DNA from: Alphaproteobacteria bacterium
GTDB taxonomy: Bacteria; Pseudomonadota; Alphaproteobacteria; Rs-D84
Length of the DNA stretch: 35,793 nucleotides
Direction: 5' to 3'
Assembly (NCBI GenBank): GCA_017650505.1
Contig: JAGCET010000030.1
Location: 1-35,793 of the forward strand
A program made the translations under genes and the position numbers. The notes under the pieces were generated by a model. That model saw nothing but the letters and a program-made list of their open reading frames with translations, was not told where the DNA came from and made no database searches. Positions 1 to 35,793 of this stretch are shown one piece after another (position 1 is the stretch's first letter; each line of letters starts with the position of its first letter).

Positions 1-484
1 CATTAAACAAAATCTTATTGAAGTAATCATCCATACTTTTGGGCAAGATTTTATCCAATTCGTCCAATTTGCGTTTTAAATCTGCGATGGCGGTATCACG
101 CGAAGAATCCGAAAGGCATTTTACAACCAATTGCATATTATTGGGCAACAATATAGCGTTATATCCATGCGCAATCATTACATCATAAATTTTACTTGCA
201 GAATCTTCATTGTAAAGTGTGAACAGATAGTAATTAAATTTCCGATTCCGTTCCCGACTCCAACCACGATGGTAAAAATCCGATGCCATCGCATTATCCA
301 CATGTTTTAATGGTATAACGTAGTGTGCACCATCATTATCACTATCCACAACCGATGGCACCTTTAATTGTTTTTGTACACTCAATGCCTGGTGTTCTGT
401 ATTAAACCACAGCACAAACCCAGTTTGTTCTGTTGGATTTATGCTCTGGATATCCGGTAAAAATTCAACAACATCTGCCAACAT
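1..484 (-). CDS. Hypothetical protein, 3' end cut by window edge
   Basis: An open frame runs from an ATG at 484 to the left edge of the window, giving at least 161 residues with no stop. I do not recognise the family. It begins MLADVVEFLPDIQS, has no signal peptide or obvious membrane segment, and looks like a soluble mixed alpha/beta protein. A region near residues 75-90 is rich in Arg, Tyr and Phe, and the visible end is charged and probably helical (DLKRKLDELDKILPK). A TTGACA-17-TATGTT promoter lies just upstream. The gene is divergent from the choloylglycine-hydrolase-like gene. That the frame is coding rests on its length, codon use and promoter; function is unknown. Confidence 0.7.
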   Translation of the reverse strand, partial: MLADVVEFLPDIQSINPTEQTGFVLWFNTEHQALSVQKQLKVPSVVDSDNDGAHYVIPLKHVDNAMASDFYHRGWSRERNRKFNYYLFTLYNEDSASKIYDVMIAHGYNAILLPNNMQLVVKCLSDSSRDTAIADLKRKLDELDKILPKSMDDYFNKILFN

Positions 485-506
485 AGGTTATCGTACATTT
501 TTACCA

Positions 507-535
507 AACATAACACACGCATTACATTTTGTCAA
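507..535 (-). promoter_or_regulatory. Sigma70-type promoter for the partial gene ending at 484
   Basis: On the minus strand TTGACA (535-530), a 17-bp spacer and TATGTT (512-507) stand 22 bp upstream of the ATG at 484. The -35 is a perfect consensus; the -10 matches 4 of 6. Confidence 0.55.
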
Positions 536-610
536 CACAAATACACTCCCGTATTCATTCCTAGTGCTTTTATCCCAACAAAATATCATTATTATAAAAA
601 AGGAGCCCCC

Positions 611-1693
611 ATGCATACAAAAACCATTTTCCCCGTTGCCGCGATTTTGGCAACCACATCATTAAACGCAACCGCCTGCACCGGCATCACACTAACCGCG
701 ACAGACAATTCGGTAATCGTTGCGCGCACCGTCGATTGGTCCGGTTCAGAAATGAATAACCTGTACGTGATTTCACCGCGTGGCCATACCGAGCAATCTT
801 TATTACCAGACGGCAAAGCAAACGGAATGCAATTCACCGCAAAATACGGCTTTGTCGGGCTTGGGATGCAACAGCCAGAATTCGTCGTCGACGGCACGAA
901 CGAAGCGGGCCTGTCCGCCGCCCTATTCTATTTCCCAGACTTTGGCAAATACCGTCCTTATTCACCGGCATCACGCGACAACACGCTGGCCGATTTCCAG
1001 GTTGTGTCATGGATACTGTCACAATTCTCCACCATAGACGAAGTCAAATCGGCCATAGATACCGTGAACATCGTCAACATAGATCCAACCGCGTCCACCG
1101 TGCATTGGCGCATTGTTGAACCGAACGGCCACGCGGTTGTCATGGAAATCATCGACGGAGTTCCACAATTTTATGAAGACCCAATCGGTGTGATTGCGAA
1201 TTCACCGAACTTTGATTGGCATATGACAAATTTGAATAACTATGTGAACCTTGTTCCGGGGACGGTTGGGCCGACACCATTTGGGCCGATAAAACTGCGG
1301 TCGCTTAGCCACGGCACAGGCCTACTTGGCCTTCCGGGTGATTTTTCATCCCCATCGCGTTTTGTGCGTGCGGCGTTTTTCAAGACATATTCAATTAAAC
1401 AACCAAACGGAATTGAAACCGTGAACCAGGCTTTTCATATTTTGAACAACATGGATGTTCCCTTTGGCACGACCCAGGCGGCCCAATCAGGAAAATTTGA
1501 TATGCCGTCTGCAACCCAATGGACAATCGCAACCGATATAACGAATCGCCGTGTTTATTATCACACAATGAATAACCGCACGATTCGTCGCATAGATATG
1601 AACACCATAGATTTCACGACCGTGCCGTTTCAATCGCACCCATTGGATACCAAGCCGGTTCAAACAATAATCGATGCAGTGGTGGACGAATAA
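611..1693 (+). CDS. Exported choloylglycine hydrolase-family amidase (bile salt hydrolase / penicillin V acylase type)
   Basis: This is an Ntn-hydrolase that should cleave linear amide C-N bonds, such as conjugated bile salts, penicillin V or acyl-homoserine lactones. Residues 1-22 form a signal peptide, and cleavage before Cys23 would expose the N-terminal nucleophile. Relative to Cys, the family positions fall where expected: Arg39, Asp42 (RTVDW), Asn97 (NEAGL), Asn197 (IANSPNFDWHMTN) and Arg250 (SRFVR). The 360-aa length suits a periplasmic Gram-negative member. AGGAG at 601-605 sets the ATG. The gene stands alone, with a separate promoter before the next gene. Family assignment is firm. 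Substrate is not: Gram-negative members split into bile-salt, penicillin and lactone acylases that cannot be told apart here. Confidence 0.9.
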   Translation: MHTKTIFPVAAILATTSLNATACTGITLTATDNSVIVARTVDWSGSEMNNLYVISPRGHTEQSLLPDGKANGMQFTAKYGFVGLGMQQPEFVVDGTNEAGLSAALFYFPDFGKYRPYSPASRDNTLADFQVVSWILSQFSTIDEVKSAIDTVNIVNIDPTASTVHWRIVEPNGHAVVMEIIDGVPQFYEDPIGVIANSPNFDWHMTNLNNYVNLVPGTVGPTPFGPIKLRSLSHGTGLLGLPGDFSSPSRFVRAAFFKTYSIKQPNGIETVNQAFHILNNMDVPFGTTQAAQSGKFDMPSATQWTIATDITNRRVYYHTMNNRTIRRIDMNTIDFTTVPFQSHPLDTKPVQTIIDAVVDE

Positions 1694-1701
1694 AACTAAT
1701 A

Positions 1702-1729
1702 TTGCCTTTTGAAAAAAAGGGGCTATAAT
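1702..1729 (+). promoter_or_regulatory. Promoter for the DUF1015 gene
   Basis: TTGCCT (1702-1707), a 16-bp spacer and a perfect TATAAT (1724-1729) precede the ATG at 1756. The -10 lies in the loop of a short GGGG/CCCC inverted repeat (1719-1733). AAAGGAG at 1744-1750 is the ribosome site. Confidence 0.6.
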
Positions 1730-1755
1730 CCCCCCGTATAACAAAAGGAGATATT

Positions 1756-2994
1756 ATGAAAATAAAACCATTTGCGGGCATTCGTCCACCAAAAGAATTT
1801 GCGGCCGATGTTGCATCGCGTCCATATGACGTCCTGAATTCGGCCGAAGCCAAGGCCGAGGCCGGCGAAAAATCATTACTGCACATTATTAAACCAGAAA
1901 TAGATTTTGACCCAATTGCCGATGAACACAGCCAGGCCGTGTACGACAAAGCCGTCGAAAACTTCAAACTATGGCAAGAACGCGGTTGGCTGCGCCAGGA
2001 TGATAAAGAAATGTACTATATCTATGCGCAAACGATGGATGGACGCACACAATACGGTCTTGTTGCGGCGGCAAATGTCGATGACTATATGACCGGCAAA
2101 ATTAAAAAGCACGAACTGACCCGCAAAGACAAAGAAGACGACCGTATGATTCACGTTCGCATCCAAAACGCGAATATTGAACCGGTGTTCTTTGCGTATC
2201 CCGATGTCGCCGAAATTAACGAAATTGTTGAAAATTTTGTGAAAAATAATGCGCCTGAATACGACTTTGTCGCGGCCGATGGTTTCGGTCATAAATTCTG
2301 GGTCATTCGTGACGACGCAATAAATGCGCGCATCACCGAAATATTCCGTGACATTCCGGCAATGTATGTCGCCGATGGCCACCATCGCACGGCGGCCGCG
2401 GCACGTGTTGGCGCAGAAAAACGCGAACAAAATCCGAATCATACGGGCGAAGAAGAATACAATTATTTCTTGGCCGTTATTTTCCCGGAAAGCCAATTAA
2501 AAGTTATCGACTATAACCGCGTGGTGCGTGATTTGAATGGCCTAACGCCGGAACAATTTATTGCGGAATTGGAAAAATCTTTTGAAGTTGTGGAAATGGG
2601 CACGGAAATTTACAAACCGAACAAATTGCACAACTTTGGTATGTATTTGGGCGGCAAATGGTATTCGTTGACTGCACGGCCCGGAACGTATAACGACAAC
2701 GACCCGATTGGCGTTTTGGATGTGACGGTGCTGTCCAATTTAGTGTTCGATAAAATATTGAACCTTGGCGATTTGCGCACAAGCAAACGAATCGACTTTG
2801 TTGGCGGAATCCGCGGTCTTGGCGAATTACAGAAACGCGTCGATTCCGGCGAAATGGCGGTTGCATTTGCATTGTATCCGGTCACTATGCGTCAAATTAT
2901 CGACATCGCCGATACCGGCAACATTATGCCACCAAAGACAACCTGGTTCGAACCTAAACTGCGCAGTGGTTTGGTGATACATAAGTTGGTGTAA
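1756..2994 (+). CDS. DUF1015 family protein
   Basis: A 412-aa soluble protein of the widespread DUF1015 (COG4198) family. It is recognised from its N-terminus (KPFAGIRPPKEFAADVASRPYDV), the conserved stretch IKKHELTRKDKEDDR (116-130) and the ADGHHRTAA motif (206-214). The DGHHR-type motif recalls the ParB/sulfiredoxin-like fold used by the free-serine kinase SerK and by SbnI, so phosphotransfer to a small metabolite is a reasonable guess; this is inference, not shown by the sequence. The length is normal for the family and there is no signal peptide. It has its own promoter and strong ribosome site upstream. Immediately after the stop come a 42-bp repeated element and a strong terminator, so it is probably monocistronic. 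Confidence 0.88.
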   Translation: MKIKPFAGIRPPKEFAADVASRPYDVLNSAEAKAEAGEKSLLHIIKPEIDFDPIADEHSQAVYDKAVENFKLWQERGWLRQDDKEMYYIYAQTMDGRTQYGLVAAANVDDYMTGKIKKHELTRKDKEDDRMIHVRIQNANIEPVFFAYPDVAEINEIVENFVKNNAPEYDFVAADGFGHKFWVIRDDAINARITEIFRDIPAMYVADGHHRTAAAARVGAEKREQNPNHTGEEEYNYFLAVIFPESQLKVIDYNRVVRDLNGLTPEQFIAELEKSFEVVEMGTEIYKPNKLHNFGMYLGGKWYSLTARPGTYNDNDPIGVLDVTVLSNLVFDKILNLGDLRTSKRIDFVGGIRGLGELQKRVDSGEMAVAFALYPVTMRQIIDIADTGNIMPPKTTWFEPKLRSGLVIHKLV

Positions 2995-3000
2995 ATGGTT

Positions 3001-3042
3001 AGTCCCGCCTGCGCCAAGGCTATGGCAAGGCAGGGGTTAGTG
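3001..3042 (+). repeat. Dispersed 42-bp 3'-flank element, copy A
   Basis: The element begins AGTCCCGC, contains GCGCCAAGGCTA and ends GGGGTTAGTG. It starts 6 nt after the DUF1015 stop codon and ends just before a terminator. Copy B at 24159-24200 matches 39 of 42 positions in the opposite genomic orientation, but in the same orientation relative to its upstream gene. It could fold into an interrupted stem (CCTGC-GCCA with TGGC-AAG-GCAGG). Confidence 0.8.
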
Positions 3043-3043
3043 T

Positions 3044-3071
3044 AAATGCGGGGTAAAAACCCCGCATTTTT
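3044..3071. terminator. Rho-independent terminator, probably bidirectional
   Basis: A perfect 10-bp stem, AAATGCGGGG (3044-3053) with CCCCGCATTT (3060-3069), has a 6-nt loop and a plus-strand T run. It ends the DUF1015 transcript and may also serve the minus-strand gene that stops at 3104. Confidence 0.85.
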
Positions 3072-3103
3072 ATAAGATTTTTATATATCAACAATTATCA
3101 CAC

Positions 3104-3694
3104 TTAGTCACCCTGGACCGGATCGCCATTGGGTACATAAACACCCGCCATCGACGTATCTATTTCCCACAGCAAACAAATCGGCTCTTCATTCGGGTCT
3201 GTTGGCTGAGTCTGTTGATAACACGTAATATGTCCACGCAGGCCATTCGACACCGCACTGTTCACATGCCCCGCGTTCACCAACGCCGCCTGTTGTGTCG
3301 CGTTGTTTGTCCATGTGCCGGTGCTGTCGTATATTGCTTGGCTGCCCGGTTGACCGGCGGTGGTGCCGTACGTCACCAAAGTCCCAGATGTCCCAGACAA
3401 CTTATCCTGTTTCGCCGAAACTGCAGTATTCACCGCAGCGGCGGTCGGCAACCCGGTCCCACCACTGCCCACACTGGTCACAATTGCACGCGATCCAACC
3501 TGACCGGCGGCCTGGCTACTGGTCGGCCAAAGGACCACATTATTACCACTGCTTGGTTGCAATGCAATCTGTTTGTCCGCAACCGCGGTATCAACATAAT
3601 ACTGTGACGTGATGATTTCATGCGGACTTGGGTCTGCGTATGCCGCACCAATCATCCCAATTATTCCACCAATCATAAACACTTTATATTTCAT
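3104..3694 (-). CDS. Secreted YVD/KQ-repeat protein (phage-fibre-like repeats)
   Basis: A 196-aa exported protein of unknown function. The start at 3694 is chosen because GGAGGAAAGTAATG gives an ideal ribosome site and the protein then begins with a clean signal peptide (MKYKVFMIGG...AYA, cut near residue 20). Two internal repeats follow, about 27-71 and 83-121. Each has a VD/VN-TAV-xx-KQ core, then G-Q-x-GS-x-AI; a third, partial VNSAVSN lies at 144-150. The KQDKL style of repeat is familiar from phage tail fibres and trimeric surface proteins. The tail (DPNEEPICLLWEI) resembles DPNDECLLVQI in the 265-aa protein at 30103-29306, so the two are paralogues. Family kinship is clear; the adhesin or fibre role is inference. 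Confidence 0.8.
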   Translation of the reverse strand: MKYKVFMIGGIIGMIGAAYADPSPHEIITSQYYVDTAVADKQIALQPSSGNNVVLWPTSSQAAGQVGSRAIVTSVGSGGTGLPTAAAVNTAVSAKQDKLSGTSGTLVTYGTTAGQPGSQAIYDSTGTWTNNATQQAALVNAGHVNSAVSNGLRGHITCYQQTQPTDPNEEPICLLWEIDTSMAGVYVPNGDPVQGD

Positions 3695-3806
3695 TACTTT
3701 CCTCCTCTCTGGTTCCGCATATGCAAACCAATTCAACCTTGCCAAAATGTTAGCAAAATTTTACAAACCGACGCAAGAACAAATTTCAATTTGTATAAAA
3801 TAAAAT

Positions 3807-4175
3807 CTAACGTTCACGCGTAATCATATATTTAGGCAATATTTGGGTTTGAAAAACATCAACATTTTCGTTCACAGCCTTTACATTTTTTATAAAATCT
3901 TGACCACGATTCGGCACACGAAAAACCACACCTCCATATTGCTTGCTTCTGTACAGACGCAACAACACACCGTTTTCACGAAACACCCATGCAATATTTA
4001 CATAGGAACGAATTGTCGATTTCGTCGGCATAACATAATAATATGAACGACCGTGTGATGTCATATCTTCTTTGACCCAATCCACCCACAGCGCCGCATC
4101 TAAGACATCAGAAATCTGGGGTTCCAAACGCGGAAACAAACCCGTTTCATACAAACAATACTTTATGTATCCCAT
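3807..4175 (-). CDS. Hypothetical 122-aa protein
   Basis: I do not recognise this gene. It starts at an ATG preceded by an AAGAGAG-type ribosome site and reads as a small cytoplasmic, basic, aromatic-rich protein (MGYIKYCLYETG..., SYYYVMPTKS, LLRLYRSKQYGG) with no signal peptide or membrane span. It follows the autotransporter gene on the same strand with a 61-bp gap. A weak TTGACT-16-TAACAT promoter candidate lies at 4232-4205, overlapping the upstream gene's end. Coding status rests on length, ribosome site and residue composition. Confidence 0.6.
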   Translation of the reverse strand: MGYIKYCLYETGLFPRLEPQISDVLDAALWVDWVKEDMTSHGRSYYYVMPTKSTIRSYVNIAWVFRENGVLLRLYRSKQYGGVVFRVPNRGQDFIKNVKAVNENVDVFQTQILPKYMITRER

Positions 4176-4236
4176 TATTTTACTCTCTTTTTTACGCGGG
4201 AATTATGTTATTCAAAACAAATTATAAGTCAAGTGA

Positions 4237-7200
4237 TTATATGCCGATTCGGTGCGACATTTTCATCATAAATATTGATTCGTTCCCAAATTCATCGGTA
4301 TTTCCCGGATTTACACGGTATATAAACCCAAATGCACCATCGGTAAATTCGCCAAACGAATGACGATATGACGCGTTAAGCCGAACCTCACGCGCGCGGG
4401 GTGCAACATCAAGACTACGCCGACCGGCATCCGTTATGGCAAGATCAAAGTTGCCATCTGTATTTTCAACAACTGAATAATCCGCATAATCATAGGTCAA
4501 TGTTCCGCGCATTGTTGCCAATGGTAATGAAACACCAAAACTTAGATTTCCAAAATCTGCACCAAATGCAAATGCATTGGAATCCAAGTCCGAAAATTCA
4601 AATATCGAATCGGCCGTCTCCGATGGACGCGTGTGTGCAAATGTCGCCCGTGCCCGCAGGCGCGCCGTATCCGACAACCGATATGTCGCATCAAAATCGA
4701 TATAATTGGTATCACCCGAACCAATGCTTAACAATCCCGTACCAAATGCACCCAACAACGTATTGCTTTCGTGCACCGCACCAACCGAAGTGTTAAAACT
4801 AAAACTTTGGCCATGCCAACCAACGTCTGCACCCGCCCCAGATATAAGGCCCAAACGCATTGGTTCAAATATATTCGATGCCGCCGGATCTGATTCCAAT
4901 AATCCGTCATCCGTTATGGCACCCGAAAATCCATGCGCACCAAACGACCACGCACCCAATTTATATTCTGCACCACCGGTCACCGCATTTGACGCCAACC
5001 CCAATATCGGATTAGCAATGCCAAAGAACCGTGATTCACCATCGGTTAAATAATGTTGAAATCCGGCATCAAATGTCCAATCGTTGGCCCTATACGCGAA
5101 ATGCATATTTTCTAAACCGCCAAGTCCATCATCATATCCGCGTTCGGTGCGTGAAATATCGAACGACATTTTACCGATTTGAATGCCTTTTTCTTTTTCA
5201 TCACGTGTTTTCAAATCGGACAAGATGTCACCCATATACAGACCTGCAACTGAATCTGCGCCAAAAGAAAAACTGTTTTCCCACACGCGCGGCAAAGACA
5301 TCGAACCATCGATACTTTCCAATACATCATATGCCGACATATTTATTGCACTGCGCCCCATATTCAGTGCCGACGAAGACCGAAAACCTGTATTCATCGC
5401 CGCACGCCAATATGCGTTATTGGGCGAAGAAACAATTTTGCCATTCGTATAATAATATAAATTCGTACCCGGTGTCGTCGCACGTTCAAGATTTACAACA
5501 CCATAACCAAAAACTTCTTTGAAAACTTCCAAATAATCTTCACCGGCGTTTATACGATTTTGATACGACGTCGGCATTACATACAAAGATTCCAAATGTG
5601 ATTTTAACGTTGCCGGAGTCAATTTTGTACCATCACTAAGGCGGTTCAAAAACGGTCCATCCGCGGTCAACGCCATAAGGGTAAATATCTGTTGCGGACT
5701 CATATAGTCAAACGCCGACATCAACACGCCCGCCGCACCGGCCGCCGCCGCGGTTGCCATTTCATCGGTTAGGCCAGTTGCCGCAAAACACCACGGATCG
5801 ATACCATTGTACCCGGTGCCTGCGATACCGCACACGCGTGATTTATATGACGTGGTTGTGCCATCATCTGTCACACTCCATTGGGCCAATTGGTACGGGT
5901 TCGGATTCGTAGAAGAATTCGCTACAATTGTTTCTGTTCCATACGTCGATGCACCAACTGCGACCACAGACATAAACAAATGTTCCAATACACCATTACC
6001 ATAGACCAATGGTACCGCATTTTCAAACGTCGCATCCATCGGTGCATCTGTATATGTTCCCGGGGTACGTTGAATTGTGGCACCGGTTGAAAATATGGTC
6101 AATGGCACAAACCCCGTCCCAAGGTTATTAAAAAATGCATTTGCCTGAACGGCCGGCAACAAAAGATTTTCGGTCGTACTCGCACCATACATTCCGGCAA
6201 CAAAGTCTTGGAAAACCAAACTTGCAAAATCGGCCTCTTGCATATCGGTTATAGTGTATGCATTACGGCTGTGCAACGGTTCTATGACACTAACATTTGC
6301 AACAACACTGACCGGCGAACGTGTACCAATTTCTATATTCATTCGCGAACGCAGACCGGCATCCAACAACGCAGTATAATTATAATAGTCCGACGTTACC
6401 AATTGTTTTGTTTGACTTATAACATTATCTGATATTGTGTATCCCATATCAACCACACCATCTCCATCGGAATCCATGTACAACAAACCATCGGCACCAA
6501 TATATCCACGGTAAGTATAATCGGCATTAGACAACACCACAGAATTACCACTAACCGTCGCCGTTAAATTTTGGTCAAACAAACCAATCGTATCGCCATC
6601 CGAAATCGTATTCCCAACGCAAGTACCGGCGGCAACAGGTGCACTCAAGCTTTCCATCGCATTTCCACCACCGGTGCGATAAATCGTCATTTGCCCATTT
6701 GGCATAAAACCAACAAAATCACCCGTGGGGTTAGTTGCCAAATTTCCACCAACAATCTTGGCCAACAAATTATCACTGTCGTTCGCCAACGAATTATGTA
6801 TCGCGGTACCCGAACCCGACAAATCAAAAGACGACAATAACGTCGCATCTTCCACCGACGTATCATCCGACAAATCTGAATTATTCACAATCGTGACTTG
6901 GTTGTTGTAATACTTGCTTGAAATCATATTATTGTTTGCATCATTCACCGACGCATTTCCGGAATAAGTTGTCCAAACAACAAACCGATCTTGCAAAGAC
7001 GTCCCGTCCAAAGCATTGACACCATCTGCGGTTATCAGTGCAACGTTTATCGGCCGGCCACCTTCAACCGGCGTATCACCCAAACTATATTGACTTATCG
7101 ACAGCGGTGCATGCGTTTCTAAATTACGCATTGTCCGCATTCCCAAATACCCACGCGCCAACGGCGAATACCCGCGCATAAGCAGCAAGTAATTCTGGGA

Positions 7201-7917
7201 TGCGGCGGTTGCATTGGTCATCAATTGAAAATTTTCATAATTTGGCGTATTTGGAATTTGCGTTTGGGTTCCCGATGTATCGGTCACACCTTCGCTAATC
7301 AAATACTGACTGTAAAAAGTCGCAAGGTTTTTTTGATAATTCGCACTTTCTGCGGCCGCCGTTATCATTGCGGGGCCATACGGCAATACGCCCGCCGACC
7401 ATGCCGTTCCGGTATCTGTTCCGGAACCGCCGCCACTACCCCCGCCGTGTCCGCCACCCGACGAAGATCCCCCCGACGATGAATTATTGTTATCATGGTC
7501 AAACACATCGGTTAATAAAAACAGCCCACCTATAACAACGGCGGCACCCGCCGCCGCCAATGTCATGCTCTGGGCGGTGGAGAGCCCACCGAATAACCCA
7601 CCCGTTCGCTCTGGTACATTTCGCGTCCTGTAATTCCTTATTTGCCTATCGCATTGCGACGCATCGGCCCCATACATTTGCAAGATTTGCGCCGCCCGAA
7701 CATCGTTATTCATCAATGCCGTACAAACCAAAGACAACCCGGTATTGTCAACATAGTTCACATTTGCGCCATTATTGACCAAAATTTGCACCTGTTGAAT
7801 ATCGGCATTTTTCGCCGCCGCCAAAACCTGGGCCGCGACCGCAAACTCCGACGGCGCCGCAAACGAGGCAAACGGGGCAAAAAACAAAGCCAACAATGCA
7901 AAACGGATAAACTTCAT
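4237..7917 (-). CDS. Autotransporter with ankyrin-like N-terminus and degenerate subtilase (S8) passenger
   Basis: A 1226-aa surface protein. Residues 1-20 are a signal peptide. About 25-90 look like two ankyrin repeats (VNNGANVNYVDNTGLSLV; MYGADASQ). A glycine/alanine-rich hydrophobic segment lies at 115-137, and a Ser/Gly linker at 144-170. The 285-815 region follows the subtilase order: NVALITADGV (291-300) at the Asp box, SGT (369-371) at the HGTH box with GFMPNGQMTIYR after it, then EMATAAAAGAAG (719-730) at the GTSMA box, followed by MSPQQIFTLM and GYGVVNL. The catalytic Asp, His and Ser appear as Thr296, Ser369 and Glu719. A DSDGDG calcium-type loop is at 482-487. Residues ~880-1226 are a beta-barrel translocator. 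It is probably a non-proteolytic adhesin or binding passenger, which is inference. The ribosome site is GGAAAGAGAG. Confidence 0.85.
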   Translation of the reverse strand: MKFIRFALLALFFAPFASFAAPSEFAVAAQVLAAAKNADIQQVQILVNNGANVNYVDNTGLSLVCTALMNNDVRAAQILQMYGADASQCDRQIRNYRTRNVPERTGGLFGGLSTAQSMTLAAAGAAVVIGGLFLLTDVFDHDNNNSSSGGSSSGGGHGGGSGGGSGTDTGTAWSAGVLPYGPAMITAAAESANYQKNLATFYSQYLISEGVTDTSGTQTQIPNTPNYENFQLMTNATAASQNYLLLMRGYSPLARGYLGMRTMRNLETHAPLSISQYSLGDTPVEGGRPINVALITADGVNALDGTSLQDRFVVWTTYSGNASVNDANNNMISSKYYNNQVTIVNNSDLSDDTSVEDATLLSSFDLSGSGTAIHNSLANDSDNLLAKIVGGNLATNPTGDFVGFMPNGQMTIYRTGGGNAMESLSAPVAAGTCVGNTISDGDTIGLFDQNLTATVSGNSVVLSNADYTYRGYIGADGLLYMDSDGDGVVDMGYTISDNVISQTKQLVTSDYYNYTALLDAGLRSRMNIEIGTRSPVSVVANVSVIEPLHSRNAYTITDMQEADFASLVFQDFVAGMYGASTTENLLLPAVQANAFFNNLGTGFVPLTIFSTGATIQRTPGTYTDAPMDATFENAVPLVYGNGVLEHLFMSVVAVGASTYGTETIVANSSTNPNPYQLAQWSVTDDGTTTSYKSRVCGIAGTGYNGIDPWCFAATGLTDEMATAAAAGAAGVLMSAFDYMSPQQIFTLMALTADGPFLNRLSDGTKLTPATLKSHLESLYVMPTSYQNRINAGEDYLEVFKEVFGYGVVNLERATTPGTNLYYYTNGKIVSSPNNAYWRAAMNTGFRSSSALNMGRSAINMSAYDVLESIDGSMSLPRVWENSFSFGADSVAGLYMGDILSDLKTRDEKEKGIQIGKMSFDISRTERGYDDGLGGLENMHFAYRANDWTFDAGFQHYLTDGESRFFGIANPILGLASNAVTGGAEYKLGAWSFGAHGFSGAITDDGLLESDPAASNIFEPMRLGLISGAGADVGWHGQSFSFNTSVGAVHESNTLLGAFGTGLLSIGSGDTNYIDFDATYRLSDTARLRARATFAHTRPSETADSIFEFSDLDSNAFAFGADFGNLSFGVSLPLATMRGTLTYDYADYSVVENTDGNFDLAITDAGRRSLDVAPRAREVRLNASYRHSFGEFTDGAFGFIYRVNPGNTDEFGNESIFMMKMSHRIGI

Positions 7918-7944
7918 TATTCTCTCTTTCCTGTTTCGTTCTGC

Positions 7945-7974
7945 ATTTTAACATATAATGATATAATGTGTCTA
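7945..7974 (-). promoter_or_regulatory. Putative promoter for the autotransporter gene
   Basis: TAGACA (7974-7969), an 18-bp spacer and TAAAAT (7950-7945) precede the ATG at 7917. Both boxes match 5 of 6, and the spacing is acceptable. Confidence 0.4.
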
Positions 7975-7975
7975 G

Positions 7976-8004
7976 TAAAAAAATAACGGGGCGAAACACG
8001 CCCC
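7976..8004 (-). terminator. Terminator of the lipoprotein gene
   Basis: A perfect 6-bp GC stem, GGGGCG (7988-7993) with CGCCCC (7999-8004), and a 5-nt loop are followed on the minus strand by GTTATTTTTTT. A plus-strand T run is also present. Confidence 0.75.
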
Positions 8005-8067
8005 ACTATTTTTATCTGCCACATTCACGCATTTAACGCGCCGTGTCAAATAGAAACAGCTGAAATC

Positions 8068-8586
8068 TTATCTGCTGTTTTCGGTACTGCCACGAAATGT
8101 CCAATACGATGAAGACGTTTCTGTCTTGTGTCCGTCAGAAACCGACACCTTGCCTTCAAAATGTCCGATAACTTCATAGCCGCATTCACAATCGCATGGA
8201 TCCTTCGGTTTCGGACAATCCGGTTTCACCACGATAACAAGTGTATCTTTTCCCGGTTTCGTCGGATTTTGTGGTTTAGTTTTCGAACGCGGTTTCGGTG
8301 TCACATTGGTATTTTGATCACCAGCACCATTACTTATATTGGTACTCTTTCTCACACTAACCGAACCGGCACCACTGCTAAAGACATATGTTTCATCGTG
8401 ACTTACAACATTACCATCGCCCTTAAAATCGTTATGATCACCATAGTAATAATAGTTGTTTGTGGTACCACAACCACGACAATTACGTTGCTTGCCCTCG
8501 CCACAGCAGCCTGATAAACCCACACCAAGCATCAGTAACAAAAACAACTTCATTTTGTTTTTCAAATTTACCAAATTTCTATTCAT
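8068..8586 (-). CDS. Small cysteine-containing lipoprotein, function unknown
   Basis: A 172-aa predicted lipoprotein. A short basic N-terminus and hydrophobic stretch lead to the lipobox LSGC (24-27), so Cys27 should be lipidated and anchored to the envelope. The mature part starts with a Cys-rich patch, then NNYYYYGDHNDFKGDGN, a Thr/Lys/Pro-rich linker (about 95-115), a Cys/Asp patch (CPKPKDPCDCECG) and a probable small beta domain. The ATG at 8586 is supported by AAGGAG 6 nt upstream and by a consensus promoter, TTGACA-16-TATAAT. The family is not recognised. The neighbouring secreted Cys-rich genes begin about 130 bp away on the other strand, sharing the divergent promoter region. Confidence 0.8.
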   Translation of the reverse strand: MNRNLVNLKNKMKLFLLLMLGVGLSGCCGEGKQRNCRGCGTTNNYYYYGDHNDFKGDGNVVSHDETYVFSSGAGSVSVRKSTNISNGAGDQNTNVTPKPRSKTKPQNPTKPGKDTLVIVVKPDCPKPKDPCDCECGYEVIGHFEGKVSVSDGHKTETSSSYWTFRGSTENSR

Positions 8587-8616
8587 TTTCGACTCCTTTT
8601 ATTGTTGTCTGAATAC

Positions 8617-8644
8617 ATTATAGACAAAAAAATTACAATGTCAA
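8617..8644 (-). promoter_or_regulatory. Consensus sigma70 promoter (TTGACA-16-TATAAT) for the lipoprotein gene
   Basis: Perfect TTGACA (8644-8639) and TATAAT (8622-8617) boxes are separated by 16 bp. The spacer has a T tract and ends in GTC directly before the -10. The promoters at 13726-13699 and 24597-24570 share this layout. Confidence 0.85.
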
Positions 8645-8666
8645 TAGCAAAAGCAAAAAATATATT

Positions 8667-8695
8667 TTGCAACAGATACCATTTTCTGGTATAAT
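8667..8695 (+). promoter_or_regulatory. Extended -10 promoter for the 8720 operon
   Basis: TTGCAA (8667-8672), a 17-bp spacer and TATAAT (8690-8695) are preceded by TGG, an extended -10. The predicted start is about 8702, leaving a leader of only ~18 nt. This argues for the ATG at 8720 rather than the in-frame TTG at 8705. Confidence 0.75.
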
Positions 8696-8719
8696 AGTCC
8701 CGATTTGATTACAGAGGGA

Positions 8720-9592
8720 ATGAAGTCTTTAACCGCAATCTTAGTCGCGACATTTTGTCTTGCGCCCGTGTTTTGTGCGAACGCGGCGGTCCAAAAGTGT
8801 TCAAAAACTAACCTGACGCGGTGTATGGATTCTGCATGTGCAATAAACGGCGGAATAAATCCGTCCGCCCGTTGTCAATATTGCGGCACATCAAACGCCG
8901 GCACCCCACCCGCACAAAAAGGCCTAAGCAATATTACCGCCGGTCAATCCACCAAATACGCAATATCGTCCAAAGATTTGGCCAAGGCCCCGTCCGACCC
9001 ATCAAAGCGATATAATTGGGCGGCAAACGAATGTGTAAAAAAATTACCGGATTGTACAACCGACGATGTGGCGGATGCGTACGACAAACTGATTGAACAA
9101 TCGTGCAAAGCCGCGGGTGTAACGATGCAAATTGCAAAACTTTCAACCGATGTAAACAAAAAACAGACAAAATCCAAATGCGAACCGATATTCACAACCT
9201 GCATGAATAAAAAGTGTGGCACAACGTTTGATTCCTGCGCGAACGATGCGGATCTGGACCGGTCTATTGCCGAATGTGCGGCCGATGCAAATGGTTGCGA
9301 TGATTATATCTCGGATTTTCGTAAAACATTCTCCGATGCGCGCGACCGCGCGATTGGAAATCGTGAAAACGTATTGAATGCTATTGCGGAAAAATACCAA
9401 AGTGCGCGCAAGGCGAAAACCGACGGCACATTGGAAAAATGTCGAAAAGGTACCGCATCAGAAACATGCATAAAAACGGTATGTGCAAACAATATGCGTG
9501 GCAAATGTGATGGCGCAGATGCCGCGGATGAACGGTCAATGGCAACCCAGTTATGTAAATTCTATGATACGGCATGCACGGTGTTAAAGTAA
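8720..9592 (+). CDS. Secreted cysteine-repeat protein (Cx6C family), 290 aa
   Basis: An exported protein of unknown function, and the smallest plus-strand member of the local cysteine-repeat family. The signal peptide is residues 1-22 (MKSLTAILVA...ANA). The core motif is C154-x6-C161-x4-C166-G-x5-C173 (CMNKKCGTTFDSC), followed by C186-x6-C193 (CAADANGC) and a helical segment of about 50 residues. Further Cys pairs lie at 105/112 and 250/255. The motif and the downstream ANGC pair recur at nearly the same numbering in the next gene, showing homology. AGAGGG sits right against the ATG, which is unusually close. It is the first gene of a tightly coupled operon: its stop is 1 nt from the next ATG. 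Disulfide bonding in the periplasm or outside is inference. Confidence 0.8.
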   Translation: MKSLTAILVATFCLAPVFCANAAVQKCSKTNLTRCMDSACAINGGINPSARCQYCGTSNAGTPPAQKGLSNITAGQSTKYAISSKDLAKAPSDPSKRYNWAANECVKKLPDCTTDDVADAYDKLIEQSCKAAGVTMQIAKLSTDVNKKQTKSKCEPIFTTCMNKKCGTTFDSCANDADLDRSIAECAADANGCDDYISDFRKTFSDARDRAIGNRENVLNAIAEKYQSARKAKTDGTLEKCRKGTASETCIKTVCANNMRGKCDGADAADERSMATQLCKFYDTACTVLK

Positions 9593-9593
9593 A

Positions 9594-11921
9594 ATGAAAC
9601 GAACGATCGGAATCTTTTATGTTTTGTTTATGACCATGGTCTGTGTGGCGGGTGCCAATGCCGCCCCGCGCACAGAAATGTTTGACGCGGCGTTAAGTGA
9701 AGTATCGGGGCCGCAAACAGACACTTCGACGGACGAACGTGCCGAACGCATACGTCGTCAACGCGCATTATTGGATGCCGCCGGGAATCAAACAAATTCG
9801 GCCGAAACCGGTGGTGCAAACACCGCATCTTCAAACGCATGCGACACTGCATTGCGCAAATGTATGTCGGAAAAATGCGGAGCCGATTTTACAAAATGCG
9901 CCACCGACAGCACCACAATTTGGAACGATAAAACAGAATCTTGCCGTCGCAAAACAAAATGCACCGGCCACGAATACGCGATTTTGGCGCCGGAAATATT
10001 GGCAGATCGCGACGCAAACGTCCGACTGTCATACTATAATTCGGTCATCAGTTGCGGAAATAAATATAACAATTGCATCTTTACCGAATGCGGAACAACG
10101 TTGGATAAATGCCTGGCCAAATCCGCCGGGGACAAGGCTGTATCGAAATGCGCATCCATCGCCAATGGTTGCAAAGAGCAAGATAGCGGACTTGCCGCGC
10201 GTGCGATGAGTGTATTTGGCGATTTACGTAAATTGGCAACGGCACGTGTTCAAAAAGATGAAAAAAGATTATACGAACTGCGCGATTTAATGCGGGACCA
10301 ATGCAACCGTTTGGGTGCAATATTTGACGAACGGACTTTGGATTGCGTGTACACGGTGAATTTCTTTGCGGGCGATGATGCCAAGACACCAAAAGCATCG
10401 AAAAAATTGTACGCCGGCGACAGTTTCCAATGCAACGCAAACTGGTTCGGCATTGACGTCACGACATTCAAAGAAAATGCATACCGTCTGACCCGTTCAC
10501 AAAAATCTGCATCAACGGCAATGTTGGGTGCCGGCATTGGTACGGCGGCGGGTTTGTTAACATCCGGCGCAATTGACCGCGCGTTAAACACACAAAAGGC
10601 CGAAAAAGCCGCCAAAGAAGAATGCAAATCTGACGCAACCAAGAAATGGAAAGGCGGCGAATGTGTCGATAAAACCGCAGAGGAAATAGAAAGAGATAAC
10701 AACCAAGGAAGAAACAATCGCCGTGGCGGCAATGACAACCATAACTGTGGCACCAAGGTATGGGACCCAGAAACAGAACAATGTGTCGATAAAAATGACG
10801 AAGTTGGTGATTTTGTACGACCAGATGCCAAAGGGACGAAACCCACAGAAACGGAGTTAAACGAAGAAAATGGCGAACAACGCTGTCGCGAATATTACAC
10901 AGACGAATATTGTGATGAATATTATGGTATAAATACTGCAAAATCAGTATCACCCACAAGTTCTTCAACTGGAGCGACAGAAAAGAAAGATGATATAGAC
11001 CCAAACACCAAAGATCCAGAAAAAGAATCATCAGTAGTGGATATTAACATAACACCATTAACCAGTGCCAACACCCCAATACAAGGCAGCCTAAGTTGCA
11101 AGTATAAAAACAAAGACACAAAAACAACTAAACAGGGCAATCTGTTGTTAAAAAAGATTCCTGGAAATACAGAATGCACCATTACTTCCAAAGTTCCAAC
11201 ATGCAGTCCTTTAAAGAAAACCGCAAAAGAACTTTCAAGCATGCAATCTGTCACAATGCAGTGTCAGAATGTCGACGACTGTCTTGCAAAATCTAATAAA
11301 TGGGAAAACAATCAATGTATAGGAAACAATGACTTTATACCTCTTTTTAAACTGCAAGTTGGTGCAACCGACAGCGAAATCCCCGCATCTCAACTGGCAA
11401 GGCATGAACTGGCCATCAAATGCGACAGTAATACAGGCACAGCAGAAATAAATAATTTCAATGTTATAAGCATAGCAAAAATGTTGCCAGGAACAAAATG
11501 CACTATTAGCGCCAAAAAGTGTAAGCCACAGACACATACCGTATCCGACCTGAAAAAAACAGCAGACAACAATCAAGAAGTAAAACTTGAATGCCCCGAA
11601 CTCACCGATTGTATGAAATTGGCTGCGTCTGTGGGGGGAGAATATAAAGGTTTCTGTATAGATGAAAACATAACAATTACTTGGGCAGAAGCATCAAAAA
11701 AATTCTTGGACAATTCAGGCGAACCGTTAATCATAGAAAATATTACATGTGGTCAACAAGTACTTAGCGCAACAAACAAAACTATTACCGCACGGTATAA
11801 CACAATGTGCAAAGTGTCTTTTGATGGGCTCAAGGTAGACTATGAATTATCTAAAATGAAAATGAATAGTTCGGTCAATATAGATACGTCAAATACATCA
11901 AAAAAAAAAATGAAAATATAG
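9594..11921 (+). CDS. Large secreted cysteine-repeat protein, N-terminal 775 aa before a frameshift
   Basis: Function unknown. The signal peptide is residues 1-24. Two copies of the family motif follow with identical spacing: C83-x6-C90-x4-C95-x6-C102 and C154-x6-C161-x4-C166-x6-C173, then C186/C193 as in the gene before. An FQCNANWFG motif (278-286) leads to a glycine-zipper segment (about 306-331), an arrangement also seen in the 13838 protein. From about 480 onward come two tandem ~100-residue beta-like domains (about 483-577 and 582-690), each with paired Cys and a closing DC...C unit, then part of a third. That half is more A/T-rich and Lys/Thr-rich than the front. There is no ribosome site, so translational coupling to 8720-9592 is likely. 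The frame ends at an A11 run; the real product probably continues to 12565. Confidence 0.8.
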   Translation: MKRTIGIFYVLFMTMVCVAGANAAPRTEMFDAALSEVSGPQTDTSTDERAERIRRQRALLDAAGNQTNSAETGGANTASSNACDTALRKCMSEKCGADFTKCATDSTTIWNDKTESCRRKTKCTGHEYAILAPEILADRDANVRLSYYNSVISCGNKYNNCIFTECGTTLDKCLAKSAGDKAVSKCASIANGCKEQDSGLAARAMSVFGDLRKLATARVQKDEKRLYELRDLMRDQCNRLGAIFDERTLDCVYTVNFFAGDDAKTPKASKKLYAGDSFQCNANWFGIDVTTFKENAYRLTRSQKSASTAMLGAGIGTAAGLLTSGAIDRALNTQKAEKAAKEECKSDATKKWKGGECVDKTAEEIERDNNQGRNNRRGGNDNHNCGTKVWDPETEQCVDKNDEVGDFVRPDAKGTKPTETELNEENGEQRCREYYTDEYCDEYYGINTAKSVSPTSSSTGATEKKDDIDPNTKDPEKESSVVDINITPLTSANTPIQGSLSCKYKNKDTKTTKQGNLLLKKIPGNTECTITSKVPTCSPLKKTAKELSSMQSVTMQCQNVDDCLAKSNKWENNQCIGNNDFIPLFKLQVGATDSEIPASQLARHELAIKCDSNTGTAEINNFNVISIAKMLPGTKCTISAKKCKPQTHTVSDLKKTADNNQEVKLECPELTDCMKLAASVGGEYKGFCIDENITITWAEASKKFLDNSGEPLIIENITCGQQVLSATNKTITARYNTMCKVSFDGLKVDYELSKMKMNSSVNIDTSNTSKKKMKI
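11900..11910 (+). other. A11 homopolymer: likely frameshift or slippage site
   Basis: Eleven consecutive A residues end an open frame of 768 codons, which stops 11 bases later (TAG 11919-11921). The adjacent -1 frame is open from before the run to 12565, with typical coding content. Reading through needs one net -1 shift. Programmed slippage, an indel in the organism and an assembly error are all possible. Confidence 0.8.
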
Positions 11922-12565
11922 TCGGTACGAATACAACAACAACGACTACTTATTCGACCGCATCTAAATCCAGTTCAGGTAAATGTAATTTAAATTTTGA
12001 ATCTTTGGCAAAAAACATTGTTATAAATCAACCAATCAGTTTGGCAAATTGTGATCAAAATACCGCGGAATTTATAAAAGGTAAAAAAGTACTGTACGAC
12101 ACCTGCCGACTTAACAATTCGACACCTGTACTTCTGAAAGATGGCGTAACCGTTGGCGAATACGAGGTTGATCCGTTTATAGAAAACAACAATTTTATAT
12201 GTAAAAAAAGAAGCGGAACAAAACAAAATGAAACAGGATGGCATACGTTTAAAGATGTAAACGATAAGGTCTACCCCGTTGATAAATGGAAACCGGAAAC
12301 CAATCCACAAAGCTGCGATAATATATGCAACAAAATCGAAAAATATACTGAAATTGTAGATCAAAACAAAAATGAAATTGAAGGTCGACCATTTCCTGGC
12401 GCTAAAGAAGACAGACAGTGTATTGCCGCATGTGCACAAAAAGCCGAAGAAGCCTGCAAAGGTTTGATTGATTCGCCATGGGGTAATCGCACAATCACAA
12501 GTACCACGGCAATATACAGGATGGATAAAAACAATGTCCTAAGGTACGGTTGCAAATACCAATAA
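11909..12565 (+). CDS. C-terminal part of the large cysteine-repeat protein, in the -1 frame
   Basis: This is the continuation of the gene at 9594, about 218 codons in the -1 frame. It starts with a low-complexity Thr/Ser linker (NENIVGTNTTTTTTYSTASK), goes on with Cys-bearing domain sequence, and ends in a Cys-rich helical patch (CDNICNK; CIAACAQKAEEAC) typical of the family. An internal ATG exists at 12005 (MAKNIV), but coding sequence extends about 95 bases upstream of it and there is no ribosome site, so an independent gene is unlikely. It ends 6 bp from the stop of the convergent minus-strand gene. Whether the two parts make one polypeptide of about 990 aa depends on the A11 run. Confidence 0.7.
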   Translation, partial: NENIVGTNTTTTTTYSTASKSSSGKCNLNFESLAKNIVINQPISLANCDQNTAEFIKGKKVLYDTCRLNNSTPVLLKDGVTVGEYEVDPFIENNNFICKKRSGTKQNETGWHTFKDVNDKVYPVDKWKPETNPQSCDNICNKIEKYTEIVDQNKNEIEGRPFPGAKEDRQCIAACAQKAEEACKGLIDSPWGNRTITSTTAIYRMDKNNVLRYGCKYQ

Positions 12566-12571
12566 TTTGCA

Positions 12572-13690
12572 CTAATCGTTGCCACTAACCGCTTTCACTA
12601 AATCATCGCGCGATTGGACAACCGCGATTCCTTTGGCACGCCACTTTGGTGCCAATTTTTCAAAATCCATTATATTACATTCGGCCAAAAACAGAACCGG
12701 CTTTTTATCTGTGTCTTTGCACGCATCCAACAACGCAACAATTGGCGAAGGCTTTTGTTTGCCCGACGCGAACCAATCAAGTTCGTCCGCAACCCAAAAA
12801 TCCGCATCATCGTGCAACGCAATTACTGCGGCATCTGAAACAACCAAATCACCATCTGCCTTTGCATTTAATCCAGAACCTTTTACAAGTTCGCATATTT
12901 GTTCCATTGTGTTAGTTGTTGGCCGGGATTTTTCATTATTGTCGGCCGGCTCAGAATCTTCCGCATCATCGTCGCCGTCATCACCAAAATTTATTTCTGA
13001 AAACACCGGAACATCGGAAAATTGCGGTTCTGAATTTGTTGCCGGTACATCAAAATCTTCGGGGATTGGGAACAAAGTGTCCGACGCATCTGTACCCGTA
13101 TTGACATCGGATGCCACGGCATTTGGTGCAATCGCCGACGCAACCGTATTATCCGTTCGCGTGTCCATAATCGGCACAAAATCATTGGTTGGCGCATTTG
13201 ACGCGACCACCGGGGCCGGCGAAACATTTTCGCCACCACTCATTGGCATTCTGTTAAAAACCGATCTTTGCCGCACACCATAATTTCTGTGTGCCCGCAA
13301 AAAACTTTCGCGCATTTCCGGCGGAACGGCGTGCGATAATTCCGGCAACGATTCTTGTTCCACAACCAATGGTTTTGGGGCAACTTCTGTTTTTTTTGCC
13401 GGCAGGGTAAAACAATTTGGCATTGGGAGTTTGACCGGTGTTTCGCCCTTGCGCACGGTTAAAACAGTTGTTGCAATATAAAGTGGCACCGCCGCCAAAA
13501 TCAAAATTCCAAAAACAAAACCCGCAAAACCATGTAATTCCACATGCGCAAGGCGCACCAAATCTGCCCACGAAAACAGATTAAAATTAAACAATCCGCG
13601 CAGAACCGCCCACACCACAAACACATAGGCCACCGTCCACCAAAATGGACGCCCAAATTTAGTAAAAAATTCTTTCGCATTTGTTGCCAT
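12572..13690 (-). CDS. Two-helix membrane protein with acidic linker and C-terminal domain, unknown function
   Basis: A 372-aa protein I cannot assign. The ATG at 13690 is chosen; an in-frame TTG two codons earlier is less likely. Two transmembrane helices (about 14-34 and 54-76) lie at the N-terminus and form a probable inner-membrane hairpin. A Pro/Ala/Asn-rich linker follows with an acidic stretch (FGDDGDDDAEDSEPAD, about 233-248). The C-terminal 110 residues look like a compact cytoplasmic alpha/beta domain (LVVSDAAVIALHDDADFWVADELDW; KPVLFLAECNIMDFEKL). There is no Shine-Dalgarno. A perfect TTGACA-16-TATAAT promoter puts the transcription start about 2 nt from the ATG, so the mRNA is probably leaderless. 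It sits inside the cysteine-repeat cluster on the opposite strand. A link to that system is possible but unproven. Confidence 0.75.
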   Translation of the reverse strand: MATNAKEFFTKFGRPFWWTVAYVFVVWAVLRGLFNFNLFSWADLVRLAHVELHGFAGFVFGILILAAVPLYIATTVLTVRKGETPVKLPMPNCFTLPAKKTEVAPKPLVVEQESLPELSHAVPPEMRESFLRAHRNYGVRQRSVFNRMPMSGGENVSPAPVVASNAPTNDFVPIMDTRTDNTVASAIAPNAVASDVNTGTDASDTLFPIPEDFDVPATNSEPQFSDVPVFSEINFGDDGDDDAEDSEPADNNEKSRPTTNTMEQICELVKGSGLNAKADGDLVVSDAAVIALHDDADFWVADELDWFASGKQKPSPIVALLDACKDTDKKPVLFLAECNIMDFEKLAPKWRAKGIAVVQSRDDLVKAVSGND

Positions 13691-13698
13691 CGACAATT

Positions 13699-13726
13699 AT
13701 TATAGACATTTTTTACAATCTGTCAA
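13699..13726 (-). promoter_or_regulatory. Consensus promoter giving a leaderless transcript
   Basis: TTGACA (13726-13721), a 16-bp spacer ending TGTC and TATAAT (13704-13699) lie only 8 bp from the ATG at 13690. Initiation at the usual distance falls almost on the start codon. Confidence 0.8.
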
Positions 13727-13801
13727 TATATTTATATAATTATCTATATGGAAAAATTTTATAAAAAAGTATAAAAAAAACTTTTTTATATGCCTTTTGT
13801 G

Positions 13802-13810
13802 TGGTATAAT
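13802..13810 (+). promoter_or_regulatory. Extended -10 promoter for the 13838 gene
   Basis: TGTGG runs into a perfect TATAAT (13805-13810). The -35 region is only a T run (about 13781-13787), which is also the right arm of an A/T-only inverted repeat (13761-13770 with 13780-13789). The extended -10 probably compensates. Confidence 0.6.
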
Positions 13811-13837
13811 GCAGGGTATAAACAGAGGGAGTATTTT

Positions 13838-16123
13838 ATGCAAAAATTGCTGTATAGTTTAACGAATGGCGCGGTTTGCCTGGCGTTAGTATTGGTTTCT
13901 GGGGCTTCTTTTGGTGATGCGCGCACCGCCCCTGCAACGCGTGGTCGCGGCACAGTGGCAACGGCACGTATGCCATCTATTCCGGTTTTGCCGGTCAGTG
14001 CCACGGGTAATATGACCGTCCCCAGCAGCGAGATAAATCCGACACCAACCCCCAATCCGAATCCTAACCCTAACCCGAACCCCAATCCAAATCCGAATCC
14101 AAATCCAAATCCGGACCCAGAGCCCGATACTCCGGTTGATCCTGGATGCCCGGATGGCGGTGTTGCGAATTCTTCATATACGGTTGAAAACTGTATGAAT
14201 GATGTTTTAGGATGCGTTAATGGTGGCGCATTACCGAATGGTATAAATTCTCTGTTCAACGAAGATTTGCGTAATTCGATTGTAAACGGTATGGGGCTTT
14301 GTTTGACCCAGGTTGAACATTGTGTGTCTACTGTGCGTCGTAATTGCCAAAATGTTTATGCATCTACATCCGACGTGTGGCTTGATTTCAACGCACGTAA
14401 GGTGCAACCGGAATATTACCGTTTTGTGTTGGCCCAAACAGGCCTGACCCCGACCCAGGCAGAAAATACTTGTCTGTTGTTGGATCGCAATACGTACGGT
14501 GCGGCGTTCAATGCGGTGTCTACATCGAACAACGTGACATCTGAATATGCGCAACAGGTCGGTGCGTACAACAGCCAAATGAATAATTCATTATCCAAGG
14601 CGAACCCATTGGGGCCCCAGGTTAATCGGACCGGTATCGATGGCAATCGTGGGTACTATGCACGTTGGGATGCTGAAAATGCCCAATGTCTGTTGCGTGT
14701 CGCGGCATACAACAAAGACACACCAATTAAAAACAGTTGGTTATTTGGCGCAATCGGTGATGAAAGCCTCGCCGAAGTATGGCAGGCCACCGGTTCAACA
14801 TTCACATGCAACAAAGATTTGTTTGGATTCTCGCTTATGAACGACACCAAAACAGCCGCGGTTGTTGGTATTGGTGGCGGAACCTTGCTTGGGGCGGGAA
14901 TTGGTGCCGCAGTGGGCCATGGCGATCGTAAATTCGATTGCAGCAACGCATCTATGCGCGACAACCTGTTGAAAAAGATTCAAGACGGCCAAAAGGTTGG
15001 TTATTTAAACAAATACCTTGATACTCAAATGACAAGTACGGACAAAACAATGTCGATTGGTCTATGCAACGAAATTATCGAACTTTATGACCTGTGGCAA
15101 ATGGGTAAAGGCGCGGTAAATGATTGCGAAAGCAAGACGAATATTCTTGTCGAACTTAAGGCCGATTTTAGCATTGAAAAATTGCAACAACAATGCGACA
15201 ACCTGTGTATGACCGAAGAACAGTTTAACAAACTTATTGCGGCCATGCAGGCACCACTGAAAGAATTCTTGGAACAACAATCTGCAAGGGTAAAAGACGC
15301 GATGGAATATTGCACCTTTGTTGAATTGAACAAGGCACGTCGTGATGGTACCGGTGTGTACTGCAAAGGAACCGGAAACAACTGTATACCAAAGGCCGAA
15401 TTTGAGGCCGAACTTGCCGAACTTGGACGCATATTCAATTCACTGGATATATTGGAAGGCGAAAAATCCAATCGTTTGAAAACAACGCTGGCGGGCGCGG
15501 GTATTGGCGCGGCGGCGGGCGGTACCGCAACGGCAATTACCGCATTTGTTGAACGCAACAATATTAACTGTCGCGTGGCGGACGGATTGGCCAAGGTCGC
15601 ATTTGGAAAATCGTACACAATCGATCGTCTGCGTGACTTCTATGTCAAATGGGCATTGAATTTACCGGCAACATTGGCACCAACTGCGGTTGTCACGAAT
15701 TGTGATAATTGGCAATTGACATGCGCATTGTTCACGGATTTGGATGAATGTCGTGCGGCCCAATTCAATTATCGCCCGGGCAATTTGTCCAGTACGACGT
15801 TGATTCAAAATGCCTGTACACCATCGGGCAGTGCATGTATCGCGAACCTTGGGGTGGCGCAATCGAATGGCGAATGCCTTATGACGCCGGTTGTACCCGA
15901 CACGCCAATACCATCAGTTTCCGATTGCAGCGAATGGATTGACGCGTGCAAACCGATAACCAACGCAAACGAGTGTAATTCGGCCAAGGTTATATACACG
16001 CCACGGTCTATGCAGGTTTCAAATGCGTGCAAATATCAAACGGCAATAAACGAATGTCGTCCAAGTTTGCAAAAGGCGCGGCAGTATCTGGACGTGAATA
16101 CATGTCCGATACGACTTGAATAG
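13838..16123 (+). CDS. Secreted cysteine-repeat protein with Asn-Pro linker and two glycine zippers, 761 aa
   Basis: Function unknown. The ATG at 13838 has GAGGGAG upstream and begins a signal peptide (MQKLLYSLTN...GASFG). A basic Ala/Arg region, then (Asn-Pro)10 (residues 73-92), form a rigid linker. Cx6C pairs follow (C119/C126, C155/C162). F322-T-C-N-K-D-L-F-G leads to glycine zipper 1 (about 338-362), as in the 9594 protein. Glycine zipper 2 lies at about 549-569. The C-terminus has two tandem copies of C-x2-W-x3-C-x8-C (C622/C629/C638 and C697/C704/C713) with similar following residues. The transcript has its own promoter and ends at a strong terminator. The zippers suggest membrane insertion or oligomerisation; that is inference. 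Confidence 0.8.
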   Translation: MQKLLYSLTNGAVCLALVLVSGASFGDARTAPATRGRGTVATARMPSIPVLPVSATGNMTVPSSEINPTPTPNPNPNPNPNPNPNPNPNPNPDPEPDTPVDPGCPDGGVANSSYTVENCMNDVLGCVNGGALPNGINSLFNEDLRNSIVNGMGLCLTQVEHCVSTVRRNCQNVYASTSDVWLDFNARKVQPEYYRFVLAQTGLTPTQAENTCLLLDRNTYGAAFNAVSTSNNVTSEYAQQVGAYNSQMNNSLSKANPLGPQVNRTGIDGNRGYYARWDAENAQCLLRVAAYNKDTPIKNSWLFGAIGDESLAEVWQATGSTFTCNKDLFGFSLMNDTKTAAVVGIGGGTLLGAGIGAAVGHGDRKFDCSNASMRDNLLKKIQDGQKVGYLNKYLDTQMTSTDKTMSIGLCNEIIELYDLWQMGKGAVNDCESKTNILVELKADFSIEKLQQQCDNLCMTEEQFNKLIAAMQAPLKEFLEQQSARVKDAMEYCTFVELNKARRDGTGVYCKGTGNNCIPKAEFEAELAELGRIFNSLDILEGEKSNRLKTTLAGAGIGAAAGGTATAITAFVERNNINCRVADGLAKVAFGKSYTIDRLRDFYVKWALNLPATLAPTAVVTNCDNWQLTCALFTDLDECRAAQFNYRPGNLSSTTLIQNACTPSGSACIANLGVAQSNGECLMTPVVPDTPIPSVSDCSEWIDACKPITNANECNSAKVIYTPRSMQVSNACKYQTAINECRPSLQKARQYLDVNTCPIRLE
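14054..14113 (+). repeat. Hexanucleotide repeat encoding (Asn-Pro)10
   Basis: Ten tandem AAY-CCN codon pairs, varying mainly at third positions. The variation shows selection on the peptide rather than recent slippage. It joins the signal-peptide-proximal region to the Cys-rich body of the protein. Confidence 0.9.
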
Positions 16124-16150
16124 GAAAGTTTTTTCATTGTGTATCCTCCT

Positions 16151-16178
16151 CTGCCCGGTTTCCCACGGGCAGTTTTTT
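16151..16178 (+). terminator. Rho-independent terminator after the 13838 gene
   Basis: CTGCCCG (16151-16157) pairs with CGGGCAG (16166-16172) across an 8-nt loop, followed by six T residues. Confidence 0.9.
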
Positions 16179-16202
16179 ATTGCGCATTTGCATTTTTATT
16201 TC

Positions 16203-16231
16203 TTGTTCGTGGTGGCAAATTGTGATAAAAT
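16203..16231 (+). promoter_or_regulatory. Putative promoter for the 16257 gene
   Basis: TTGTTC (16203-16208), a 17-bp spacer ending TGA (extended -10) and TAAAAT (16226-16231). It lies between the preceding terminator and the GGGAGAG ribosome site. Confidence 0.5.
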
Positions 16232-16256
16232 AAAAAAGATAATAGGGAGAGTTTCA

Positions 16257-19250
16257 TTGAAAAATTTACTTTTAATTTTGGCATTTTTAATTGGCGGATT
16301 CGATGCATACGGCGCAACTGCACGCGGTATCACACGTAGCAATAATACGAATACAGGTAATACTAACAGCAGTAAATCTACTGGTGGAACACTTGGTGGT
16401 TCAACCACCGCAGTACGCGCGGCACGCAGTGCAACGCCAGTTGTTACGCGCAGTGGAACAAACGCAGTGCAGGCACCAACTGCGGCCAATACTGCCCCCA
16501 GTGTCGTTACTCGACGTGGAGTATTGGCACCGCAAGGGACATCAGACACCAAAAAACAAACTGCGGCGCGTGCGGCAAAACAAAGCGTAATCAGCACCGG
16601 GACCAAGGTTGCGGCCGCGAATCAAAACACTGTGGTTGATGAAGAATGTTGGAATAAATTCAGTGGTTGTATGGATTCTTTCTGTATGCTGGACAACGCG
16701 AATGGCGGCCGTTGCATTTGCAGTGATAAAAACGCCGAATACGATTCGATTTTGGCCGAAATTCAAAGTTTGGACGAACAATCTTATCAAATGGCGACGG
16801 TTGGTGTTGAACGAATCGAAATGGGCGACGATGCCGACGCAGTTATGGCCAAAACCAAAGAAATCACAGGCAGCATAGAAAAAGAATCTGCATCGTCAAA
16901 ATCAAAACGTAAGTCTTTGGATTTGTCGGCATGGAACATGGTTGATTTTGATTCCGACGCCGATGTCGAAGATATGTTTTCTTTGGCGTCCGACGGAACA
17001 TCTGTCGCGAACAAAACCGGCGACGCGCTGTATCGTGCATCGGCGAAATTGTGCAATGCACAAATCACCGAATGCAAATCTCAATCAAAGATGATGGAAT
17101 TGATGTATCAACAACGTGTGCGTTCTGATTGCACCGCGTATGAAAACAGCCTGCGCCAACAACGCACGCAAAGCGCACAAAAATTGGCCGCCGCCCAAAG
17201 TGCCATGCGCGAAGCCGCATTGGAACAGTATCGCAGTGCGAATAAATACGACCTTGGGCAATGCACAATCGAATTCAAAAAATGTATGCAAACAACCGGT
17301 GGATGCGGCGAAGATTTTACCGGTTGCGTAACACAACAAACCACACGCGACACATTATTGTCATCGAACAAAGATGCAAATGGCAAATCAAAAACCAAGG
17401 CCCCAAAACAAACAAAAATCAAGGGTGCAACCACAACCATAGAAATTGCGGCATGGACGTACGATGCATTGGAATCAAAAAAGCCGCTGTGTATGACCGT
17501 AACAAAACAGTGCGTAAATGTTCGCGACCAAGTATGGGATACATTCTTGCGTGAAGTCGCGCCCCAGGTAAAATCGGCCGAATTGATGGCGGAATCGAAC
17601 CTGCGCACATCGTGTGTTTCAACGGTTTCAGACTGTTTCCAAAAGGCATGTAAAGAAAATATGGACCCGAACGACCCCGATGGTTCATACGATATGTGTT
17701 TGACACGCCCCGAAACACTGCGCAATTTATGCAAAGTGCAAATCGATCCGTGTGATGCGGCGGTTCCAAATTTATGGGATTATGTAAAGGCACGTCTTGC
17801 ATCTATGCGTGTTGATTCGTGCACCAAAGAGTTCAAACAATGCCTTACATCCGAAGACCGTTGTGGCAAAGATTATACGCAATGCGTAGGTTTAGACACA
17901 GACACAATCGTACGTTTATGCCCGCCCGAAAAACTGATCGGATGCCAGTATAAAGAGGGCGATGTTGATAGAACCGGTGAAAAGGATGTATTAAATCAAC
18001 TGTCACAAATCGCCCAGGGTATTTTCCTTAACATAGACAACAATTTATTGGCATCGTGCCAAAAAGCCGTGCAATCGAAAGTTATTGAAGTCTGTGGCAG
18101 TCTGTCCGAATGCGACGCATTTACTGATGACGAAATTATCGGCACAGATTCTTTGTTAAGTTATAAAACCAACAATGGCAACACGGTTATCGAAGGACTG
18201 GTAAACTTTGGTCTATTACAGATGAAAGACGACTATACAGATATTGACATAGATGCGTACAAAGTAATTCGAACAGATGGTTCGTCAAGATCCAATGAAA
18301 TTTTGTCCCAGTTGACAGACCAAGATGCAACAGAACAACGTGTATATGCCAACATAAACACCGTTGCCAATAAAGCGAAACAAAAACTGGCAACTATCGC
18401 CCAAGATCCAACCATTAAAATGTGTGTCGAAGGGCGCAGCGGAGATTGGCGTTATTCACGTACAAAAAGTGCAACTCAAACCCAAGATAAATCGCAAGAC
18501 GATAAAGCGCGTTTCCCGCACCTGTTAGATTCTTATAACCTAATGGTATTTAATTCTGCATTAGATCAAGCATATTTAAATTATCGTAAACGTTTGGACA
18601 CATTGGTTGCAAAAGCAGTAGAAGATCAAAATGATGATGTTAAATCTATGCTCTGTGCGGCAATTGCGAATGATCAAGATGCGGCTATATGCAAACACTA
18701 TGACGCGGTCCCAGAAACCGGAGAACCAATTTGTACAGAATACGGCACCGAAGGCGCATTGGGAAATATATTTACAGGGGACGATGAAATGGGATTAAAC
18801 GATAACGGTTTAGCGATTGTTATCAAGGGTGCAGACATCACCAAAAAACTTGATGCAATAACAAAAAGTAAAAGTGAATTTATCCAAACAGATAACGAAG
18901 GTAATATGATAGGTTCAATAACGATAACTTCCGCGTACAGCTCCGAAACCAACACTTGTAACGTAACAAGCGTTTCGACATTGTGCAAAAATTTGGATAA
19001 AATTATAACCACAGTAGAAGCAAAAAAATTAAAAGGAGATGCAGGTATAACTCTTGCCGACGGAACAAACCTTTCTACGGAAAACACTGTAATTTATGAC
19101 GATTATAAAAAAACTAATCGAAAAGAAAAATACGATGGCGGCAGGGCCGTACAAGGTAAAATCAAGAAACTTAAGGCGGAAGTTTATCACGGAACATATT
19201 GCACAGAATTCCAAGAACCAACTACCAAGACAGATACTATCAAAATGTAA
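16257..19250 (+). CDS. Giant secreted cysteine-repeat protein, 997 aa, TTG start
   Basis: Function unknown; the largest complete family member. TTG at 16257 is chosen because GGGAGAG lies 5 nt upstream and the product then begins with a proper signal peptide (MKNLLLILAFLIGGFDAYGA). The frame is open further upstream, but that reading crosses the terminator and promoter. After a Ser/Thr/Arg-rich low-complexity region (about 20-125) come at least seven Cx6C units: C131/C138 (+C143), C266/C273, C336/C343/C350/C357, C412/C419, C453/C460 (+C465), C492/C499 and C522/C529/C536/C543. Helical charged stretches separate them. The two four-Cys units have x6 in the middle instead of x4. The last 400 residues are less Cys-rich and more A/T-rich in codon use. 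A GC-rich hairpin follows the stop. Array length suggests an extended disulfide-stabilised rod, which is inference. Confidence 0.8.
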   Translation: MKNLLLILAFLIGGFDAYGATARGITRSNNTNTGNTNSSKSTGGTLGGSTTAVRAARSATPVVTRSGTNAVQAPTAANTAPSVVTRRGVLAPQGTSDTKKQTAARAAKQSVISTGTKVAAANQNTVVDEECWNKFSGCMDSFCMLDNANGGRCICSDKNAEYDSILAEIQSLDEQSYQMATVGVERIEMGDDADAVMAKTKEITGSIEKESASSKSKRKSLDLSAWNMVDFDSDADVEDMFSLASDGTSVANKTGDALYRASAKLCNAQITECKSQSKMMELMYQQRVRSDCTAYENSLRQQRTQSAQKLAAAQSAMREAALEQYRSANKYDLGQCTIEFKKCMQTTGGCGEDFTGCVTQQTTRDTLLSSNKDANGKSKTKAPKQTKIKGATTTIEIAAWTYDALESKKPLCMTVTKQCVNVRDQVWDTFLREVAPQVKSAELMAESNLRTSCVSTVSDCFQKACKENMDPNDPDGSYDMCLTRPETLRNLCKVQIDPCDAAVPNLWDYVKARLASMRVDSCTKEFKQCLTSEDRCGKDYTQCVGLDTDTIVRLCPPEKLIGCQYKEGDVDRTGEKDVLNQLSQIAQGIFLNIDNNLLASCQKAVQSKVIEVCGSLSECDAFTDDEIIGTDSLLSYKTNNGNTVIEGLVNFGLLQMKDDYTDIDIDAYKVIRTDGSSRSNEILSQLTDQDATEQRVYANINTVANKAKQKLATIAQDPTIKMCVEGRSGDWRYSRTKSATQTQDKSQDDKARFPHLLDSYNLMVFNSALDQAYLNYRKRLDTLVAKAVEDQNDDVKSMLCAAIANDQDAAICKHYDAVPETGEPICTEYGTEGALGNIFTGDDEMGLNDNGLAIVIKGADITKKLDAITKSKSEFIQTDNEGNMIGSITITSAYSSETNTCNVTSVSTLCKNLDKIITTVEAKKLKGDAGITLADGTNLSTENTVIYDDYKKTNRKEKYDGGRAVQGKIKKLKAEVYHGTYCTEFQEPTTKTDTIKM

Positions 19251-19276
19251 AATTGCCCGCATCCGCGGGCAATTTT
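19251..19276 (+). terminator. Terminator after the 16257 gene
   Basis: AATTGCCCGC (19251-19260) pairs perfectly with GCGGGCAATT (19265-19274) across a 4-nt loop, with a short T run. It begins right at the stop codon. Confidence 0.8.
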
Positions 19277-19300
19277 CACAATCCCATTATTTGGATTGTT

Positions 19301-19333
19301 CCAAAACACATAAACCCCGCCATAAAGGCGGGG
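19301..19333 (-). terminator. Terminator of rpoA-rplQ
   Basis: On the minus strand CCCCGCC-TTTAT-GGCGGGG (19333-19315) is followed by a T-rich tail (TTTATGTGTTTT). Confidence 0.7.
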
Positions 19334-19406
19334 ACACTAACACTAACCACTAACACCCGTCGCGGCATTACCGCGCCGCGGTCGTGACGGACACTTACAC
19401 TAATAG
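19334..19406 (-). repeat. 3'-flank element related to the 42-bp repeat, after rplQ
   Basis: Directly after the rplQ stop the minus strand reads TTAGTGTAAGTG, then a GC-rich imperfect inverted repeat (CCGTC...GACGG type), then three TTAGTG copies, then the terminator. The order matches copies A and B, although the central GC-rich core differs in sequence. Confidence 0.55.
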
Positions 19407-19982
19407 TTATTTCCCGGTGGCACGACGTTTTACCGCAACGGTCTTTTTCGCCGCTGTGGCTTTTTTTGCCGCCGGTTCTTTTACCGCGGATTTCTTGGCC
19501 GCCGGCTTTTCGGCCTTTGGCGCACGTGTTGTTTTTTTCGGTGTGGCTTCGGTTGCAACTTCTTCCTTGGCCGCGGCCGCCGCAACATCGGCCTTGGGTG
19601 CCGATTTCTTGGCATTCACATCACGATCAACAAATTCGATAATCGCCATCGGTGCCGCATCACCATAACGGAATCCGGCCTTTAACACACGTGTATATCC
19701 GCCCGGACGTTTGGCATAGCGCGGGCCCAACACAGTGAACAATTTTTTCACCGCGGCATCCCCCGCATTGCCCAATTCAGACGCAACCAAACGACGGTTG
19801 GCAACGGTATCTACCTTGGCACGAGTGACCAATTTTTCCACGACACCGCGCAGATCTTTGGCCTTTGGCAACGTAGTTTTGATTTGTTCTTTTTCAATCA
19901 GGTTTTTCGCCAGGCCAATAAACAAAGCCTTGCGTGCATTTGTGTCGCGATTAAAAGTGCGACCTGCTTTTTGGTGTCTCAT
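19407..19982 (-). CDS. rplQ: 50S ribosomal protein L17, with Lys/Ala-rich C-terminal extension
   Basis: L17 of the large subunit, near the peptide exit tunnel. The family start [20 protein letters not shown] and the [27 protein letters not shown] end of the core are unmistakable. The core takes about 122 residues, as usual. About 70 more residues form a low-complexity tail of Ala, Lys, Pro and Thr (AAKK/PAAKK repeats) of the kind some alphaproteobacterial ribosomal proteins carry. AAAGGAG lies upstream. It follows rpoA, as in most bacteria, but with a 150-bp gap. That gap contains no clear promoter or terminator, only a short CTTGC/GCAAG inverted repeat. Confidence 0.97.
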
Positions 19983-20133
19983 ATCGGTACTCCTTTATTT
20001 TGTTTCCGCCCTGCCCTTTTTACGGGTGGGATTTCACCAAATTTTCGTGTCCTAAGATTTTTATACCCCAGCAACACGCATTTTTTCTACAATCTCCTTG
20101 CATATGCGCAAGAAAACTTGCCGACAAACTTCC

Positions 20134-21162
20134 TTACTTGTAAGGATCCTCGTATTTCTTTGCCAATTCCGCAATATTTTCTGGCGGCCAACCCGGAACC
20201 TCCATCCCAAGGCCCAACCCCATCGCTTCCAGTTGGATTTTGATTTCATTCAACGATTTGCGACCAAAGTTCGGGGTCTTTAACATATCGGCTTCGGTCT
20301 TTTGGACCAATTCACCAAGCCAGTTAATTTTGTCGTTCTTCAAACAATTATTTGCACGAACAGACAATTCCAATTCATCAACGCGCTTCAACAATTTCGG
20401 ATCAAATTGCAACGCATCTTTGGCCGCTTCTTCTTCGGCCGGCGCGTTGATTTGCGTTGGATCTTCAAAGTTGATGAACAATGTCAATTGGTCCGTCAGA
20501 ATACGCGCGGCAAACGCAATCGCATCTTCGGGTGTAACACTGCCGTTTGTTTTCACGGTCAATTCCAATTTATCATAGTCTGTCGATTGGCCAAAACGTG
20601 TTTCCGAAACATTACTTGCCACATTCAAAATCGGCGAGAATATAGAATCAACCGGAATCACACCCAACGGCAACCCATCGGCATGCGCCGTCGCCGGAAC
20701 ATAGCCGCGTCCCGTACCCAACGTGATTTCCATATCAAATTCTGCACCTTTATCCAAAGTGCAAATTTCTGCATCCGGATTCATAACCTCTATCGCGGAC
20801 GGACATTCAATCATAGATGCCTTGACCACCGCCGGGCCAGACACATGCAACGTCGCCTTGTGTACACCGTCGGCATTGGCCTTGAAATAAACACCTTTCA
20901 GATTCAGCAATATATCCGCAACGTCTTCATGGACGCCCTGGATACTGGAAAATTCGTGTTGAACGCCATCGATTTTAACATACAGTGGCGCACATCCCTG
21001 AAGCGAAGACAACAGCACACGACGCAACGCCGTTCCCAACGTCAAACCGAAACCCTTTTCCAACGGTTCGGCAACCAACGTGGCCATATTTGGATTGTGT
21101 TCGTCTGGGACAATATTCAGTTTTTTTGGCTTTATTAAAGTCATCCAATTTTTTTCAATCAT
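20134..21162 (-). CDS. rpoA: DNA-directed RNA polymerase subunit alpha
   Basis: The alpha subunit dimer starts RNA polymerase assembly and contacts UP elements and activators. The 342-aa length is typical. The N-terminal domain shows [19 protein letters not shown] and the [21 protein letters not shown] dimer/beta-contact region. After a linker (about 235-255), the C-terminal domain shows [15 protein letters not shown] and [20 protein letters not shown] helices (here [17 protein letters not shown]). Normally rpoA directly follows rpsM-rpsK-(rpsD). Here it is about 9.5 kb away from rpsK and has its own TTGACT-17-TAGAAT promoter 72 bp upstream. AAGGA serves as ribosome site. Confidence 0.98.
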
Positions 21163-21233
21163 TTTAATTTCCTTTTAGGCTTAGTTTATCATTTTCGCCA
21201 ATCGGCCGCGCATATTTTCGTACGCGCCCGCAG

Positions 21234-21262
21234 ATTCTATAGCATTTTTTTCTGAAAGTCAA
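21234..21262 (-). promoter_or_regulatory. Promoter for rpoA-rplQ
   Basis: TTGACT (21262-21257), a 17-bp spacer containing an A7 run and TAGAAT (21239-21234). Box sequences match those before rpsM (31554-31527). Confidence 0.65.
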
Positions 21263-21315
21263 GCACGAGTGCAAATCGTCTTCCCTCCGCAGGAGGGGAA
21301 CTATCTAGTCTGGAA

Positions 21316-21340
21316 TAAAAAACGGATGCGAACACATCCG
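21316..21340 (-). terminator. Terminator after the 24044-21350 operon
   Basis: On the minus strand CGGATG-TGTTCG-CATCCG (21340-21323) is followed by TTTTTTATTCC, 9 bases after the stop at 21350. Confidence 0.85.
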
Positions 21341-21349
21341 AAAAACATA

Positions 21350-22093
21350 TTACTGGTACCGGCCCCAGCCGCCAGAACGATTTTCACGGTCAAATTTCGA
21401 TTTGGCGTTTCTGACCTTTAATTGCAAATTTTTGACACACGATTGTATTGTTGTCCGATTCATATTTCTTACGTCATAGTCGCTACAATCAGCTGTGTCG
21501 TCTTTACACGTACCCGCCTTGGAACTGCCGCACATCTCGTACCCGTCCATAACTGCGAAATCATCTTCCAACTGCTTTCGTGCGTTGGTAATATCTTTTT
21601 CTGCGGCTTGGGAAATCTTGGTCAGGTTACGCGCAACACAATCATAGGCATTTTCCTGGCTGACCTGGTAACAATCTTCGGCGGTGGCCAGGCCATCATT
21701 AGACGCCGCTCCCGATTTGCCCCCCCCAGAATTAGAAGCGGACGTATTCCCGGTCAAGATTTCCATCTTGCTAGTTAATACCGCCTTTTCCAATTGAGTT
21801 TTGAAACGCTTTACCATCGCATTCAAAGTATCGTATTGCTGTTTTATCTGACGTGCAATAATCGTTGTTTTCATACCAATAACTTCGTTCATAGTGTTAA
21901 TCTCGTCCGCAAGTTCTGGATTCGCCGGTGCATTTTCGTACACAGCACCAATATTATGCGAATGCACAGTACACAATGCATAGGCCGGATTAAAATGTGA
22001 GCAATACTCATACTCGGCATGCACCATGACCGGCGCAAAAACCATCGCCATAAAAAATAACACATTAAAGATTTTCATTCGCTTCAACACCAT
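21350..22093 (-). CDS. Secreted helical Cys-containing protein, 247 aa, unknown function
   Basis: The start at 22093 is chosen because AGG lies at the upstream gene's stop codon and gives 4-nt operonic spacing; an ATG at 22078 is the alternative. A signal peptide ends near VMVHA. The mature protein has a Cys pair (YEYCSHFNPAYALC), then a long probable coiled coil (about residues 70-110, IARQIKQQYDTLNAMVKRFKTQ), a Gly/Ser/Asn linker, a helix with Cys (DCYQVSQENAYDC) and a Cys-rich end (CGSSKAGTC, DCSDYD) before a basic tail. A coiled-coil secreted protein with this layout loosely recalls VirB5/TrbJ-like minor pilins, but no motif supports that. It is paired with and probably translationally coupled to the 648-aa protein. 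Confidence 0.75.
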   Translation of the reverse strand: MVLKRMKIFNVLFFMAMVFAPVMVHAEYEYCSHFNPAYALCTVHSHNIGAVYENAPANPELADEINTMNEVIGMKTTIIARQIKQQYDTLNAMVKRFKTQLEKAVLTSKMEILTGNTSASNSGGGKSGAASNDGLATAEDCYQVSQENAYDCVARNLTKISQAAEKDITNARKQLEDDFAVMDGYEMCGSSKAGTCKDDTADCSDYDVRNMNRTTIQSCVKNLQLKVRNAKSKFDRENRSGGWGRYQ

Positions 22094-22097
22094 AATA

Positions 22098-24044
22098 TTA
22101 CCTATTACACGCACGCAGAGCCTCATAAAGAGGTAACCCTTCTTCTTTAGTCTTTTGATTCAAGCACGTCGTCATATCTTTCCCATATTCACTAAAATCA
22201 GACTTTGCCGATTTAGCCTCATTCTTTTTTTCATAATTTGAAAGCCAATCCGCCTCGGTCGGTGGCCCAATAAAATTCGAAGCTTCAACACAATTACCAT
22301 TAGAATCCAACCTATAACCAGAACTACAAACTTTTTTACTTGTCGAAACACATTTATAATTTACCCACTCGCACTTACCTGCGCCCTTTGCTTCACAACG
22401 ATCGCTAGCGGTATATTGAGAACACCAATCCCCAGGGGTTATATAAGTAAATGGCAAATTATTTAAACTGGAAGTCTTGTTATCATAACATAAATTCTTA
22501 CTATCCAACTTTCTACTTCTGAATGCGGCCTCTAATGCTTTTCTTTCATTTGAATCAGTCGCAACCATGCATGCATTCATTCCGCAATTTTCTCTGATTT
22601 CCTTTTCTGTCATATTCTTGGTATCCTTTGCACTGCATGTTGTCGATGAATCTTGGGCAACCAAATCGCGCAACATTTCCACGTCGGCGTCGGCATTTTT
22701 ACGACGACCACGGAAAATTCCAACCGAGCCAATAAAGTCCGACGCACATGCAACCTGGACCGAACCGGTCATTCCGGTATTTGCGTCAATCCATTCACGT
22801 TGCACATCGGCCTTGTCATCCAATATCCCCATTAAACGACAATGCGGTTGATTCTTGGCAACTTTACCAGTATCTTTTTCAAACGCAACACGCCAATAGC
22901 AATTTTTTTTACCTTTGGCAGTTTCGTTACATTCACACACACTTACACCACCACCAGCATCAGTTTCTTGTCTATCCTTATCGCACGTGCCGCACATATA
23001 CTTGCCCCACATATTGCAAGAATCAGACAACAACATTATAACGTCGCTTACATCTATACCGACGGTCATGGCCAACATTAACGCTTCGTACATATCGTCA
23101 ACGACCGCTTCGTACGGGTCAAAGAATTCATTCGCCAAATCTTTGAATTTTTTTACGCGCTTTGGGCCGGTACAGTTATTTGCGGCACTGTCGCATCCGC
23201 CATATTCCAACAATCGGTCCAAAACTTCTTTTAACTTTTTCATTTCGACCGTCGCATTATCTATGGCCGTTTCAATCTTTCCGGCGACCTGTTCGCGCAC
23301 CAACAAATCCGGACTGACGCCATTTTTTATTGCCAACTGTTCCGCCACCGTCAAACCCTCTAACGCGGCCGGATCTATTTCATTTCCACCCCCCGTGGCC
23401 GAATCGGACGCGACCGCCGTCGAATAAGAATTCCGTTGTTCTTCCAATGCATTTTGAATCTGCACAGATTGCGATTCGCTTTGCGCCGCCATTTGCGCCT
23501 GCATATTGGCCATAGATTCCGCCATCTGTTGCTGCATCTCGGCCATTTGCTGTTGCATCTGTTGCATTTGGGCATTCGATTGTTCAGCGGCGGCCGATGC
23601 CGCAGCGGCCTGGGCCTGGGCTTGTGCCTGGGCAATAGCGACGGCATTTTGCTGTTCTTGCTGTTTCGCGTTGGATTGCGCCACAATTTGCGCCGTTATG
23701 TAATCTATCAGTTCATCGCCATGCTTCTTACACGAAGAATTGGAATTCACACACCCCGCAACAATCGGCCGCGCCACAGACATATCATAACATGCGCCAT
23801 TCGTACACTTTGGCGTGGCACACCGCAACACAACCGCATTACAATTTCCGAAATTCGCCGTCGCCGCGGTTTCACTCATACCGCCGCGCGCGTTCATCAT
23901 GGTATTCCATTTGTTGTTGTTGGTTGCACCCGTACCATTATAAGCGGTCAGATTAGAACCAGCCGTCGTTGCAACATTGGCCCCCCCCGGCGAAACAAAC
24001 GCCGCGCAAACCAAACCGAACAAGAAATAATGATAAACCCTCAT
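22098..24044 (-). CDS. Large secreted Cys-rich protein with Gln/Ala coiled coil, 648 aa
   Basis: Function unknown. The ATG at 24044 follows an extended -10 element by only 15 bp, with AGAGAG right against the start; an in-frame TTG at 24059 would lie on the transcription start itself. The signal peptide ends near residue 22. A family-type motif follows: C68-x6-C75-x4-C80-x4-C85. Residues about 115-205 are a Gln/Ala/Met-rich coiled coil (repeats of QAQAQAAAA and MQQQMAEMQQQM types). The rest has many Cys pairs, e.g. CNMWGKYMCGTC, CECNETAKGKKNC, DWCSQYTASDRC, KCEWVNYKC and CSSGYRLDSNGNC. The last resembles EGF-like or stalk-type small disulfide modules. It is the first gene of a two-gene operon with 21350-22093. 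Motif kinship with the plus-strand cluster is good; a shared machine is inference. Confidence 0.78.
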   Translation of the reverse strand: MRVYHYFLFGLVCAAFVSPGGANVATTAGSNLTAYNGTGATNNNKWNTMMNARGGMSETAATANFGNCNAVVLRCATPKCTNGACYDMSVARPIVAGCVNSNSSCKKHGDELIDYITAQIVAQSNAKQQEQQNAVAIAQAQAQAQAAAASAAAEQSNAQMQQMQQQMAEMQQQMAESMANMQAQMAAQSESQSVQIQNALEEQRNSYSTAVASDSATGGGNEIDPAALEGLTVAEQLAIKNGVSPDLLVREQVAGKIETAIDNATVEMKKLKEVLDRLLEYGGCDSAANNCTGPKRVKKFKDLANEFFDPYEAVVDDMYEALMLAMTVGIDVSDVIMLLSDSCNMWGKYMCGTCDKDRQETDAGGGVSVCECNETAKGKKNCYWRVAFEKDTGKVAKNQPHCRLMGILDDKADVQREWIDANTGMTGSVQVACASDFIGSVGIFRGRRKNADADVEMLRDLVAQDSSTTCSAKDTKNMTEKEIRENCGMNACMVATDSNERKALEAAFRSRKLDSKNLCYDNKTSSLNNLPFTYITPGDWCSQYTASDRCEAKGAGKCEWVNYKCVSTSKKVCSSGYRLDSNGNCVEASNFIGPPTEADWLSNYEKKNEAKSAKSDFSEYGKDMTTCLNQKTKEEGLPLYEALRACNR

Positions 24045-24059
24045 CTCTCTATCAGACAA

Positions 24060-24068
24060 ATTGTATCA
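24060..24068 (-). promoter_or_regulatory. Extended -10 promoter for the 24044-21350 operon
   Basis: TGATACAAT reads as TGN plus TACAAT (24068-24060). No good -35 is seen. Its start would leave a leader under 10 nt. Confidence 0.45.
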
Positions 24069-24132
24069 TAAATTAAAGGTGAATAAAAGGGAAAAGTGTG
24101 GTTAGTGTTAGTGTGGGGGGGAATAACACCAC

Positions 24133-24158
24133 AAAAAACGGCGCAATCGCGCCGTTTT
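24133..24158 (-). terminator. Terminator of the 24541-24212 gene
   Basis: AAAACGGCGC and GCGCCGTTTT form a perfect 10-bp stem around a 4-nt loop (24135-24158). On the minus strand it ends in six T residues (24138-24133), the first four within the stem. Confidence 0.85.
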
Positions 24159-24200
24159 CACTAACCCCTGCCTCGCCGTAGCCTTGGCGCATGCGGGACT
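24159..24200 (-). repeat. Dispersed 42-bp 3'-flank element, copy B
   Basis: On the minus strand it reads AGTCCCGCATGCGCC...GGGGTTAGTG. It matches copy A (3001-3042) at 39 of 42 positions and likewise lies between a stop codon (24212) and a terminator (24158-24133). TTAGTGTA precedes it. Confidence 0.8.
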
Positions 24201-24211
24201 TACACTAACAC

Positions 24212-24541
24212 TTAGTAATCACAACGATTGCAAGTGTTGTTACGAACCACACGACGTTCGGCATATGTACCCGCCGGTTCATAAACCGTCACAGGACGAT
24301 ACACTTGGTAATGGTCAATAACTTCAGTATGTGTTTTAACACGAACCGGTTGCGCACAAGAATTGCAAGTATATGCAACCGCACGACGTGGCTGTTCAAC
24401 CGGCGCATACATAACAACATTCGTATTATAACGAACACTGTTTGTGTATGTTTCTGTCTCGGTATACAAACCACCGTCAGACGCATTCGCCGCAACGCAA
24501 ACCATTCCGGCAAACAATGATGTTAAAATTGTTTTTTTCAT
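24212..24541 (-). CDS. Small secreted protein with two CxxC pairs, 109 aa
   Basis: I do not recognise the family. It has a clear signal peptide (MKKTILTSLFAGMVCVAANA, residues 1-20). The mature part is about 89 residues rich in Tyr, Val, Thr and Arg, probably all beta (ETETYTNSVRYNTNVVMYAP; DHYQVYRPVTVYEPAGTY). CNSC near the middle (59-62) and CNRC at the end (104-107) could form disulfides or bind a metal. AAAAGGG lies upstream of the ATG, and a perfect TTGACA-16-TATAAT promoter implies strong expression. The transcript ends with the 42-bp element and a terminator, so it is monocistronic. Confidence 0.8.
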   Translation of the reverse strand: MKKTILTSLFAGMVCVAANASDGGLYTETETYTNSVRYNTNVVMYAPVEQPRRAVAYTCNSCAQPVRVKTHTEVIDHYQVYRPVTVYEPAGTYAERRVVRNNTCNRCDY

Positions 24542-24569
24542 ATTTGACCCTTTTGGTTATTCGTCAATC

Positions 24570-24597
24570 ATTATAGACACAAAAAAATCATTGTCAA
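24570..24597 (-). promoter_or_regulatory. Consensus sigma70 promoter (TTGACA-16-TATAAT)
   Basis: Perfect boxes (24597-24592 and 24575-24570) and a T-tract spacer ending GTGTC, the same style as the promoters at 8644-8617 and 13726-13699. It drives the 109-aa secreted protein gene. Confidence 0.85.
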
Positions 24598-24666
24598 GCA
24601 CTATTGACAAATTTTTTCCTATGTGTTTTTCGCATTAAAAAATCCGCCCAATCGGACGGCTAAACA

Positions 24667-26076
24667 TTATTTCACGAATCGGTTATACGTCTTTTCGTTT
24701 ATCTTTACCGGATATTTACGTTCAAGGTACGAATTATAATCTGACTCTATATGCCGTGCAGACATATTTTCAACCTCTTGCTTAATCGCGGCCAATTTCT
24801 TGGCATCCGCCGCCGGCAACTTTTCGCCCGCGACATGTACAACATAAAACGCATCCGGCGATTCAACAATAGAATTTTCACCCACCGCATTTTTGAATGC
24901 CGCAACCAACACCGGCATTGGTGCGCCATCCGTCCGTGAAACCGTCACAGACTTCGCACCCGGCAATTTACCACCATTATTTAAACCAACCAATAATTCA
25001 TTTGCGCGCACGTATGCCTGTTTCCGCCTTTCTGCATTGGTCCATTCGGCCGTTAAATCTTTCTTGACCGAATCGAATTCCGCATCATGTTCCGGCACAA
25101 CCGAATCGACACGCACGATTACAAACCCGTCTTTGGATTCAATAAGTTCGCTTTCAATTCCGGAATCCATATTAAAGATTTTTGATACCAATGCATCATC
25201 AAACAACTTGTCATCCGGCAACTTTTCACGCGCGACATTATCATAGTGAACATATTTCGCATTATGTTTTTTGGCCACCGCTTCAAAAGATTCACCACCA
25301 ATAACATCATCTTCTATTGCCTGGGCAATTTTCAGGTTCTTTTCATACTCGTCCGGTTTATCCATCTGGACCGGCAACATAACGTACGATACAGCGCGAC
25401 TTTCCGCCACACGATGCGGATTTTGTGCATAAAAAGCGCGTAATTCTTCTTCCGTTGGGGTACCAACCCTAAATTCAGACAACTTTACCGTGGCCATATC
25501 CAAATTGCGCGATGCATTCCGCGAATTATACGTTGCATCGGCCACAAATTGCGGAACATTCGCCCGGGTTACAACCGGCGTTTGAACCATCTCGTTCAAC
25601 CGGCGCATACGAAAATCGTTTGCCACGTCCGATTCGCTTAGGCCCGAATTTCGCAACACAACATCAAATGTTGCCGTCGAAAATTTCCCATTTGCCTGGA
25701 ATTGCGGAACACTGCGAATTTGATTTGCAACGAATCGGTCAGACACCACATACCCCAAATCACGCGCATGATGTTCCAAACGCTTCACAGAAGCAATCCG
25801 TTTCACAACCCCATTTTGGAAATCCGCCATCGCAACCGGGTCGGTATACAAACGTTTCTGTTCTGCACGCGGCATTCCCGACAATTCATTCGAACGCATC
25901 GCCGTGTACTGATTCACCGATATCTTTTCCCCGTCAATCTGCAAAAGCGTCGTGTCCGAAGACGTCAAACCAAACACCCATTCGGCCACGCCCCAACCAA
26001 CGAACGAAAAAATTAAAATCCCCATCAAAAACTTCGCCACAGGTTTATCTGCCGCATTACGTAAATATTCTAGCAT
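24667..26076 (-). CDS. ppiD: PpiD/SurA-like periplasmic peptidyl-prolyl isomerase, membrane anchored
   Basis: A periplasmic folding factor held in the inner membrane, assisting newly exported proteins. It begins MLEYLRNAADKPVAKFLMGI at 26076, with AAGGTGG upstream. The open frame extends further, but that part is antisense to tpiA and is rejected. One N-terminal transmembrane helix (about 14-36) is followed by a SurA-N-type chaperone domain (LLQIDGEKISVNQYTAMRSNEL; VSDRFVANQIRSVPQFQANGKFS). A single degenerate parvulin-like domain lies in about 200-370 (AVSYVMLPVQ; FIVRVD-type strand seen as GFVIVRVDSVVPEHD). At 469 aa it is shorter than E. coli PpiD (623). It is divergent from tpiA, a neighbourhood I associate with alphaproteobacteria. 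With so many secreted Cys-rich proteins nearby, a role in their folding is plausible but unshown. Confidence 0.85.
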   Translation of the reverse strand: MLEYLRNAADKPVAKFLMGILIFSFVGWGVAEWVFGLTSSDTTLLQIDGEKISVNQYTAMRSNELSGMPRAEQKRLYTDPVAMADFQNGVVKRIASVKRLEHHARDLGYVVSDRFVANQIRSVPQFQANGKFSTATFDVVLRNSGLSESDVANDFRMRRLNEMVQTPVVTRANVPQFVADATYNSRNASRNLDMATVKLSEFRVGTPTEEELRAFYAQNPHRVAESRAVSYVMLPVQMDKPDEYEKNLKIAQAIEDDVIGGESFEAVAKKHNAKYVHYDNVAREKLPDDKLFDDALVSKIFNMDSGIESELIESKDGFVIVRVDSVVPEHDAEFDSVKKDLTAEWTNAERRKQAYVRANELLVGLNNGGKLPGAKSVTVSRTDGAPMPVLVAAFKNAVGENSIVESPDAFYVVHVAGEKLPAADAKKLAAIKQEVENMSARHIESDYNSYLERKYPVKINEKTYNRFVK

Positions 26077-26143
26077 TTTTCCACCTTTTGCGATAACATT
26101 AGCAGAACTTTTAACAAAAATGCAATCGAAAAAAGGAGAAATT

Positions 26144-26848
26144 ATGAAAATTATTGCAGGAAATTGGAAAATGAACGGGTCGCGTGCGGATCTGGACAAA
26201 ATGATTAGCGCAATCGACGGAACAAGTACAGAAAACCGGGTTATTTTGTGCGTACCTTTTACAATGCTGCGCCAGGGAACCAATAGAGTATCCATTGGCG
26301 CCCAAGACATCAGCACCCATGCGCGTGGTGCATATACCGGCGAAGTTTCGGGTGCTATGATTACCGAATCGGGTGCAAAGTATGTTATTGTCGGACACAG
26401 CGAACGCCGTATGTACCACGACGAAACGAACGACATTGTTCGGGCCAAGGCGGAAATGGCATTGGCAAACGGTCTTACACCAATAATATGTGTTGGCGAA
26501 ACAATGGACGAAAAACGTGCCGGCAAAACATTGGATATAATCGAATCGGGCGTACGCGAATCGGTACCCGCGGATGTACACGATGACATAATAATTGCAT
26601 ACGAACCACGTTGGGCCATTGGCGCCGGTATTACACCGACCGCCGAAGACATTGCCACCGCTCACCGCGTTATTGCAAACACTTTATCTTATATGGGATT
26701 GGACGGCACACCAATACTGTACGGTGCCAGTGTAAATGTCGCAAATGTATCGAACATAGTCGCCATAGAAAACGTGCACGGCGTTTTAGTTGGGGGCGCA
26801 TCCTTGAAAATTGATGAATTCGTACCTATAATACAAAGTGCAAAATAA
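26144..26848 (+). CDS. tpiA: Triosephosphate isomerase
   Basis: Interconverts dihydroxyacetone phosphate and glyceraldehyde-3-phosphate in central carbon metabolism, in the cytoplasm. The start at 26144 follows AAAAGGAG and gives MKIIAGNWKMNG. Catalytic residues are all present: Lys9 (NWKMNG), His85 (VIVGHSERR) and Glu154 (AYEPRWAIGAG). The phosphate-binding loops GASVNVANV and VLVGGASL close the barrel. At 234 aa it is on the short side (usual about 250) but no core motif is missing. EPRW replaces the usual EPVW. grpE follows after 14 bp, so tpiA-grpE are probably cotranscribed. The 67-bp divergent gap to the ppiD-like gene holds both ribosome sites; I see no convincing promoter boxes in it. 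Confidence 0.97.
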   Translation: MKIIAGNWKMNGSRADLDKMISAIDGTSTENRVILCVPFTMLRQGTNRVSIGAQDISTHARGAYTGEVSGAMITESGAKYVIVGHSERRMYHDETNDIVRAKAEMALANGLTPIICVGETMDEKRAGKTLDIIESGVRESVPADVHDDIIIAYEPRWAIGAGITPTAEDIATAHRVIANTLSYMGLDGTPILYGASVNVANVSNIVAIENVHGVLVGGASLKIDEFVPIIQSAK

Positions 26849-26862
26849 AAAAGAGACACAAT

Positions 26863-27372
26863 ATGGATGAAGTAAAAGTCGAATCTGTATCATTAAACGA
26901 TGCCACAAAACCCGCGGAAACCGAATCGGCCATGGCCGAAAATCCGGCGATTGCGGAATTAAACGAAAAATTGGCAACACTAAACGACAAATACTTGCGC
27001 ACGGCGGCCGAATTGGAAAACACACGGCGCCGCGCGATATTAGATTCTGAATCGCGTGCCCGCGCACGTGCAATGTCTGTGGCGGAAAAAATTCTGCCTG
27101 TGGCCGACGCGGTCGACGCGGCATTAAAGCATGCACCGGACGACACCGGCATTCAATCGTTGGCGCGCGCAATGGAATCCGCATTTAAGCAAATCGGGAT
27201 CACCAAGATAGAATCCATCGGTGCAACAATGAACCCCGCCCTGCACAATGCGATCCAGGTTGCACCGGCACCGGAAAACGTTGCACCAAACACAATTATC
27301 GAAGAAATGCAACCGGGATACATGTTCGGCGAAAATGTATTGCGAACGGCGATGGTTGTTGTTGCAAAATAA
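26863..27372 (+). CDS. grpE: GrpE nucleotide exchange factor
   Basis: Cytoplasmic cochaperone that releases ADP from DnaK. At 169 aa it is of normal to slightly short size. An acidic N-terminus is followed by the long dimerisation helix (ELNEKLATLNDKYLRTAAELENTRRRA). The family's core follows (AEKILPVADAVDAAL; QSLARAMESAFKQIGITKIES), and the C-terminal beta wing contains MNPALHNAIQVAP and GYMFGENVLRTAMVVVAK. AAGAGA precedes the ATG. It sits between tpiA and clpP rather than with dnaK or hrcA, which is unusual. A separate promoter for clpP lies just downstream. Confidence 0.95.
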   Translation: MDEVKVESVSLNDATKPAETESAMAENPAIAELNEKLATLNDKYLRTAAELENTRRRAILDSESRARARAMSVAEKILPVADAVDAALKHAPDDTGIQSLARAMESAFKQIGITKIESIGATMNPALHNAIQVAPAPENVAPNTIIEEMQPGYMFGENVLRTAMVVVAK

Positions 27373-27382
27373 GGTCCCGCAT

Positions 27383-27411
27383 TTGCGAACCGGAATTTCG
27401 TATGGTATAAT
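27383..27411 (+). promoter_or_regulatory. Promoter for clpP-clpX
   Basis: TTGCGA (27383-27388), a 17-bp spacer ending TGG and TATAAT (27406-27411), an extended -10 of the same TGGTATAAT style as at 8687-8695 and 13802-13810. It is not a heat-shock (sigma32) consensus. Confidence 0.7.
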
Positions 27412-27436
27412 ATAGGAAAAAATATAAGGATTTATT

Positions 27437-28018
27437 ATGTCACTGATACCTGTTGTAATTGAAGAATCCCCACGCGGCGAACGGTCTTTTGACATTTATT
27501 CGCGCCTATTGCGGGACCGCATAGTTATGATAAACGGCGACATTGAACCACAAATGGCGAACGCCGTCGTGGCCCAGTTGCTGTTTTTGGAATCTGAAAA
27601 TCCGAATGCAGATATTTCATTGTATATCAACAGTCCGGGCGGCGACATTTCGGCCGGTTGGGCAATTATGGACACTATGCAATACATTAAATCGCCGGTT
27701 TCGACGATTGGTATGGGTATGGTTGCGTCTATGGCGTCCGTGCTGTTGGCCGCGGGGGAAAAGGGAAAACGTTTCGCCCTGCCCAATACAGAAATTATGA
27801 TTCATCAACCCCTTGGCGGCATGCGGGGCCAGGCAACTGATATGGAAATCGAAATGAACCAAATGCAGAAAATAAAAACGAACATTATTCATCAAATGGC
27901 CGAATTTACGGGACGTAAAGAAAAAGAACTGCATGCGGCAATGGAACGTAATAATTGGATGGACCCGGCGGCGGCAAAAGAATTCGGTCTGATCGACAAT
28001 ATACTTACAAGAAAATAA
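27437..28018 (+). CDS. clpP: ATP-dependent Clp protease proteolytic subunit, Asp-to-Asn in the catalytic triad
   Basis: Serine peptidase that forms the tetradecameric chamber used with ClpX. The 193-aa length is normal and the frame is intact. Ser98 ([11 protein letters not shown]) and His123 ([10 protein letters not shown]) are in place, with the oxyanion region INSPGGD. The third triad residue, the Asp of the ERDxF motif (E. coli precursor Asp185), reads Asn172 in [18 protein letters not shown]; the distance to GLID matches E. coli. A similar Asn occurs in Listeria ClpP1, which has reduced activity alone and works with ClpP2. No second clpP lies in this window. AAGGA precedes the ATG, and clpX follows after 17 bp. 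Confidence 0.95.
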
Positions 28019-28035
28019 TTTATGGACGTGATAAA

Positions 28036-29298
28036 ATGAGCGACGATAAAAAAACACCCGAAACAAAAGAATCTAACCAGTTTTGCAGTTTCTGTGGCAA
28101 AGCCGTGTACGAGGTTAAAAAATTGGTCAGTGGTCGCAACGTCTGCATCTGCGACGAATGCATCGCACTGTGCAACGACATTATGGCCGACGACATGCGA
28201 ACCGAAGTAACCCAAGATGCCGCAAAATTGCCCACCCCATCCCAGATTTATAATTTCTTGGATGAATATATCATCGGGCAAACCGACGCGAAACGTACGC
28301 TTGCGGTGGCAGTGTATAATCACTACAAACGCCATAATGTTACATTGAATTCAAATGTAGAAATTCAAAAATCTAACGTATTGCTGATTGGTCCAACCGG
28401 AACCGGCAAAACATTGTTTGCACAAACATTGGCACGCATTTTGGATGTGCCATTCGCTATTGCAGACGCAACGACTTTGACCGAGGCCGGATATGTAGGC
28501 GACGATGTCGAAAGCGTCCTGACCCAATTATTACACAATGCGAATTTTGATGTTGAAAAGGCCCAACGTGGAATTGTCTATATCGACGAAATTGACAAGA
28601 TTGCACGTAAATCGGAAAACCCGTCACTGACGCGCGATGTTTCCGGCGAAGGTGTGCAACAGGCACTGTTGAAATTGGTCGAAGGCACCATCGCAAATGT
28701 TTCTGCGGGCGGTGCGGGGCGTAAACACCCGGGCGAAGCCACGGTCCGTCTTGATACATCCAAGATATTATTTATATGTGGCGGTGCATTTGATGGTCTG
28801 AATCGTGTTATTGCGAATCGCAAATGCGAACGCGCGGGCATTGGTTTTGGTGCCAATGTCGCGTCAAAAAAAGACCGCGAGAAGCACAATTACATTCCCG
28901 ACGTTCAACCCGAAGATTTGGTAAAATTCGGAATCATTCCGGAATTAGTCGGTCGATTGCCGGTTGTCGCAACTTTGACCGACTTGGATGAAGACGCATT
29001 GGTAAAAATCTTGACCGAACCAAAAAACGCAATTGTAAAGCAGTACACGGCAATGTTGGGTATGGACAACGTAAAGTTGACGATAAAACCGGAAGGTCTG
29101 CGTGAAATTGCGCGATTAGCATTGGCACGTAAAACCGGTGCACGCGGTCTGCGCAGTATTTTGGAAAAGATTTTATTGGATCCAATGTTCAACGCACCCG
29201 ACAAACCGGAACTTGCAGAAATCGTGATAGATAAAGATGTCGTTTCCGGCAAAAAGCCCCCGGTCGAAATTATGCACCCCGCCAAAAAGGCGGCCTAA
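28036..29298 (+). CDS. clpX: ATP-dependent Clp protease ATP-binding subunit ClpX
   Basis: AAA+ unfoldase that feeds substrates to ClpP. The start at 28036 gives MSDDKK and 420 aa, the usual size. The N-terminal zinc-binding domain has C17/C20 and C39/C42 (CSFCGK; CICDEC). Walker A is GPTGTGKT, Walker [10 protein letters not shown], the pore loop GYVGDD and the RKH loop GRKHP. The ClpP-docking IGF loop is intact (AGIGFGAN), and sensor 2 lies in [10 protein letters not shown]. The gene follows clpP by 17 bp in an operon that lacks the common tig upstream and lon downstream (a secreted-protein gene converges 7 bp after its stop). Retention of the IGF loop indicates that it still docks to ClpP. 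Confidence 0.98.
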
Positions 29299-29305
29299 GC
29301 CCTAA

Positions 29306-30103
29306 CTATTGTCCCGCCGGCAGGTACAGGTTTTGATACGGCTCATAGGCTGTTGCCGTTGTGCCCTCTTCCATTTGATATTCAGTTAATGTAAGATTTC
29401 TTTTGCTAGGTGTATTAGCAAAATATACTACATATACCGCATCTGATTCCGCAGTGAAAGTAAACGTTTTTTCCCTTTCACCACCATTGTTACATTCTGA
29501 GACACTACACGCCCACATATATTGTCCACCCTGTGGGATAAAACTGGTCCCATCGGGGTGTAAACCTTTTATGTAATAATAATAAGTTCCTGTGTATACC
29601 GCTGTCGCAGATAGTGTATATGTTTTTCCGCCCACAGTAGGTAATATTCTCCCAGCATTAAAACTAGCACCATAAATGTTCAAACTATCATACGTTGAGT
29701 TATCCATAAACGATGGATCCAACAAATTTTTTCCACTGGGACGTGGGGTTGTGTTTTTGATTTGAACCAGCAAGCATTCATCGTTCGGGTCATCATTTTT
29801 CCATGCAATACAGACAAACTCCGCGGCGATGGCGTTTTGCACGGCAGCATTGGCGGTCGATGCACTGACCAACGCATCTTGTTGCGCGGCATAATCGCCA
29901 TTCGGATTATAAATTGGTTTTTGGCCAATACCATCGGTTTCAGACGAATCAAATGTCATTGCGCCCGTACCGGTTGTGGTAAGTGTTGATTGGGTCGCGG
30001 CCAACCCGGCATCAACGTATTCACGCGACGTAACCGATTCTTCATTCGCCGCAAATGCCGCACTTGTACACAACATACAAACTACAAATATTATTTTTTT
30101 CAT
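29306..30103 (-). CDS. Secreted YVD-repeat protein with phage-tail-like carbohydrate-binding-type C-terminus
   Basis: A 265-aa exported protein, function unknown. The signal peptide is 1-19 (MKKIIFVVCM...AFA). Residues 24-40 carry VTSREYVDAGLAATQ, matching ITSQYYVDTAVADKQ in the protein at 3694-3104. DPNDECLLVQI (105-115) matches that protein's tail. The remaining 150 residues form an added module (NLLDPSFMDNSTYDSLNIYG; GKTYTLSATAVYTGTYYY) ending QMEEGTTATAYEPYQNL. The EEG-TTATAYEPYQ signature is well known at the end of jelly-roll modules in phage tail and minor structural proteins. AAGGAG precedes the ATG. Two 24-bp pseudo-palindromes lie upstream. A surface carbohydrate-binding protein is a fair inference. 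Confidence 0.82.
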   Translation of the reverse strand: MKKIIFVVCMLCTSAAFAANEESVTSREYVDAGLAATQSTLTTTGTGAMTFDSSETDGIGQKPIYNPNGDYAAQQDALVSASTANAAVQNAIAAEFVCIAWKNDDPNDECLLVQIKNTTPRPSGKNLLDPSFMDNSTYDSLNIYGASFNAGRILPTVGGKTYTLSATAVYTGTYYYYIKGLHPDGTSFIPQGGQYMWACSVSECNNGGEREKTFTFTAESDAVYVVYFANTPSKRNLTLTEYQMEEGTTATAYEPYQNLYLPAGQ

Positions 30104-30139
30104 TTCTTCTCCTTTTTACTAGCCACTAACCACTATCCC

Positions 30140-30169
30140 ATTATGAACAAAAAGGTACCTTTATGTCCA
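30140..30169 (-). promoter_or_regulatory. Putative promoter overlapping a palindromic operator, for the 30103 gene
   Basis: TGGACA (30169-30164), an 18-bp spacer and CATAAT (30145-30140), each one mismatch from consensus. The 24-bp pseudo-palindrome 30145-30168 fills the space from the -35 to the -10. Confidence 0.4.
30145..30168. repeat. 24-bp pseudo-palindrome, copy 1 (operator candidate)
   Basis: GAACA-AAAAGGTACCTTT-ATGTCC reads almost the same on both strands, centred on GGTACC. Copy 2 (30251-30274) matches 21 of 24 positions in direct orientation, 106 bp away. Confidence 0.6.
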
Positions 30170-30197
30170 CCCATTTTTTGCATTTTTTCAAAAATTA

Positions 30198-30223
30198 AAA
30201 ATCCCTGATTCCCGGGATTTTTT
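30198..30223. terminator. Bidirectional terminator between the two palindromes
   Basis: AAAATCCC (30198-30205) and GGGATTTT (30214-30221) form an 8-bp stem with an 8-nt loop. T runs follow on both strands. Confidence 0.65.
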
Positions 30224-30250
30224 ATTGTGCGTTTTTATGCTTTCTGAAAC

Positions 30251-30274
30251 GAACATAAACGTACCTTTTTGTCC
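30251..30274. repeat. 24-bp pseudo-palindrome, copy 2 (operator candidate)
   Basis: GAACATAAACGTACCTTTTTGTCC, a near copy of 30145-30168. The start-to-start distance of 106 bp is close to ten helical turns. Confidence 0.6.
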
Positions 30275-30291
30275 GCTCCGGAACACCGCAG

Positions 30292-30316
30292 AAAACGGCG
30301 AAATTCACGCCGTTTT
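30292..30316 (-). terminator. Terminator after the 84-aa membrane protein gene
   Basis: AAAACGGCG (30292-30300) pairs with CGCCGTTTT (30308-30316). On the minus strand it is preceded by TGTAAGTGTTAGTG, the shorter form of the 3'-flank element (about 30340-30320). Confidence 0.7.
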
Positions 30317-30345
30317 CACAAACCACTAACACTTACATTTTTCAT

Positions 30346-30600
30346 TTATTTTGAACGTTTTTGCACATTCATTTGTGCAACATATTGTTTTGCACGATCA
30401 AATTCAACCGCACTTGGCAAAACCGTGTGTGATGCCGGCACCACATTCAACGCCGAATGGCCACTACGACGATTTTTAGAATAAGCATCGACGATTTTCG
30501 CGATTGCAATCGCACCACCAATTACCAATGCCGCCAAAATTGCCGGCCACACAGAATCTATAATTTTTTTAACTTTTGATTTATCGTTTTTCATATCCAT
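30346..30600 (-). CDS. Small single-pass membrane protein, 84 aa, unknown
   Basis: I do not recognise it. A short charged N-terminus (MDMKNDKSKVKKIIDS) is followed by one hydrophobic helix at about 18-38 (VWPAILAALVIGGAIAIAKI) and a basic, probably cytoplasmic or periplasmic tail. AAAGGAAAC precedes the ATG at 30600; Met3 is an alternative start. It lies directly after rpsK, separated by a terminator hairpin (30637-30612), so it is probably expressed by read-through or from an unseen promoter. It stands at the point where rpoA would be expected in the alpha operon. Confidence 0.65.
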   Translation of the reverse strand: MDMKNDKSKVKKIIDSVWPAILAALVIGGAIAIAKIVDAYSKNRRSGHSALNVVPASHTVLPSAVEFDRAKQYVAQMNVQKRSK

Positions 30601-30611
30601 GTTTCCTTTCG

Positions 30612-30637
30612 ATTAAAAGAACGCCCAAATGGGCGTT
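30612..30637 (-). terminator. Terminator or attenuator after rpsK
   Basis: On the minus strand AACGCCC-ATTT-GGGCGTT (30637-30620) is followed by CTTTTAATC. It ends the rpsM-rpsK transcript in whole or in part. Confidence 0.7.
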
Positions 30638-30661
30638 TCAATTACCATAATTGCCCACACA

Positions 30662-31039
30662 TTACACACGACGAACTTTCTTTGGGCGGCATCCATTGTG
30701 CGGAATGCGTGTGGTGTCGGTAATACTTTGGACCACAAGGCCGGCATTTGTCAAACCACGAACCGCCGATTCACGACCCTGGCCAATACTACGCATAAGA
30801 ACGTCAACCGTCTTCATACCCATTTCGGCGACCTTTTTACCAACCGCATCTGCAACAACCGTTGCGGCATATGGGGTCGATTTTTTCGCACCCTTGAAAT
30901 TATTTGCGCCCGCGGTTGCCCACGTCAAAACCGCACCCGATTGGTCGGTGATTGTGATACGTGTGTTATTATTCGTCGCAACGACATGCGCGATACCGTG
31001 CGAAACTTTCTTTACAACTTTCTTTTTATTTATTGCCAT
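30662..31039 (-). CDS. rpsK: 30S ribosomal protein S11
   Basis: Small-subunit platform protein contacting mRNA near the E site. The 125-aa length is normal. Characteristic segments are GIAHVVATNNNTRITITDQSG, GANNFKGAKKSTPYAA, RSIGQGRESAVRGL and the C-terminal DTTRIPHNGCRPKKVRRV. A short ribosome site (AAGGAAAA) precedes the ATG. It follows rpsM after 65 bp, as usual, but rpoA does not follow. Confidence 0.98.
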   Translation of the reverse strand: MAINKKKVVKKVSHGIAHVVATNNNTRITITDQSGAVLTWATAGANNFKGAKKSTPYAATVVADAVGKKVAEMGMKTVDVLMRSIGQGRESAVRGLTNAGLVVQSITDTTRIPHNGCRPKKVRRV

Positions 31040-31104
31040 TTTTGTTTTTTCCTTTTATTAGATGTCTTCAATTAACTATCGTGTTAATCTCTACCCAATT
31101 GGGA

Positions 31105-31482
31105 TTATTTACCCTTGACCGCAGAACCCGCGACCACCACGCGTTTACCCTTGCGCGTGCGGGCATTCGTTTGTGTCCGTTGACCACGAACCGGCAAACG
31201 ATTACGATGCCGAATACCACGGTAAGTTTTCAAATCCTGCAAACGCTTGATATTCATTGCGACTTCGCGACGAACGTCACCTTCGACCTTGAAATTTTGT
31301 TCGATATAGTTCGAAATCTTCACAATTTCTTCGTCGGTCAAATCCTTTGCGCGCAGACCATCTTTTAACTTCAATGCCTTACAAACCTGGGCGGCCTTGG
31401 CCGGACCGATGCCGTGAATGTATTGCAATGCGGCCTCGATACGTTTTTCCGTCGGAATGTTTACACCTGCTATACGTGCCAT
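31105..31482 (-). CDS. rpsM: 30S ribosomal protein S13
   Basis: Head protein of the small subunit, contacting P-site tRNA and the large subunit. The family start [26 protein letters not shown] is intact, as are the internal [25 protein letters not shown] end motif and the 125-aa length. AAAGGAAAA precedes the ATG. Its own promoter (TTGACT-16-TAGAAT) lies in the 97-bp gap after secY, where adk and rpmJ (often present between secY and rpsM) are missing. Confidence 0.98.
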
Positions 31483-31526
31483 TTTTACTTTTCCTTTATA
31501 TTTTTTCTTTTAACTTTTGCCACATA

Positions 31527-31554
31527 ATTCTATATAAATTATTGCAAAAGTCAA
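31527..31554 (-). promoter_or_regulatory. Promoter for rpsM-rpsK
   Basis: TTGACT (31554-31549), a 16-bp spacer and TAGAAT (31532-31527), within the secY-rpsM gap. Both boxes are identical to those before rpoA. Confidence 0.6.
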
Positions 31555-31579
31555 ACCTTTGTTTCACATCAACCGAACA

Positions 31580-32899
31580 TCAGTTGCGGAAACGCCCTTT
31601 CTTTGCGGCGGCGCCAACGACACCATGATATTGTTTGGCGACCAAGTACGATTGCACCTGGTTCATGGTGTCCAAAACAACACCCGCAACGATTAACACA
31701 CTAGTTCCACCGATGACCAATGGCATACCGAAATGCGTATTCAATATGATGGGCACAACGCACACCACAATCAAATACAGCACCCCAATCGCCGTCACCC
31801 GCGACACCAAAGAATCCAAGAAACTGACCGTCTGTTCCCCCGGACGCACGCCCGGAATATAACCGCCGGCATTACGCAGATTATTACTGGTTTCTTCGGA
31901 ATTGAAAACCACCGCCGTTTGGAAATACGCAAAGAACGCAATCAAAATCGTGTACATTATAATATATGACCACGCACCGTACGTAAAGAACGCCATAATA
32001 TTTTGCACAATCAAATTTTCACTTTGCGCGAACCGTTGAATAAACGCCGGCAACATCATAATAGACGATGCAAACACCGGCCCCATAACGCCCGACATAT
32101 TTACCTTAATCGGCAAATAAGACGCATTTGTATTCACAACACCGTTCGCCATAACCTGGCGCGGGTACAGAATCTGGATACGACGTTGCGCCAATTCAAA
32201 GAATGCAATCAACGCGACAATTCCGACCACGAACGCCAACACCAACGCAATCATCGCCGGCGACATTTGACCAACCGAGCCCAAAGACACAATTTTTGCG
32301 ATACCTTCGGGAACCTGGGCAATGATACCGGCAAAAATCAACAGCGATGCGCCCTGGCCTATGCCACGTGCCGTAATCTGTTCGGCAAGCCACATAACGA
32401 AGACCGTTCCGCCAACCAATGCAATAATCGCCGACAATTCAAAAGAAAAACCGGGATTCACAACCGCACGCAACCCATTCACCGGCGCCATCATTTCCAA
32501 TCCACGCACCACAGCCCAACCCTGGACCACGGCCAACAGCACGGCCAAATAACGCGTGTACTGGTTAATTTTCACACGCCCCGATTCACCCTCTTTGCGC
32601 AGGTCATTAAGCGACTTGCTTGTTGCGGTCAAAAGTTGCAACACGATAGATGCCGATATATACGGGAAAATATTCAACGCCAACACCGACATACGCGACA
32701 ACGAACCGCCGGTAAACATATCGAACATTCCCATCATACCACTGCCTTCGCCGGTAAACAGATGCAACACCGCCGACGCATTCACACCCGGCAACGGAAT
32801 AAACGACCCAACCCGATAGATAATCAACGCACCCAACGTGAACAAAATACGCTTTTGCAAATCCGTCAGTTTACCAAAATATTTCGATATGAACTTCAT
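31580..32899 (-). CDS. secY: Protein translocase subunit SecY
   Basis: Channel subunit of the Sec translocon, inner membrane. The 439-aa length and ten hydrophobic helices are as expected. Diagnostic segments are YRVGSFIPLPGVN, the plug/TM2 region FDMFTGGSLSRMSVLALNIFPYI, TARGIGQGASLLIFAGI and PGVRPGEQTVSFL. GAGG lies upstream of the ATG. It follows rplO by 29 bp. It exports the many signal-peptide proteins described here, and its position after rplO is canonical. Confidence 0.98.
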   Translation of the reverse strand: MKFISKYFGKLTDLQKRILFTLGALIIYRVGSFIPLPGVNASAVLHLFTGEGSGMMGMFDMFTGGSLSRMSVLALNIFPYISASIVLQLLTATSKSLNDLRKEGESGRVKINQYTRYLAVLLAVVQGWAVVRGLEMMAPVNGLRAVVNPGFSFELSAIIALVGGTVFVMWLAEQITARGIGQGASLLIFAGIIAQVPEGIAKIVSLGSVGQMSPAMIALVLAFVVGIVALIAFFELAQRRIQILYPRQVMANGVVNTNASYLPIKVNMSGVMGPVFASSIMMLPAFIQRFAQSENLIVQNIMAFFTYGAWSYIIMYTILIAFFAYFQTAVVFNSEETSNNLRNAGGYIPGVRPGEQTVSFLDSLVSRVTAIGVLYLIVVCVVPIILNTHFGMPLVIGGTSVLIVAGVVLDTMNQVQSYLVAKQYHGVVGAAAKKGRFRN

Positions 32900-32928
32900 G
32901 CGTTGACCTCTTTCCTTCCTGGGTTCAA

Positions 32929-33387
32929 CTATTTATTTTTAATTGTGCCGCCAACTTTGGCAATTGCCGCCTCGGCCGATTTTGACCATTTGTCTGCAAT
33001 AACATTCACTGCAGTTTTAATCTCACCTTTGGCCAAAACTTTCAGGCCCGACAAACGACGGTTGATAATTTTTGCGGACAACAACGAATCGATAGTAATA
33101 TCTTTCTTTGGGTCAATCTTGCCACTGGCGATAAACTTTTCAATATCCCCAAGGTTGATTGTCACATAGTGTTTCGCAAACGGATTTGTAAAACCAAATT
33201 TTGGGAAACGACGCAAAATCGGCATCTGGCCTCCTTGGAAAGTTGCCTGTTTACGTGAACCCGCGCGCGCCTTTTGACCCTTGGTTCCGCGACCCGCGGT
33301 TTTACCATAACCCGACGCCATACCACGACCAACGCGTTTAATACCGGCCCGTGCACCCTTGTTATCCATCAAAGCATTCAGTTTCAT
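32929..33387 (-). CDS. rplO: 50S ribosomal protein L15
   Basis: Large-subunit assembly protein binding 23S rRNA. The 152-aa length is normal. The Gly/Lys/Arg-rich N-terminus (RVGRGMASGYGKTAGRGTKGQKAR) and GGQMPILRRFPKFGF are diagnostic, and the C-terminal half matches the L15/L18e fold (LKVLAKGEIKTAVNVIADKWSK). It is separated from rpmD by an extra 91-codon ORF. A hairpin with one wobble pair (33425-33444) lies in the gap before it. Confidence 0.97.
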   Translation of the reverse strand: MKLNALMDNKGARAGIKRVGRGMASGYGKTAGRGTKGQKARAGSRKQATFQGGQMPILRRFPKFGFTNPFAKHYVTINLGDIEKFIASGKIDPKKDITIDSLLSAKIINRRLSGLKVLAKGEIKTAVNVIADKWSKSAEAAIAKVGGTIKNK

Positions 33388-33456
33388 TTTTTTACTCCTA
33401 TGAACTTATATAGTTCTGTTGCGCATACGGACAAGTGTCCGCATACTCGGTTTTTA

Positions 33457-33732
33457 TTAATGTTGCCTTAATCCCTCATAGGTTTTACACAACAAATTAA
33501 CCGTCCGTTTTCCATAATATATTTGGCCAAAAGTCCTAATATTACTTGCGGCGGCCCTGCGACCATCCACATCGGAAAACCCCGGATTACTATTTTGTAC
33601 AAATTCCGCATATCTATCAAACAACTTATTCGATTGTGTCGGACAAGTTCGTGCAACTTTGATAAATATATCCATTACCTCTCCCGCAGTTTTGACATTG
33701 GAAAAATCTACCTGATCAATATTCATTTCCAT
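33457..33732 (-). CDS. Unknown 91-aa ORF inserted between rpmD and rplO
   Basis: An unrecognised small protein (MEMNIDQVDFSNVKTAGEVM...) in a place where almost all bacteria have rpmD directly followed by rplO. It looks soluble and helical, with two Cys and a basic C-terminal half (ASNIRTFGQIYYGKRTVNLL). The start is either the ATG at 33732 or Met3, both near a G-rich stretch (GGGGG) that may act as ribosome site. It is 21 bp after rpmD and 69 bp before rplO, in the same direction, so it should be cotranscribed with ribosomal genes. It could be a lineage-specific ribosome-associated protein or an insertion. Composition suggests coding; homologues are unknown to me. Confidence 0.6.
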   Translation of the reverse strand: MEMNIDQVDFSNVKTAGEVMDIFIKVARTCPTQSNKLFDRYAEFVQNSNPGFSDVDGRRAAASNIRTFGQIYYGKRTVNLLCKTYEGLRQH

Positions 33733-33753
33733 CCCCCAACATATCCCTCAGAC

Positions 33754-33936
33754 TTATTTTTCCACCACCTCTACAAGGTGTGCAACCTTGGCAATCATAC
33801 CACGAATCGATGCATTATCATCAAATTCGCGAACTTTACCAATGCGCCCCAATCCCAAAGTCGCCAAAATTCTACGTTGCGATTCCGGACGACCGATAAC
33901 ACTTTTGATTTGTTTTACAACTATCTTCTTTGCCAT
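33754..33936 (-). CDS. rpmD: 50S ribosomal protein L30
   Basis: A 60-aa large-subunit protein. The start at 33936 (MAKKIVVKQIKSVIGRPESQ) has AAAGGTG upstream, and RRILATLGLGRIGKVREFDD is the family core. A longer start three codons up lacks a ribosome site. It sits 15 bp after rpsE, as expected in the spc operon. Confidence 0.96.
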   Translation of the reverse strand: MAKKIVVKQIKSVIGRPESQRRILATLGLGRIGKVREFDDNASIRGMIAKVAHLVEVVEK

Positions 33937-33951
33937 AACAATCACCTTTTA

Positions 33952-34515
33952 TTATTTGTCTTCCGTTGTCGCGGTTTCTTCGGCCACCTTTTTACCATCA
34001 CGACCCGCGATAATTTCCGCAACCGTCTTGCCACGACGCGCCGCCACAGTCTTTGGCGAATTCATCTTAGAGAATGCCAAAAACACCGCACGAATCATGT
34101 TGTTCGGGTTATTCGCACCCTGGGATTTCACAACAACATCTTGTACCCCCAGGCAGTCAAACACTGCACGCAACGCGCCACCCGCAATGATACCGGTACC
34201 GGGAACCGCACTGCGCAAAACCAACTTACTTGCACCATATTTCACAGAAATATCGTGATGCAGTGTGCGACCTTCTTTAAGCGGAACACGCAACATTTTT
34301 GCCTTGGCGGCCTTGGTCGCCTTTTGCACCGCAGATTGCACTTCCAACGCCTTACCTTTACCAAAACCAACCCGGCCGGCCTTGTCCCCAACGACAACCA
34401 ATGCCGAAAACGACATATTCTTACCACCTTTCACAGTTTTGGAAACGCGATTGACAGAAACAAGTTTATCTACCAAATTATCTGTCTGTAATTTTTTATC
34501 ATCAAAACGAGCCAT
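33952..34515 (-). CDS. rpsE: 30S ribosomal protein S5
   Basis: Small-subunit protein involved in decoding fidelity. The 187 aa include the double-stranded-RNA-binding-like domain ([35 protein letters not shown]) and the C-terminal domain ([36 protein letters not shown]). A short acidic tail ([13 protein letters not shown]) extends beyond the usual end. It is 21 bp after rplR, in canonical order. Confidence 0.98.
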
Positions 34516-34536
34516 TATATTTCTCCGTATTTTATT

Positions 34537-34893
34537 TTAGATTCTGATGCCACCCGCACGAATCGCTTCGCACAACGCCTTGACACGACCATGATAACGA
34601 TACGCACCACGGTCAAAATAACAGTTATCCGTCAAATTGGCCTTTACCATACGTTCCGCAAAGATTTTACCAACCAATTCTGCACCGGCAATATTCCACC
34701 CCTTACCCTTAAAGGTCTTTTCTTTGGAAGATGCGGCACAAACGGTGCGACCGTGCACATCGTCAATCGCCTGAATTTCAATATGACGACCACTGCGAAA
34801 CACCGACAAACGAATTTTGCCCCGATTCTTTTTCTTTAACGCGACGCGTGTCACCAACTTGCGTCTTGACTCTGTAGATAAATGTTTCAACAT
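34537..34893 (-). CDS. rplR: 50S ribosomal protein L18
   Basis: 5S rRNA-binding protein of the central protuberance. The 118-aa length is normal. [18 protein letters not shown] and the C-terminal [28 protein letters not shown] ([15 protein letters not shown]) are diagnostic. AAAAGGAAAAA precedes the ATG, and the gene is in canonical order between rplF and rpsE. Confidence 0.98.
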
Positions 34894-34938
34894 TTGTTTT
34901 TCCTTTTTTTCAATTCCCGTAACAGCGGAAATTACCGA

Positions 34939-35490
34939 TTATTTCTTTTTGCCTTCTTTGTGACGAACTTTTTCGCCCTTATAGAAAATTCCCTTGGCCT
35001 TGTACGGATCCATCTTGCGAATCTTGTGAATCTTGTCCGCAAACAGACCAACCGCACATTTATCATTACCACCGATGGTAAATTCTGTCGGTGTTTCGCC
35101 CATGGTCACGGTCAAACCATCCGGAATTTCCATAACAACATCATGCGAAAAACCAACAACCAAAGTGAACTTTTTACCACTGACCGATGCCTTGTATCCA
35201 ACGCCTTTCATATACATCGCCTTGGCAAAGCCCTTGGTCACACCTTCGACCGCATTGCGAATATTACGGGTCATCGTCCCCCACATTGCGCGCGAATCTT
35301 TATCTTCTGCATTTTTAGGTGCGACAGAAAGTTGCCCATCTTCAACCTTGATATCTACCAAATGAGCATTTTTAGTGGCAAGTGGTACTGTCAATTCACC
35401 CTTAGGTCCTTTGACAACTAATTTGCCGTCTGCGATTGATGCAACCACACCATCACTTAATTTAACTGGATATTTTCCTGCACGAGACAT
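34939..35490 (-). CDS. rplF: 50S ribosomal protein L6
   Basis: Large-subunit protein near the factor-binding site. The start at 35490 (MSRAGKYPVKLSDGV) follows AAGGATGTAATT. A longer frame upstream overlaps the rpsH end and is rejected. The two L6 domains are visible, with GPKGELTVPL in the first. GVGYKASVSGKKFTLVVGFSH and the closing FADKIHKIRKMDPYKAKGIFY are the standard C-terminal signature. At 183 aa it has a basic tail (KVRHKEGKKK). Confidence 0.98.
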   Translation of the reverse strand: MSRAGKYPVKLSDGVVASIADGKLVVKGPKGELTVPLATKNAHLVDIKVEDGQLSVAPKNAEDKDSRAMWGTMTRNIRNAVEGVTKGFAKAMYMKGVGYKASVSGKKFTLVVGFSHDVVMEIPDGLTVTMGETPTEFTIGGNDKCAVGLFADKIHKIRKMDPYKAKGIFYKGEKVRHKEGKKK

Positions 35491-35509
35491 AATTACATCC
35501 TTATTTTTA

Positions 35510-35793
35510 TTAGATAACCTTGCACAAGACTTCACCGCCGATGTTCATCAAACGTGCCTTGTGATCTGTCATAACACCTTGTGGTGTGGAAACAATTGCA
35601 ACACCAAGTCCGTTCAATACACGTGGCATCTTGGCCGACCCAGAATAAACACGACGACCCGGTTTTGACACAACCGAAATCTCTTGAATCGCACCATTTC
35701 CGCCAACATACTTTAATGTGACGACCAAATTAGAACGGTGTTCGTCAATTTCTTCCTTATGAAAATCTTCGATAAAACCTTCTTCCTTTAACA
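35510..35793 (-). CDS. rpsH: 30S ribosomal protein S8, 5' end cut by window edge
   Basis: Small-subunit assembly protein and, in many bacteria, translational repressor of the spc operon. The frame is open from the right window edge and includes LKEEGFIEDFHKEE before the visible ATG-like positions, so the true start lies outside. The C-terminus carries the S8 signature: SKPGRRVYSG, MPRVLNGLGVAIVSTPQGVMTDHKAR and GGEVLCKV. About 94 residues of the usual ~130 are present. It is 19 bp before rplF. Confidence 0.97.
   Translation of the reverse strand, partial: LKEEGFIEDFHKEEIDEHRSNLVVTLKYVGGNGAIQEISVVSKPGRRVYSGSAKMPRVLNGLGVAIVSTPQGVMTDHKARLMNIGGEVLCKVI

Follow-up and report, generated by a model that had tools for sequence, protein, structure and literature searches.

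A six-cysteine module shared by three predicted exported proteins of Rs-D84 Alphaproteobacteria

Background

The outer membrane complex of Chlamydia is made of very cysteine-rich exported proteins in a partner-dependent bacterium with a reduced genome, and Pfam includes families for the Chlamydia cysteine-rich outer membrane proteins. Alpha-hairpinins and saposins are small helical folds held by disulfides, with cysteine spacings other than those of the modules described here. The twin CX9C/CX3C (CHCH) proteins of the mitochondrial intermembrane space are described as a disulfide-stapled helix pair, and NDUFB10 has a CX6C/CX11C motif (PMC12114033).

The window analysed here comprises positions 1 to 35,793 of contig JAGCET010000030.1 (assembly GCA_017650505.1), from an uncultured member of the Alphaproteobacteria. 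It includes a ribosomal-protein neighbourhood (rpsE, rplO, secY, rpoA, and rplQ, named by reading). Its rpoA shares 93-95% identity with the rpoA genes of MAGs of rumen Alphaproteobacteria (L004-L006, L008-L010), and Candidatus Enterousia is found among its relatives (L030, L047, L061). These relatives are Candidatus Enterousia-like Alphaproteobacteria with genomes of about 1 Mb. Candidatus Enterousia is placed in the GTDB order Rs-D84, an uncultured order of animal guts whose genomes are near 1 Mb, lack respiratory chains, and probably belong to partner-dependent cells (PMC12306168). "Hypothetical membrane-bound proteins" have been reported from the order (PMC12306168). Given its relatives, the window probably lies in this order too.

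A conserved locus beside rpoA-rplQ

A sequence-only reading had described six neighbouring genes, here A to F, as an expanded family of secreted proteins taking up about 11 kb of the window; the measured total is about 11.2 kb. The genes and two neighbours are:

4237..7917, minus strand: ankyrin/subtilase-like protein, divergent to A-B (Pfam Ank_4, Peptidase_S8)
8720..9592, plus strand: gene A, 290 aa with 22 Cys, predicted exported, leading the A-B pair
9594..11921, plus strand: gene B, 775 aa, Cys-rich conserved head and tail of variable length
12572..13690, minus strand: conserved gene with a hydrophobic N-terminal part, divergent to C (from locus adjacency)
13838..16123, plus strand: gene C, 761 aa, Cys-rich, with an Asn-Pro repeat spacer and two glycine-zipper-like segments
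16257..19250, plus strand: gene D, 997 aa with 36 Cys, at the core of the expanded family
21350..22093, minus strand: gene E, 247 aa, a non-member operonic with F, without the six-Cys unit
22098..24044, minus strand: gene F, 648 aa, with the six-Cys spacing close to its N-terminus

Among 78 loci fetched around D, many of which end at contig ends, tblastn found D in 78, C in 59, B in 41, A in 37, E in 8, and F in 7. D lies within 5 kb of rplQ in 68/68 loci holding both. In loci that likewise hold both members of a pair, A adjoins B on the same strand in 37/37, C sits beside the 12572 gene in 58/58 (on opposite strands in 57), and E adjoins F in 7/7. The gene at 4237 is found in 18 of the 19 loci with at least 2.5 kb upstream of A, and in 24 of 25 loci it faces A at a distance of no more than 2.5 kb. 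D, C, B, and A with these two neighbours form a conserved locus beside rpoA-rplQ.

The 4237..7917 protein has, by reading, an autotransporter-like C-terminal end, and its subtilase serine motif looks degenerate by eye. None of 20 members of the 12572..13690 family has a Pfam match. Elsewhere in the window, two exported proteins (3104-3745 and 29306-30103, both minus strand) look alike, by eye, in their N-terminal parts, and each matches one and the same end of L001. A small exported protein with 5 Cys in its 109 aa (24212-24541, minus strand) is present in 36 of the 78 loci; its family matches are weak and below cut-off. (In L055, at 1581-3878, F and E form one 765-aa ORF in which the variable end of F is missing, either a natural fusion or an assembly join.)

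A crude hydrophobicity rule, which also flags clpP and secY, predicts a signal peptide in 35/35 relatives of A, 34/37 of B, 56/57 of C, 59/70 of D, 7/7 of F, and 6/6 of E. Profile searches returned 771 homologues of A and 716 of E; the few names shown for either are "Alphaproteobacteria bacterium" or "bacterium". For D, 7993 candidates were scored and 1012 of them are homologues at E<=1e-3; none of the 120 listed carries a Pfam domain.

A shared six-cysteine module

The cysteine spacings that the earlier reading listed are all present in the sequences. C-x6-C-x4-C-x6-C occurs in A (C154-C173) and twice in B (C83-C102 and C154-C173); D has C-x6-C-x6-C-x6-C at C336-C357 and C522-C543, along with five other C-x6-C pairs; C has two C-x6-C-x8-C; and F has C68-x6-C75-x4-C80. 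The stretches that matter below are:

9179..9298, plus strand: A module I, C154-C193, C-x6-C-x4-C-x6-C-x12-C-x6-C
9440..9577, plus strand: A second six-Cys stretch, C241-C286, C-x8-C-x4-C-x7-C-x15-C-x6-C
9840..9962, plus strand: B module I, C83-C123, six-Cys pattern and profile match
10053..10172, plus strand: B module II, C154-C193, six-Cys pattern and profile match
10509..10583, plus strand: B glycine-zipper-like segment, residues 306-330, by reading
14147..14347, plus strand: C N-terminal Cys region, C104-C170, including C-x6-C-x28-C-x6-C, invariant in the alignment
15701..15877, plus strand: C repeat 1, C622-C680, profile match to repeat 2 (score 59.9)
15926..16105, plus strand: C repeat 2, C697-C756, Cys spacing and profile match to repeat 1
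17262..17513, plus strand: D module I, C336-C419, last pair set off by a long spacer
17613..17753, plus strand: D module II, C453-C499, six-Cys pattern
17820..17945, plus strand: D module III, C522-C563, profile match to B module I and A module I
23730..23843, minus strand: F six-Cys stretch, C68-C105, by spacing (6/20,000 shuffles reach the count)

For each protein, the number of consecutive C-x6-C gaps was compared with the mean over 5000 runs in which equally many cysteines were placed at random. The gaps are in excess in A (5 against 1.0 expected, P 0.0018), B (6 against 1.25, P 0.0022), C (6 against 0.97, reached by 0/5000 placements), and D (11 against 1.0, 0/5000), and weakly so in F (4 against 0.95, P 0.012). 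Gene E has no significant excess (1 against 0.18, P 0.17). A search with the fuller pattern C-x6-C-x4-6-C-x4-15-C-x10-14-C-x5-7-C found one copy in A, two in B, two in D, and one in F; 28, 0, 0, and 6 of 20,000 residue shuffles, respectively, reached these counts. (A third copy in D, C336-C419, has a longer spacer ahead of its last pair and lies outside the pattern count.) The pattern was found in neither C nor E. The statement that five of the proteins carry the same spacing is too wide, since the full unit is confined to A, B, D, and F. Gene E, with neither feature, was rejected as a member of the cysteine family. In G001, a related genome of 1.0 Mb, the unit occurs in 5 of the 62 ORFs within regions hit by D, and in none of 289 ORFs of at least 150 aa in the 385 kb searched outside them.

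Kinship was judged by profile comparison, with 316 comparisons against 34 other stretches of the same families as decoys; the best decoy scored 11.3. A module I matches B modules I and II at 37.3 and 34.0, B module I matches D modules III and I at 32.2 and 29.1, and A module I matches D module III at 21.6. In D module I the matching part is the first half, which scores 50.0 with D module III and 29.1 with B module I. As judged from these profiles, A, B, and D share a homologous six-cysteine module. Against the same decoy maximum, clear profile kinship is lacking for the second A stretch (best 12.1 against the other modules) and for D module II (at most 12.1 against A and B modules). The C regions reach at most 12.1 against A, B, and D modules, and the F stretch at most 8.9, with 13.5 against C repeat 2. 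If membership is taken as the pattern together with a profile match above decoys, A, B, and D belong, F has the pattern alone, and C and E do not belong. The single family of five seen in the sequence-only reading is not supported: kinship is demonstrable for A, B, and D alone, C has a different repeat, F shares spacing alone, and E falls outside.

Searches of Pfam, NCBIfam, and PHROGs gave no described domain in A-F beyond low-complexity or stray weak hits, and no known domain family stood behind the units; the earlier reading had known of no such family. The profiles of A and D matched no PDB sequence up to E 0.1. A predicted (AF2) model of A is all helical, at about 90-93 pLDDT over residues 151-210, and the predicted model of D is helical from 129 to 613 with a beta end, consistent with the helical flanks proposed for the units. 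Both models have low pTM (0.39, 0.43), and neither gave a clear PDB fold match that would explain the modules.

Gene C carries a long Asn-Pro dipeptide repeat after its signal peptide (about residues 70-100), where low-complexity Pfam hits fall. In B, residues A306, G312, G314, and G316 of the glycine-zipper-like segment are invariant among relatives, and the segment is a possible membrane hairpin. Pfam Gly-zipper_YMGG hit 1 of 39 C members (E 0.0024), and none of the other 38 nor any of 33 B members.

Spread and forms of D

In the order to which G001 belongs, 51 of 59 genomes have a D match, 41 of them strong (best E below 1e-100) and 10 weak, with 8 lacking one. A class-wide draw found D in 2 of 115 genomes (G001 and G010), both also drawn from the order of G001. 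The 41 strongly matching genomes have 8-15 D match segments each, not all of which are separate genes. The D-type ORFs of G001 number 8 and range from 727 to 1097 aa; together they make up 7069 aa, or about 2% of the 1-Mb genome. "Expanded" is an apt word for this family.

A strong hydrophobic segment near the C-terminus of D is absent from 91 rows, present in 75, and intermediate in 31 (n=197). Of 72 loci with D, 11 have more than one D gene; in seven (L016, L049, L053, L056, L063, L064, and L066) a form without the segment stands beside a form with it, and in six of these the segment-less form is directly followed, on the same strand, by the segment-bearing form. We read D as one head with exchangeable ends, some of them probably anchored.

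Other arrangements were noted along the way. D2 adjoins D3 in 20 genomes (L109-L128). Within 25 kb at about 320-345 kb of G001 (L079, L150) lie a D2-D3-D4 cluster, an OmpA-domain gene with, by reading, a MotB-like start, a Chlam_PMP-repeat autotransporter, and a DsbA-like gene. Another locus encodes an exported Cys-rich protein of 418 aa with CxxGTYT-like repeats, by eye (L083:9225-10481).

Disulfide pairing

An alignment of 276 D-type sequences, assigned by score to D (204), D2 (26), D3 (24), and D4-type (22), shows a cysteine ruler that is constant across D, D2, and D3 with one substituted exception (L028). D4-type sequences lose cysteines together: C343 and C412 are both gone in 18/18 rows aligned at both positions (three more rows retain C343 and are unaligned at C412), and C465 and C481 are both gone in 9/9 (three more rows lack C465 and are unaligned at C481). 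The remaining gaps fit substitution without indels, with x13 in place of x6+1+x6 and x30 in place of x4+1+x14+1+x10.

From these two co-losses a nested plan was built, 1-6, 2-5, 3-4. L028 is the sole D, D2, or D3 row with a substituted core cysteine, and exactly C529 and C555 are lost; by our own arithmetic the predicted partners are 9 of the 435 pairs among the 30 core D cysteines. Similarly, the first and sixth cysteines of C repeat 1 (C622 and C680) are jointly missing in 3 of 39 rows (L074, L077, and L078), with C680 in L074 a gap and not a substitution. Gene A keeps 20 cysteines in all but two of 156 homologues: in L007 both C255 and C263 are absent, whereas P0185 lacks C255 and keeps C263, contrary to the pairing rule. 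Losses at C430, C492, C509, and C516 of C, and those in F row L035, follow no clear rule, and losses common to related rows may each be one inherited event. Even numbers of conserved cysteines, 20 for A and 30 for the D core, suit internal pairing; the number for B is odd (15). These patterns support nested pairing 1-6, 2-5, 3-4 in a probable helical hairpin. The disulfide-stapled hairpins suggested earlier thus gain backing from co-loss in relatives, with one A homologue, P0185, against.

Oxidation machinery

Each of eight related genomes (G001-G005, G014, G039, and G054) has one match to PF13462 (DsbA-like). The G001 copy, some 6 kb away from the D2 gene, has a CPYC motif. No DsbB or VKOR family member was found in any of these eight genomes, in searches whose controls were detected. 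For an anaerobe reported to be without respiratory chains, how a DsbA-like protein is re-oxidised without DsbB or VKOR is a testable question. All eight genomes also have one VirB4-type ATPase; the 1-Mb genome of G001 carries PilO-like and T2SSE genes as well, at 582-600 kb (L149).

Proposed role

The best explanation, to which we give a probability of roughly 0.45, is that A, B, and D form a DsbA-oxidised helical scaffold of the envelope or surface. They would be clade-specific exported proteins, mainly helical, with a six-cysteine hairpin as their building block, in which helix 1 carries C1-x6-C2, C3-C4 closes a short stretch, and helix 2 carries C5-x6-C6; the disulfides 1-6, 2-5, and 3-4 would be nested rungs, as co-loss suggests. 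The proteins would leave the cytoplasm by their signal peptides, be oxidised by the one DsbA-like protein that these genomes encode, and serve as stiff, braced rods and heads, either periplasmic or on the cell's outer face. Spacers at the N-terminus would provide reach, glycine-zipper or hydrophobic segments (in B, C, and one of the two D forms) may anchor some copies in the membrane, and variable C-terminal parts may face partner molecules. C and F would be accessory Cys-rich proteins. The homology of A, B, and D, their cysteine conservation, the locus, and the copy number are established, and helices and pairing have support; the family and its disulfide plan thus stand better than its location and function, since export, oxidation, location, anchoring, and the scaffold role are what we infer. 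The important envelope or extracellular structure suggested by the earlier reading would fit the conservation and the copy number. Counting against the explanation are P0185, the odd conserved cysteine number of B, the weak kinship of the second A stretch and D module II, the absence of DsbB and VKOR from the eight genomes, and the low pTM of both models.

The nearest rival, by reason of the variable C-termini of B and D, casts the proteins as surface adhesins or as proteins delivered to partner cells, with the conserved Cys-rich head acting as stalk or platform while the C-terminal part, which changes, does the work. B relatives range from 390 to 1161 aa in total length (n=37), and 1 of 33 carries a Pfam CarboxypepD_reg domain. 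The two kinds of end switch at least 31 times on the tree of D heads, against 48 to 63 times in 30 label shuffles. The lineage is thought to be partner-dependent (PMC12306168), and the VirB4-type ATPase is present throughout the eight genomes. However, D is near-universal, sits beside rplQ, and has a fixed cysteine ruler, unlike a fast-changing weapon, and A (282-364 aa) has no variable end. This reading is unlikely.

A coat crosslinked by intermolecular disulfides, like the Chlamydia outer membrane complex, is much less likely. Each genome encodes several very Cys-rich exported proteins, a PMP-repeat autotransporter lies beside the G001 D2-D3-D4 cluster, and the conserved cysteine number of B is odd (15, kept in 33/33 aligned relatives). 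Nevertheless, even numbers and co-loss indicate internal pairs in A, C, and D, and Rs-D84 genomes keep MreB, RodA, and MrdA (PMC12306168), so that a coat in place of a wall would be unneeded.

That these proteins are components of a type IV secretion or type IVb pilus machine is less probable again: VirB4 in all eight genomes and the PilO-like and T2SSE genes of G001 would fit, but in G001, the one genome examined for this, the D-type ORFs lie outside the fetched VirB4 or PilO stretch, and the family searches gave no match to such parts. Least probable is a separate origin of the spacings in unrelated proteins, i,i+7 cysteines being the heptad step of helices; C-x6-C does equal one heptad, and F and C lack a clear profile match to A, B, or D, but this origin is already disfavoured for A, B, and D, whose modules match above every decoy; by itself, the A profile recovers 7 B and 4 D ORFs from the full set of ORFs in the fetched loci (E 1.3e-8 to 6e-5).

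The core family, at about 2% of a 1-Mb genome and with a readable disulfide plan, offers concrete targets for proteomics and structural work.

Comparison with known systems

None of A-F has a Pfam match to the Chlamydia cysteine-rich outer membrane families. The scaffold proposed here would resemble the Chlamydia complex in its very Cys-rich exported proteins and its partner-dependent host of reduced genome, but would differ in its helical modules with probable internal pairing; the peptidoglycan shape genes reported in Rs-D84 (PMC12306168) are a further difference. Glycine-zipper envelope proteins of the YmgG/17-kDa type are likened to B and C by the glycine-zipper-like segments read there, but in B and C these sit inside long Cys-rich proteins.

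In its probable way of working the module is like CHCH proteins, which have two helices each with a cysteine pair at fixed spacing, stapled by disulfides and oxidised outside a cytoplasm-like compartment (PMC12114033). The predicted helices and the pairing suggested by co-loss would fit such a hairpin. The A, B, and D modules differ in a spacing of x6 and not x9, a probable third nested disulfide, multiple modules per protein, and their setting in long exported bacterial proteins. Two C-x9-C pairs, the CHCH trait, occur in none of A-F (D, E, and F have a single C-x9-C gap each; A, B, and C have zero), and no CHCH family of Pfam matches A-F up to E 0.1. Since tests of CHCH spacing and sequence membership found neither, the family is filed under no known one, with a hairpin that would work, by analogy, like a twin-CXnC hairpin. 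It is rather unlikely, taken as a whole, that a tiny-genome, partner-dependent order assembled its envelope or contact surface out of a private, nested three-disulfide "twin CX6C" superfamily of hairpin proteins, oxidised by DsbA without DsbB or VKOR. If true, this would be a convergent periplasmic counterpart to the twin-CXnC proteins found in the intermembrane space of mitochondria.
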